NCBI GenBank assembly: GCA_963930775.1
Contig: OZ005689.1
Location: forward strand, 21,877,058 to 21,941,057
Length of the DNA stretch: 64,000 nt
Origin: Cliona cf. orientalis
Taxonomy: Eukaryota; Porifera; Demospongiae; Clionaida; Clionaidae
Direction: 5' to 3'
A program made the position numbers and the translations under genes. The notes beneath the pieces are model-generated. The model saw only the letters and a program-made list of their open reading frames with translations, did not search any database and was not told where the DNA came from. This document shows, in pieces, positions 1 through 64,000 of this stretch (position 1 is its first letter; each line of letters opens with the position of its first letter).

Positions 1-2150
1 CACCTTTCAAGTACTTTTGAGATCAGAGAGAGAAGGGAGATGGGACGATAGTTTGAGGCATCTGATTTATCTCCTGATTTGTGGATCGGTGTTATGTTGG
101 ATCGTTTCCATTCATCTGGAATGGAGCATTGCTTGAGAGAGAAGTTGAACAAGGCCGTCAGGGCTGGAGTGATAGAGCCAGCTGTACCGCGGAACATCAC
201 ACTGGAAATTCCGTCTGGTCCTGATGCAGTATTGACTTTATGCGTGGAAAGTAGCTTGTAAACTTCATTATGCGTGCAGGTAACACTGGATATAGTTGGG
301 CTAGATGGGTGGGGCAGAGAGGAGACATTAGACTGAGGTTCAGATCTGGTGAAGCAGGACGTGAAGAAATTATTGAAGAGATTTGCCTTTTCTGTTGGTG
401 TGTTGGCGTTCTGGCCTTGATGGTGGAGATTGGCAGGGGTTCTGCTGTGCTTGGGATTGAGTTTGTGGTATTGAGACCAAAAATCCCGCGATGAGTGGAT
501 GTTATCTGCAAGCTGGTGAAAGTAGATTTTCTTGGTTGAGCGCAGTGCGCTAGTTACTTGATTTCGGATTTTGGTATATTTGAACCATGCTCTGGCTGTC
601 CCGACCCTTTTGGCGTGGTTGTACTGGCGATTTTTCTTTCTGACGAGGTGGAGTAAATCGTCAGTGAGGTAAGGAATCTTGGTTTTTGGTTTTATCTTCT
701 TGGTGGGGATGGTTTCTCTCATAATGGTCATGAAGACATCTGACCATTCAGCCCAGAAGTTGTTCACATCGTCATTAGAGAAGATGGAGGTCGGTAGGCA
801 TTGGAGAGTGGTGTTAGCTGAATCAAAGTCAGCTTGTTTGTAGAGCCAGATTTCCCTACGATTTCTCCTTGGATGTTGAGTATGGCGGTTGGTTAGAGAA
901 ATCTGTAGGATGTTGTGGTCAGAGCCAGGAAGAGGAGGCAAGTTGATGCACTGGGAGTTGGTAAGTTTCTCGGAGACATAGATGTGGTCAATGATGGTGG
1001 AGGTGGTTGTGGTTGTGCGCGTGGCAGTAGAGACTACTTGCTTCAGACCCAGTTTGTCTTCTATTGAGTTAAGGATTGGTAACAGCGAGTGGCTGGTTGA
1101 GTGAGAGCACTGAGAGCGATCGATGTTGAAGTCGCCGAGGAGCACAAGAGACCTCAGTTTGGATGGTGGCAGCTGTTCTAGGGTAGACTCAACTTCTGTC
1201 AGCACAGAGGCACTCGATGATGGGGGGCGGTAGAGTAGCCCACAGAGCATCGAGGAGCATCTCAGGCGGATTTCGATAACAAGGAGTTCTACATTGACAT
1301 GAGATAGGATGACAGCAAATTGTAAGTGGTCTTGGACAAACATAGCAATACCACCACCATGCCTATCTCTATCTCTGCGAATGAGCTGGTATCCAGGGAT
1401 CATGAGCTCACTGTCAGTGATTGTGTTGTCGAGCCAAGTCTCAGCGATCGTAATGATGTGTGGGTTTTGGGTTGAAGCTAGTAGTCGAAGATGGTCAACT
1501 TTGGGTAGAAGGCTGCGACAGTTGGTGTAGAGGATGGTGAGGGCGTTTGGTGGTGACAATGACTGTGACTGCCGCCTCTGGTTGCCACCTATCGTGTTAC
1601 TGGGTGTCAAGGAATCGCCGTTGGCCGAGGTGTTGATAATGGCGTCAGCTGAAGCATCGAAAATGGAGTCCGAGTTGGATACGTCATGGAAAGGCACGGC
1701 TTCTTTTAGACATCTTTTGCAACACCAGGATTCGTCAGACACTTGTAGCTGGGCGTACTCTTCGTTGGATATACCGATGCATCTGGTGTGTAGCCAATTC
1801 GCACAAACGTCGCACTGAACCCCTCGCTGGTTGCTCTTCACTGGCTTGCTGCACACTCCGCACGGATATTTCCAACATCTGGGACCTGGATTCACTTCTA
1901 CGTCGCCAGCGAGTAGGAGTAGCCAGGTGGTTAGCAGAGATCGGGAGGCTTTCAGGTGCGAAACTTTTGAAGCGGCGGCTACTTCGCAAAGGTGGACTTT
2001 CAGGCTGGCGGGAGCGAACCTTATCGAGTCTGGGGGATCCCCACAGAGGTGGTTACCATGTGGTTTACCACAGAAGGCAGGGCTCAACCGCAACATGGCG
2101 AAAAGCACGATAAGCGCACAGAGCTGGAAATTGCACTTCATCATCATCAT
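1..2150 (-). CDS. Non-LTR retrotransposon ORF (CR1/L2-like), 5' part: leader, 2A-like peptide, PHD finger, endonuclease, start of RT
   Basis: One frame stays open on the minus strand from an ATG cluster (four consecutive ATGs, the outermost at 2150) to the left edge, about 716 codons with no stop. It opens with a hydrophobic, signal-like leader and has a second hydrophobic stretch just before DVEVNPGP (residues 83-90), the 2A consensus. A PHD-type finger follows (about 97-147: CGVC, CDVC, LHTRC, CCKRC). An APE-type endonuclease covers about 206-440, with AETWL, RHGGG, YRPPSS, LGDFNID (about 338) and GSDHN (D411/H412). The RT domain begins with TASGPDGIS (about 646) and NYRPISLL. This domain order fits CR1/L2/Rex-like elements, which are reverse-transcribed at their nicked target. 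An in-frame stop lies just upstream of the ATGs, so the start is well bounded. The RT core and 3' end lie outside the window. It appears intact as far as seen. Confidence 0.88.
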   Translation of the reverse strand, partial: MMMMKCNFQLCALIVLFAMLRLSPAFCGKPHGNHLCGDPPDSIRFAPASLKVHLCEVAAASKVSHLKASRSLLTTWLLLLAGDVEVNPGPRCWKYPCGVCSKPVKSNQRGVQCDVCANWLHTRCIGISNEEYAQLQVSDESWCCKRCLKEAVPFHDVSNSDSIFDASADAIINTSANGDSLTPSNTIGGNQRRQSQSLSPPNALTILYTNCRSLLPKVDHLRLLASTQNPHIITIAETWLDNTITDSELMIPGYQLIRRDRDRHGGGIAMFVQDHLQFAVILSHVNVELLVIEIRLRCSSMLCGLLYRPPSSSASVLTEVESTLEQLPPSKLRSLVLLGDFNIDRSQCSHSTSHSLLPILNSIEDKLGLKQVVSTATRTTTTTSTIIDHIYVSEKLTNSQCINLPPLPGSDHNILQISLTNRHTQHPRRNRREIWLYKQADFDSANTTLQCLPTSIFSNDDVNNFWAEWSDVFMTIMRETIPTKKIKPKTKIPYLTDDLLHLVRKKNRQYNHAKRVGTARAWFKYTKIRNQVTSALRSTKKIYFHQLADNIHSSRDFWSQYHKLNPKHSRTPANLHHQGQNANTPTEKANLFNNFFTSCFTRSEPQSNVSSLPHPSSPTISSVTCTHNEVYKLLSTHKVNTASGPDGISSVMFRGTAGSITPALTALFNFSLKQCSIPDEWKRSNITPIHKSGDKSDASNYRPISLLSLISKVLER
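1881..1904 (-). other. 2A-like (StopGo) peptide coding site
   Basis: In the frame of the non-LTR ORF these eight codons read DVEVNPGP, preceded by a leucine-rich segment (WLLLLAG). It matches the 2A consensus D-V/I-E-x-N-P-G-P, where the ribosome skips the Gly-Pro bond. If active, it would release a leader of about 89 residues from the PHD-EN-RT protein, which would then start with proline. 2A-like sequences are known from non-LTR elements of trypanosomes and sea urchins; activity here is inferred. Confidence 0.8.
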
Positions 2151-2194
2151 AAAATTATGCGCTGAAATAATATTATCGGGAGGCTTTCAGGTGC
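1940..2194. repeat. 20-bp direct repeat at the 5' end of the non-LTR element
   Basis: The same 20 bases occur at 1940-1959 (inside the leader-coding part) and at 2175-2194 (just upstream of the ATG cluster). It could reflect a target-site or template-switch duplication, or a 5'-UTR motif repeated in the leader. Confidence 0.6.
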
Positions 2195-3666
2195 CATGAC
2201 ATGGCAGTATCCACAAACGAGTTAGACATGAGCGACAAGGTATCCCAAGATTAATATTATACACATCAGTACTTGTAAATGGTAGCACATTTACACATTT
2301 AACATAGACAAGATGGAAAATACTACTACTAGACTAGCAGTGCAGATACAAAACCACCCACCTTTTCCTTTCTCCTGGTATGATAACACTCCCCAAAGTC
2401 TCGTAGTGAGCTGAAGGAGGAAAACATCCTCCCAAAGAAGGACGATGGCCACCACCTCTACCAGCGAATGATTAATTTCATGATGGATTTCCTCGTGAAT
2501 GAGCTTAAGAGTTTGTCGGACCTTCGTCATTTTCTTCCCTCCAAACAACACTCTCCAGCACACAAATCAGTGGTGATGCCAATGAAGCTTCTTTTTCGGG
2601 ATGAGAAGTATACTGATGAAAATATCCAGATAATGCCTTCAGTTGCTAAAAGATGCAAATTTGGATGGATCACCACAGGTATACAGTGCTACTGAGCAAG
2701 AGAGTAAATAATTACCAGTGTATATTTATTGCAAGTTTTTCAGGTGAAACTTGCATGTATTCTGTTCTCACTTGGTACCCAGTTAGGTCAATGGATGGAC
2801 TATCTACATCTCAAGCAGCAGGCTGAGCTCACCTTTCATAGGGTTTCAGTATGCAAAAATGTCCGAAATTTTACGTTAGGCACTCTATCACAACACTCGA
2901 TATAGTTAAGAACACCGATTTGAGATGAAGATAGGCACCAATAGGACACACCTTTGTGCCAAGTATGAAGTCTTAACAACAAAACAGTCTTGGAGATATT
3001 CACAAAAATAGTATAAAATATGGCCAACTTAAGTTAGGCACTCAATCTTGCATGAAGTTTTTAGTTAAGAGCTGATATTACACTTTATGCATCCTTATGC
3101 ATTAACAATCCTAGTGTATGCATGGAACTGCGAATGTTTTGCAGGAAACACCGAATCCGGAAGCAAACATTTCTGCCAGTTGCTCCAGACGGGTCACAGT
3201 CCTCGTTGATGACGTTGCCCTGAACGCACGTGCATTAAAATGACGTTTTAATTGACCACGCCCCTGGCGATCTGAAACGAGATGATGGCGAGAATGGCGT
3301 TGTAAACGTCGAACGTTGAGAAGCTCATCGCTTCTTATCTATCTAAATGAGGTAAGATACTAGCAACAGTCGGGTCAATAACGTTTTTCTCCCTCCAAAG
3401 CCTCAAAAGAAGAGTGGTAGGGCGGACATTTTGTGCTTGGCTAGACGGCCTCTCATATCATCCTTGTACGTTAATATTGTATAGAAATAGACATATTACG
3501 CTAGGGGGTTTCTACTTACTAAATCTTGCCTTATGCTCTCCAAAACTTCCAACGGCCAATTTTTTTCTCAATTTACATTGCTATATATTGTGCACATGAT
3601 ATTACATCGACGTCATGACACGTCATGCCTTCTGTTACGGAATGGTCTTCCTTTGGAGCCTTATAC

Positions 3667-4572
3667 TACGGTGGCCCAGAAGGGCCATGTCCATTACCTA
3701 ATACAATATATATTTCCCATTACCAATTTCGATTTTTCTCATTACCAGCTTCCAATTTGGTTATTTATCGTTTCCGATTTTGAGTTTTCTCATTACCAAC
3801 TTCCAATTTGGGTATTTCTCATTTCTACCAGTCTAGTTTACTATCGTAGGCGCCAGTTGTGTGCATACGCCAATGTCCTCTGATCCACATTTGTGCGACA
3901 TGTAGGCTACATGTTAGTCTCGTGCCCAGCCCCCTTTGTGCATGAAATGAAGGGGGCTGGGCATGAGATTAGCTACATGTATAGCTATACCTCTGGTAGA
4001 CCTTTTTCATCCTGTGACTATTTTTAGGGGGCACTTCCAAACTAATTAACAATGTCATCATTATGACGTTAACGGGGGAAGGGGTTGATAGTCAGGGCCT
4101 GTCAGGTATGATAATAGCCTGACCTTTGGAGCCACACCCCTCTAATGCTTTTTGCATTACAGGGGTATGGCTCTATGACTGCCATGACGCTAAGAGAGGG
4201 GTGAAGAGTCCAAGACTTAACATCATACCGGTAATGATTGCCCCCTTAAGCCATAAGGTACACCGTATGTTGCACAGTTAACGATCAGTCACTGCCTTCA
4301 ATGTAAACCTGTCCACCCTCTCTTGCTTTCCATGCATGTGTGCACGCCTATCAATACTATAATAGTTCACTACCTACCCAAGTCGAAATAGTTCATTAAT
4401 GAGAAAATTTGAAATTGGAAATAAGAAATACCCAAGTTGGAAGTTGATAATGAGAAAACTCAAAATCGGAAACGAGAAATAGACAAATTGGAAGCTGGTA
4501 ATGAGAAAAGTCGAAATTGGTAATGGGAAATATTGTATTGGGTAATCGACATGACCCTTCTGGGCCACTGTA
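3667..4572. mobile_element. Long-TIR element nested in family A copy 1, 6-bp duplication TTATAC
   Basis: Inverted arms of about 160-180 bp (3667-3835 and about 4380-4572) begin TACGGTGGCCCAGAAGGG and TACAGTGGCCCAGAAGGG. The arms contain repeats of a motif like CTCATTACCAGCTTCCAATTT. TTATAC flanks both sides, and the uninterrupted site is visible in family A copy 2 near 20498-20512. The interior contains two further hairpins. No coding capacity is seen. Confidence 0.8.
3909..3982. repeat. Hairpin, about 30-bp stem
   Basis: The arms include TGCCCAGCCCCCTT and AAGGGGGCTGGGCA around a 12-base loop, extended by TACATGT on both outer sides. It lies between the arms of the long-TIR element. A second, shorter hairpin is at about 4129-4175 (GAGCCA...TGGCTC with CCCCT/AGGGG). 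Confidence 0.7.
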
Positions 4573-4616
4573 TTATACACTACTATTGCAACTAAAATCA
4601 CTATTTCTGTTTATTA

Positions 4617-5173
4617 CCGTACCCTCCCGAAAATAAGCCCCCTCCCCTCTTTGACCTTCAAGTTCTTGCACAGGTATGTTTGCCTCGATTATAAGCCCCC
4701 CTCCCACCAAGTAGACTGCACATAATATACACGCACGCGAGCACGTACGTATACGTATGTAACCCTGCCCTTCAATTGACTACGAGTACAAAGATGATGG
4801 TGGTGGCTTTTAGAAAAGCCTATTTTGAAGTCATTCTGTTATGATGGCACTTTTAGCTTGGCGAAGACACTTATGAGCCGGTCAAGATGCTTTTACTTTC
4901 CTCTAAAGACCTACACACACGGAACAACAAGTCCTTTTCCCACCGCCAATCCTCGTGTTGCCGTCTACTTGACAGTTCATCTTGCTGCCGCTCTTTTGGA
5001 GAAAAAACCGCAGCAAACTCTGGATATTTACCGCAGTACGTGACCAACGATGGTGGCTAAGGGGGGGGGGCTTATATTCGAGGGAAAGTGCATAGTCGAA
5101 AATAAGCTCCCTCCCCAGTCTAGGTCATGTCTACTGCTGAAAAAGCGGGGGGATTATTTTCGGGAGGATACGG
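4617..5173. mobile_element. 557-bp TIR element nested in family A copy 1 (TA duplication)
   Basis: Ends read CCGTACCCTCCCGAAAATAA and its near complement TTATTTTCGGGAGGATACGG, flanked by TA. The empty site is seen in copy 2 (about 20535-20550). Related ends appear near 34240-34270 (GGGAGGATATGGTA) and related interior sequence near 26000-26080. Confidence 0.8.
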
Positions 5174-6495
5174 TACTAGTCAAAATAAGTGCACATACAA
5201 AGTTATAAAAAATGTACTCTTTTGCTCAGTAGCACTGTATGTGCAATCAAGTACATTATAATACTGCATGGTATTTAGTTACTGTGCGTAATAGGTATTG
5301 GAAGGGGATCAGGCAACATGCAAAACAATACGAGGTGCTAAGCGTTGGTGTTCAACAGAGATAACACCCCAAAAATAGCTGAAGTGGGCAAATGAAGTAC
5401 CAGGTTAGAAAGTTTACTTTACCTAATTAGCCCACATACCCCTGTTAACTATTAATTTGAATAGATTTTCATTTCCTATGGGAATGCCTGAAGACAGTGG
5501 TGGAGACTTTCTTGGGAAGTGTCACACAGTCAGGCTCAGTGTGCAATCTAAGGGAGAAGGTCAACAGAACACAGCTTGATAAGAGTGCAAAGACTCAGTA
5601 TTGCAGACGAGTTTGTCATCCACACTCTTAAACCTCACCTACTAGCAGCGGTATACACCATGTTCAACGACTCTAGTGGAGATCGAGAAATTGCACATGA
5701 AGTGTCAGCACAGTGGTTATAACAGGCAGCGTTTCAAGCTGTGGAGCGTACGCTAATATTGAGGGAGCCAACAGATGACTTGCACAGCTTTAGCCACGCA
5801 TTTGTGCACGCAGCTTTTCTTTATTATGACCTACGGCAGGCGATACGTTTTGAAGAGGGTGAGCACATAATTCACCACTGGAAGTATTGGCTACCTGTGA
5901 AGCAGCAAATCTACTCTACTCTGCAATATTCAAGCCAACTTCCCAACACATAGTAGTTCACAACAGAACAGTGAACATTACTGGCACACTTGGACATGGC
6001 AAACCCATAGACCAAATGGTAGAACACTACAATTTGTAAGTTGCTATTGCAAGTTTCTTGCCATATCATATCTGATTACAGAAAGGTGTTTTTACATAGG
6101 GTCCTAAAGGAAGCTCTGAGGTCAAGCGGGGTAAACTGTACTGAAAAGCACATGGAAGAGCTATCAATGTGTGCACTGTTATTACTTGATGCAGCAAAGA
6201 GGACTGACTATGAGTTTGACACTCCATATCATTCTTCACGTCATACCACAAGTACCGACGATGACGTCAGTAAGATGGTGAAATACCTAATAGAGGAGAG
6301 AGTAACACAACAGAATGAGGATGGGGCAAAAATCTCCTTTATTGACCCCTTAGTGACAGGCATGCGAAAGTTGGTGGATGGGTGGCTTAAAAAGTTTAGT
6401 GTCATCAGAAGAACTTGATATGAACACAGAAGATGAACCAGTTAATGAGGTGGAACTAAATTATGAATTACACAATGCACATTTATAGACACAAA

Positions 6496-8330
6496 TCACA
6501 TATGTAATACATCTTTAATTACAATAAAAAATAAAAATGACTCTGCAAATACATGAGGTAAACAAGGAATGACACAAACATCCTGTAAATCCTTAATGTA
6601 CTTAATACGGTTACAAATTTCGTCGATAGTTGCAATAGGACATGCTACTGATCCCCCAAGAGCCTTGTACTTCATGTTACCATCAAGTAGACATTTGCGC
6701 TGTCGTAACAAGCATGCTTTCAAAAGTGACACAACTTGTGGAGAAACATTCCTTAAAGTTGTCCGCCGTGGTTTACGAGTAGCTTTAACCGGAGCAAAGG
6801 TAGACACGGACAGAGGGCCACACACATCACAGCAACAATAGGGGGAAGGGGATAGACTTGCCACTCAGCTACAATAGGCGAAAAGGATACATGTACATGC
6901 ATGTATCATGTATATTATGCTTATGCATCCCTTACACTTACTTGGTAGTACTGCAGAAGGACTAGACGGTAGCCCATACATTATCACTACCTCTATATCT
7001 GGAATGTCAACCCCCTACATTAAATTCAAATCAATGCTTTACATGTACATGTGCATTACAACCTACACAAACCCCACACACAGACATTATCATCATCCTA
7101 CCATTCCAAAGGCAATAGTAGACACCAAACAACATAGACGTCCAGAAACAAATGCTGAGTATACAGCCTCTTTTGTTTCGTCACTGATACTGGCAAGATA
7201 AATGGTTACATATGACGATTTGGATGACACTTTAAGATACTCGTATACTGCAAAAACGGTTTCCTTCATTTACAAAAAATGACTGTCTTTGGATAACGAT
7301 GAGGGTCTGTACATGATTTTAGGCTGGACGCAACACCCGATAAGTCCCTCTAAAATATTATGAGGAAGGGTCCGTAATGAGAAGATTATAGAAATTGTCA
7401 GACTTACAGCCAATGACGACTTTTTGCTGACAGATATATAAATATAAACATAAATTTTGGTCTATTGAGAGGTTGACTGACCACAACTGGGTTTAGCAAG
7501 GAAAGAGAGGACTGAATAATGCTCTCTATAGTAGGTGGAGCTGATGCCGTAAGGGCCATACATGGACACTTGGTAAGTGCACGTAAGCCTCCAATTCTGC
7601 CAAATGCTTTCCGGAACTCTGTGCCCCTGTATCCATTTACACACTCACGACATGTTCATTACAGATACCTACAAGCATCAATGCATGTTTCTTACCATTC
7701 AGTTATACAATGGGCTTCGTCAACCGCTACCAGGGATAATCTTGATTGAAAGTGTGGTCGACCAAACAGTTCCCTCCAAGGTTTATTAACAGCCGTCTCA
7801 GGAGACATAAAAACTATCGGAATGAACCAAACCGTAGTACAAACGTATCTATGTCAACTATGTATAAACTCACCGAAACGATAAGCACCATTCTCTACAT
7901 TTTCCACTAAGCTAGCATTTCTTGAAGTTACACGAATTGCAGGAACTCCAACACTTTCATCTTAATTACAGGAACAATCAGTACTAGTGGTTAAGCTAGT
8001 ACAATTTATACAGGCTTACTTGTTCATCCATGAGACAATTCAGGGGACTAACGACAAACCCATGCTTAAATTAGACATAGCTAGAGGTGGTAAAAACATG
8101 CATAGGCTCTTTCCAGCACCTATCGACATACGGATGAAGACATCCTGCCCATGCAGTGCTGCGAGTGTGGCTTCCAGCTGTCCTGGTCGAAACTCTGCAT
8201 GCCCATACGTGCTTTTAAGAACACTTTGCAGGCTCTGAACTGCTCGATACTGTCCAAGGTATTCCCCCCACACACCTCTGGAAGCTGGGCAGTTGGCATC
8301 AGTGCAATACGGAGTATAAGGAGTGGACAT
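6496..8330 (-). pseudogene. RecQ-like DNA helicase gene with conserved introns and two frameshifts
   Basis: Minus-strand exons line up with a RecQ 3'-5' DNA helicase. Exon 1 (about 8330-8020) has FRPGQLEATLAAL and a Walker A variant MSIGAGKS, then VVSPLNCLMDEQ in a shifted frame. Exon 2 (about 7800-7696) has VDEAHCITEW. Exon 3 (about 7610-7410) continues in phase with FRKAFGRIGGLR, MALTASAPP and NPVVV. Exon 4 (about 7300-7102) has KTVIFCK, a one-base shift near 7270, then SISDETKEAVYSAFVSGR and TIAFGM. Exon 5 (7014-6942) has GVDIPDIEVVIMYGLP. The last exon (about 6869-6496) has CCCDVC, which may be part of the zinc-binding region. Donors and acceptors are GT-AG and phases agree across the joins checked (exons 2-3, 4-5). 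Frameshifts near 8055 and 7270 suggest a recent pseudogene. It converges on the DUF6589-like gene. Confidence 0.75.
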
Positions 8331-8915
8331 TGCTTTCGATGCTCAGTCTCGATTCGAATTTGAAATTTGGCGTGGAAAATTTCGTGACTTGGCATATTAA
8401 ATTTGTTGTGCTTGTTGTGCTGTGACAGCACAAAAATTTTAATACTAGCTATATAAAATGTAACAGCCACCAAGTTTGTTTTATCTTACACTTACAGTAA
8501 TACTTACCTAAGACATGGAGCTATTGAAAGAAGACACCAACGACAGAAACATGGCACGAGTCAAACTTGTCGAGTAAGACCACTAGATTTCACCGGACAA
8601 GAAAGATTCACGGAACGTTGAGGCCGCCACTGCCACCAGATATATCCTGAATCGCTTATCTTTTACTGCTCTTGATACACCACGTGGCATTGTTCATGCC
8701 ATTTTCGCGGTAGCGCGAAGGCATCGACTAGATCATATCAGAGTCAGGAACGCGCGTGCGCGTGCGTGGGCGAAGTCGACCGTAAACATGCAAACCACGT
8801 CCCGCGCGTGATCAAAATGTACCAGGCTCTCCCTCCCCCTTCCCCCCTTTATTTTTCGCGCGGGAGAACCTGGCGCGAGGCTAATTGTATGTATGTATGT
8901 CTACACTATTGTATG
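8331..8915. other. Non-coding stretch, nothing recognised
   Basis: Upstream side of the RecQ-like gene. It contains a CpG-rich patch at about 8745-8875 (alternating GC/GT steps) but no recognisable frame or repeat. It could hold the promoter and first exon of the helicase gene. Confidence 0.3.
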
Positions 8916-9305
8916 CAGTGGCGGATCCAGCATAGGGGCACAAGGGGCACGTGCCCCCCTCCCGTTTGCCAGACTTGTCACAGTGCCCAGACTGAGCTAT
9001 TAGCCTATTGCATTGGCATGATGCTGCTGCCAAGAGAATCTCGCTCACTATTGATTATACAAACCATTTTTGTTGATATCAGATCATAAATAGATGAACA
9101 CAAAATGAATGATGATCGACAGTGTTCTCTACACGTCTCCATTGAACTGTAGCTGAAGTTTTCTATTAATTTTGAAGATCCCCGCCATGCCCAATTGTGG
9201 GCGTGGCTCATTAAATAAAGGGGCGTGATCCAAAAATTTTCGTGCGCTTTTCGCGCAGACTTTTACCTGAGCACCCCCATTCCAGAGGTTCTGGATCCAC
9301 CCCTG
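8916..9305. mobile_element. 390-bp hAT-like MITE
   Basis: It starts CAGTGGCGGATCCAG and ends CTGGATCCACCCCTG, an imperfect inverted repeat of hAT type. GTATG lies on both sides. No transposase frame is present. Confidence 0.6.
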
Positions 9306-10675
9306 GTATGTGTCTGCGGAAGATAAATTATACAGATTACACACTAAGTATAAAAAAGGAATTTAAATAACGTAATTCAGTGCAGGGATTGGGAGCACTT
9401 GGAAAGAGAATTTTTTATATGGGCATGCAGAGGGGACAAAATAAAAAATTGATGGCAGGGAAGTTCGATTATCACCCCAAATCATATGTACACTATCAGC
9501 CCTCCTAATATGCCTAATATGCATTTTTAATTCAATATCCGACCCTATTTTGCAACCCCTCCCCCCCCCCCCCCCCCCCACTCCACCACAGTGAAGTCCT
9601 ACAAAGAGAAAAGTGAAGTCCTGGAAAGTGATGTATGCATACACACATTAGGTGGTATGGGTTGGGAACCACCTCCCCATGGTCCATGCCGGAATCTACT
9701 AGCTATGAACTGTAGATATAATGAGCTAGTGGATGCAAAGTGTTCTTTTATTTATGAAATTAAGTACTAGGAAATATTTTATCAGGTAATCATGTCAAAA
9801 ATTTCCAATAAGTAATTACTATTTGTGCTCTCTGATCTATTGTATTCTAAAAGTTAAATCACTTCTTTGCCTTCTCACGTCTCATCAGTATTCCTTGCCG
9901 AAACTTTATCCTCTCATCTTTTTCAATTCTTATCCTCTTACAGACATTTCTTTGTTTCCTTCCCTGATTCATTCCCATTTTCTCATCATTCTTCCCTTTT
10001 TCACATGCCCACTTTCTCTTACCTCACTCTCCATGTGATATACTGTCTCCTCGTTTGTTTCATTCACCCTACATTCTTCAAATCTCCTGTTTGAATGCTT
10101 AAATTATTCTTTCCTTTTCCTCAAGCTCTATCCATTGATTCAGCTCCCTTTCAACATCCATTGTAATTACCTTATTCCCTGTCTTCTGTTCAGTTAACTT
10201 AACTGATTCAGTTACCTTTTCCAAGTCCATTTATCCTTCACTTGAACTTTCATCTTCCTCATTTCCAACACCACCAAGCCTTGCAAACATTCCCCCCCCC
10301 CCCCCACTAAGTAAAATAATATCTGGGAACTACCCCATGAATGACACGCATGCGTTATATTGACGTTTGCACATGTACTGAAAAGTAGAGATGGCTGAGA
10401 AGAGAAAGCTAGAGGAATTTGACGCTTTGTAGCTTCCATGTGGATGCATCCCTGGTTCACCAAAATGAAATGGAACATAGTACTTACATTGCCCCAGCCT
10501 GCCCATGGCAAGTGGTGAAGGATTACATATTATACATACATGCATAAACACAATTATGTGTGAGGCATCCACTGCCTGTCTTCAGAAGTACAGAACATTA
10601 AAAGTACGACAGTACATAGTATACTAACGTATCTTAGTCCAGTAAACAAAAGCAAAAAGAATGAGAAAGTCCGTA
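9306..10675. other. Non-coding, pyrimidine-rich stretch with C homopolymers
   Basis: There is no supported gene. A C-run interrupted by one T lies at about 9558-9580, and a C-run of about 15 at about 10291-10306. From about 9840 to 10280 the plus strand is strongly T/C-rich. Open frames here are composition artefacts. Confidence 0.5.
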
Positions 10676-11111
10676 CCGTAAACTCTGGTTATTAAGCGCA
10701 CCTCGCTATTAAGTGCACATTATTTATTAAGCGCATGCCCTCTTCTTGTCATAAGCTATTGTTTATTAAGTGCATGCACTTAATAGGCGTGGCGTTCTAT
10801 GAGCCTGACCTTGACTGGCTGGAAAGGGTTTGGAGTCAGGTATCTTTGGAGAAATGATGGCCACGATTAACATTATCAAGCAAGAAGATCGACAACTCAC
10901 CAGCACTCGTCATCCTGAGTGGCAACTGTTAACGCTAAAGTGCTCGATCGATCGAGCGCTAGTGCTAGCGCTAGCGGGCCTCACATCCATCACGTGCCCA
11001 AACATTTGTGGGTGTGGTTATGTGCCATATAAGCGCATATCCTTCATTAAGCGCATACTGTCATTCCGTTTACCGCTATAAGCGCATGCGCTTATTAACC
11101 AGAGTCTACAG
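10676..11111. mobile_element. TIR element family D, diverged 436-bp copy
   Basis: Ends resemble CCGTAAACTCTGGTTATTAA and its complement, flanked by TA, with repeated AAGCGCAT-type subterminal motifs. The same family occurs at 31115-31656 and 32677-33207. No coding capacity. Confidence 0.8.
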
Positions 11112-11230
11112 TATTTCAAAGGAGATCTCCCTTGATGATAAAGGCTGTGAGCATGATCTCTTTTGAACCGGTTCTTCTGTGAGGCAGCCCTTGTACGAGT
11201 CCCTCAGCAAAAAGTCACCCATTTCTATCA

Positions 11231-11888
11231 TCAACTGGATTTGGGAAAACCCCTCCTCTCCGTATGGGATCCGCGCATGGTTCGCGCAATGCGCGTTTTT
11301 AGTAGCTCAGGTAGGAATTTGTCAAGGTCCAGGTTTTGTCATATGCATGTCGAACAACCCTTCCTCTAACTGTTGCCATCTTCTACGGAGGCTAGTCGTG
11401 CTATATGAAGGCGAAATAAGCCTTCATTTTGAGCCACCTAGTCAACACAGCCACCGTAGACGGAGCCTGTTGCTAGTTAGAATTCTCTACATAGATACAG
11501 CTAGATTCATCGAACTACCGTACGTTTGCTCACCTTTTTAGCTTCTTGGGCGTCTAAGAACAATCAGCTGTCGTCAACGAAATTCAACTCTTACTCGATC
11601 TTTACGTTCATTTCGAACAGCTCCGCCCAGGTCCATTTAATTGATTTCCGGGTCACGCGTAGTATGCAGAAACGCCATACGCGTGCATAGAAATGCCTTT
11701 TAGACCGTAATTTCTCGATTATTGGGGGTGTGGGCATGATCATAAACAAAGCGCTATATCTCAACAATGAAGCGCACGATCGGCCTAAGACTTGAATGCG
11801 GGTTAGCTCTATGCTAGAGCTTAACCATACATCGAACTCAATTTTTAGACAAAATCCCATACGGAGGGTTTTCCCATATCCAGTCACA
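11231..11888. mobile_element. TIR element family E copy (TGTGACCGGA-type ends)
   Basis: The left end is degraded (ACTGGATTTGGGAAAACC); the right end is GGTTTTCCCATATCCAGTCACA. The body matches the complete copy at 51835-52503, including the conserved patch GAAGGCGAAATAAGCCTTCA near 11408. No transposase is visible. Confidence 0.75.
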
Positions 11889-13440
11889 TATTAAGTTCAA
11901 ATTTTTAATCTCTAATCATAATTATTATATTATTATATTCTATATGATCATTATTTATCTGCATCACATAATCAGCTCAGGCTCGCCCCAAATATGCATG
12001 CATGCAATGCATGACACTAGTACTTCAGTTGTGGTAACTGGGACAGTGCCTTCATAAGATACTAGATATTGGTGAAAGTGGTGTTCATCTGGTAGGTAAC
12101 TGCCTCGTTTCAAAGGGGAGTCTGCAATCCATCTAGTGGTGTGAATGAGAGAGTAATTTGCGCACGAGTCCAGTCCAGGTAATACAAGAAGTTCTTCATT
12201 TCCTCCCATGAATAATATGGAATCTCGCTACTGGACAAGATCTTACCAAGTAAAATTGCACCTAAAAGAGGTAAATGATCTAGATATAAATTTGACATAA
12301 AATCATATGCAGGTCATGCATCCGCTTCTTTTCTAACATTATTATCAACCATGTGAACCTAGACAAGATCTAATCACCTCCATGGGAGACAAACATGCAA
12401 ACATTTCTTATGCTCTATTCTTTCCTGATTACTGGGAATTGTGCGATACACTTCATTATAGTAGTAGTACGCCATCACTAGAACATTCACCATGGTCATT
12501 GAAATCACGTTTATCCTTTAAAACCTTTTGAATTTCATTTACGTTTAAAAGTTGATAGTTTGTTATCTTGGAATTTTTAGTAGTGCATGACGTAACCACA
12601 CATGCCCGTTTGGATGTCATCCATCTTGGTATGTATTGTTCACTTTGATCATGCCGTTTCAAGTCGTTAGTATATGTTTGCACATACGTCCAGAATTTTT
12701 GAGGAAGCACATTTACATTGCGGTGTGTGGAACCCTATACTAATTTATTGTATACAGTGTGCACACAAACTATACAACAGGGTAGGCTGAGTTCTGGTGG
12801 GTGATCTCATTTAATGCTGGAGATCCAAGGTACCAGGGCTTACAACAATAATTATATGTGACCGGATCTGAGAAAACCCGCCATACTTGTCAATCCATGA
12901 AAATTTATTTGCTATATATTTGGATAGCTAGGGCTAACCTGTCTCCAAGTCTGAGATACATAGCGCGCTTGGATGCGGAGCTAGAGTGCCTTGAATGTGA
13001 TTGTACCACACCCCCAATAAGAGAAATTATGGTCTCAACGAGGCACTTAGTTGATAATTAGAACATTACGGTATACTTCTAGATTTGACTGCGTGCGTAG
13101 CCAAACTCATTACCATTCCTGGTGTTTGCTACATATACTGAGAGATCCAGGGACTATATAAGCTCAAAAAACTGTTACAAATATAAAGAATCACTGATAA
13201 ACACTATGGGTAACAGTGCGCAGCAGCTGCACGCACAAGAAACCACTGTGCAACCACGCAGCTGCAAGGATTCCCACACGAATTTTGGAGTAGCTCCACT
13301 CTGGACCACATCCTGCCTCTCCGGTTAACAAAGATGGTAGAAATACATTAGTTATCTTTAGCCTTATTTTTGTGCAAAGTTATAGATAATTGAAAAATTT
13401 TGAACATTCAACATAAATTATTAATGCATGTAGATAGCCA
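11889..13440. other. Non-coding stretch with a truncated family E copy
   Basis: From about 12856 to 13040 the sequence begins TGTGACCGGATCTGAGAAAA and continues with segments matching the complement of family E (ACCACACCCCCAATAA), so it is an inverted, truncated relative. The rest has no recognisable gene. Confidence 0.45.
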
Positions 13441-13480
13441 AACAACCAGAGCAGATCCACCAGACTAGACTCAAGAGTCT

Positions 13481-14684
13481 CTGTAGGGTGTGTGGCAGTT
13501 CCCTGAAACAGTAGGACTGTGTATGATTCTAAAAATCATAAGGATGATTTGCTGGCTGTATTTCACATAGACATAGACATAGACATCTCACCATACACCA
13601 TACACCCCGATCGATAATGTGAAAAGCGTAGGACACTCATCACTAAGTCCAAGAAGGCAGCTACAGAAGGAAAGGTGTACATGCAGTGTTAAAGCCTTTG
13701 AGTGGCAGTCATGATCCCAGTGGATGCAGTATCTGTGCTATACCAGTGGGTGGGAGACCCAAGAAACTACCCAAGAATCGGGGACGTCCTACTGCTAACG
13801 GTACACACACACTTATCACACATATTAAGCAGTGGTCACCACGAAGCCTCTTACCAGAGAGTATAAGGAGCAGCAGACCACCCTTTGTCCTGCCCTCATC
13901 CCTTGGATTAAGACCAGAAGATGTTGAGTACTCTGTTCTCACCTTCTTGACCAACCAGTGCAGCTCTCATGTGGTTCAATTGTGTGCATGGAATGTTTTT
14001 AGGTCAGTATAGATCAATGTTTAATACCTCACCCAAAATTTATTATAAAAACTGTGCTTAGATGGATAGAAGTATAGGGTAAGGGAATTGGTCCATGTTG
14101 CTACACCAAGCATACTGTTGTAGATTTGCTACAAATGGTTGTTACAACTCTATATTATTAAATTCTTTTATCGAACTCTCTGATTTTGCATGGAATATGT
14201 GCAGCTTATATACACTCTACAATAACTGAGTTTCAGTGAAGTGGTACAGAATTGCGTGTGCGAAGTATGGTGTAAATAAGTGATAAAGGTGTGAGCATGA
14301 CACTGAGGGCGAACGAGAAGTAATCATGCACTAGTATTAAATGACAAAAATTATCACCTAAGATTATGTACAGAAATCATTGATCAGTAGGACAAGTGTA
14401 AATTAGTAATGATGAAGCTACAGAAAATATTAATGTCCACTACACTACCAGAGAGCAGTGTCCTGATGAAGGTTCTTGGACGAGTGATCGTCAAGTGTTC
14501 TGTGTGCCTTGAGATGGTGCACATAGACAACATTCACACACATCTAGCTAGTGGATGCAAAAAGATCACAACAGACCTGTCAGTGTCACTTATCCTGTCT
14601 CAGTCACTGACAACACCAACTACACCCACTGAGCGACAACTGGCGTCCAATCTAGTCAGGCGGATGGATGATGGTATAACATGA
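13481..14684 (+). pseudogene. RAG1-like relic, N-terminal blocks (zinc-binding region, basic CxxC, RING, C2H2-like)
   Basis: Four blocks on the plus strand follow RAG1 N-terminal order. (1) CRVCG (about 13482-13496), then DLLAVFHID with acidic repeats, IHPDR and CEKR where RAG1 has CxxC (about 13545-13630). (2) CSIC at 13725-13736, followed by GGRPKK and an AT-hook-like KNRGRP. (3) A RING-like block CSHLLDQPVQLSCG, IVCMECF at 13934-14001, in a frame one base off from block 2. (4) After an intron, VKCSVCLEMVHIDNIHTHLASGC at 14490-14560, resembling the zinc finger after the RING in RAG1. Each block has damage: a stop after HPDR, a Cys-to-Arg change, a frameshift before the RING. RAG1 similarity is my reading from memory; it may instead be a separate RING-DDE family such as the N-RAG-TP type. 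The Gypsy element begins directly after this block. Confidence 0.5.
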
Positions 14685-14787
14685 ATATTCATAATTGTCA
14701 CACTAATGAACAAGATAACCAAGACAGCTCCTACGTTATGTTATGTGAACTATGAATAGACAAAAATTATGTTTTGTGTCTAGTTTC

Positions 14788-17125
14788 GTCGGATGGTCCT
14801 TCAAACTTTTCAGCCATTTCAAGGGCTAGTGGTCTGTGATTAGTACAAATTTGTGTCCGAACAAGTATTGCCGGAAATGTTTTATTTACCAAATCATTGC
14901 CAAAACTTCTTTTCATTTATGGAGTGTTGTCTTTCCGTTTTGGTGAGTTGCCTGCTGGCGTATGCAATCACACATTCGGCTCCTTATATTTGTGACAACA
15001 ATGCCATTGTCTGATGCATCAGTGTAAAGTCGGAATGGGACATCAAATCGTGGGAATGCCAGTACGGGAGCCTTCGTGAACCTTTGCTTTAGCTCTTTGA
15101 AGGCTTTCTGGCAATCCTCTGTCCAGACATACTGAACTGATATTTGTGTGAGGCGATGCAGAGGAGATGCTATTTCAGCAAATATTGGTACAAAGTGTCT
15201 GCAATACGATGCAAATCCAATGAACTGTTTCAGTTCCTGAACGTTCCTGGGGGGTGGATATTCATCCAATGCTGCAGCCTTACTCGGATCAGTGGCAATT
15301 CCTACTTTTGATACAACATGGCCCAGGTACGTTATTTCTTGTCTGAATAGGAAACGTGTTCGTGGGGTTCAGCTTCAAATTCGCTTGGCAAAGCCTAGTC
15401 AACACGTCTGTCAGGCGAGAGATATGGTCCTCAAATGTACGAGAGATCACAATGTTGTCTAGGTATACTAGACATGATGTACCAACAAGGCCCGCCAGGA
15501 CAAATTCCATTAATCTTTCAAATGTGGCAGGGGCATTACCCTGCAAGTAGCCAGATCCATGGTGGAAAAATATTTTGCCCCACTTAGAGCTTCCCTGCAA
15601 AGAGCCAGATAAAAGATCCATGGTTTTGCCCCACTTAGAGCTGCAAGTAGCCAGATCCATGGTGGAAAAATATTTTGCCCCACTTAGAGCTTCCCTGCAA
15701 GTAACCAGATAAAAGATCCATGGTGGAAAAATATTTTGCCCCACTTAGAGCTTCCAGGGTGTCTGCTGTGGGGTAGGCATCCTTGAGGGTTACTTCATTC
15801 AACTGCCGATAGTTGACGCAAAGCCGGGTGCCTCCATCTTTTTTGGGGACAGACACAATTGGGGAAGCCCATGGGCTTCGACTTGGCAGAATTATGCCAT
15901 GGTCTAGCATGGAGTGGATTTGTGTGCTAATTTCTTCTCGCAGGGCATGAGGTATTCTCCTCGGAGCCTGACGTTTTGGTCTTGCTTCACCTGTGTCAAT
16001 TTGATGCTCAATTAATGTTGGTCTACTGTAATCAGTAGAGGATTGTGGGAAAGCATGCTTAAATTCTTCCAACAATTGCAAGACCTCCTTACTTTGCCGT
16101 GAAATTAAGTTGTTTGAATCGAGCAGATTAGCCTTCCAGTTTTGTCTCCAGGTAATACGGCTGACACACAAATGGTATTGAGCTCGTCCCATATATTGTT
16201 CTGAAGTGGGTGAAATGTGCCAATATTCATGCCTTTATAAATCTTGACTTCAGGATTTGAAAGATTAAGCAGTCTTACCGGTATATGTTGCTTAGCAGAA
16301 ATGGGCTTCTTTTCTGACTGCTTGCTGCAAGTCAACCCCCTCTGAGATTCTGCTGTCGTATTAACTGATGGTTGCAATGACTTCAAGCTCCTCTGTGCTG
16401 CCCTTGCCACGCCCAGTTGTCGTACGAGTTTCGTTTCTGGCGCCTCTTGGAGTAGGCGTTGTACACACTCATCAAACAATCCTTCAATTAACTGGTCTCT
16501 AACGACCTGCTTTCTCCGTCAGATCTGGAAATGCCTTGACCTGTCGTGCAAGAGCTTCTGCATATGCATCGAAGGTTTCTCCATCCTGTCTTTGTCGGCG
16601 CAGATGGAATCGATATTCAAATGGGCTAGTTGTAGGTGAAAAGTGTTTCTTTAGGGCTGTTGTCAATCGTCCATAATCTTTAAGGACCTCTTCCGACAGG
16701 CTCAGCGAACTGACCAGTGAAGGCATCATCCAACGCTGCAAGCAGAACATCACACTTCCATCCTTCTGTGACTTTAGCAGCACTACAGGATTCAAATCTG
16801 TTAATCCACAGCTTAAAATCCTCCGATATTGAATAGCGCGTAGGCATCCAAATGCTTGTCTCTGATTTAGCAGGATCCCACCACTGCCACCATAGTAACT
16901 AGAGTGGTTCTCAGGTAGGTTTGATTATTGAGATTAGCAATTGAGTCTGATCATACAGTATGAAATCAGCTACTTATATAGAAAGTAGAGTAAGGGCTGA
17001 TACAGAAGGTAGAATAAGGGTTGCTCCAAAACTAGACACAAAACATAATTATTATCTATTCATAGTTCACATAACATAAGTAGGAGCCGTCTTGGTTATC
17101 TTGTTCATTAGTGTGACAATTACGA
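14788..17125 (-). mobile_element. Gypsy-type LTR retrotransposon fragment (5' LTR, gag, RT, RNase H), decayed
   Basis: Read on the minus strand. A 5' LTR-like segment at about 17125-16895 contains CTATATAAG and is followed by TGGTGGCAGTGGTGGGAT, a primer-binding-type junction. A gag fragment (16795-16499) contains HFSPTTSPFEYRFHLRRQRQ and DAYAEAL. A post-protease segment (16479-16105) has LLNLSNPEVKIYKGMNIG. RT (16192-15289) has HQIDTGEARP, GIILPSRSPWASPIVSVPKK, LCVNYRQLN, YFSTMDL and YLDN where YLDD is usual. RNase H (15269-14790) has PFRLYTDASDN and LITDH-PLKWL with a TAG stop. Protease and integrase are missing. RT holds an out-of-place local triplication. It is inserted inside the RAG1-like relic. 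Confidence 0.85.
15538..15765 (-). repeat. Local tandem duplication inside the Gypsy RT domain
   Basis: A unit containing AAATATTTTGCCCCACTTAG occurs at about 15567, 15670 and 15730, with a shorter copy near 15627. It repeats the codons for GAKYFSTMDL and flanking RT residues, with spacings of about 60-103 bp, and disrupts the polymerase. Confidence 0.75.
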
Positions 17126-17139
17126 ATATTCATGTTATA

Positions 17140-18503
17140 ATGGCAGCAACAACTAGTGATTCTGTACAGATCACTACAGGAGGACAAGTGAGAAAGAAAT
17201 ATTCACCAACAAATGCATATTAGTTACACTTGCCATAGCCACTCATACTTGTCCATATTTCATCACCACGGGTGCCATCTGGAGAAGCAAGTGCCAGGAT
17301 TCTCCATAGGAGAAGCAACGAATGGCAGAGTATCCGCACAACCATCAGCAAGGATGCTAGCACAGTCCAGTTCGAAGTAGAGGTAAAAGCACTTAGCCAG
17401 GAGAAGTGGCAGCAGCTGTTAAAGGTTGCCGGAATCACCATTGACATCCCTCCCTCCAGAGCAAGGTCTAGCTATGAAAGCCGACGTTGCTATTCCTTGC
17501 AATCGGCTATGGATAATACATACGGTGGTACATGCGTACTTAAACTGGGGAAACATTGAACTATATCAGTATACTTTGTATAGATGGCTTACACAGTGGA
17601 ATGTGAGTATTGCTAGTGAGCGTAAGTTGAGGAAGCGCTCAAAGGAGGTAGTGACCGACAACCTCAAGGCAGAGGGAGTACCCTTCACATTCTCACTCCA
17701 CTCAGGTGGTGAAGAGATCAGAGCAGCTCCTTTGGCCTATAATCCAGATCTCAAGGAAAAGATCTTTCTGATGCTTGACAAAAATAGAGTATAATCATCC
17801 TAGAGGGTCTTTACTAGCATAGGATTACTTTCTGATGTTTTGTAGTCTCAACAAGCTGACATGGCATCATGCATCTATCCCTGCTGATGAGATGTGGGTG
17901 AAAATTGGTGGTGATAAGGGTGGAAGTTCATTCAAGTTGAACTTCCAAATCGTTAATGTCCCCTGTCCCAATAGCATCCATAACACTTGTGTTTTCACAG
18001 TATTCCAGGCACCAGACACCATTACCAATTTACCTGTAGCTCTGGATCGCTACAAAGAGTCTCTTGCTGATCTGAATAAGACCAAGTGTAGATTAGAATA
18101 TAAAATAATGCTATAATTATTGCTATATTATTATAGAAATTATAAGCTTCGGATTTTTTTGTGGGGACTATGAAATTCTCACAGAATTACTGCAGCTACC
18201 GGTATTTTCTAAGCATTTATTAATGAAACCATCATTAGTACTAAAATAGGTTGTCACTGCTGTTTATGGTGCCATATCCAACAAGACCAGTTGAAGCTTA
18301 TTCCATCAACAGTGCCAATGATTGAGCGTTCCTTGGATACCATCATTGCTGACAATCAGAGATTCATGGTTGCTGGAAGAAATGTCAAACCAGTCAAAGA
18401 ATTTAACAATGCGCTCCACGAACCTTTTTTTCAATCTTCTGTTAGACTAGGTACACACTTCCCAACAGCTGTAACATCCAATCCTATATGTGGTAGGATC
18501 TGA
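17140..18503 (+). pseudogene. RAG1-like relic, central blocks including a GGDKGG motif (candidate first catalytic Asp)
   Basis: Several exon-like pieces lie on the plus strand. 17140-17223 reads MAATTSDSVQITTGG, RKKYSPTNA, then stop. 17272-17440 has RRSNEWQSIRTTISKDAS. 17600-17790 has RKRSKEVVTDNLKAEGVPF and KIFLMLDKNR. 17850-18110 has a key block: MWVKIGGDKGGSSFKLNFQI (Asp codon 17913-17915), then PNSIHNTCVFTVFQAPDT and NLPVALDRY. 18291-18430 has FMVAGRNVKPVKEFNNALHE. In RAG1 the first catalytic Asp lies in a CDGMGD context followed by a beta-strand segment and PNS; the spacing here looks similar. Gaps and frame changes make it non-functional. Related multi-exon genes, as I remember them, occur widely in sponges and cnidarians. 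Confidence 0.5.
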
Positions 18504-19040
18504 GAAAAGAGGTAATTTCATGCATGGGCCGAATTTTCATTTTAAATTACACATAACTTCAAGGTGTAGGCTGTAGTAGTGGAAAGTGCTGGCGGTAGTA
18601 TCCCATGAAACCCTTTATGTTTGTTCCTACATAATGCAGGTTGTAATTATATAGTGGCCACTATACAACTACCAAAGAGCTCAAATGCTGTCTGAAACTT
18701 GTCACGTATGCTCTCTGCGTCTGGTACTAAAGCAGCACACCTTGCTTGAGCTACCTATACTTGAGCAGAGTAAAGAGTTTTGAAGTTCAAGTTCATTTAA
18801 TAGGTTAGTGAAGTATGTAGCTATGAGTATTTATCTAATAGTAGTACCTTGAGTGATCAGTGGACATGGTTTCCCACAAAAGTGCCACCATGGTAAGCGC
18901 TTCGCCCCATGTTAAAGGATGGAGCAAAACCTTTATGTATTGTTGTGAATCTTACTCTAAATTATGTATAAATTTATATGTACTGATGATGATTTTTTTT
19001 TCGACAATTCAAGGAATGTGATCACTAACCAGTGTTGCTA
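18504..19040. other. Non-coding stretch with a partial TGTG-GGATCTGAGAAAA element end
   Basis: At about 18490-18530 a motif GGATCTGAGAAAAGAGGTAA matches the element end at 21381. No matching right end is found and no gene is supported. Confidence 0.35.
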
Positions 19041-20607
19041 CAGTGCTACTGAGCAAGAGAGTACACAATTACCAGTGTATGTGTATGTGTATGTATGGCA
19101 GGGCCGGTGGAAGCAAATTTACATTGGTCAGGCCATGCCTATCTTTATTCACAAAATTAATAGCGGCTAATTGAAAAGAAATTTAAATGCATAAGATTAT
19201 TAAAACTGTCATAGAGACAAACTGTTTCACTATAGTTAATAAGTCACAATTCACTATTATTCACTAAAGCGCCATACCGTTAGTTGCTATTATCCAATGC
19301 CCAACTTTCGTGCACGTGCAGCTGCTATTCGACTAAGTTAATTCTCATCCCCAGACCCCACCCCCTAGGCTATCGCACGTCACGGGGTGGAGTCTGGGTG
19401 CGGATCGATCGTGCGCGTCGTATGTTGGCATGTTTAGTAGTTAGCTATTCTCGATTGATGTGGAGACTACGTCGGCAGAAAGTGAAACTGAGTGAGTAAT
19501 TTAGCTGAAAAATGGTCCGGCCAAAACCGGAGCAACCGGACCGGTTCCACCGGCCCTGTATGGTTATTGCAAATTTTCCGGGTGAAACTTGCATGTATTC
19601 CGTTCCTACTTGGTACCCAGTTAAGTCAATGGATGGACTATCTACATCTCAAGCGGCAGGCTGAGCTCACCTTTCATAGGGCTTCAGCATGCGAAAATGT
19701 CCAAAAATTATTGATTTTTACGTTAGGCACTCTATCACAACACTCGATTATAGTTAATTAAGAACACCAATTTGAGATGAAGATAGACACCAATAGGACA
19801 CATCTTTGTGCCAAATATGAAGTCTTAACTATAAACAGTCTTGGTGATATTTACAAAAATAGTATAAAATAAGGCCAACTTAAGTTAGGCACTCAATCTT
19901 GCATGAAACTTTTAGTTAAGAGCTGATATTACACTTTATGCATCCTTATGCATTAACAATCCTAATGCGTGCATGAAACTGCGAATGTTTTGCAGGAAAC
20001 GCCGAATCCGGAAGCAAACATTTCCGCCACTTTCTCCAGACGGGTCAGGGTCCTCATTGATGACGTTGCCCTGAACGCACGTGAATTAAACTGACTTTTA
20101 ATTGACCACGCCCTCTGGCGATCTGAAATGAGACGATGGCGAGAATGGCGTTGTAAACGTCGAACATTGAGAAGCTCATCGCTTCTTATCGATCTAAATG
20201 AGGTAAGATACTAGCAGTAGTCAGGTCAGTAACATTTTTTCCTCCAAAGCCTCAAAAGAAGTGTGGTAGGGCGGACACTTTGTGCCTGACTAGACGGCCG
20301 CTCGTATCAGCCTTGTACGTTAATATTGTAGAGAAATAGGCATATACTAGGCATTTTCTACTTACTACGATGCTCTCCAAATCTTCCAACGGCCGATTTT
20401 TTCTTGATTTACATTGCTATATATTGTGCACGTGATATTACATCGACGTCACGACACATCATGCCTTCTGTTACGGAACAGTCTTCCTTTGGAGCCTTAT
20501 ACACTACTACTCTACTGCAGCTAAAATCACTATTTCTGTGATTACTGGTCAAAATAAGTGCACATGCAAAGTTATAAAAAAATGTACTCTCTTGCTCAGT
20601 AGCACTG
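19041..20607. mobile_element. TIR element family A, copy 2 (TA-flanked)
   Basis: It begins CAGTGCTACTGAGCAAGAG at 19041 and ends with the complement at 20607, with TA on both sides. The body matches copy 1 without the two elements nested there, so it supplies their empty sites. It has its own insertion at 19099-19558. It lies inside the RAG1-like relic. Confidence 0.85.
19099..19558. mobile_element. 460-bp hAT-like MITE nested in family A copy 2
   Basis: Ends CAGGGCCGGTGGAA and TTCCACCGGCCCTG are inverted, and TATGG flanks both sides. Copies 1 and 3 of family A lack it. No coding capacity. Confidence 0.75.
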
Positions 20608-20758
20608 TACTTTTCGTCGTAACTCAACTACAGATTGTCGGCAAAATTCAACTTGCTGTGTGTTCGCCCCTCTCACAGCAAGAAACGTGCTCAAGTATTC
20701 TGCTGCTGATGCTTCCTCATCTTCCCTCTGCTTTTCTCCTTCAAGTTCCTTGATAAAT

Positions 20759-21182
20759 TGTGACCTGCTCTGAGAAAAGGGACCACTTGGGATATTTCAT
20801 AAAATTGAATTTTTAGCATGGATTGATAGCTCTATGTCTGCTGAATCCAATGGTGCAAGTTTCATGAAAAAATATCGATCACAAGTGGAATTATGACCAT
20901 TTTTATACACGCAGGTAGATATATTTGTTTTTCGGAAAATGCACATATTTAATCAAATTTTGTATTAAGTTGTATGTGTCCGAGCAATTGTTTGCACCCA
21001 AGCATTACGATAGTTTACAGCAAGTACATAAACATAGCATATCAATATGAAACTAAAATTCTACATTTCTGGTAGACTAAAATACAGAAAAATGATAAAT
21101 ATTTATTTTCCCCACATTTTAGCTATTATTGTAAAATGAAATTTTATCCCAAGTGGGGTCCCTTTTCTCAGAGCAGGTCACA
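20759..21182. mobile_element. 424-bp TIR element with TGTGACCTGC ends
   Basis: The left end TGTGACCTGCTCTGAGAAAA and the right end TTTTCTCAGAGCAGGTCACA are perfect inverted repeats over at least 20 bp. The extended arms continue with a GGGACC/GGTCCC step and CCCAAGTGG-type sequence. The interior is AT-rich and non-coding. Confidence 0.9.
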
Positions 21183-21380
21183 TTTTATATAGCAGCTGAG
21201 TAGAGCTCGAAGGAGTGCAGAGTATCTGGTTGTCTACCCCCTTATGCTAATAGGCCAAGTGATGGCAAGCCTCCTCAAGCACGTCAAATAACCTGTCAAA
21301 AATACCACGAGTTAAGTGTAACCCTGGCATACACACCTACAATCTATGTATGTATGTATGTATGTATGTATGCATGCATG

Positions 21381-22190
21381 TGTGATAGGATCTGAGAAAA
21401 GGGGTAATTTCGTGCAAAACGCTAAATTTTGACACGTTTCAAGTTGCCACCACTCAAAGGTACCAAGAGCCGTAGGCTTTATTGTTGGTTTATCAGCACC
21501 CCAGCCCTTCTACTAAAGAAATCCAATGTTAGAAAGCCTAGCTATGTTCTTACCTGAAATGGTGGAGCTCCAAAGTGCGGCATAAAATGGCCGATTTTTG
21601 CCACGCCCATACCGGAAGAGGTCGGGGTGCGAAATTTTAGCGAGTGTAGAGCAATGATTGGAGAATCACTGTACCAGGTCAACGCTACAATTTTATCTAA
21701 AATGCACATCTTGGAATGTCATGTTCCTGGATGGTTGAAGAAGTGGGGTGTTGGTCTGGGCTTGATGGGTGAGCAAGGTACGGAGAGTATTCACTCCTTC
21801 AACTCCATCGAGAAATCATACCACAGTATCCCAATTGTCCAAGAAGCTGAAAAGGTGAGTGAACGTACAGTAGTTTAATGAAACTAGCTGTATCTAGAAA
21901 GAGAATTCTAATTAGCGCCCATAGCAATGGACTCCATGCACGGCAGCTATTACAGACTAGGTAGGTCAAAATGAAGGCTTATTTCTTTTGCCTTTGTAGC
22001 TTATGTTTACCCTTCGTAGGCAGTGGCAACAGTTAGTAGAAAGGTTCTTTGACATAAATAACAAACTGGATTTCATATTTGACTACAAAAAATACTAAAC
22101 ATACAAAAAATTTAAAAAGATAATATTTAAACGTGCATTGCACCAAATGCGCGATTGACAAATATGCCGGGTTTATGAGATCTGGTCACA
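21381..22190. mobile_element. Possible TIR element with TGTGA...GGTCACA ends
   Basis: The left end TGTGATAGGATCTGAGAAAA and a right end ATGAGATCTGGTCACA are related to other TGTGACC-type elements. The span encloses the last RAG1-like exon, so the two ends may belong to different insertions. Confidence 0.35.
21627..21876 (+). pseudogene. RAG1-like relic, C-terminal block with GEQGTESIH (candidate catalytic Glu)
   Basis: The exon-like segment encodes SKMHILECHVPGWLKKWG, then VGLGLMGEQGTESIHS, FNSIEKSYHS and ends EAEK before a GT-AG donor (GTGAGTG). In RAG1 the final catalytic Glu lies in a block with HxxLxHVP, a charged stretch, then SEGNES. The layout H-x2-L-x-H-V-P ... GEQ-x2-ES here is similar. 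Nothing between 18503 and 21627 supplies the missing middle part; three TIR elements lie there. Confidence 0.5.
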
Positions 22191-22289
22191 TAATATTATA
22201 ATGATAAAACAGTTATGGCGAGACTGAGCGAGTAAGAAAAAAGCAAGTGCCTATGTACAGCAGGGAGATATTGTCAATGCGCACTAATT

Positions 22290-23899
22290 TCAAGTTTCAG
22301 CACAGTTTGTGAAGGAAAATTTCGGATCAAGATGATGGAGCAGTTATCAATCAAGCGGTTTACCCAGTCAGGACAGCCATTCGCCCCATTTAAGGGCCCT
22401 CTAAGGACTCTACAGCCTATGGGTCGAGTACCAAAAGTGAAAAGACTCAAGTTCCACCTGCACCCCAGAGTGAAAGTGGCCAAGCTTCCCTTGGTACCAG
22501 TTAGAATTTAAAGCCTACTAAAAGAGTCAGAGCTGCCTATACCATTGCAAAGAAGCAGCAAGTGGTGAAGTATGCCAAGGAGCACAGTGTTTATCAGGCA
22601 AGCAAACATTTCAATATCATCAGTTCAGGAACAATAGGCCCTTGGATGAAGATAGTTTTCCAAAGAGAACACTGTAGACTGTAGACTGTAGAGTATTCAG
22701 AGTTGCTGGAAGTGGAAGAAAGCTGAGTTATCCAATGAAGAAGGAGAAAAAGTTGGTAGCATGGGTCCTGAAACAGGAGATCTACATCTAGCAGTCTCTA
22801 TACAGCACATCATCGACCATTCAGGCTTCTACTCCATCCTTTCAAGGAACCAGAGGCTAGGTTCAGAAATTCATGAGACGAAACAACCTATCTTTGCGAG
22901 CTAAGACATCCACCACACAGAAGCTACCTGCTGCCCTCGAGAAGATGGCAACTTTCATCCGGTCTGTTCGAGATATCAGGAAAGAATTCAAGTATCCAGA
23001 CAGCATGATAGTCAACATGGATGAAACCCCCCATGTGCTTTGACATGACTGTCAACAAGACAATCAACCAGAAAGGTGCAAAAGCTGTCTCCATTAGATC
23101 CACTGGTGCTGAGAAGCGACGGCTAACAGTTGTCCTGGCTGCAAATGGAGATGGACAAATGCTCTCCAATGATCATTTTTAAGGGCAAAAGGGCTCTTAA
23201 AAACATCTCTGTGCCTAGGTAAGACTGTAACTAAAGTATGTTTATAGTACACTTCATCTATAATATGGCATCTTATTTTATACTTATAGTGGATGGATTG
23301 TATGTGTTCAGCAAAAGGGGTGGATGGATGGCACCCTCATGATGCGATGGATCAACGAAATCCATCTCAAGTACACTGGAAGCAAGAAATCACTGTTGGT
23401 GATGGATACTTTCAGTGCACATTGCTCCAATGACATCATCAGCTTGCTTTCAAAACATCACACGAGAGTCGCCCTCATCCCTGGAAGTTGTACATCCAAG
23501 CTACTGCCTCTAGATGTCTCACTAAACAAGCCTTTTAAGCAGGTGTGTAGGTGTGTAGGTGGGCAGGAGTTCCAGACTTACTTCCGTTCCCAGCTTGCTA
23601 CCATGCCTAGCTCAGCTGATCGTCTCAAGACTGCCTCCAAGCAAGAGATCTGCCAGTGGGTGGTAAAAGCCCAGAAATACCTCTCAGCTCACCCTGAAAT
23701 GATCACAGTCATTCAAAGTCACTGGGATTTCCCTAGCTCTGGATGGATCTGAAGATCACCGTTCAGAAACAAGGCCATCCTTGAGCAAGCAGACGAACCA
23801 GAGGATGAAAGGGAAGGTAAAGAAGATGATGATCCTTTTAGCTCAGAGTGTGACAGTGAAAGCGACAGCGAGGATGAGGATGGACTTAGTGCTAGTTAG
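22290..23899 (+). pseudogene. pogo/CENP-B-like (Tc1-mariner superfamily) transposase, frameshifted
   Basis: An HTH block of CENP-B type reads RAAYTIAKKQQVVKYAKEHS and QASKHFN (about 22520-22620). The DDE catalytic domain starts NMDET, MCFDMTVN (about 23015-23050) and continues INQKGAKAVSIR and RRLTVVLAANGDG. An intron with GT-AG ends follows at about 23219-23289. The next exon has WMDGTLMMRWINE, SLLVMDTFSAHCSND (second Asp region), and SCTSKLLPLDVSLNKPFK. The tail is acidic (SSECDSESDSEDEDG) and stops at 23897-23899. A run of six Cs at about 23027-23032 shifts the frame inside MDETP; stops lie around 22510 and 22680-22830. It is therefore inactive. Confidence 0.8.
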
Positions 23900-23934
23900 C
23901 TGTGTACTGTGTATTCCTATTCTGCAGTCATGTA

Positions 23935-24624
23935 CAGTGCAACCAAGCAAGAGAGCAAAACTTTTTAAAACCATATTTTTGGGGGAAAAACTACATAGAT
24001 AGACCTACTTGATATCAAAATGGCCACAACAATTTTTATTGTGTTTTACAAAATTGCAAATTTCCCATATATAGCTAATACAGAAGCCACATGTGCAGGC
24101 CAGTTTTCATAGATTTTTCACTAATTTTGGATAAAAGTGGCTATATCTTGGAAGTGGTAAGGAGTCAAGACTTCAAATTTGGGATTTAGTAACTTTATTA
24201 CAAGTGCTATCAGCCAACCAAGTGGAATTTCTTAACTAGAACTAAATAGGAAAAAATGAGCCTAAGCCCTCCGAAAGGGATTTTAGGACAATATCTGGTT
24301 AGCAATGCACTGCACAGCCTCTACACTCATGTCCAATTAACTTCATATGGATGTGCATAACTGGGTAGAGCTCACACCCTTAACCGAAAACAATACTCAT
24401 TTAATGTGCCTAACATATTTTGGAGAGCCACGTTTTCTTATGAAGCCATAAAAATGGACATAATCATGGTTACATCCCATAATTTAAATTCTATATAGAG
24501 TTTATGTTGAAGAAGATTGGTACCAAATTTCAAACTCTTATCTATAATAGATTTTATTTTATGAGTCAAAATCGGCTCAAATTCTGAAATAAAAAAAGTT
24601 TTGCTCTCTTGCTTGGTTGCACTG
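23935..24624. mobile_element. 690-bp TIR element (TA-flanked) next to the pogo-like gene
   Basis: Ends CAGTGCAACCAAGCAAGAGA and its complement at 24624 are perfect over about 20 bp and flanked by TA. The interior is AT-rich without a transposase. It starts 36 bp after the pogo-like stop codon, and the ends resemble those of family A (CAGTGC...AGCAAGAGAG). Confidence 0.85.
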
Positions 24625-26370
24625 TACTTGTAATAAAATATTCTGTTTTGTCCACCTGTCTGCCCAAGCTACGTAGCTATAAGCTAGTTTAGACAAGCAC
24701 GCTTCCTGGTAGTGTAACATATTACATTATATTGGATTCACTAGAAAATAATTTCAAGTCCCACCTTACGTTAGATTAGATTCATAAAATTCCAACAACT
24801 GAATTTCTTACGTTAAATTGGATCATATGTAGTATTCGATTAACTACGGTATTATTGTTCCAACTTTTAGACTTTGTGAAAAAATTTTTGCATGTATAAT
24901 TATAGCTGATAAGTCATTGTTTACCACAATGCCATTGCAGTAAGTTGGTTATAATTGCTAGTCTGACCACTATGCGGTACGGGGGAAAGTGTCCTGAAGA
25001 ATGTGCAGGTCTACAGGAACTCGGTGTTCGTCAGTACTGGGGCTAGGTTTCCTTTTCGGAGTGGAGATCCTCTTTTCCAGCACCATAATCAAGTGATGTT
25101 TGCAGCTGCATGGCAACAGATCAGGCCCAATTTATGAGGTCTTGTAAGTGCTATAACTGCCATTTCGCTATGCATGCACATTGTGCGTGGTTTAAAATCT
25201 GGCGGCACGACCGTTTTAACCCACCTAGTTGGCATAGCTGCTGTACCTGGACCCCGTTGCTATGTGCGCTAATTAGAATTACCGCCAGTAGGCTATCTAG
25301 GTACAGCTAGATTCATCAAACTACTAAAATTTGCTTGGCTGTCATTAATTTTAACTCTATGTTCATTTTGAACAGGGCCATTTAATTGATTTCTGGTTCA
25401 CGCATAATTTCTTGATTATTGGGGGTGTGGCATGATCGCAAACAAAGCTCTGGATCTCCACAACGAAGCATGCGATTGGCCTAAAACTTAAACGCTGGTT
25501 AGCTCTATGTTATAGCTTATCAACCATACATGAAACTTGATTTTGAGAAAAAAATTAGTGAAATGTATATTCTTGGGTGGCATAGTTCGTCTTGAGACTC
25601 AGCGACAATAGTTTTTTTCACAAATCCACAGATTCTATAAAACTACAACTATCTAGCCTGTCAACTTAATCTCTAGTCCCCTAGTTATATATGGTACGTA
25701 GCTTTACTACTACTAACACGCTAAGGCCACATCAATTTAATATTTTGTTTCTTGGGCTCGACTGACCCTTGTCCTGACCTATTGCAAATGTGACCGAATA
25801 TGAGAAAGTAAACCATTTGCAATAAAATTTGATTTTCCAATAATAGACAAAATGTGGGGGAAATGAGAATTTTTAATTTTCTGCTTTGTGGTCCTCTGGA
25901 AAATGCATTTTTGGCTTCATATCGATATACAATGTTTATATCGTAGCATATAAACGTTGGTTATGAGCGAAAGTATTTGCTTGGACACACAATTTAATCC
26001 TCGTAGTCAATTGAAGGGCGGGGTTACGTACGTACAGGCTCGCATGTACGTGTGCAGTCTACTTGGTTGGGGGTAGTTATAAAATAGGGAACGAGGAAAC
26101 AGGAAATCGGAAATGGCAATAGGAATACATACATAATATTATGGTCCCGCGCGTGCGAAGATCTAATCTGCACAGAAGCAGTTCGAGTCTAACTTCGGCA
26201 GCCATCAACACTTGAACAGGGTCCTTCGTGTGCCAAGATCCATACAAGACAGGAGAACCCGCTATTCTTTAGTGTATTAATAGCAGTTCGGCAGCCATCA
26301 ACTGAGCCTGAGTCCCCCGCGCGCCTGGCAAGATTGGTGTACAAGACAGACGAAGCCACGGTTCATCAAG
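24625..26370. other. Non-coding stretch with a degraded family E copy and a 70-bp shared repeat
   Basis: 24765-24836 is about 70 bp that recurs at 38573-38640 (contains GAATTTCTTACGTTA). About 25150-25560 resembles the 3' half of family E (CAGCTAGATTCATC, ATTATTGGGGGTGTGG). 26000-26080 resembles the nested element at 4617-5173 in reverse. Sequence just upstream of 26371 is likely the 5' leader of the MULE-like gene. Confidence 0.4.
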
Positions 26371-27779
26371 ATGTCCCATTTTATCGACCTAACCTTGGAT
26401 GATGAACAATCTGGAGATTTTTTTGGACGCCCTGATTCTCCTGTAGCCATCCAGGAGAAAGCAGCTGATATTGACTCTTTCAGCCGTGAATCTGATTCTG
26501 AGTACCCGCTTGTGAAGAGTGAGCCTATCGATCTGAGTGATGTTGTGATCGTGAGTGATGACATCTCTGATCTAAGGTATGTTGCTATAATTTATAAAAA
26601 TTACTGAGTACTGCTGCATGCATGCGTTCATGCCCATGTGATATTTATATCGCTTACATGTATTATTGTATGCAGTGACAATGATATGAAGGATGCCGAA
26701 TCTTCAGATACCAGTTCAGATGAAGCACAAAGCCACCATGAGAAGTAAGTAGACTGGGCTCTTACCCTTTACCCCACCAGGAGTTGTAATTTAATTAATG
26801 ATTATAATTAGGGTCAACAGGTGAAAGGGGGTACAATCCACTCTATCTTTGAGTTTATGTTGTACTATATAACATAATATTATTAGGGAGTACCAACAAT
26901 ATCATACTGTGTATACATTCATTCATACCCACTTATGGTGTTTATGTTGCTTGCATGTACATTGTATGCAGTGATGATGTAAAGGACACAGAATCTTCAG
27001 ATGACAGTGCAGATGAAGCTTCTGAAAAGTAAGCAAATTGGGCCTTTACAGTTTATCCCACCAGGAGTAAGGTGATTCTCTTGAGGGGTCTTTAAAACTT
27101 TAGATATAGAGAGAAAATTGTATGAGTCTTGGGGGGGGGGGCTATTTCCTGATTCTGTGTATAATTATATTATATTGAATTTTATTTCATTATAGAGGGG
27201 AGTATTACAATGGAAATCAGAAATTACCAGTATACAAGTGGACCATGCCCAAGGAGCATTTTTCTGTTGAATCGCTTGCTAGGCTGCTACTTGATTTGGA
27301 TTCGTCTGTAGCATCGGGCAAGCTGAAGATATGTACCACACAACCTGTCCAAGCGTGTCACAATGTGTCCTTTTTAGTTGATATTCAAGCTTTGGATGAT
27401 CCTATGGACATCAGGGCAGATGAGAATGGAGCTTGGGATCGTAAAGGCTCTCCAGTTACGTATATCAGCGTTCACAATGGTAGAGGTACTACCGCAGTTT
27501 ACAAACGCAATCACATGGGCTCTCACTCGCATCACTACAAAATTACGTGAGTGTACTATCGCCACTCATCCTCTCCAGATTTCACTAGGATAATAACTAC
27601 AGTGAATGGTAAGCTAGTAGTAGCCAGAGCCCAGGTTCTTTCCATTGCCCCAAGTGGCGAATCCCAGTAGAACATAGCAGACTGTGTGTATGTACTGGGC
27701 TGTCCTATAGTAATTAGGGGAGACCTTAGGTTTGCTGATTGTGTTTTGGTGGACACAGAGGTTTCCCAGTTAATGTTTG

Positions 27780-27814
<35 letters not shown>

Positions 27815-29847
27815 CCACAAATGTGTACGCCTGTACTATTGATGTCTCATGTTACAATCATGCATATAATTGTTTTTCTTCCTGATTGTAAAGGCACTCT
27901 TCAACCCCTGGCATTTATCCAGTATGGATTTGATCGTAAAGAACACGCTATTGATATCAAACCACATGGGAACTCCAAGAAACAGCTCTCATTCAAGCGT
28001 ACTAAGCCAAGTACCCTAAAATTGGTGAAAAAGGCAGTGAAGGAGAACAAATGTCCTCTCAGAGTAATAAGGGAAGTTGAAAACATCCAAGGTGGAGTGA
28101 TGAGTGCAAAATCTGGCTGTGACTTACCTCGAAACAGAAGACAAGTATATAATGCCAAACAAACGAATAAAATAGGTGGTGAGACCCTTTGCAGTTCAAT
28201 TCCACGACAAGATACTCTTGCTGAAGTTATGCAAGTGTGCAAAGATACATCTTGTAGCACTGACGCTTTCATTCGATCAGTGGAGGCTGCTCCTGAGCCG
28301 ATGTGTGTGCTAGCTACTAGTCAGCAGCTTTCTGATATTGAACGTTTTTGTACTGCATCCCCCTCTTCTGTATTGTCCGTTGATCCTACCTTCAACTTGG
28401 GTCCTTTCTACGTTACTCCCACTACCTATCAAAATCTTTTGGTTGAGACAGGCAGAGGAAACCATCCTGTAACTCTGGGACCTATCCTATTTCACCAGAC
28501 TAAAAAGTTTCAGCCATTTCATTATTTTGCCTCGACTTTAATTCTACTCAATCCCAATCTTATTAATTTGAAAGCATTTGGTACAGATGGAGAACCAGAG
28601 TTCATAAAGGCCTTTAATGTGTGTTTCCCTTCTGCTGTTCACTTGCGGTGTACGCTTCACTTGCGTCAGAATGTGAAGGACAAGCTTCGCAATCTTGGTG
28701 TCCCTCAGAGTGTGGCGAGTTTGTTGACGATATCTTTGGCAAACAGACCGGCAGTCACTTCGAAGCAGGCTTAGTTGATTCAGAGTCAGAAGCTGTGTTT
28801 AGAAATGTTCTCTCGAAACTGCAATATCGATGGAACAATCTTGAAAGGAGTTGTACACCAAATGATTCTGAGCCACAATTTCATGCCTGGTTCTGCAAAT
28901 TTAAAGCTGAGGATATCAAGTGCGTCCTACCAGGAGTATGATCCCAAGCTGGTGCAGATCCTGGTCACTTATTCACTACCAATTGTAGCAAATCAATTAA
29001 TCACGTAATCAAGCAAGAGGTAGAATGGAAAGAAAACAAACTTCCACAGTTGATATCCCACTTGAAGGCGATTACTGCACAGCACCAGGCCGAATTAGAG
29101 AAGGCTATTATTGGGAGAGGAGAATGGCATTTTTGTCCACCATACACAACATTACAGGTGCCAGAATCTGTATGGTTTTCTAAGTTGAAACCTGAAGCGA
29201 AGGAGAAGCATCTCAAAAAGGTGCAAACGTGTCAACTAAAACAGGGTTTGGAATCGAAGTCTGCTGCTATAGAACATGCAGGTGTCTATCAGCGACAAAA
29301 CACATGTTTGAGTGTCTCAGTAGATAATGCTGGACTGTCATCAATATCGTTATCAACCCTGACTGGTATGTGGAAAAAAGCAGAGAACCTGATTCAGTCT
29401 GAGGGACATATTTTGAAGGCACCTTGGCTATCTGATGAAAAAGCACGACTTGTGAGAAGCTCATCATCACCTCAACCTCATGTTATGCAGACCAAATCTA
29501 ACAACAAATGCCTCTACATTTGTGACTCAAACTGTCCAATGTTTAAGGGCTTTTCTATATGTTCCCATGTTATTGCCGTAGCAGAAGTTAATGGGTATCT
29601 TTCAGTATTTCTGACAAGTGTCCAAAAGGGATGCAAACCAAACCTAAGTGCCATTGCAAACCAAGGATTGCCATGTGGTTCAGGAAGAAAAGGTGGAGTG
29701 CCAAAGAGGAAAAGAAAGGATATTACTCCAATCGAATCTCGCTCTGTTCGGCAGTGTTTTCAGTCACCTACTGATGGTGATATTTTGTCCCATTTGACTG
29801 AGAGTGATTTATCCCGTTTCACCTACAGCTCTGCCTGTGGTCAATGA
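26371..29847 (+). pseudogene. MULE-like transposase gene with SWIM zinc finger, six exons, two lesions
   Basis: Exons with GT-AG borders and matching phase: 26371-26576, 26676-26744, 26972-27028, 27196-27546, 27589-27608 (20 nt) and 27894 onward. The N-terminus is acidic (LTLDDEQSGDFFGRPDSP); exons 2 and 3 are near duplicates (SDxD, ESSD). Exon 4 has LPVYKWTMPKEHFS and YKRNHMGSHSHHYK. The last exon carries the MULE DDE core: SVDPTFNLGPFYVTPTTYQN, GTDGEPEFIKAF, HLRCTLHLRQNVKDKL. Later come FTTNCSKSINHVIKQEVEWK and a SWIM finger (CLYICDSNCPMFKGFSICSH), which usually aids DNA binding. A one-base frameshift near 28720 and a TGA at 28939-28941 (CGA expected) inactivate it. The lesions are few, so it died recently or survives by another isoform. 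Confidence 0.8.
27783..27813. repeat. (GT)n microsatellite
   Basis: About 15 GT units lie in the intron before the last exon of the MULE-like gene. Confidence 0.95.
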
Positions 29848-29849
29848 TA

Positions 29850-30860
29850 GTCCCTCTCACTCACACATGGCTACTGGTGCTCCCTCTCACTCTCGCATGG
29901 CTACTGGTGCTCCCTCTCGCTCCTCCACAGCTGGTAGTGCTCCCTCTCATTTCTCCACGGCTACTGGTGCTCCCTCTCGCTCTTCCACGGCTACTGGTGC
30001 TCCCTCTCGCTCCTCCACGGCTGGTGGTGCTCCCTCTCGCTCCTCCACGGCTACTGGTGCTCCCTCTCGCTCCTCCACGGCTGGTGGTGCTCCTTCTCGC
30101 TCCTCCACGGCTACTGGTGCTCCCTCTTGCTCCTCCACGGCTGGTGGTGCTCCCTCTCGCTCCTCCACGGCTGGTGGTGCTCCCTCTCGTTCCTCCACGG
30201 CTACTGGTGCTCCCTCTCGCTCCTCCACGACTACTGGTGCTCCCTCTCACTCTCACATGGCTACAAGTGCTCCCTCTCGCTCTTCCACGACTACTGGTGC
30301 TCCCTCTCGTTTCTCCATGGCTACTGGTGCTCCCTCTCACTCTCGCATGGCTACAGGTGCTCCCTCTCGCTCTTCCACGACTACTGGTGCTCCCTCTCGT
30401 TTCTCCATGGCTACTGGTGCTCCCTCTCACTCTCGCATGGCTACAGGTGCTCCCTCTCGCTCCTCCACGGCTGCTGGTGCTCCTTCTCACTCTCGCATGG
30501 CTACAGGTGCTCCCTCTCGCTCCTCCATGGCTACAGGTGCTCATTCTCACTCCTCCACGGCTAGTGGTGCTCCCTCTCACTTCTCGCATGGCTGCAGGTG
30601 CTCCCTCTCGCTCCTCCACGGCTGGTGGTGCTCCCTCTCGCTCCTCCATGGCTGCTGGTGCTCCTTCTCACTCTCGCATGGCTACATGTGCTGCTTCTCA
30701 CTCCTCCATGGCTACAGGTGCTTCTTCTCACTCCATGGCTACAAGTGTTCTATCACTCTCGTATGGCTACAGGTGCTCCCTCTCATTCGCCAATGGCTAG
30801 TGGTGCTCCTCACTCTTGCATGGCTGGTGGTACTCCATCTCTTTCATCCATGGCTGCTGT
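29850..30860. repeat. 30-bp minisatellite, about 33 units, open in most frames
   Basis: The unit is GCTCCCTCTCGCTCCTCCAC followed by GGCTACTGGT, with variants (TCTCGCATGG, TTCTCCATGG). Units run from about 29879 to 30860, mostly exact 30-mers, with a 31-bp unit near 30585 and shortened units near 30730-30800. Because the period is a multiple of three and the units lack stops, long frames are open on both strands. The plus frame at 29804 gives a ten-residue repeat (ATGAPSRSST). Confidence 0.95.
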
Positions 30861-31041
30861 TTTTTCTACTTCAGGTGCTATGCATGTTCACAAAAATTGC
30901 TTGACAAAAGCAGATGCAATGTTCAATGGCCAAAAGCTAGTTATCCCCCCAGATGTGATGGTGCAGCTCGACATGTATCAAAAAGTGTATCTATTCACTT
31001 GTCTGGGGGTGCCGTTTGAAGCTCTTGATGTGAACATTTAG
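30598..31041 (+). CDS. Possible C-terminal tail after the minisatellite
   Basis: This frame reads through the last repeat units in the MATGAPSHS register, then continues with a non-repetitive tail (GAMHVHKNCLTKADAMFNG, IPPDVMVQLDMYQKV) and stops at 31041. The same peptide register is open from 29804, but a 31-bp unit near 30585 separates the two frames. It could be the end of the MULE-like protein or a chance frame. No function is recognised. Confidence 0.3.
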   Translation: MLPLAPPRLVVLPLAPPWLLVLLLTLAWLHVLLLTPPWLQVLLLTPWLQVFYHSRMATGAPSHSPMASGAPHSCMAGGTPSLSSMAAVFSTSGAMHVHKNCLTKADAMFNGQKLVIPPDVMVQLDMYQKVYLFTCLGVPFEALDVNI

Positions 31042-31114
31042 AATTCACTGTAATACTGTAGCTCATCATAGAGTCGGTAGACTCTATAAGTAGGGATGGC
31101 CCGGATATGCCATA

Positions 31115-31656
31115 CCATAAAGTCTGGTTAATAAGCGCATGCGCTTATCACTCTCGGTGGTAAGGAAATATGCGCCTATTAGACGATGTGCGCTTAATAG
31201 AGAGTGAAGTTTTGGCCCCGCCCACTACCAGCACATTCGAGCGCTCAATGCCAAAGCTAGCAATTTATGAACACAGTATTTCTTGGTAATAGTTCATGGG
31301 AGAATGATCGAGAGCCATCGCTGGAAGAAAACCGTGGAAAAATAGCCGATTTCTTTGGCGCTCGCTTCCGGATCAAGGCAGAGGTCAAGAGTCCGAACCC
31401 ATCTCAGTGGAACATCGAAGTCTTGAGTATAGCCGATCTCATGCAGCTGGCTATCCGAAAATAGGTTGGTAAATCAGTTCTAGCCATGTAGAGCATGGAA
31501 CACTCTTGATCGAACGATGACTATATTTAATACTGTGACTCGTCTTTATTGAGCGCATGCGCTTATTAGACAATACTTAATAACAGGAAGGAAGCATGCG
31601 CTTATTAAAAAATATGCGCTTAATAAGCATGTGCGCTTATTAACCAGACTTTACGG
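31115..31656. mobile_element. TIR element family D, 542-bp copy with TA duplication
   Basis: It begins CCATAAAGTCTGGTTAATAA and ends TTATTAACCAGACTTTACGG, flanked by TA. Subterminal repeats of AAGCGCATGCGCTTAT type are dense. The empty site, with a single TA, is present at about 45213-45222 in the inverted copy. Confidence 0.92.
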
Positions 31657-32676
31657 TATATGTAATACAAAACAATAACGTTTATAACTCAGAACAACTT
31701 GAATTTTAAGATTTTTAACTTTCATATTCGTAATCTACGCCAAAATATCCATCTATCAAGCCCCATAACATCCATAGAAACCATCAGGTACGCCTGAATC
31801 AGCCGTTTTTACGTTTGTAAAAAACGTGCATTTTGTCAATCTTCTTTGTTTCATCTTATCCAGGGCTAGCTCAAGACTGGCATGACTTCTCACCTTAGTT
31901 TAACAATAAATCCGCTCCGTTTTGTTGAGCGTAGGTCTATGGCACGCTACTTCTGTCATCATGAAAGTCGCTGAATTGTGGGTTTACGCAGCGCGTTTAA
32001 TTAGTGGGTGTGTCCGTCACGCCATTTTGTCATATAATGCGCATGCTCCAACAATGTTGCCATGGTGAAGTCATGTGACCGAAATCAGTGGCGCTCGCGC
32101 TCAAGCGCTGATAGCGCTCAGCTGGTGAACTGTTGAACTGCTGGCTGCTATCAACAAACTTACTGGCCTATAAAATTCGCTCCCTAATAAGTTTTACATC
32201 ACTACTCGGCGTGAAACAGCCTTCTTTCAAATTTGTCAGCCAGCTATCTTCAGGAACAAGTCAAGTTCAAGAGCTGAAAGGGTGTGGCTATCACGTCGAC
32301 TGTATGTCTTCGAGCAAGAGTATTTAATATAAAGAGGAGGAGAGCTTCTAGTACAGTAATGCGCACACTGGTCACCCGCAGCTATGTCTCGAGAGTCCCA
32401 CTGATGCATTATTATTCAATTATATGTGATCCACTGAATGAAGACATCCCATCCAAAGACTGGATCAGTTTACTGCACTTGACAGGCCGAGACTAGATCC
32501 CCGGGGGGCATGATCCCTCGCTCTATACAAAATTCCTCAATAAAGCACATTCGGACATTTTGACCTGTTCAACCCTCTATTAGATTTGTATTATTATTGT
32601 TAATGATCTCTGTGAAATAAATCACATGACCTTTGTACTATTATGATTGTGGAAATTGAATACACAATATTTAATA

Positions 32677-33207
32677 CCGTAAAGTCTGGTTAATAAGCGC
32701 ATGCGCTTATCACTCGGTGGTAAGGAAATATGCGCCTATTAGACGATGTGCGCTTAATAGAGAGTGAGATTTTTGGCCCCGCCCACTGCCAGCACGTTCA
32801 AGCGCTCGATCACAAATTATGAACACAGTGATTCTTGGAATAAGCTCTGTAATAGTTCATGGGAATATGATCAGAAGCCATCACTGGAAGAAAACAGTGG
32901 AATATAGCCGATTTCTTCCGGGCGAGGCTCGCTTCGAAGTCAAGGTCAAGAGTCCGAACCCGTCTCAGTGGAATATCACAGTGTTGAGTATAGCCGATCT
33001 TATGAAGCTGGCTATCTGAAAATAGGTTGGTAAATTAGTTCTAGCCGTGTAGAGTATGGGACACTCTTGATCGAACAGTGAATACTACTGTCGTCTTTAT
33101 TGGGCGCATGCGCTTATTAGACGATACTTAATAACAGGAAGGAAGCATGCGCTTATTAAAAAATATGTGCTTAATAAGCATGTGCGCTTATTAACCAGAC
33201 TTTACGG
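32677..33207. mobile_element. TIR element family D, 531-bp copy with TA duplication
   Basis: It begins CCGTAAAGTCTGGTTAATAA and ends with the complement, flanked by TA. It is highly similar to 31115-31656. The empty site with a single TA is present at about 44170-44180 in the inverted copy. Confidence 0.92.
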
Positions 33208-33648
33208 TATTAGCCTTCATGGTACCAGATTATCTCCGGTCAGAACCATCAGTGTTACCATGCACTCCAGGGTCTTCTGACAGTCCCATAACCTTGAAAT
33301 GTATGCCAGTACTAGGACAACCTTTTGATGCTGATGGGGGTGTATGTAGGAACTGATTTGAGCTTCAAAACTTGCCCACTTGCCCAGTTCTCCTGAACAC
33401 ACTAGCTATAATATTATGACACACAGCATACACATACACTCACATACACAAAGTAACACATCATAGACTGGTACAAGATGCATGGCCGATGATAATGAAA
33501 ATACATGCACTGAGACTGAATCTGATCATGCATGGTAGCTATAATCATTGACAACGAAGTTGATAGCCTAATGGGCAAACCATGCAAGGTGGTATAATTA
33601 TAATATAAATCATTAGTTGCCCAGAGTGCAATAAAAAAGGAACAGTAA

Positions 33649-34062
33649 CAAGTATAAAAAAGAATTGAAAATTAAAGGATGAAGTAGGGATGGTAGGACC
33701 AAAAAATACACAAACAAGGTTTGTAGGGATAATCACATCAACTATACATCCCTACGCTTGCTTTTGAGTAGGTTTAATTATATGGATATTAAACTAACCA
33801 GTAACCCGATAGTTATCATGATTAAAAATAATAGGATTTTCTTTCACATAGCTACTATGTCAAAATTGTTTGAATCAAGAAGACCCAAGATAATTATTAT
33901 TGACATCAACCACGAATTAGTTGTGTGCACGCATTATAATCGAGAAATGCAAGCGTAGGGATGTATAGTTGATGTGATTATCCCTACAAATCTTGTTTGT
34001 GTATTTTTTGGTCCTACCATCCCTACTTCATCCTTTAATTTTCAATTCTTTTTTATACTTGT
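33649..34062. mobile_element. 414-bp element with about 110-bp inverted arms
   Basis: Arms 33649-33757 and 33953-34062 are near-perfect inverted repeats starting ACAAGTATAAAAAAGAATTG. Each arm contains an internal TAGGGAT...ATCCCTA hairpin. A copy with one full arm and a shortened interior lies at about 43690-43830, at the end of the second duplicated segment. Confidence 0.85.
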
Positions 34063-34745
34063 ATGATTAGTATCGGTGATGACCATTACCAATTATGAGA
34101 CCATTACCAGATCATTTCTTCGTTTCCTCATTTCTCATTTCTCGTTTCTCCATTCCTAGTTTTATAACTACCCCTTGGTTGGAGGGGGGCTTATAGTCGA
34201 GGCACACATACCTGTGCAAGAACTTAAGGGTCAAAGAGGGGAGGGGGTTTATTTTCGGGAGGATATGGTATCTACCCAATTACATACAAATGGTCATAAT
34301 ACTCGTGAACAATATTTTTCATGAGAAACTTGCACCATCGGATTCAGCACACAGGGCTATCAATCCATGCCAAAATTTATGAAAAATTGCAAATGATCTA
34401 TTTTTCCATAGCAGTTCACAAATGTAAATTAATTACAAGGGCAGAGGTCATTTTCCACATGATCATAACCACAGAAGCACATGCCGTTTATAGAACTAGC
34501 CTGCTACAGTAATGTGGTCGTTCTTGTGGCCCTTGGTCTCTGTTAAAGCTTCACTCGAGATGTTAATTGTTCGACAAAAGGTTGTGAATATTGAAATTTG
34601 GAGATCTGCTGGAGAAAGCAGCTGTGAAGAATGTGAAGGGACAAATAGTCGACCAATTTTTAACATGTAAGAATGAAATATTTGTTGATCCGGTACACGA
34701 AGCGCCTTTTGATGCTTCAGTTATACTCTGTGAACAGTATGTATA

Positions 34746-34846
34746 GGTTACATCACGAGGTGGAGGTCTCTACGGGATTTACACACCGAGGGCCGAAGGC
34801 CCGAGGCTGTGTAAATCGTGTAGAGACCGAACCAAGTGATATAACC
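34746..34846. repeat. 101-bp foldback element
   Basis: The two arms, about 48 bp each, are nearly complementary around a GAA centre. They contain GGTCTCTAC, GATTTACACA and GAGGGCC/GGCCCGAG. It would form one long hairpin. No coding frame. Confidence 0.85.
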
Positions 34847-35310
34847 AACTTGTACCATGGGCTACGTGGCCCTGACAACGTATCTACAGCCTAGCAACTA
34901 CAGCGCTGGCCATAAAAGGCTCGAGCACGTACCTAGTAACAGTTCAAACCATCGTTGTCGATCGAGTCGACGCTGGACATCGATGCATAGTGAGCCGACG
35001 CTGTTTTCTGTCCAACTCGAGCTTCTTTCTTGACATTCAGAACCACAAAAACTATCGTCGCTGCATACAAAAGGCTGGCCATGTCATCGCTGTCTTGATT
35101 TCAACACGAGGTAGTCAGAGTTCAGCTCAGTTTTTACTACTGCTGACTTGGCAAATCATTCGCTCCACCCATTCAACGCAGTAAGACCTGCCCACTAATC
35201 ATCTGCATACAGTACTCCACATAGTAGAGCTCTGTACTTTATCTCTTTCACAAAAGATGCTGTAACTACCCTAGCGGGCATGATCATGTAAAATTTCATA
35301 GCCTCAGAGG

Positions 35311-35480
35311 TAGGTGTCTAAATATTTAGACACCTACAAGAGGTATACAAGTTATTTAGACACCTATGAAGCAACCTGATTGGTCAGAATGTTACAACCA
35401 TGGTACAAGGCACGAACGAATGTTTGCTACTAGTTGACAAACAACCATGCCATGGGAACTAGTATAAATATCACAGGCAG
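35311..35480 (+). promoter_or_regulatory. Promoter-like region: perfect 26-bp palindrome, half site, CCAAT-type and TATA-type motifs
   Basis: 35311-35336 is a perfect palindrome with half site TAGGTGTCTAAAT. Another half site (ATTTAGACACCTA) is at 35354-35366. An inverted CCAAT motif (ATTGG) follows at about 35380, and TATAAATA at 35463-35470. No coding exon can be assigned downstream; a donor-like GAAGGTAGGAG lies at about 35540. AGGTGTC resembles a T-box half site. Function is inferred. Confidence 0.4.
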
Positions 35481-35727
35481 TACAAACGTATTTGAGGTGT
35501 TGAGCAACGCATGAGAGCGAGTGCAGCCAAAGGAATGTGAAGGTAGGAGCTACATTTTACTCACTACCTTCATTGAGATGATTTGAGAAATGGCCAAAGC
35601 TCTGTCGCTACATGTTGATTCAAATGAAAGTTGGTTGGGCTCCTAACAGTTTACAACAAATTGGCGAAAGTACCATTATAGCTGCCTTGTGGTACCTTGA
35701 TTCCCATCGACAACTAACAACTAGCCT

Positions 35728-36862
35728 CTAGAGGCATTTACCTTCCAAAGGAAGTCGATGTACTTCAAGGCTACAATGAATGGCACAAAAGGATGAAAGG
35801 TCCTCGAATAAGCAGCTCTGGGCTGGATGGTCATAATAATTTAAAGCCAAGTCGAACACTGTCTCAACCATGACTAGCAAAGAGAGTATACCGAGCTTTG
35901 ATCCCTTACTGAAGGCATACCTGATGTCATGCATATGTAAAAGGCCTCTGCCCAGCAGCTCTTAAACATGCACTTTTTAACTGGTATCACTATTATTGCT
36001 CTAAGAATTTGGTGGGCCATAATTTGCAGTATCTCATTTTGTATCTTGTGGGACATATATGATCGTTAGCGTGCAATCCTTGACTTCAGATCAGCACTTT
36101 TATTTCCTCGAAGAACCACCAGCTGATGGAAGTTGCCTCGCTCTTCAGTGTGGCCCCTAAAAAGGTAAGGCTTGTCTTGCCAAGTACTCTACAGAAGTAA
36201 ACATCATCTCCAAACAGTGCCTATTTATCTTTTGATCATTTCGGATTTGATCACTTAGTTGAGCACTGATGTTTGTCTGCTTCAGGTGTTGGTGCCACTT
36301 TAGTACAGCTTCCTGATGGCAGGCACTCTTTCGATGCTTTTCAAATGCCTTGGTAGCATTCTTCCACATGCTAAACCTAGATGAAATGAAGAAATTCTCT
36401 GCACACTTTGATAAGGTAAGCTTATTTAGCAAGTAGGCAAGTAGATATTTCGGCAAATGAAACGGTACGCTTTTTCAGTTCCACTGTCCCAGTGCAACCA
36501 TGAAGACCACTTTTAGTTATCAAACCACTTTGAATTGAATGATCGATACTCTATTTTGTTCTTACCGAACTCTTTGGTGAGAAAACTCTTCAGTCTTGGC
36601 TGATTAGGCTGTACAAGTAGGTCTCCTCGATATCACTTGCTATGGCACCTGCAGTCACTGTGCATTCCGATTCATTCTCCGGTTCTGAGCCAGATGCACC
36701 ATCAGACTGCGTATCAATGTCGGTGTCAGAATCATACTGAGAGTTATCGCTAGGAATCAGGGGATCATCAACAGATATTGAATCAGGCTCCGTGTTCGAT
36801 TCACCTGCAGACTTCGTGAAAAACGCTTTTATACAGGTCTGTTTGGACATAGCTAGACACAT
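35728..36862 (-). pseudogene. hAT-like (ZMYM1-type) transposase relic
   Basis: The first minus-strand piece (36862-36590) is an acidic N-terminus with KQTCIKAFFTKSAG and DSDTDIDTQSDGASGSEPEN. The next (36456-36157) has MWKNATKAFEKHRKSACHQE and EYLARQALPF, which is the TTF-type zinc-finger/hAT entry region. The third (36056-35728) has NEILQIMAHQILRAII and later fragments in other frames. The catalytic and dimerisation parts are absent. It belongs to the same broad hAT group as the complete element at 49-52 kb but is a different lineage. Confidence 0.6.
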
Positions 36863-37030
36863 AGCAAGTAGCTACCTATTTCAATGTTAGCGTACTTTCG
36901 TAATATTGGAAGGTGAGTCTGGGGTGCACGGGGGTGTGGCTCAATGCATGCCAGTAATATACATGTATAATACACGCCAAAAGTGGTATGGCAAATGCCA
37001 CACCAGCCACACCGCTTCTGCTCCTCTTGG

Positions 37031-37447
37031 TACATGACGGGTAATTTCGTGGGGTGCTAATTTTAGTTATTTTCGTGGTTGATTTGGCAGTCACGAAATC
37101 TTCCCACCCACGAAATTAATGCCTACGGTAATATGGTACTACGAATCCATGATGATGGGTGTGGTCACAAACATTGGCAGCGCGGCCAACACTCCCTTTC
37201 CAGTATAGCAAGCAACAGTAAGCATTGCTATCCAATTGATAGTGTCTTCGACACTAATATTCTTCATCTCATGCTTAGTAACAGATCCAAAGATCGCGAG
37301 CGTGTGTATCGATAACATCATTGCTTGTGCAGCATTACCACGCCCCTGGACTGGTTGCTGTCATGAAATTTAAAACCACAAAATTAATTTTGAGGGCGTT
37401 TTTGGACTTTCCACAATAATTAGACCCTACGAAAATTATGGTAGGCA
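37031..37447. mobile_element. MITE family F copy 1 (GGTAATTTTCGTGG-type ends)
   Basis: Both ends carry GGGTAATTTCGTGG-like sequence in inverted orientation. It matches 56576-56981 in reverse, including a central GATGATGGGTGTGG patch. Non-coding. Confidence 0.7.
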
Positions 37448-38171
37448 TGCACTGTTTGCCTCACTGTACCACACCCTGTTTTTTCATGATTGAAAAAATG
37501 TGACTCATCGGATCTAATTGGCGTTCAATCCCATTCGAATATTAACTAAAAACATGACACTCTAACACTGAAGTTCCAGCTGCTGCTTTTAGGCCTGATT
37601 GAGATTCCACTTTCCATGCATGTATTCCTATAGAGCTCGCTCGCACATTTTTCCGTTTGTAATGCAACAAAATTACATTCCGTATGTTCCACTGGTACAG
37701 CTCCTATATACATGTCACCAGACCTTCCCTTTTGCATGTGAAGGTCTGGTTCACAACAAAATTACATTCCGTATGTTCCACTGGTACAGCTCCTATATAC
37801 ACGTCACCAGACCTTCCCTTTTGCATATGAAGGTCTGGTTCACAAGACTAACCCTCACCCTATGGCTTGACATTGATGGATACATAATTTGAAACGATTC
37901 TCTAAATATAGCTCATCTGATCCATTATATGTGTAGATACTCTTTTGTATCTATTAACTGGGCTATCACATCCTGATGATGCAAACCTGCTGCACTAGTG
38001 TTATAACCACCTGTTCAGTGGAATTCCACTTAATTTTGTTAATATCTCCTTTTCATCGTCTTCCCAGTCTTCTGAATGAGTATACCGATGTTTTTCATGT
38101 TTGCACAAGTGACCAGGGTGGTACTTTTCAGCAGCAGTTGGTAATGGCATCTAGTAGAATTTATCATTTAT
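37448..38171. other. Non-coding stretch
   Basis: Apart from the tandem duplication at 37665-37842 there is no recognisable gene or repeat. Confidence 0.35.
37665..37842. repeat. Tandem duplication of 89 bp, each unit ending in a hairpin
   Basis: Two near-identical units start with CAACAAAATTACATTCCGTA at 37665 and 37754. Each contains CCAGACCTTC...GAAGGTCTGG, a 10-bp perfect stem. Confidence 0.9.
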
Positions 38172-38448
38172 GCCAGACCAATTAAATAAGTTGTTGCACG
38201 GATTTGCTCGCTCCAATTTTTGGGCAAACAAAAGAAAAAAAATCTAATTAAGTTGGGTGGAGCTTATGTACAGTTGAGTGGTTTTTGTATTCTGTCTTGA
38301 TTCCCTGGTCCTAGTCACACTAGTCTGTCTTAATTAGATTGTCGTCTATAACCACACCCCAATTGATTGCTTTTTTTCTTTTTTCGATCGCTCGGTCGAA
38401 TTTTTACCTCACAATATCCGAGCAACAACAAATTCAATTGGTCTGGCC
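38172..38448. mobile_element. 277-bp TIR element
   Basis: The ends GCCAGACCAATT and AATTGGTCTGGC are inverted, and the arms continue with GTTGTTGC(A/T)CGGAT. The interior is A/T-run rich. Non-coding. Confidence 0.75.
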
Positions 38449-38743
38449 TTAATATTACAGACTTCCACACACACAGGCTTAGTGATATCTACAGAGAAGA
38501 ACTTGGGTCCTCCAAGGCCTACCGTACTTAATCTAATACTACGTATGCAAATTAAATAATTCCAATTCTGACCATACGTTAGATTGGATTCATTAAAATT
38601 CCAGGAAGCGAATTTCTTACGTTAGATTAGATCATACGTTGTATAGGACACATTTCCAGGAAAACGAGGATTGCAAAAATGTACATACAATGTCTATACA
38701 GTATGTACAGTATTGCATGTAGTTGTCTAGCTAGCTTTTGTTT

Positions 38744-39097
38744 CTACTGAACCGTTTGATAAGTTTCTTGATCATCTTTGGCATTCCTTCGAAAGTGTAT
38801 GTACAGAGCTTTTCCTACTATGTCTGATCGCTTCCATCGGCTGGTGATTTCACATTGTATCTCTCCTCCGTGTTCTAGGAAGTACCAAGCTGTCTCTGAA
38901 ACTTCACGAGGGATGTGTCCCACAATGCAATCATCCTTTAGTACAGCTACAGCAAATCTATCATGATGATTACCGGCTTCTTTTCTCATGCTGAGTATTT
39001 CACCACCGTGAGGCATCCAGACCCTCAAATACACATGGTGCCCTTGAATACAGCTGTCTAAGTAATAATTCTCCCTGTCAGACTCCATTACAACCAA
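38744..39097 (-). CDS. Small HIRAN-like domain protein
   Basis: A single 117-codon frame. From about residue 15 it reads CIQGHHVYLRVWMPHGGEIL, then KEAGNHHDRFAVAVLKDD, IVGHIPREVSETAWYFLEHG and a C-terminal WKRSDIVGKALYIHFR. The pattern H-x-V-Y ... W-x-P-x2-GE ... E-G-N-x-H-D-x-A-V-A-V ... VGH-I/V-P matches HIRAN domains, which bind DNA ends in HLTF-like proteins. Many short HIRAN-only genes occur in sponges and cnidarians. The frame is intact; no neighbour suggests a shared function. The same coding pattern over most of the length supports a real gene. Its exact role is unknown. Confidence 0.7.
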   Translation of the reverse strand: MVVMESDRENYYLDSCIQGHHVYLRVWMPHGGEILSMRKEAGNHHDRFAVAVLKDDCIVGHIPREVSETAWYFLEHGGEIQCEITSRWKRSDIVGKALYIHFRRNAKDDQETYQTVQ

Positions 39098-39365
39098 CTA
39101 GAAACTGCTTTTCACCTAGATAGTCTGTAGTTCTATATGAAATGGGCCTAATTTCTAGCACAGAGGTGACTCGCTATCACCTTGCAGTAACACTACTCAG
39201 CTGAAATCTGATTGGTTCTAGTGGAGGATCACTTCAGGCTAACACCAAGGATCACTTTACTTCAGGCCACAACCAAGGATCACTTTTGAGTAACACATTG
39301 GGTTATGGTGGGATCAATCTGCTTCCTGCTTCTCCATAAACGCTGGCTGTCTGGTGGGCCAGCTA

Positions 39366-39419
39366 CCCCAGTCCCTTCTTTCCTCTTGCAAAGACAAGAG
39401 GGAAGAAGGGGCCTGGGGG
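39366..39419. repeat. Hairpin with about 23-bp stem
   Basis: CCCCAG and CCTCTTG at the left pair with CAAGAGG and CCTGGGG at the right around a short loop, with two mismatches. It could be a small foldback or a precursor-like RNA hairpin. Confidence 0.6.
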
Positions 39420-39833
39420 AGAAGGAGGGCATGGCCAGGGAGCCTAAATATACGGTCTAAGATTTGTAGCTAGCGTTAGTTCAGTGTTTTGGCGGTGCCT
39501 ACAATCCTGAAACTAGTGCTACAAAACCCTCGGCGCATTGCATAGCATTAGCTACTAGCCTCGTTCCTATTAGCTACATGCTTCACCAGTTGCATGCAGA
39601 AAAGTGGTTAGCTAAAGGGCTGGGGCTGGGGCAAGGCTACTAGGATCGAAATCGTTATGTACAGATATCCTAATTGGATTATTGGTGCGTGGTTATGACC
39701 CAATCACGCGCGCATATAATATATGCGGTATGGTATGGATGGGAGGGGCTGGGGGGGTTGGGGATGGATTACCAAGGGTTTGTCTATAAAAGGGGTGGGG
39801 GGGGGGGAATAATGATTGGCAGCAGCAACAACA

Positions 39834-39916
39834 GTGGGGGTGTAGTGATTGGGGCTCGTGTGTGAAACAGAATGTACCGGGTTCAAATCTCGCTTTATGG
39901 TTTGATTTTTTTTTTC
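39834..39916 (+). mobile_element. tRNA-derived SINE-like fragment
   Basis: An A-box-like GTGTAGTGATTGG is followed about 35 bp later by a B-box GGTTCAAATCTCG, then CTTTATGG and a run of T (a pol III terminator-type run). This is the head of a tRNA-type SINE or a decayed tRNA; no cloverleaf could be closed by eye. Confidence 0.5.
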
Positions 39917-42465
39917 ATTTGTTGAAAATTTACTAAGTTCTTATAGGATCTCTGTATTTAACTAGGATTGGGGATGAGGTTAATGTTACTCGAGGTTCAA
40001 CAGCTCACTACAGCAACAACCCTAGAGTGTCAAAGGGTACCATAAGAATACACATGGCAATTGGCAGTAAAGCAGTAGAGTTGAAAAGATCCCACAATCG
40101 TCAAAAGCTCGCCAGCGGCGGGATTGATGCAACCGTGCATGTGGTCAGAATTAGTAGGCGTACATACCGTATACAGTGTGCAATATATAATGTTCTATTT
40201 ATACGTTAAGTTATGCTATCGCTAGCTCATGCAAATTCAAGAAACTTAGGAGAATCGGCAAATGATACAAATACGGTGAACAAAGCGTTTTCAGTGAAAT
40301 CCACACAAATCATGCGTATAACACTGCAAATTGGAGTAAAAAATGAGGTATGTAGCAGCTAGCGTGGTAACAGACTACCATAACCCTCGCGCATGCGCCA
40401 AGGGTTAATTATGAACGACACCTATCGCGTCTTCTGCACAAGCATTTAACCAATATAGGCCACGACGTCATGACATCATACGTGTTGCCAACACCGAATT
40501 TTATTCAAGAAAGTATAGTGACACAAATGAAGTGTTTTGTACAGCATACTAGCACAGCCACACAGGCAGTACAGGCCTTCGTGATATGTAAGACAGGTAG
40601 CTGCAACATTCTTGTACACCGCTAGGGCACTACTAAACATACTATAAGCTACAAACATACACAAAAGCTTATAAGCTTACCTCTCCATAATGGCCGCCGT
40701 CTTCGAGTCGCTCCCAGGTAAGCGATTGGTTCTGTGGAAAAGCTCGTCATATCTGTGTAGGCATAGACCTGTCTAGCTATATACTTAGCGACAGAGCTGT
40801 ACATCCTGCCCTGTAGTAGAAAATGTACCGCTCTCATACCCGGATCGATCGCCATTATCGTCGATCTTCACAAAAACAATTTTAGTACTGAGCGGTAGGT
40901 TGGGCCAACCGTGACCTCACGCCACAGGTATGTAAGGGAGGCCCCCTAGTAGTCATAGACAGGAAGCCAAAGCTATGGCTTCTCATTCTTTGGAATGTAG
41001 GTGGTCGAAGGTGGGCGTGTCTAGAATCGGCCAGGGATGATTATGTGCGTGTAATTAGCGACCAGAAGTGGCCCCTGAAGAAAAGACCGGTAATTGCCCA
41101 CATCAAAGCGAGATCAAAGCATTCTTTCTTAACTATTAACCGCAACGACTTATTACACACTAAGCAGAAAAAAAAAAGATTTCCATTATTGGGACTCTGG
41201 GGAGCGGTTGGGACCCGTAAGTTTTATATGGGCACTCAGAATGGCTCAAATTACGAACTTTGATCGAGAGACTTTTGATTCACGCCCTAGAATTAAAGTT
41301 ATGGCTCTTTGAAGTTTGTATAGGAAGCCATTCACTTGCAATGTTTGCCAAAAAATTTTTACGGGCACACGGGATAAATTTTACAGGCGCGCGGGGTACG
41401 TTGACAACCCTTTACCAAACATTGTAAATATTGCTGTTTGGGTGCCTGCTTGCATTGTATGGCTCTACTATGCATCCAGCTCGGCTGTGTGGGAGTTTTA
41501 GGACCATTTTTTCTGCTTAGTGTGTGGTCCCCTTGAAAAAAAAAAAGCTAATTAGGCCTAATTAAGCATGTGGGCGTGTTCCTGGCACTGTGTGGAGTGT
41601 GTGCGTGTGCATTAATGCAGGTTTTATTGCTTCCGATTGGGCATGGCTTCACGGGCCAGTGTTTGGACATCGGTGCCTGGGACTTGGCCGTGGCGATAGG
41701 TGGGCGTGTCCCGGAAGTGGTGGTGACCTTTGAACCCCGCGAGGAGGCTTTGGGGGCGTGGCAGGAGATCAAAGGTGAGGCCATGTCAGTTAATGAGGCA
41801 CTGTACGCCGGTGCGATCGAGGGGACCGTATGGCTGGACGGAAGCTGACAATGGTTTGAAGCGGATGTGGTTGCGATGACGTGTTGTTACCCCGCCCATA
41901 CAGGAAATGAGGTGAGCTCTTGCATGGGCGATGTGGCAGAACGGCCTTGAAGTGTTTGTGTGTGTTTTGGCCTTGAGGAAGCTGTGTTTTAATTGGGATT
42001 GATTGTGGACATCCGGTGGCCAGTCAGCACTTGATTGAGAATGGTGGTCCTTGAGGCACAGGGTGGTGCCGTTTTGGGCGTGGCCTGGCCCCTCCCTTCC
42101 GGCTCGGCTTCCGGTCCATTGAGGATATTAAATGAACACTTCCGACTCTAGCAGCCACACCCCTGAGACCTGGGCAATAAAAAGGGCGTGGTTACACAGC
42201 ATGCACCTCACTTATGACTTTGATGTCGTTTAGGTGTCGTATTCCCCACCTCACGCCCACGCAATTTAATGGTACCTTAAGTGAACATTCGAGCAACCTG
42301 GTTACCACATGCACATTCAACTATTATAATAGCAGCTGTACTTAGCAATGAGGCATCATCCATAAACTGAGTTACTGAAGGTTTATTATAGCTGAAATGT
42401 CCTTCTCAGAATATTATTCTGGGGCAAGGGGATAATAGGCCCCTGGACTCCTTGCACATCAGCTA
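39917..42465. other. Mostly non-coding; possible 5' exon on the minus strand near 40.7-40.86 kb
   Basis: A minus-strand frame from an ATG at 40855 (MAIDPGMRAVHFLLQGRMYS) runs to a donor-like GAGAGGTAAGC at about 40680 and may be a 5' exon, unassigned. CACACTAAGCAGAAAAAA at about 41157 is inverted at about 41507-41525. The 41570-41848 plus frame (MGVFLALCGVCACALMQVL) lies in GC-rich sequence and is not supported. Short GGGCGTGGC-type motifs are frequent at 41.6-42.3 kb. Confidence 0.3.
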
Positions 42466-43543
42466 CAGTGCTCCACAGCAAGGGAGTAGATTTTTTACAC
42501 CACTGTATGGTTTTTGCAGTGTTTTGTGGTTAAACTTGCATAATATTATCTCTACATTTGATTTGATACCCAGTTAGGTCAATGGATGGACTACCTCTAC
42601 ATCTGCAGTGGAAAGTTGATGCCACCTATATGGGTTCAGCATGCAAAAATGGCCAAAAATTCCCGATTCTTATGTTAGGCACAATTTCAAGGGATTGGAA
42701 GATAGACACCAACTCAATACATCTTTATTACAAAGGATCACGGAGCTATCGACCGTAATAGCCTAAAATATGGTCTACTTACATTAGGCACAGAAACTTG
42801 CATGAAAAGTCAATATTGTACTCTATGCATTCTTTTGCATTAATAATCCCAGTGTGTATGTGGAACTGCGAATATTTTGCAGGAAATGCCCAATCTGGAA
42901 GCAAACATTTCCGCCAACTGTTCCAGACGGATTGAAGTTTGCCTTGATCACGTAGTACCCAACGCATGTGTACAATAGTGATGTTTTCATTGACCACGCC
43001 CACTGACGAGCTAGGAAAGAGAAGGCAGCGAGGACAGAGTTGTTAGCGTTGAACGCGTGAAGCGCTTCACTTCTAAGGCATCCAAGCGAGGTAAGATAGT
43101 AACGATAGGCAGCTCAAAAGCCTTTTTAATGCTCGAAAGTTTTTTGTGGGGTTGATAGTCACCGCCTCACTAGGTGGTCCGATAGTTGCTTGTTTTAGCT
43201 ACGTACAGGAAATACTGTGTAGGCCTCACTACGCGGTCCGATAGTTGCTTGTTTTAGCTACGTACAGTAATACTGTGTAGAAGTAGACATACCTGAGCGA
43301 TTCTCTACCTTCAGAAACGTACCTCATCTTGTCTATAGCCTTCGATCTTGTAATTTTTAATCGTTTGTATTGCTGTGTATTGTGCACGTGATACCAGACC
43401 AACGTCATAGTTTGTCATAGCTTCTGTTACGGAGCGGTCTTTGACGCTTTGCACGCTATTACTACTGCTAAAAGTGATATTTCTATTCATTATAAGTGTG
43501 CATGCAAAGTTAGGACAAAATGTACTCTTGCTGGGTAGCACTG
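42466..43543. mobile_element. TIR element family A, copy 3 (diverged)
   Basis: It starts CAGTGCTCCACAGCAAGGGAG and ends TGCTGGGTAGCACTG, flanked by TA on the right. The body shares AGGTCAATGGATGGACTA and the GAAGCAAACATTTCCGCCA region with copies 1 and 2. An internal 61-bp unit (GGTCCGATAGTTGCTTG) is tandemly duplicated at about 43170-43260. Confidence 0.75.
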
Positions 43544-43830
43544 TAATATGCTGCCACTTTAGCCGCACCATAATTTTCCTACAATCCCCTGGTCCTGGAG
43601 GAGGGTAGGGCTACGCCAGTGTCCATAAATTCAAATCTCAGGCAATTTGTATAACTCAGCAATAAGGAGTAAGCATACATTATAATATTACAAGTATAAA
43701 AAAGAATTGAAAATTAAAGGATGAAGTAGGGATGGTAGGACCAAAAAATACACAAACAAGATTTGTAGGGATAATCACATCAACTATACATCGCATTTCT
43801 TGATTATAATGCATGCACACAACTGTTGAT

Positions 43831-45262
43831 GTCAATGATTATAGCTACCATGCATGATCAGATTCAGTCTCAGTGCATGTATTTTCATTATCATCGGCCA
43901 TGCATCTTGTACCAGTCTATGATGTGTTACTTTGTGTATGTGAGTGTATGTGTATGCTGTGTGTCATAATATTATAGCTAGTGTGTTCAGAAGAACTGGG
44001 CAAGTGGGCAAGTTTTGAAGCTCAAATCAGTTCCTACATACACCCCCATCAGCATCAAAAGGTTATCCTAGTACCGGCATACATTTCAAGGTTATGGGAC
44101 TGTCAGAAGACCCTGGAGTGCATGGTAACACTTATGGTTCTGACCGGAGACAATCTGGTACCATGAAGGCTAATATTAAATATTGTATATTCAATTTCCA
44201 CAATCATAATAGTACAAAGGTCATGTGATTTATTTCACAGAGATCAATAACAATAATAATACAAATTTAATAGAGGGTTGAACAGGTCAAAATGTCCGAA
44301 TGTGCTTTATGATAGAATTTCAGGAAGGTATCATTGATGTATAGAGCGAGGGATCATGCCCCCCGGGGATCTAGTCTCGGCCTGTCAAGTGCAGTAAACT
44401 GATCCAGTCTTTGGATGGGATGTCTTCATTCAGTGGATCACGTATAATTGAATAATAATGCATCAGTGGGACTCTCGAGACATAGCTGCAGGTGACCAGT
44501 GTGCGCATTACTGTACTAGAAGCTCTCCTCCTCTTTATATTAAATACTCTTGCTCGAAGACATACGGTCGACGTGATAGCCACACCCTTTCAGCTCTTGA
44601 ACTTGACTTGTTCCTGAAGATAGCTGGCTGACAAATTTGAAAGAAGGCTGTTTCACGCCGAGTAGTGATGTAAAACTTATTAGGGAGTGAATTTTATAGG
44701 CCAGTAAGTTTATTGTTGATAGTAGCCAGCAGTTCAACAGTTCACCAGCTCAGCGCTATCAGCACTTGAGCGCAAGCGCCACTGATTTCGGTCACATGAC
44801 TTCACCATGGCAACATTGTTGGAGCATGCGCATTATATGACAAAATGGCGTGACGGACACACCCACTAATTAAACGTGCTGCGTAAACCCACGATTCAGC
44901 GACTTTCATGATGACAGAAGTAGCGTGCCATAGACCTACGCTCAACAAAACGGAGCGGATTTATTGTTAAACTAAGGTGAGAAGTCATGCCAGTCTTGAG
45001 CTAGCCCTGGATAAGATGAAAGAAAGAAGATTGACAAAATGCACATTTTTTACAAACATAAAAACGGCTGATTCAGGCGTACCTGATGGTTTCTATGGAT
45101 GTTATGGGGCTTGATAGATAGATATTTTGGCGTAGATTACGAATATGAAAGTTAAAAATCTTAAAATTCAAGTTGTTCTGAGTTATAAACGTTATTGTTT
45201 TGTATTACATATATGGCATATCCGGGCCATCCCTACTTATAGAGTCTACTGACTCTATGATA
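43831..45262. repeat. Duplicated segment, copy 2 (inverted relative to 31065-33553)
   Basis: About 1.43 kb matches the complement of 31065-33553 throughout, but lacks both family D insertions. Single-base indels break small frames differently in the two copies. Confidence 0.9.
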
Positions 45263-45308
45263 ATCTATGGAGTATAGAACACCAAATCCGCCAAAAGTAG
45301 TCTTCCAG

Positions 45309-45590
45309 TTTACTGTAGGTAGTGATCGATATTGTAGATCCGATCGATTTTAAATTTACTGTACTGTATGGGGTTGATCATAATCGATTTTTAAATCGAT
45401 ATGTGTATCGATTTTTGTAAAGGCGCCGAAGTTTAATGATGACCACGCCCCTTTACTGTAGGTAGTGATCCATATTGTAGATACGATGATCTATTTTAAA
45501 TTTACTGCATAATCGATATAATAATGTATTAAATATTGTAAAGGCGCCGAGTTGAATGATGACCACGTCCCTTTATCAGATACGCGCATG
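45309..45590. repeat. Two tandem units of about 155 and 127 bp
   Basis: Both begin CTTTACTGTAGGTAGTGATC-like sequence and end GTAAAGGCGCCGA...GATGACCACG; the second lacks a GATCATAATCGAT-type inner stretch. Confidence 0.8.
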
Positions 45591-46110
45591 CGCAGAGGTG
45601 CTACCAGGCTGGTACGTACATATAGGTACGTAGTCTAGCAGAGATGGCAGAAATGGCGATGTGTTCTCTCTGAAGGTGTCTACTTAATGCCTCAGCTCAT
45701 GATTTATCGAGTGTGATGTTTAGACAATTCAAGACGCAGCACTCCATGGAAGGTGTTGGTGAGGAGTCTCTCGAGAGATGACGGTGGTGGAGATGTTGGT
45801 GTGCTCCATTTGGACAAATACCGCTGACTTGTATGTGGTGCCTCGTCTGTCTAGGGAGTTTCTACCACAGAACCTTTCCACTGTTCTCTTTTGAATGATA
45901 TCCAAACCATTTTTCTCCCTGATTTGTGCGTAGCCAGTTCATTGTTTTTTTTATGTTATTCTGTGTGTGTGTGTGGCTTGCCACTCCCTTTCAGGGGCCA
46001 AATCAATAATCAATCAATCTGGGACCACGCCTTCCATATTATTTTGGACTCTGACCTGAAAATTCTTCCACAGTATAATTTGTACTCTGACCTGAAAATT
46101 GACAACTCTG
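45591..46110. other. Upstream region of the integrase-core gene
   Basis: Contains ACGTACATATAGGTACGT (partial palindrome, about 45615) and a short GT run at about 45963. It may hold the promoter of the gene at 46111; no motif is decisive. Confidence 0.3.
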
Positions 46111-47986
46111 ATGGATATTGAGTGCCTGGTGGAGTGTTTCTGTGATTTTGCAGAGAGCATAGTCCAGTGTTTAATTGATGAATATGAAGGTCACGAACGT
46201 GAGGCCGATATAGGTAAAATTACCTTGTTTATACACTGCTATGCATGGCAACTTTATGGTAATTAGCTATTTATCACGTGTGGCTTGGTGTCACGTTACA
46301 TTATATCCCTCCCGGTGTAGACTATGTTGGTATTGCACTTACCCACGAGTAGCCTATACTAGCAGGTGGTTGACCTGGACATAATTATACAACAGCAGCA
46401 TTTACGGTCAATAATTTTGTAAGCTTGTAGTTATACAGTAGCATTACAATAACTATAATTATGTCCTGTTATTGCCCAGATCTCTTTAGTTGCTTGGAGC
46501 AACTCTATGAATATGCAAGCATGATGGAGGAATGTGTCCCAGTGACCATGCTTAATGACTGTCAAGAGCTATTAGAGTGTGAGTGATATATAGAGATACT
46601 TGCAAGAAGAAGCAGAAGCTGAGCGACAAGAAAGTACAATGGGACGCCCTGCTTTATTGATTGAAGAAGAGCAACTTTCCTTTTTCATTGACAATGGTTT
46701 CAAAGTTGAGGATATGGCACTTATGTTGGGTTGCAGTAAACGTACCGTTGAAGGGCGATTAAGTGCCTACAATCTGTCCACCCGTAATTACACAGTGATT
46801 ACAGATCTTGAGTTGGATGAGCGGGTACAACACGAATTAAATTTTGTATTCCCAAGGTGTGGAGAAAAATTGGTTCATGGAAGACTTCGTGCCCAGGGAG
46901 TGTACGTGCAAAGGATACGTGTTAGAGAATCATTGCATAGAGTAGATCCATCTGGAGTTCAAGCTCGAATCAGGAGAGTTCTTCATAGAAGGACATACCA
47001 AGTGGATTCTCCTAATGCTTTATGGCACCTAGATGGACATCATAAGTTGATTAGGTGGAGGATCGTCATCCATGTTGGAATAGACGGATACAGCAGGCTG
47101 ATAACGTACTTGCAAGCTTCATGCAATAACCGAGCTGAAACGGTGCTGTTAGTTTTTCTTAAAGCAATTGATGAGTATGGTTTGCCTTCCAGAGTAAGAA
47201 CTGACAGAGGTGGTGAGAATGTTCTTGTTGCACGATATATCCTTGGCCATCCAGAGAGAGGAGTAGGCAGGGGGAGCATAATCACTGGCAGAAGTACTCA
47301 TAATCAACGAATTGAGAGACTTTGGCGAGATCTCTTCTCTGGATGCCTTTGCTTCTTCTATTACTTCTTTTATTTCATGGAAGATGTTGGGATTTTAGAT
47401 GCAAATGATGAAATTGATCTGTATACGCTGCACTATATCTTCCTCCCAATCATACAGAAGCAACTGGATTTGTTTAAGCAGGCATGGGCTTGTCATCCCC
47501 TAAGGACCGAGAGAAATAGAAGTCCACAACAGTTGTGGATACTTGGATTACATGCTATGAATGCCCAGGATGAGGAACATGAGGCAGTAACTGGAACAAG
47601 AGCGGTAAGTGTGCAATAGACAATATTGTATATTGCTATTATGCCGTTGGGAAATCTTGTAGTATATACACAGCTATTAATATTGCAACAGTTACTAATA
47701 ATTAATGATATCACAATCATGCATGCAGCATGCTAATGTGCGATTAATTTTGTTGTGTATTGTGGCAATATAGGACTGGGATGATTATGGTGTTGATTGG
47801 GATGGACCAATTCCACATGTATCCGATGATGATACGGTGGTGGTGGAAGAGATTGAGGATATTCTTTCAGCAGAGCTTGATGACCAGCTTTCATCTATCA
47901 ATCCCGCACTCTCTCTCACTGAAAGTTTATTGGTTAATCAATATGCCACAGCTAAAGCATTTATTCATACTTGCATCTCCACGTAA
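46111..47986 (+). CDS. Integrase-core (rve-type DDE) domain protein, transposon-derived
   Basis: Exon 1 is 46111-46213 ([19 protein letters not shown]), exon 2 starts 46480 in phase ([18 protein letters not shown]). The joint to the main exon is unclear: a very short 34-nt intron at about 46570-46603 would keep the frame. The main exon runs to 47604 and the last is 47774-47986 ([20 protein letters not shown]). It starts with [12 protein letters not shown] and an HTH ([18 protein letters not shown]). The DDE triad fits [22 protein letters not shown] and [12 protein letters not shown]-terminal to it are [20 protein letters not shown]. This family occurs as single or low-copy genes in many animals, fish included, and may be domesticated. 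No stop or frameshift is seen in the main exon. Confidence 0.8.
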
Positions 47987-48551
47987 CTGTCTTGGATCAC
48001 TATAATATTTAATGATAAAATCCAAACCCAAACCCTAATGCAGTGTTGACGTCTTCATGGTATAAGTTTATTTTGTAACAATTGACGATAATCATAAGTA
48101 TAATAATTAATATTATGAACCATCGAAACATGAACCAAATCAACTTTTGGGATATAATAATAATAATAATCATATATTATACCCAACTTAATGAGAATAA
48201 TGACAGTATAATATATATATTATAATATATTATACTTAAGCTTATCCAAGTATCAAGCCAAGTACCCATAAGTATAGCTACGAAACAGCCGTATCTTGGC
48301 TACAATGGGATTGACCGGGTAATATTATAACATTATTACAAAGTCAGCGAGAGTAAATAAAAGTTCAATAGCAATAGGATAAGTGATGAGGAACTTAAAA
48401 CTAGTTGGTCAGCAAATGAATAGAAAAGGATAAGTGATAAGGTAGCAAAAGTATAAGTGATATGGAGTAACCACATCAGTATTATAATAATTTCACAATG
48501 TATATGCCCACAAACACACACAGGATCGTCATCCCAGGTCCAGCTTTATAG
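47987..48551. other. AT-rich intergenic stretch
   Basis: (AAT)n and (TA)n runs at about 48158-48235. It separates the convergent integrase-core gene and the HECT gene. No other feature is seen. Confidence 0.5.
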
Positions 48552-48791
48552 CTAAACTCCTTCAAATCCATCATTCCCTTTGCAGGATAGGATCATTGCT
48601 TCTCGGAAACTTGAATAATTGTTTCCATGGATTGTGGGTATGCGTAGCTGCAGGTCACATGTAGAAGCTGTAGCAAGCCTACAACCTTGATTGAACGTGA
48701 GCGTTGGTTCCTTTTCAAAGCACAGAGGTGGTATATGACCAGCTCCAGAAAAGAAGACCAATACATCCTCGAGAACACTCGGAATCACCTT
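48552..48791 (-). CDS. Terminal HECT exon (C-lobe with catalytic Cys), separated from the other exons by the hAT element
   Basis: The acceptor TTAATGTAG precedes the exon. It reads VLVFFSGAGHIPPLCFEKEP, LATASTCDLQLRIPT and FREAMILSCKGNDGFEG, then stop. TCDL at the end of an ATAST motif is the HECT catalytic position. The exon is intact. Confidence 0.75.
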   Translation of the reverse strand, partial: KVIPSVLEDVLVFFSGAGHIPPLCFEKEPTLTFNQGCRLATASTCDLQLRIPTIHGNNYSSFREAMILSCKGNDGFEGV

Positions 48792-51700
48792 CTACATTAA
48801 TTTAATAAAATTAATTATGAAACACATGACCATACTCCCAGCGGTACACATGGTAAAAGGTCGTCAATATAATGCACACACAGTCAATGTACAGTATATA
48901 CTTTGATGCCAGCGTCTCAATCGCACGCAGAGAAGGAGCCTGGGACCAACATCTGGACTAGTTTCGATGCTTCAATCACAGTGACGAACTCATGCAGTAC
49001 AGCTTCTGAACTTCAGATCCAGATCAGTGTTCTCCCCAGCATACCTAACATAGGCGGAGGAAGCTTGTGAATTTTGGGGGGGCTAGAGTTTGTGTCATGG
49101 TGCCCCACTAAGGTGTGCTTTAGCACACCCAAACTAGGGGGGTCTGGGGGCATGCCCCCCAGGAAATTTTTGAAAAATTAGCTCTCATGAGAGCAATTCT
49201 GGTGCATTCTGGGCGGTATATTCTAGCACACATTGTCTGCAAACAACTACTATTAAAGGAATGTAAAAAGTATCCTTCAGTGGAAATTTAGAATGACTGC
49301 ATGTCATGAATGTATAAAAAAATGAAATTACATGGAACCAAAGTAGTAAAGTCGTCTGTCATTCACTGATATAAATGCTGATGCAATTTTTGACAAATCA
49401 ATGGCATCTGTACGGGCTTTGTGGCAGTACAATAATAATAAATGATTTAGACGATCCTGAGACATTGTAGTTCGTAGGTAAGTTTTTAGCCTTCGAAGAG
49501 CGGAGAATGTTCTCTCAGAGGTAGCAGTAGTCACAGGGATAGTCAGAAAAAGCTGCAGTAAAGTATGTACCTGTGAGAGGAGCTGCTTGAAGCCACCAAA
49601 GTTCAAAACATCACATAGTGTATGTGTATAGAGGTAACTTTCTTGATTGGTAAAGTAGATACACTGTATTGTTTTACGGCATCAGGCAGCATCTGAAGAT
49701 GAAGTGATAGACGTTCCTTATCAATATCACTCCGGTACGTGTCTGTAATGGATTCAGGAATATCTGCAGGGATACCATTAGCTGAGTCAAGAAGAAGGCA
49801 TTCAATGTCTATTACAACTTTCAAATCTTTCTGATCAAATCTTCGTAATTTCATCGCATACAATGTCCAGGACTTCAAAATACTTTTGTCGATACATCTC
49901 TGATGGTGTGGATGGATGGTGTGAAGGTGTTCCATCATTAATTCGTCGAGGAAGCTTGCGTTGTCTTGGTAGGACAGGCTCATTGGTGAGATTCTCTGAT
50001 GCAGCAATAACAGCTTTGTAAAAATCTTCAAACGCAGTATCTGTCCGCTGCCTTCGCAAGAAGTTCTCCGTGACTAGTGCAGCATCTCTTGCTTCTTGAA
50101 CAGTTATGTCATTGGATTGGAGAGTGCGAGAAAGCTGCTCTGTTGGTGCAAAAATCACCATGCACAATTTCAGCCTAAAATATGTGCTGAATAGTTGAAG
50201 TTGCCTAAGAAACCCACCAGCTTTCAGTGCGTATTCATCACGGCCAGTTGTATTTATCTCTTCCAAAGTTTGAAGTAGTGTTTCATAATTGTCAAGAATT
50301 GCTTTGATGGCACAAGTACGCACTGTCCATCTTGTGGGACAAAGAGGCTTCAGATTTTGAGTTTCAGAAGAAAGCTGAGATTTTATTGTATTGAAGAGTG
50401 TAGTACGTTTTGGAGAGAATTTTATTAGTTTGACAATTTCCATAACTAACTCCAGGCTATCACGAACTAAACTACAGAATCGAGAAGCATCTTGAAGGCA
50501 GAGGTTCAGACTGTGTGCCAAGCAATGCACATACAGAGCAGCAGGTTCTTCCTCTTTGAAACGACTGGCAACACCACGCAGATGACCAGACATAACTGCC
50601 GCTCCATCATATGATTGTCCTCTGCATGAGCTAACTGGCAAAATACAACGCAATAGAACATCCTTTAAAGCAGCAAATAATATGATAGCAGCATCTGTTT
50701 TAGACATTTGGACAAGACCTATGGGCTCCTCAAATATCTCGTAATCCTTGCTAACCCAACGGAATGAAACACACATTTGCTCATTACAAGCAACATCAGT
50801 TGCTTCATCAGCTTGGATGGCATAAAACATGCAGCTCTTGATCTCAGACAATATTTCATGAAGGATATGATCACCCATCAGCTTGATCTGCTCATTTATG
50901 ATGATGTGAGAGAGATATTTACCATCTCTTAGCCACTCTTTGATATCTGTATCATACAAAGACCACATCTGCAGCAATTGCATCATGTTTCCTTCTTTGT
51001 CATCATGACCACGAAATGCCAGTCCTTGCCGGGCAAGGTAACGCACAGACGAAAGATGTTTTAGTAGACAGCGCTGACGTTGTAGCTGCTGCTCTTTCAT
51101 TCTAGCATCGAGAATTGCTCCAATATTCACACTTGCAGCACTTTTGATCTTCAATACTGCCTCCTTATGTGTGCTGGCAGCCTCATGCTTGCCAAAGCGC
51201 TCAAGTGCATTTTTCCACCTAGAAAAGCCACTTTTCACAAAGGCATCATCTCCTTTAGTAGAAAACGTTATCAGCTTCCGACGGTCAGCTTCAACACAAT
51301 AATGACACAGCAGGACATTTCTGGTTTCACATAAAGTTAGCCAGGGATATCGATCAAACCAAGAAGCATTTACTGACCTCTTCTGGCCACTAACACTCTT
51401 GATTGTCGCATCAAGGATGCTCCGTGCTCTGGGCTGATTTGGTTCACTACGCCCTGTCTTGCAACATGCCCCGAGACACGTTGTAGCAGTGACTTCAGAG
51501 GGTTCAGTGGAGGTTTCAGTAGAAGAGTGAGTGTCCCCTACAGGATCTTGATCACTGGATATTAGGCTTAAACTACTTTCTGCATCACTCACTCTGTCAC
51601 TGTCTTCTGTCTGACTAGAACAAAAGTCAAACAATGTCCTTTGCATCTTGCTATGCACGTGGAGTACAGAGTCCACGGTGGTCACATGGCAGTTAACCGC

Positions 51701-54700
51701 ACCCATTTCTGTCACATGATCTATAATAGCAGGTTGACCTTTGTACTGTCGCGCATCATTATAATAATGTAGTCAGTTGATAAAGGAAAGGTAAGCCAGA
51801 GTACTTGAAAGATAGGTCAGTGGATATCATAATTTGTGACCGGATTTGGGAAAACCCTCCGTATGGGATCCGCGCGCGATTCGCGCAATGCGCGTTTTTA
51901 GTAGCTCAGGTCTAAATTTGTGAAAGTCCAGATTTTGTCATATACATATCCAACAACCCTTCTTCTAACTGTTGCCGTCTTCTACGGAGGCTAGTCGTGC
52001 TATACGAAGGCGAAATAAGCCTTCATTTTGACCTACCTAGTCGGCACAGCCACCGTACACGGAGCCCGTTGCTATGGGCGGTAATTAGAATTCTCTACCT
52101 AGATACAGCTAGATTCATCGATCTACTGTACGTTCGCTTACCTTTTTAGCTTCTTGGGCATCTAAGAACAATCGCCTGTCCTTGTCAACAACGAAATTCA
52201 ACTCTTGCTCGATCTTTACGTTCATTTCGAACGGCTCCGCCCAGGTCCATTTAATTGATTTCCGGGTCACGCGTAGTATGCGGAAACGCCTTTTGCGTGC
52301 ATAGCAACGCCTTTAGACCGTAATTTCTCGATTATTGGGGGTGTGGCGCGATCACAAACAAAGTGCTGTATCTCCACAACGAAGCGCGCAATCGGCCTAA
52401 GACTTGAACGCGGGTTAGCTCTATGGTAGAGCTTATCAACCATGCATCAAACTCAATTTTCTGAAAAAATCCCATACGGAGGGTTATCCCAAATCCGGTC
52501 ACATTTAGAAAGGAGCCCCAGGCTAAAAATACTGGGGGGGCTTCAGCCCCAAAGCCCTATGGGTTCCGCCGCCTATGCCTAAGGCATGTTGGCTCAACAA
52601 GCCTTCAATATAGAATTCCCTTTGATATGGGGAATGGGGATAACCCAAAAGCTTTGAAGTGGCTACAGGCTCCACCCTCCTATTGTGCCTTGAACTTTAC
52701 TTGGGGAGAACACTGCAGATGATGGCATGGCACACTGCATGCACGATGCATGCATGATGTGTGGTACATATAATATATATCCACGGGATTACAAAAACCA
52801 AGATGTGTGCCGTTCGGCCAGTGGTACTTGTCAGAGAAAGTAATATGCAGCTGGCTAGTAAGGTATTTACTGGGTGGTACATGTGTCACATACTCTACGT
52901 AATAATTTTATTCAAGTCTCGGATAGGCACCCTGAATTATCTCATAATAACCTCATAGATTACCTCATAACCACAGAAAAGTAAATTTCTACTGGGGATA
53001 TAATTGTATTCTTCTTGGCTGATTTCGGCTTATACCTGAACATTCATCAAGAAAATCAACAAAATGAAGATAGGCTTGCTCCTGTTCTCTCCTGAAGTTA
53101 GAACCCTTCTCTGCAAATCGCACACTAAATACGGATTTCAAGCCATCTGTAGAACATTGGCGTAGTATTAGCTATAGCAAGTACTCATGTACTACAACTA
53201 TGTACCTTCAGTGAGTCGTAATGCAGTTGAATGCACAAACAGAGGTTCCCAGACGCTAGGTTGCTGCTTAATTTTATCCAACAGATCAAAAACTTTTAGA
53301 CCCTCCATGAACTGGTCCATGATACATTTCACTTTTGCCATTAAATGAAAGTCGATCATTGCAGATGCAACTTCATCCTTCTCAGCTGTGGTTACCTATA
53401 TCAGACGTGACTATATTATTAAGAATTGGCTGTTGCATTAACCTTGTTTGTATTTAATTCAGTCGAGACAAAATGCCTCTGTGAGTGGTTTGTTGAACCC
53501 TGTCTGTAGTAGTAGATCGCTAATCTCATCCACTGCGAGTGTAGCTTTCAACTCGTCATCTTCAGCTCCTTTTATCTAATATAAAATTATTATCATAAAA
53601 CACTGGTACCCTGAGAGGTCACACTAGCAATCTAAGTGCTAGCTACATGTACATGTACCTTTTCAATAGCAAACTTCAATGAAGGATCTGGAATGTCATG
53701 CACCATTACCTCAATGTTGGTGTATTTGCCACTCGAGATGTAGGAATACACAGGTATTGAAAGAAAAGGAAAACCACTCCCACCTTGGATTACAGACATA
53801 GCTGCATACTGTCGCAGATGAAGAAATACACTATTCCACCTACAGGGAACAAATAGTGCAAAGATTGTTATTAATTTTCAGAATAATATGTTTGATAACT
53901 CACTTGCAGAGCAATGACATTATTTGTAAAAAAACTTGCATCTAGGTGCTCCATGGAAGTAGTGTTCTGAAGCCTCTTTAGCCAACAACCTAAAAAATTC
54001 ACGGCGAGGTCCTCCATGGTCAATCGCACCCTCTCCCACGAATGTAACCTGCATTATTCAATACATGAGTGAGATTTAAAACATGCAGTATGTAGGACAA
54101 AGTATGGTTGGCAATATCATGCAATAGAGGCCAGGGTGGGTTCCACCACAGCCAAGACTTGCACGCAGAAAAGTTACATGTAGCTATAGGTTGCATCCCA
54201 GAATTACACTATCACTTTGCATTCTCATACATGCCAACCCAAGCTAACTAAAATGCAGGACACCAAATGGAATTTTGCAGGATTTCTTTCAAAATTGCAG
54301 GACAATATAACAGTTGTGTGAATACATAATTGTACACATTGAACCCCCCACTAGCCACTGAGAAATCCGTCTGACAAATGTCACAGTGAGCATAAGAAGC
54401 ACCTCTCTTACTCTCACTCATATGGTACCGTTTCCAATCGGACTGCCACTTGCATGATCGCTTGGCCTTTTTACTGGACGGACCAGATTCATCGCCTCCA
54501 GATAGAGACCGCCTCGACATACTTGGCTGCTACTTGTACAGTGTCTCTCACGTGTAACCACCACGCCTACGTGGCCACACCCCCACAGTGGTACTAGTCC
54601 AAAAATCCGGGACATTTCCCACTATTTCCGGGATTGCAGGACAACAGTCAAAATTGTGGGACAGTCCTGCAAAATCCGGGACGGTTGGCATGTATGCATT

Positions 54701-57700
54701 CTCTCCCCCAAATTTTCTGCGAAAGTTCACCAGACCCTTTTCCCTCCTTAAAGTGGGGTCTGGGGACAGAGACTAGAGAGTATATACATATACATCAAAA
54801 TTTGATGTGTACTTTTAACCCTGGCCTACCTAACGACCCTTACCGGTGAGGGTATGTACGGTCAGAAGGATAAAAATTGCCAAATAATTACAGTAACCCC
54901 TCCACCTACCTACGTTATGCATATAAGTGGACACAGAATAATTATTAATACTTTTATTGGCTTTCTGGGATCCAATTTTTTCTTGCGAGCTTCACGTAAT
55001 GCATCTGTTAACAAATAGTCACGTCTGACATGTATACACAGGGTTTCTTCTGATGCCATTACTTGACGCTGAAGTAAGCGTATCACTTGGAGGTCACTAT
55101 AATATACAGCATAATATATTATTATGCTACAGGTGGATCAAAGTGCTGTGCACTTCTATGCACTACTATACCACATGCAGGGCAATATTTATACTATTTT
55201 CATCCAAAATGTGGTTAGAGCTTTGCATGTGAATCACGGTTACGTTAGTCCATTGATTTCTCAAGGGCCCTCATAGAATTGCATCCACATTGTTTACCTT
55301 GCATCTTCATTAGAAGTATGAATGTATGCTGCAGCAACGGGTGCATGATCAGTTGTAGCAGCTTCACACGCAACATTAACAGACATGCTTTCTTTGAATC
55401 TATATACAAAAAGTATTACTACAGGGTATACAAAGTGATTCGTAACTCACTGGATAAGTACCCATCCATAATATTAGGTCACGCCCATGAGATTCTGACT
55501 CATTACTATCAGAATTGTGATACATGTAGGGAATTAACACATTGTCAGTTCATACCCTTTTGGCCAAGTGATAGGCAATTCTGGTGAACTGAGTGGTGTT
55601 GGAGGTGGCGATGGTGTCAGGGGCGGTCGCCTAAAAGTAACCACAATACAACATATTATTATTGAGACTGAAGTATTACCAGCAAAAACTTTAAAATCAT
55701 TATTCAGTTTACAAATGGTTAACTGGACAATATTAGGTGTGGTCTGGATCTTATCATTGTTGAATTTTCTCTGGAATTCAGCCCTCCGCATATTTATGCA
55801 GATCGCCATTACAACCCACCATGTGAGCAGGACAATGGTCTAGTTAACCAGTTGTAAGCTAAAGAATAAATTTTCAAACAAATTGGTGGGCACGGCTGAG
55901 CCACATGCGGCCAAATGGACGGCCCTATGGTGGCCAATGGTGGCTTTTGGGCAGCCCACAGCAGCTTGGGCCGCTGCAACAGTGTCCTTCTCGGCCACTT
56001 GTAGACAGGCGTGAAGCAGCTCATGTCAATATTGCTCACCTTCCACATTCATCGACATGATCTTTGAGGGAACTTAAAGGTAATTTCAGTCCACACTTCA
56101 AGCATTCCTCCTTCGGCTGTGCATGTACATTGCATGCAAATTGTAAGACTAGTGTAAGTAAAATTATTTAATTTGATGATCTTTACCAAATCAAAAACCT
56201 CGACAAAGTTTCTCACTTTCATGGCATGATTCTTGACATCCTTGAGCACGGTAAGCTCTAAATTATAGCTACACTGTCAATGGACTACCGCAGTGTCCCG
56301 GACAAGTGCCCACTCCCGGGTAAGCACCCATGTACCACATTCAAGAAGTCAATGTAGCAGGTTCCATGCAAATGTATGCAATTCATAACCTGGGTAAGTG
56401 CCTATGTGGGCGAAAATCACTAGGTATACGTTCAAGCACCCACAGGTGCTTATACTCAGGACACTACAGTAGTTGTGTTTATGAGTCACTCAAATGATCG
56501 AGATAATCATGGCACACAGTGATATTCCCAGCAATGACGACATAAAATAACCCCTTGTGATAATTTCTGTTACTACTGTATGGCGGGTAATTTTCGTGGA
56601 AAGTCCGAAAAGGCCCTCAAAATTAATTTTCGTGGTTTTAAATTTCGTGACAGCAACCAGTCTAGGTGCGTGGCACTGCTGCATAAGCGATGATGTAATC
56701 GATACACGTGCTCGCAATCTTCTTTGTTACTAAGTCATACCTACAGAGACTTGGACAAAAGGCATGAGATAGAAGAATATTAGTGTCAAAGACGCTATCA
56801 GCTGGATGACAGTGGCTACTGTTGCTTGCTAACGATGTTTGTGGCCACGCCCATCATCATGGACTCACATAGTACCAATCTCCATAGGCATTAATTTTCG
56901 TGGGTGGGAAAATTTCGTGACTGCCAAGTCAACCACGAAAATAACGAAATTAGCACCCCACGAAAATTACCCACCATACGGTATATACGTGCCAATTCAC
57001 AAGCTCAACACCCAGGTATACCCAAGTTACATCCATGTACAGTACTTACTCCTTCAGGCAGCCCTAAAACTGCATCCATATCCAAATCACACTGAAGGGG
57101 TCGTATGTAGGTCCTGGCATTACCGACCCGTTCCTTCAACATGGCTGGTGAAGAAAGTGCTACAGATGTTAGTGCCTCCAAATTTCTACTGTTAGTGTTA
57201 GTGTTAGGTAGACACCTGCAGAGCTCAAATCCCCCTCCATCTCTCAGCTTGGGATATTCAGAGTATATTTCCTTAAACTCTTCCCCATTAGCATCTAGAG
57301 ATGGAAACTCAATCACCTTTTCACCTAGTCCTGCCTCAAGTAAGTCATCTTTTTCGACGTCCGTAGTGGGGATTTTGTGCTGATCACACCATGCCAGACA
57401 AACGAAACGATGTTTCCATGCATGCACATTTCTTTGGCTTCTTAGATTTAGATGTGAATGCACTTGCTAATTCCGATTTCAGCCTCTTCTTCCTTTCACC
57501 ATTTCCCTTGAGGCCCCTTCTCATTCCCTTTAGAGCACTTAATGCTCTGCCTGTTGCTTTCCTTAATCCTACACAATAAATATATGATATTGTATTGGTA
57601 AGGATGAACCATGCACACAGAAAATAAGTGCATATTTCAACATTCGATTTAATAATTGGGGTGAGTTACGAACACTTGACCATATCCCCAGTAGCTGCAT

Positions 57701-58802
57701 AGTAATAATGGTGTATGGTGTATGCCATAGTGTATGGTGTATGGTGTATGGTGTATGGTGTATGTGGTCGTCGACATAGTGCACACATTCGATGCTGAAA
57801 TCACCGACATAGAGTCTGAGACTAACTCTCGACCTCAAAAATGACAAATCTCGAATTCAAACACAGAAAAGACGTTGACAGTGCAGGACAACTTCCAAAG
57901 TGGACCGTGTGCTATACATAGCGCACGCTAGCTAGGGACTACGTAAGCCAAGAAGTTTAACCAGCCATACTTATCAGAGAAAGCAGCACGCAGCTTATAA
58001 AGTATTCGTTTGATACATACATTAGATACTGTACATACTAACTGATTTTCAAGTCTCAGAAAGGCTCCATAGAGGCCCTGAGTTTTCTCGTAATTACCTC
58101 ATAGATTACCTGATAATTATGCACCTATCAAAGTCATGCCCCACCTACCCCCTACCGGGCACAGACAGCAGATTAGACAGGGGCTAGATCTATGGAGCGT
58201 CCCACAGTATAGGCATTAGATCGAGTAGTACAGACATGTGGATCAAAGGTCAATGTGCGTGTACTGTATGTATTGCATTTTCTGATGGTGTATAACAGAA
58301 GATCGAAAATAGGCATCGGAACAGGATGGCCATGCAACCAACATGCAAAAGCACTATGATAGCTTGGCAAAATCTAGTATTACCCCAGGGATTAGACCTC
58401 CGAAGATGCCCAGTGAGCAGGGAATTAGAACATAAAAATGATCTAATCCCCTCCCATGCCCGGTAGGGGGGGGGGAGGTAGGGCATGACTAGTATAGGTG
58501 CATTATACCTCATAACCACAGAAAAGTAAATTGCTACTGGGGATATAATTAGTTCCTGGGGGTATCACTTTACAGTTTACTCCTCAAAGCCCAAATTATG
58601 CTAATCACAAAAAGAGATACAAAAATACCTTGGGAATGGGTAGATTCAAAGTCTGGATCATCTGGGAGTTGCTGAGAAGTGCTGTCCTGGGAACTGAGGC
58701 ATTGTATTTGACTTGATGCATGCGCTGGTCGGACAGTAGTTGGCCTGGAAGGTGGGGCTGAAGTTCTCTCGCCAGAGGGTGGGGCTGAAGAAGATCTATT
58801 CA
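48552..58802 (-). CDS. G2E3-like HECT-domain E3 ubiquitin ligase gene, multi-exon, with a hAT element in an intron
   Basis: Minus-strand exons: 58802-58631 (Ser/Pro-rich), 57568-57050 (FVCLA, VEKDDLLEAGLGEKVIEF, EYPKLRDGGGFELCRCLPN, VGNARTYIRPLQ), about 56249-56190, 56116-56040 (C2HC finger ECLKCGLKLPLSSLKDHVDEC minus its first residue), 55630-55556 (PPLTPSPPPTPLSSPELP), 55399-55298, 55096-54952 (LCIHVRRDYLLTDALREARK), 54048-53904 (VTFVGEGAIDHGGPRREFFR), 53839-53659 (SVIQGGSGFPFLSIPVYSYI), 53575-53470, 53370-53206, 53146-53036, and 48791-48552 with the C-lobe Cys in ATASTCDLQLRIPT. HECT ligases form a thioester at that Cys before moving ubiquitin to a target. A one-base shift near 57415 and a TGA near 53471 may be real lesions or missed splice sites. 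The 5' end is cut by a family E element. Confidence 0.75.
48792..49048. other. Intron sequence
   Basis: Part of the HECT intron left of the hAT element. Nothing recognised. Confidence 0.3.
49328..51715 (-). pseudogene. hAT transposase with TTF zinc finger, two frameshifts
   Basis: The main frame is 626 codons. It has a serine/acid-rich start, WFDRYPWLTLCETRNVLLCH with a TTF-type finger (LLCHYC, FSRWKNALERFGKHEAASTH), the first catalytic region ADEATDVACNEQM, QSYDGAAVMSGHLRG, and HCLAHSLNLCLQDAS. A frameshift near 49843 moves it to RRFDQKDLKVVIDIECLLL. A second near 49620 moves it to the hAT dimerisation end (FLTIPVTTATSERTFSALRR, LKTYLRTTMSQDRLNHLLLL). All three frames together cover the whole hAT protein, so it broke recently. 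Confidence 0.88.
51835..52503. mobile_element. TIR element family E, complete 669-bp copy, nested in the hAT element
   Basis: Ends TGTGACCGGATTTGGGAAAA and its near complement TTATCCCAAATCCGGTCACA. It lies between the transposase start and the right hAT end. The arms extend over CCCTCCGTATGGGAT. No frame of note. Other copies: 11231-11888, 12856-13040, 25150-25560, 58801-59299. Confidence 0.9.
52578..53035. other. HECT intron with a repeat shared with 57.96-58.55 kb
   Basis: About 52820-53007 shares several stretches (CCTCATAACCACAGAAAAGT, CTACTGGGGATATAATT) with 57960-58120 plus 58503-58552. No exon is seen. Confidence 0.5.
54227..54696. mobile_element. 470-bp element with CATACATGCCAAC ends and a zinc-finger exon
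   Basis: CATACATGCCAACC at the left and GGTTGGCATGTATG at the right are inverted. A minus-strand exon (54520-54350) reads MSRRSLSGGDESG, CKWQSDWKRY, YAHCDICQTDFSVASGG, which looks like the first zinc-finger exon of a hAT/ZMYM-type gene carried by the element. The rest of that gene is missing. It lies in a HECT intron. Confidence 0.6.
56285..56472. mobile_element. Short MITE, about 188 bp
   Basis: CTACCGCAGTGTCC at the left and GGACACTACAGTAG at the right are inverted, with internal repeats of GGTAAGTGCC-type sequence. Confidence 0.6.
56576..56981. mobile_element. MITE family F copy 2, TA-flanked, 406 bp
   Basis: Ends CTGTATGGCGGGTAATTTTC and GAAAATTACCCACCATACGG, each flanked by TA. It is the reverse of 37031-37447 and lies in a HECT intron. 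Confidence 0.85.
57707..57765. repeat. 7-bp tandem repeat (GTGTATG)n
   Basis: Six to seven units of GTGTATG with one interruption, 5' of the long HECT exon. Confidence 0.9.
58120..58502. mobile_element. 383-bp Harbinger-like MITE with TTA duplication
   Basis: Ends TGCACCTATCAAAGTCATGC and GCATGACTAGTATAGGTGCA, flanked by TTA on both sides. TTA fits the TWA targets of PIF/Harbinger. Inner arms contain CCTACCGGGCA/TGCCCGGTAGG. It splits a repeat related to 52820-53007. Confidence 0.65.
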
Positions 58803-59299
58803 AAGGCGAAATAAGCCTTCATTTTGACCCACCTAGTCGGCCCAGCTGCCATACCCAGAGCCCGTTACTATGAGCGCTAATTAGAATTCTCTACCTAGAT
58901 ACAGCTAGATTCATCGAACTACTGTATATTCGCTCACCTTTTTAGCTTTTTGGGCATCTAAGAACAATCGGCTGTCGTTATCAGCAACGAAATTCAACTC
59001 TCGCTCAAGCTTTACGTTCATTTCGAATGGCTCCGCCCAGGTCCATTTAATTGATTTCCGGGTTACGCGTAGTATGCGGAAACGCCATACACGTGCATAG
59101 CAACGCCTTTAGTCCGTAATTTCTCGAATATTGGGGGTGTGGCGCAATCGCAAACAAAGTGCTGTATCTCCACAACGAAGCGCGCGATCGGCCTAAGACT
59201 TGAACGCGAGTTAGCGCTATGGTAGAGCTTATCAACCATGCATCAAACTTGATTTTCAGAAAAAATCCCATACGGAGGGTTTTCCCAAATCCGGTCACA
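58801..59299. mobile_element. TIR element family E, 5'-truncated copy
   Basis: It begins at CAAAGGCGAAATAAGCC directly after the HECT Ser/Pro exon and ends CCCAAATCCGGTCACA. The first about 170 bp of the family are missing, so the junction cut both the exon and the element. Confidence 0.8.
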
Positions 59300-59524
59300 C
59301 ATGATGGAGGAAACTGTTGGGAAAAAAGTCCTTACAAATTTGGTAGGCAACTTTTGCTCATTTTCTGAAACTAAGCGTTAAGTGCTTGTGGTTAAAGTCG
59401 ACCACTGTGTGTATACCACGTGCAAACAGATGTCCTGTGTGTGCGTCACATGTCACATGTAAAGGGTAACACAAATGGTACAATTAAAATTTAATGTACC
59501 ATGCTGGAACCATGGTTACCACAA

Positions 59525-61535
59525 ACCCCTGCTATTAATAAGATACATAGATGACATTTTCATCATGGACTCATGGCCAGAAAGAATTAGAGAAGTTTAG
59601 CGTAGGCCGCCAATTGTCGGCCTAGGTTTGCCCCTTTGGACATAACTTCTCTGTTGGATGTCTCCAGGACTTCATTCAACCACCAGAAAAAAGAACTTTT
59701 CTTCCTCTACCTCCATAGCAACTTCGATGCATGGACGACTCATCGTTTGAGTAGGAGGAGCCCACAAAGGTCATGGGATCATCCGCCAATTATCGGCCAT
59801 GCGTACCCATTATCGGCCGGCAACATGGATTACATCATAGCTCATTTCCAGTGCAAAATGGGTATTGTGCAACACCACCACGGTCTTTAGCACCAAAAAC
59901 TACCCTTTACCAGCTGTATTTGTGATTATTCTTATGTTACAATTTTTGTATGTGCTTGATACAACTTACAAATAATGCTAAATACACCATTCTAACTAGA
60001 TTCTTGGAAGCTAATGCAGATATTAAATTTTCACACCAGAGATGTTACCTAGGCCAGACAGAATCCAGAGACAGTCTGAAGACCAACGTACACCTAGTCT
60101 CACAAGAGTACACAAGAAAAATCGGTTAAAATAGTGTTATTACAATCTTGCACCAAATATACGAAAGAAAAACACTTATCTGGTGGTGAAATATTCGTAG
60201 AGATGATAGAGAAGACTCCAGCCACCATCGCAGACCCTTGAGCGGCACCAACGATGGCGCCATGGCAGCCTATATCGAGACACAACAGTCCACTGAACTA
60301 TTAAGGGGGAGTGGCATGGGGCGGAGGCCACGGAAATTATCCGTACATCATTCGTATACTAACCGGCCGATAATCGGTGCTGGCCGATAATTGGCGGCGT
60401 ACACTATATACAATCTGAATCATTTTAACAGCTCACTAAGGTATACCTTCCAATACTCATCTACATCAATAGACTTCCTTGACCTAACCCTAACCATATA
60501 CAAGGGATCCAACTTCTCAAATACCAAAATATTAGACACATGTATATTCCAAAAAGTACAGAATCTATATCAATATCTACATTACTCCTCTAACCATCCC
60601 AAGTCACTTTTTAAAGCCATCATCACCGGGGAGCTCATCCGCTATGTAAGAACCAACACCAGAGAAGAACAATATATTATAGCCATGACAAAGCTATTCG
60701 AAAGCAGACTTCTAACCAGAGCATATCCTAAACCTCTAATACAGAAAACCAAATCAAGAGTACTATACCAGGACAGAAGGAAGTACATGCTATCTCAGAG
60801 CAAGCCAATCCCTAGAGTCTACCCACCAATATAAAAATGCTTACCCCCACCTCAATATCATGTCCTGAAGGCTATAATCCTGCAAGACTACAACATGCTT
60901 GGAAGAGTACTACTAACACCAAAATTTATATCACTAAGCGATCCCATTCTCAGAAAGGAACTCGTTCGAGCAAAATTAATTCCAACTGACAAGCAGTTTG
61001 TGGATATTTACCTAGTCACAGAATCATGTAACAATCCTAACCAACCAGATCATGGGAAACTGCCTAAACTCCAAACTCAGAACACAGGCATAAAGAAATG
61101 TAACCACCCTAGCTAGATGCATAACTTGCAAACATCTTAACTGCAACAGTTTATATCAACAAAAACCAAGGTCACCTACACTATAAGACAAATTTTCGTG
61201 CACTTCTAAAAATCTGATCTATCTCATCACTTGTAAGAAATGCAAAAAACAGTATGTCGGACTAACAATGCAAAAATTGAACACCAGAATAAACCACCAC
61301 CGCTCCAACATCTTCAGTAAGAAAGAAACCCATCTAATGTGTTCATTTTAATTTTCCTGATCACCACATACAAGATCTCTCGGTACAACCAATAGACACA
61401 GTAGTTGACCAAACATAACCTCTAGAAGAGCTCAGAAAGTTGGAATGGTACTGGATAAGAACTTTGAAAACACTAAAACCTGATGGTCTTAATCTGAGCA
61501 CTGGTTTCCCAACTATAATTTCGTCTTCCTAAACT
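59525..61535 (+). mobile_element. Penelope-like element, 5'-truncated, with RT end and GIY-YIG endonuclease
   Basis: RT motifs: LLLIRYIDDIF at about 59530-59562, then, after a one-base shift, WTHGQKELEKF. After the 59600-60404 insertion it continues IYNLNHFNSSL, DFLDLTLTIYKG, LYQYLHYSSNHPKSL, IITGELIRYVRTN and FESRLLTRAYPKP. The GIY-YIG domain follows (LIYLITCKKCKKQYVGLT, then LNTRINHHRSNIF, about 61212-61320) with the C-terminal IRTLKTLKPDGLNLS (about 61455-61505). This order is typical of EN+ Penelope elements. Several stops and shifts (60834, 61116, 61170-61190, 61349) show decay. Confidence 0.85.
59600..60404. mobile_element. 805-bp TIR element (TA duplication) inside the Penelope RT
   Basis: Ends GCGTAGGCCGCCAATT and AATTGGCGGCGTACAC, flanked by TA. 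Subterminal ATTATCGGCC-type motifs recur at about 59788, 59810, 60365 and 60384. Removing it with one TA joins KELEKF to IYNLNHFN in frame. Confidence 0.88.
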
Positions 61536-61899
61536 ATATAAACTTTATGTATAATACTTGAGTTCATACAATGAATATTCCCATATCCACAAAAATCAAT
61601 ACTATATTACACGCTAACTGGAGAGAGGAAGGAATAAGTTATTTAATCAATTTAGGGGGCACCTGGGAGCATGGATTTTGCATAGACGTGCGGGGTGGGT
61701 CAGATATGGAGGTATGGAGGTTTATCCTTCGGGGGTTCTACTTCGCGCCTTCGAGTTGGGGTTACAGCCTTTTCACGGGCGTTTCAACGCGAAACTTAGT
61801 TTTTAATTAGAATTTACGGTACGGTTGTAAATTTTAATTACACACATAGCAACGCGAACTCATTAGCGACCTCAGTGGTTGCTATATATACTACCAGAG
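61536..61899. other. Non-coding stretch
   Basis: Between the Penelope element and the second Gypsy LTR. Nothing recognised; the 61571-61810 frame has no familiar motif. Confidence 0.3.
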
Positions 61900-63442
61900 C
61901 CTTTTGCCATAGAATGCAACAAAAACAGTCTTAAAATAGCAAACAAAGTCTCCTGATTCATCCAAGACCCAGTGCGCAAATATAGAACGCTTTATACAGT
62001 AGTGCGCTGTGGTATATTTATCATCCTGTATGCATGCCTTGTCATTATTAGTCACTTCCTTTTTGTATGCATATTTAAGTCTCATGCATTTCCTGTTCTA
62101 CTCAGTCTACAGTACAGTCTAGTCTGTCATCTCAGTTTGTGCTCTCTATCTGTATGTATGTCCTTGTGCACTTTTAAATAAAATATTTACCTCAGTGACA
62201 GTGCTAGCTAGGATAGACTTGCCACTTGCAAGTTAGTCAGTTAGTTAGCTACTCAGCAGTCTCTTCATAGTGGTGCGATACAACACAACTGGCGACGAGG
62301 ACGGGATTGAGCAAAGACGACGTCCCTCCACCATGGCTGCAACTTCGCCGACTATCGGTCACATGCAGGAGTTCAATCCTGATACTGAAACTGTCACTGC
62401 GTATCTCGAAAGATTTCAAATGTTTGTGTCTGCAAATAGTATCGCTGATGGAAAGTTGGTACCGACACTTCTAACTGTGGTAGGCTCCACTCCCTACACA
62501 CTCATACGTGGACTCGTATCTCCGGAGCTACCCAAAGACAAGTCTTTCGATGAACTCGTGGGCATACTGAAGAAGCACTACGACCCAGAACCTATAATAA
62601 TTGCCGAAAGGTTTCATTTCTACGAGCGACGACAAAAGCCGAACGAATCGATTGCGGACTACCTGGCAACACTCAGACGACTAGCCAGCCGTTGTGAATT
62701 TGGCACATTTCTGAACGAGGCACTTCGAGACAAGCTGGTGTGTGGCATGCACAGTGAGAATACACAGAAAGTTCTCCTCACGAAGGCAAAGCTCACCCTG
62801 GACAAGGCGGTCGAAATTTCCCAGGGTATGGAAGCTGCTGCACAAAAGTCAAAGGAGCTGAGCAAGGGAAGCCATCGACCTAACCCTGTGCTGACAGTAC
62901 AGACGCCTAGCAAACCCTGTGGTCGCTGTGGACGTGGGAATCACTCTAAGCATGAATGCAAATTTAGGAATGCTACTTGCCACAAGTGTGGTAAGGTGGG
63001 CCACATTGCACCTGTGTGCAGGTCAAAGACCTCTGGGAAGTCACCCAAGGCACCCACAAGGAAAACAAAGTGGTTAACTACATCTGATAGTGCAGATAGT
63101 GACTCTGCCTCAGACTGCCCACCTGACAACTCCACAGATAATGAACCACAGCCACTATTTGTTGTCTCTGATAGGTCCTCTCCTCCCTACAAGGTCAAGC
63201 TGGAGGTGAATGGACAGCCTCTCGAGATGGAGGTAGACACTGGGGCCGCGGTATCTCTTGCCCCAGAGTCAGCTGTTGCCGCTCTCCTTCCTACCACTAC
63301 ACTACAGCCCAGCAATGTCGTTTTGAAAACTTACACGGGAGAACAGATTCCGGTTAACCCTTTAGGGCCTACGCGTATTATTGCGCCCGCCACGCCCCGC
63401 CTGAATTTTTTACACAACGCGAGCGGATTAATGGAGGGGTGA
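61900..63442 (+). mobile_element. Second Gypsy-type retrotransposon: 5' LTR, primer site, gag and protease; rest missing
   Basis: An LTR-like segment (about 61900-62287) has TATTTAAG at about 62072, an AATAAA at about 62176 and ends just before TGGCGACGAGGACGGGATTG, a common Gypsy leader junction. gag-protease follows. From about 63366 the sequence no longer looks like pol, so the element is truncated there. The LTR start could not be fixed. Confidence 0.7.
62333..63442 (+). CDS. gag-protease fragment of a Gypsy-type element
   Basis: The start is an ATG in a CCACCATGG context at 62333; an upstream ATG at 62270 lies in the LTR/leader. The capsid-like part has EFNPDTETVTAYLERFQMFV, FDELVGILKKHYDP and ERFHFYERRQKPNESIADYL. 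Two CCHC knuckles follow (CGRCGRGNHSKHEC, CHKCGKVGHIAPVC). An aspartic protease begins VNGQPLEMEVDTGAAVSLAP with the DTGA active site. After TGEQIPVNPLG the sequence departs from the protease pattern and stops at 63442, so the catalytic domain is cut. gag packages the element RNA; protease would mature it. Confidence 0.85.
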   Translation: MAATSPTIGHMQEFNPDTETVTAYLERFQMFVSANSIADGKLVPTLLTVVGSTPYTLIRGLVSPELPKDKSFDELVGILKKHYDPEPIIIAERFHFYERRQKPNESIADYLATLRRLASRCEFGTFLNEALRDKLVCGMHSENTQKVLLTKAKLTLDKAVEISQGMEAAAQKSKELSKGSHRPNPVLTVQTPSKPCGRCGRGNHSKHECKFRNATCHKCGKVGHIAPVCRSKTSGKSPKAPTRKTKWLTTSDSADSDSASDCPPDNSTDNEPQPLFVVSDRSSPPYKVKLEVNGQPLEMEVDTGAAVSLAPESAVAALLPTTTLQPSNVVLKTYTGEQIPVNPLGPTRIIAPATPRLNFLHNASGLMEG

Positions 63443-63889
63443 AGGTCCATGTTTTGTAACGCTTGTACTTCTTGAAAGATCGACGGCGATGGAGAATCTG
63501 TACACCACGAAGCTTCTACGATGTTAGTAGTATACCTTCAGCAGCCCTAACCATCATCAACTTCGAAGCGCCACCTGGTAAGTCTAAACTAATTCATGCA
63601 TGAGTATTTACTATACAATAACCTAGGGAGTATGAGCTTCCTAAGCTTTTCGCTTGAAGCTAACACTTCTTGGACGCTTTTGGCGTCACTAATAGAAGCG
63701 TTGGCTTCAAGCGAAAGGCTTAGGAAGACGACATAAGCTGGGATCTTGTCTGATATGCATGCAAAGAACTTATTGACTTGGTATGCATGGTCGAGACAAA
63801 TAGGCGTGACTTGTACAGTTGACACAAAAAAAGTTTCTAAAGTAAGTCTTTGTATTCATACAGATAATGTGAGTACATGAGCTAAACAT
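63443..63889. other. Non-coding stretch with a foldback
   Basis: 63637-63727 forms a hairpin: CTTCCTAAGC, TTTCGCTTGAAGC at the left pair with GCTTCAAGCGAAAGGCTTAGGAAG-type sequence at the right. No gene is seen. It may be 3' sequence of the piggyBac-like element. Confidence 0.45.
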
Positions 63890-64000
63890 CTACTGCTGGT
63901 GCCAGAGTCTAAAGCAGTCACTGCCATCATTTTTGCCTGTGAGGCAAAGTGGAGGACTGCCATCACAGTCAGCACAAACCCACACTGTGTGCTTCCGACG
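63890..64000 (-). CDS. piggyBac-like transposase, C-terminal zinc-finger end (partial)
   Basis: The frame enters from the right edge on the minus strand and stops at 63892-63890. It reads RRKHTVWVCADCDGSPPLCL, then DCFRLWHQQ. The C-x2-C ... LC ... CF-x2-WH layout is the cysteine-rich C-terminal finger of piggyBac/PGBD transposases. Only 36 codons are visible, so the catalytic core cannot be judged. Confidence 0.6.
   Translation of the reverse strand, partial: RRKHTVWVCADCDGSPPLCLTGKNDGSDCFRLWHQQ

Follow-up and report, generated by a model that had tools for sequence, protein, structure and literature searches.

A probable Chapaev-type transposon relic with a RAG1-like N-terminal region in the genome of the sponge Cliona cf. 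orientalis

DUF1280 proteins are described as putative Chapaev transposases in a survey that places them together with RAG1 in clade II of the RNase H-like tree (PMC3985635); a further DUF1280 paper provides counts in cnidarian genomes only. Chapaevs are reported to carry a RAG1-like Chapa domain, and two of their subgroups a RING as well (PMC4411706, 2015). Chapaev transposons with Chapa and RING are credited to Kapitonov and Jurka 2007, as cited in PMC4411706 and PMC4079192. The motifs C(2)C and H(3-4)H, located between the second D and the last E, are given as common to Chapaev, Transib and RAG1 (PMC12730594). Canonical Transib is described as core only, with no other domain (PMC4411706), and N-RAG-TP of Aplysia as wholly RAG1 N-terminal-like sequence (PMC8355894). 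Reviews of 2021 and 2026 derive the RAG1 N-terminus from the joining of N-RAG-TP with Transib (PMC8355894; PMC13337447), whereas Kapitonov and Koonin proposed an early fusion of Chapa, RING and core (PMC4411706).

The locus described here lies in a window of 64,000 nucleotides (64 kb) of contig OZ005689.1 from C. cf. orientalis. A sequence-only reading of this window had named a set of blocks in RAG1-like order, and all of them were located in that order on the + strand: CRVCGSS (beginning at 13482), DLLAVFHID...IHPDR (13546-13614), KNRGRP (its GCSIC...KNRGRP stretch ending at 13790), CSVC, GGDKGG (17907-17924) followed by PNS, H(4)H (HILECH, 21705-21722) and GEQGTES (21768-21788). On this strand the blocks are colinear. 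The RING half had to be moved to the second forward frame at 13931-14005, and the C-block similarity was found to end at 21833. The following features were distinguished:

12853..13038, no strand assigned: left half of an element of the GTGACC-TIR family (68-70% identity to four copies)
13470..13511, + strand: LKSLCRVCGSSLKQ, the first pair of zinc ligands in the Chapa (RAG1-like N-terminal) region (frame reading)
13513..13680, + strand: Chapa block, NHKDDLLAVFHID...IHPDR(stop)CEK..., with one in-frame stop (tblastn with the relative L007, PF12560 match)
13685..13790, + strand: Chapa block, running on in two more frames as SVKAFEWQS and, after it, HDPSGCSIC...GGRPKKLPKNRGRP, a basic patch
13931..14005, + strand: RING finger, first half only (zf-C3HC4_4 match; aligned to the RAG1 RING)
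14451..14561, + strand: zinc finger after the RING, ESSVLMKVLGRVIVKCSVC...H...GCK (sequence and frame)
14675..17139, no strand assigned: later insertion, a TIR element whose - strand carries Gypsy-like fragments of reverse transcriptase (inverted arms, flanks, RNase H match)
17140..17791, + strand: middle region in broken frames, presumed DNA-binding/pre-catalytic (position between N-terminal part and core)
17823..18113, + strand: first part of the catalytic core, IGGDKGG...PNS..., DUF1280 (PF06918)
18130..18500, + strand: second part of the core, GDYEILTELLQLP, then GCHCCLWCHI...NNALHEPFF (frames, motif by sequence)
21630..21833, + strand: last part of the core, H(4)H and GEQGTESIHSFNSI...SIP, with a putative catalytic Glu (tblastn with the L007 C block)
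21836..22190, no strand assigned: right half of the GTGACC-TIR family (four copies match parts of 21836-22075 at 74-81% identity)

This copy is inactive, because it is damaged by stop codons, frameshifts and insertions and its 3' end is missing. The core matches DUF1280, the survey ties DUF1280 to Chapaev and Chapaevs with Chapa and RING have been published; therefore the relic is most likely a dead Chapaev transposase, the tie between DUF1280 and Chapaev being taken from the survey paper and the core being compared with the DUF1280 profile rather than with Chapaev sequences. We assign a probability of about 0.86 to the reading that a cut-and-paste DNA transposon of Chapaev type (CMC/CMCT clade) left this dead copy.

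The PF12560 profile (RAG1_imp_bd) was used as a stand-in for the Chapa domain, none of the scans listing a match under the name Chapa. An N-terminal composite, in which we chose the frames and joined them by hand with RAG1 as a guide, matched PF12560 with E 5.3e-7 (29.9 bits, curated cut-off 23.3), and the second composite with 2.7e-7; the stretch 13685-13790 lies inside this match (composite residues 28-103). When 13300-14700 was translated mechanically, one of the six frames matched PF12560 below the cut-off (4.8e-4, 20.2 bits). This match comprised the first zinc-ligand pair (profile positions 83-111), which was printed opposite RAG1 LRHFCRICGNRFK as a negative-score piece. Another, the second forward frame, matched the RING model zf-C3HC4_4 at E 0.011 (Melittin also appeared, at 0.13), and the other four, including the DLLAVFHID frame, gave no match up to E 1. 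In the second composite the RING half reached 8.5e-5 (23 bits, under the cut-off of 30). The finger at 14451-14561, which had no Pfam match over cut-off, may correspond to the finger that follows the RING in RAG1.

Searching for relatives revealed one, L007, on a eukaryote-like sponge-sample contig (LWTN01000193.1) that is binned with a sponge symbiont. Eukaryote contamination of the bin is supported because its one phosphatase match sits on the same contig. An uninterrupted 233-aa frame of L007 joins Chapa and RING straight to a C-terminal tail, without the core. This frame matches PF12560 at 9.4e-11, its best PDB match is RAG1 (9.6e-5) and its RING aligns to the RINGs of RAG1, UHRF1, TRIM and RING2; its mean pLDDT in AlphaFold2, run with no alignment, was 38.5. 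The window composite aligned to it with a score of 125 (shuffle maximum 62, 0 of 2000), and the best place of the frame in the 64 kb was 13513-13680 (E 0.010; one of 200 shuffled queries was as good). At its end stands the C-block tail (score 70; none of 2000 shuffles as good), which matches the window's own C block weakly (score 40; 35 of 2000 shuffles as good). L007 also contains a separate C block about 6 kb from the N-terminal frame. This block found window positions 21666-21833 by tblastn (E 4.8e-10; none of 200 shuffled queries as good) and aligned to the window C block with a score of 107 (shuffle maximum 45, 0 of 2000), only the first H of H(4)H being kept. L007 gave neither a DUF1280 match nor a significant GGDKGG block. 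For tblastx between window and L007 single-hit statistics were used, since summed statistics inflated the E-values.

A two-row profile made of the window composite and the L007 frame had full-length RAG1 (6oem/9jpu) as its best PDB match, at 9.4e-7 over residues 152-329, which spans Chapa and RING together. The second composite alone reached RAG1 only at E 0.24, an unrelated chain ranking above it (0.18), and the earlier composite gave no PDB match. The claim of a RAG1-related transposase that keeps its N-terminal zinc modules was thus borne out by PF12560 over cut-off and by RAG1 as first PDB match of the two-row profile. On sequence comparison, the N-terminal region is homologous to RAG1 and the core to DUF1280.

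Between the N-terminal part and the core lies one TIR element (14675-17139) with arms 97% and 96% complementary. It is flanked by a 4-bp target duplication, ATGG (14671-14674 and 17140-17143), so the two sides of the insertion, and with them front and core, were once contiguous. When pieces inside the element were scanned apart, one of three matched RT_RNaseH_2 (1.2e-13) and two matched nothing. Breakage by a Gypsy element and at least two TIR elements had been proposed; the later insertions were confirmed, and this one would be termed Gypsy on a single RNase H match and our reading of it. The middle region that follows (17140-17791) showed weak sub-cut-off Pfam matches to unrelated families only and is presumed to be the DNA-binding/pre-catalytic part.

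The first part of the core, in its own open frame, matched PF06918 (DUF1280) with E 8e-13 (48.9 bits, cut-off 25; 1.7e-11 in a mechanical frame) over profile positions 152-218 of 220, i.e. the last third only. The RAG1 core family PF12940 was not listed in two scans to E 10 and one to E 1, where matches above about 0.1 are mostly removed by the filters of HMMER, and a search of the core composite and C-block profile against PDB returned no RAG1 or Transib chain. In the second part, C(2)C was read in the sequence as CLWC (18261-18272), and the only Pfam match of 18213-18500 was sub-cut-off and to an unrelated family. A GT...AG intron at 18202-18249 was considered and dropped, as the frames join uncleanly. 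The last part (21630-21833) had no Pfam match. The LH motif of Chapaev was not seen by eye, the stretch expected to hold it being interrupted. The check proposed earlier, against the RAG1 families of Pfam, came out in favour for the N-terminus (PF12560 matched) and against for the core (PF12940 not listed).

The relic is bracketed by a GTGACC...GGTCAC pair flanked by ATAT/ATAA, its right terminus (22153-22199, end GGTCACA) matching the left one (12848-12895) in inverted orientation with 83% identity. No more than 3 bases separate the end of the C-block similarity from the start of the right half. Further copies of this family lie near 11.2, 25.2, 51.8 and 58.8 kb, the one at 25.2 kb matching the left half over 12929-13031 only. 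We considered whether the GTGACC ends at 12857 and 22190 belong to the relic: stretches of its left and right halves recur in the four other copies in the window. Against this, three of those copies hold about 140-150 bp (the fourth about 80) between the matched halves that are absent in the relic, the C-block similarity stops at the right half, and the ends are not CAC...GTG. Neither the relic's own ends nor a 5-bp target duplication was found at the relic; no 5'-CAC...GTG-3' pair was present among the matches listed (25 of 29 inverted pairs in 12500-22600), the coding part being cut off at 21833. No kelch family, and hence no RAG2-like neighbour, was detected in 10 window frames, including 9 of the 34 frames of at least 120 aa (14 of 34 over all scans).

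L007 came from the second genome-contig scan, which returned three contigs, one of them (L005/L007) holding the relative; the other two showed similarity only around a short motif (E values 0.25 and 0.49) or no more than noise. The first genome-contig scan and the phage and plasmid collections gave nothing. The viral contig scans also yielded nothing related: in frames of two viral contigs a short GEQGAE stretch was the only likeness, and to us these frames look like phage tape-measure proteins. A DUF1280 scan of 369 Gammaproteobacteria gave no match in any genome of the set. PF12560 was found only on the sponge-sample contig, both in the same 369 genomes (E 0.001) and in 18 genomes of the bin's genus (E 0.01); with the limit raised to E 1, matches came from four of the 14 control genomes, none over cut-off. 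No intact copy of the relic was found in the searches made. No sponge Chapaev was met in the literature searched, outside of which lie many subscription papers and Repbase Reports.

The described system that the relic resembles most is thus Chapaev with Chapa and RING, with which it shares the DUF1280 core, the Chapa/RAG1-like N-terminus, C(2)C and H(4)H, with a candidate half RING after Chapa; it differs in being broken and in that its own CAC...GTG termini were not found. It could instead be a RAG-like transposon (RAG1L/TransibSU or ProtoRAG) whose core diverged beyond the RAG1 core model. Its N-terminal zinc region and RING, although the latter is incomplete, are homologous to RAG1 152-329, and its catalytic motifs stand in the RAG1 order. 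We nevertheless consider this improbable, as DUF1280 is the family that the core matches, PF12940 being absent from the matches listed, no 5-bp duplication was found, and no RAG2-like partner was detected beside the relic in the minority of long frames scanned. Moreover, the cores of invertebrate RAG1L reportedly resemble one another more closely than they resemble vertebrate RAG1 (PMC7204232), and this lowers the likelihood of a RAG1L core that has no RAG1 score at all. Unlike canonical Transib, the relic carries a RAG1-like N-terminus and so lacks the core-only makeup. Membership in RAG1, Transib or ProtoRAG, or a new lineage, was therefore not upheld; the relic is most likely one more Chapaev, of a kind with Chapa, RING and core already published in 2015 (PMC4411706).

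That two relics adjoin by chance, an N-RAG-TP-like N-terminal element and a separate Chapaev core, is suggested by N-RAG-TP of Aplysia, which likewise has a RAG1-like N-terminus in a mobile element and is described as consisting of nothing else (PMC8355894), and by the core-less N-terminal frame of L007, about 6 kb from a separate C block. Yet in the window, unlike in N-RAG-TP, a DUF1280 core lies on the same strand in protein order, beyond an ATGG-flanked insertion whose sides were once contiguous, the L007 frame itself ends in a C-block-like tail, and Chapaevs are known to fuse both parts (PMC4411706), all of which leaves such a pairing with little probability. A chance arrangement of zinc-finger-like and motif-like fragments would fit the modest N-terminal evidence of the mechanical frames alone. 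It is already refuted for the core, and the values for PF12560 (5.3e-7, in chosen frames), DUF1280 (8e-13), the C block (4.8e-10) and the profile to RAG1 (9.4e-7) make it hardly credible overall; the blocks are more than chance.

An intact Chapaev-type element of this kind would have encoded a single transposase. Its N-terminal part would have been a Chapa zinc region with a RING finger, both homologous to the N-terminus of RAG1, followed by a middle that binds DNA and then by a DDE core of RNase H fold containing the zinc ligands C(2)C and H(4)H. Such a protein may have bound its own terminal repeats and cut DNA by the DDE mechanism, and its N-terminal modules may have served dimerisation and ubiquitin ligation, as in RAG1.

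L007 and N-RAG-TP, the latter compared by description only, both lack the catalytic core, and L007 ends in a C-block-like tail. The L007 frame, with Chapa, RING and C-terminal tail, hints at internal deletion as a possible source of core-less N-RAG-TP elements, and a frame of this type offers a simple origin for them. The once-contiguous front and core of the relic, together with the RAG1-like front joined to a C-terminal tail in the sponge sample, favour early fusion over the joining of N-RAG-TP. We propose only tentatively, and hold it to be rather doubtful, that transposons already had the full RAG1 module set, with Chapa, RING and DDE core united in a single gene, before the sponges split from other animals, and that core-less N-RAG-TP-type elements are internal-deletion products of Chapaev; horizontal transfer, as documented for Chapaev (PMC4079192), could also explain the occurrence in a sponge. 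The relic bears on how RAG1 acquired its N-terminus: if this proposal is true, that N-terminus would not have been added by fusion of N-RAG-TP and Transib, contrary to the 2021 and 2026 reviews.

The broken pieces at 13470-21833 (+) are read, from frames and motifs, as the remains of one transposase. All blocks, among them those that the sequence-only reading had rightly described in RAG1-like order, follow one another as listed:

13470-13511, +, CRVCG pair
13513-13680, +, DLLAVFHID...IHP block with one in-frame stop
13685-13790, +, EWxxHxPxCxIC block and basic patch, in two further frames
13931-14005, +, RING, half only
14451-14561, +, C...C...H...C finger
17140-17791, +, middle region
17823-18113, +, GGDKGG...PNS block
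18130-18500, +, CLWC block
to 21833, +, H(4)H...GEQGTES block

The frame shifts at several points and the copy is therefore dead. The front and the core are separated by an element at 14675-17139, whose arms are 97% and 96% complementary. Because ATGG flanks it on each side (four bases would agree by chance in about 1 case in 256), the sequences to its left and right were most likely contiguous before the insertion. Inside the relic also lies one copy (19557-20502) of a 0.95-kb repeat, set in a 27-bp perfect inverted repeat (19039-19065/20583-20609); the other copy, at 2719-3666, is 89% identical. A pogo-like transposase fragment (23264-23749, DDE_1 3.6e-13) follows immediately to the right of the relic.

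The GGDKGG block, in its own open frame, matched DUF1280 (PF06918) at 8e-13 (48.9 bits, Pfam cut-off 25), covering profile positions 152-218 of 220, and a mechanical frame of this region did so at 1.7e-11. For the N-terminal part, composites were built from frames joined by our own choice. The first matched PF12560 (RAG1 importin binding) at 5.3e-7, above the cut-off; the second, given another RING frame once the mechanical scan had revealed a RING there, matched it at 2.7e-7, with the RING at 8.5e-5 (23 bits, under its cut-off of 30). Since these frames were hand-chosen, all six frames of 13300-14700 were scanned mechanically: PF12560 was found in one at 4.8e-4, under the cut-off, RING in one at 0.011, alongside Melittin at 0.13, and four had no Pfam match up to E 1. 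Against the PDB, the first composite gave no match; the second matched RAG1 at E 0.24, outranked by an unrelated chain at 0.18, in an alignment (26-184 to 152-316) running from Chapa into RING.

A relative was found when the GEQG-block DNA pattern matched a 12,097-bp contig (L007) in the bin of a Cycloclasticus symbiont; the sponge sampled was Poecilosclerida sp. M. This contig is most likely host contamination of sponge origin, because it carries a protein-tyrosine phosphatase piece (3e-13, the sole such match in that bin) and, judged by eye, little coding sequence. Among 369 Gammaproteobacteria, PF12560 at E 0.001 matched only this contig; DUF1280 had no match in the bin. The L007 C block, which of H(4)H keeps the first H alone, matched the window at 21666-21833 (4.8e-10, equalled by 0 of 200 shuffled queries), and an uninterrupted 233-aa frame matched 13513-13680 (0.010, equalled by 1 of 200). 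This frame matched PF12560 at 9.4e-11 and, in the PDB, RAG1 chain 21wb (9.6e-5), the UHRF1 RING (0.0012) and, third, full-length RAG1 (6oem and 9jpu, presumably mouse) at 0.003, spanning Chapa and RING. When this frame and the second composite were combined in a two-row profile, the top PDB match was full-length RAG1 152-329 (9.4e-7), followed by TRIM and other RINGs over the RING part alone (best 1.4e-6); among the 15 matches listed, the Chapa part was matched by the three RAG1 sequences only.

The 233-aa frame (L007:11129-11827, -) ends in a tail resembling that of the GEQGAES C block. Its last ~34 residues scored 70 against the L007 C-block tail (0 of 2000 shuffles), whereas against the window C block the frame scored only 40, equalled by 35 of 2000. 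Chapa and RING thus seem to run straight into a C-terminal tail here, with no catalytic core in between. Four short translated matches (best E 4.8e-7) link window 53802-48621 (-) with L007:223-2204 (+) in the same order, perhaps one multi-exon gene family present beside each relic; L007 also gave a weak HECT match (0.02). The window also holds a 341-aa integrase-core frame (46594-47616, -, rva_4, 3.6e-80), a 645-aa DUF4371 frame (49838-51772, -, 1.9e-14) and a tandem array (29851-30859) with self-matches at multiples of 30 bp, within long open frames on both strands.

In a published overview of the RNase H-like superfamily (PMC3985635), DUF1280 represents putative Chapaev transposases and falls in one clade with RAG1. 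According to Kapitonov and Koonin (PMC4411706), the Chapa domain, which takes its name from a truncated RAG1 N-terminus, is present in Chapaevs, two Chapaev subgroups have an additional RING, and all three parts were present in an early common ancestor. Chapaev, Transib and RAG1 have in common a C(2)C and an H(3-4)H motif, placed between the second D and the last E (PMC12730594). The relic shares with Chapaev the DUF1280 core, Chapa and the CLWC and HILECH motifs, both read at their expected places; its RING half, which scored under the cut-off, may correspond to the RING of the two subgroups. With RAG1 it shares the N-terminal Chapa/RING region, but the RAG1 core model PF12940 was absent from Pfam scans of the relic (limit E 10; mechanical frames E 1), and no RAG1 chain was matched in the PDB by the core composite or the C-block profile. 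For these reasons the relic is best filed, with a probability of roughly 0.86, as a Chapaev, a RAG1-related transposase of an already known kind. Thus, the RAG1-like anatomy of the earlier reading stands, whereas its assignment gives way to Chapaev.

Chapaevs are typified by CAC...GTG ends and by duplications of 3-4 bp (PMC4079192); neither was found for the relic among 25 of the 29 inverted pairs in 12500-22600 or in its flanks. Instead, an element of the GTGACC...GGTCAC family encloses the relic with its two halves; other members of the family, not all of them complete, lie near 11.2, 25.2, 51.8 and 58.8 kb. The relic may own these ends, in which case the small copies would have arisen from it by deletion; alternatively, the transposase fragment may have ended up inside a GTGACC-type element. 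The C-block similarity ends at 21833 and the right half of the element begins at 21836; the copy at 51836-52502 has an ATTT duplication, and the relic flanks are ATAT and ATAA. The copies of this family are short TIR elements (GTGACCGG...CCGGTCAC) at 11234-11889, 25214-25553, 51836-52504 and 58796-59302, one with the ATTT duplication and the rest incomplete; stretches of the two halves flank the relic at 12853-13038 and 21836-22190. A ~420-bp TIR element (20760-21181) and lone left ends at 18488 and 21380 have a related terminus (GTG...CTGAGAAAAG), which suggests that the genome has a single broader type of terminus.

By analogy with RAG1 and Chapaev, the transposase would have bound terminal repeats, followed by DDE cleavage and reinsertion; its zinc regions would have given the core its shape, and the RING/Chapa part would have helped dimerisation. 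The core-less L007 frame is a possible model for the origin of elements like N-RAG-TP, the core-less Aplysia element of RAG1 N-terminal-like sequence. A bolder and less likely reading, with one sponge-sample contig as its basis and horizontal transfer, contamination or a single odd frame as alternatives, is that the full RAG1 module set goes back as far as animals do and that deletion in Chapaevs gave rise to core-less elements like N-RAG-TP.
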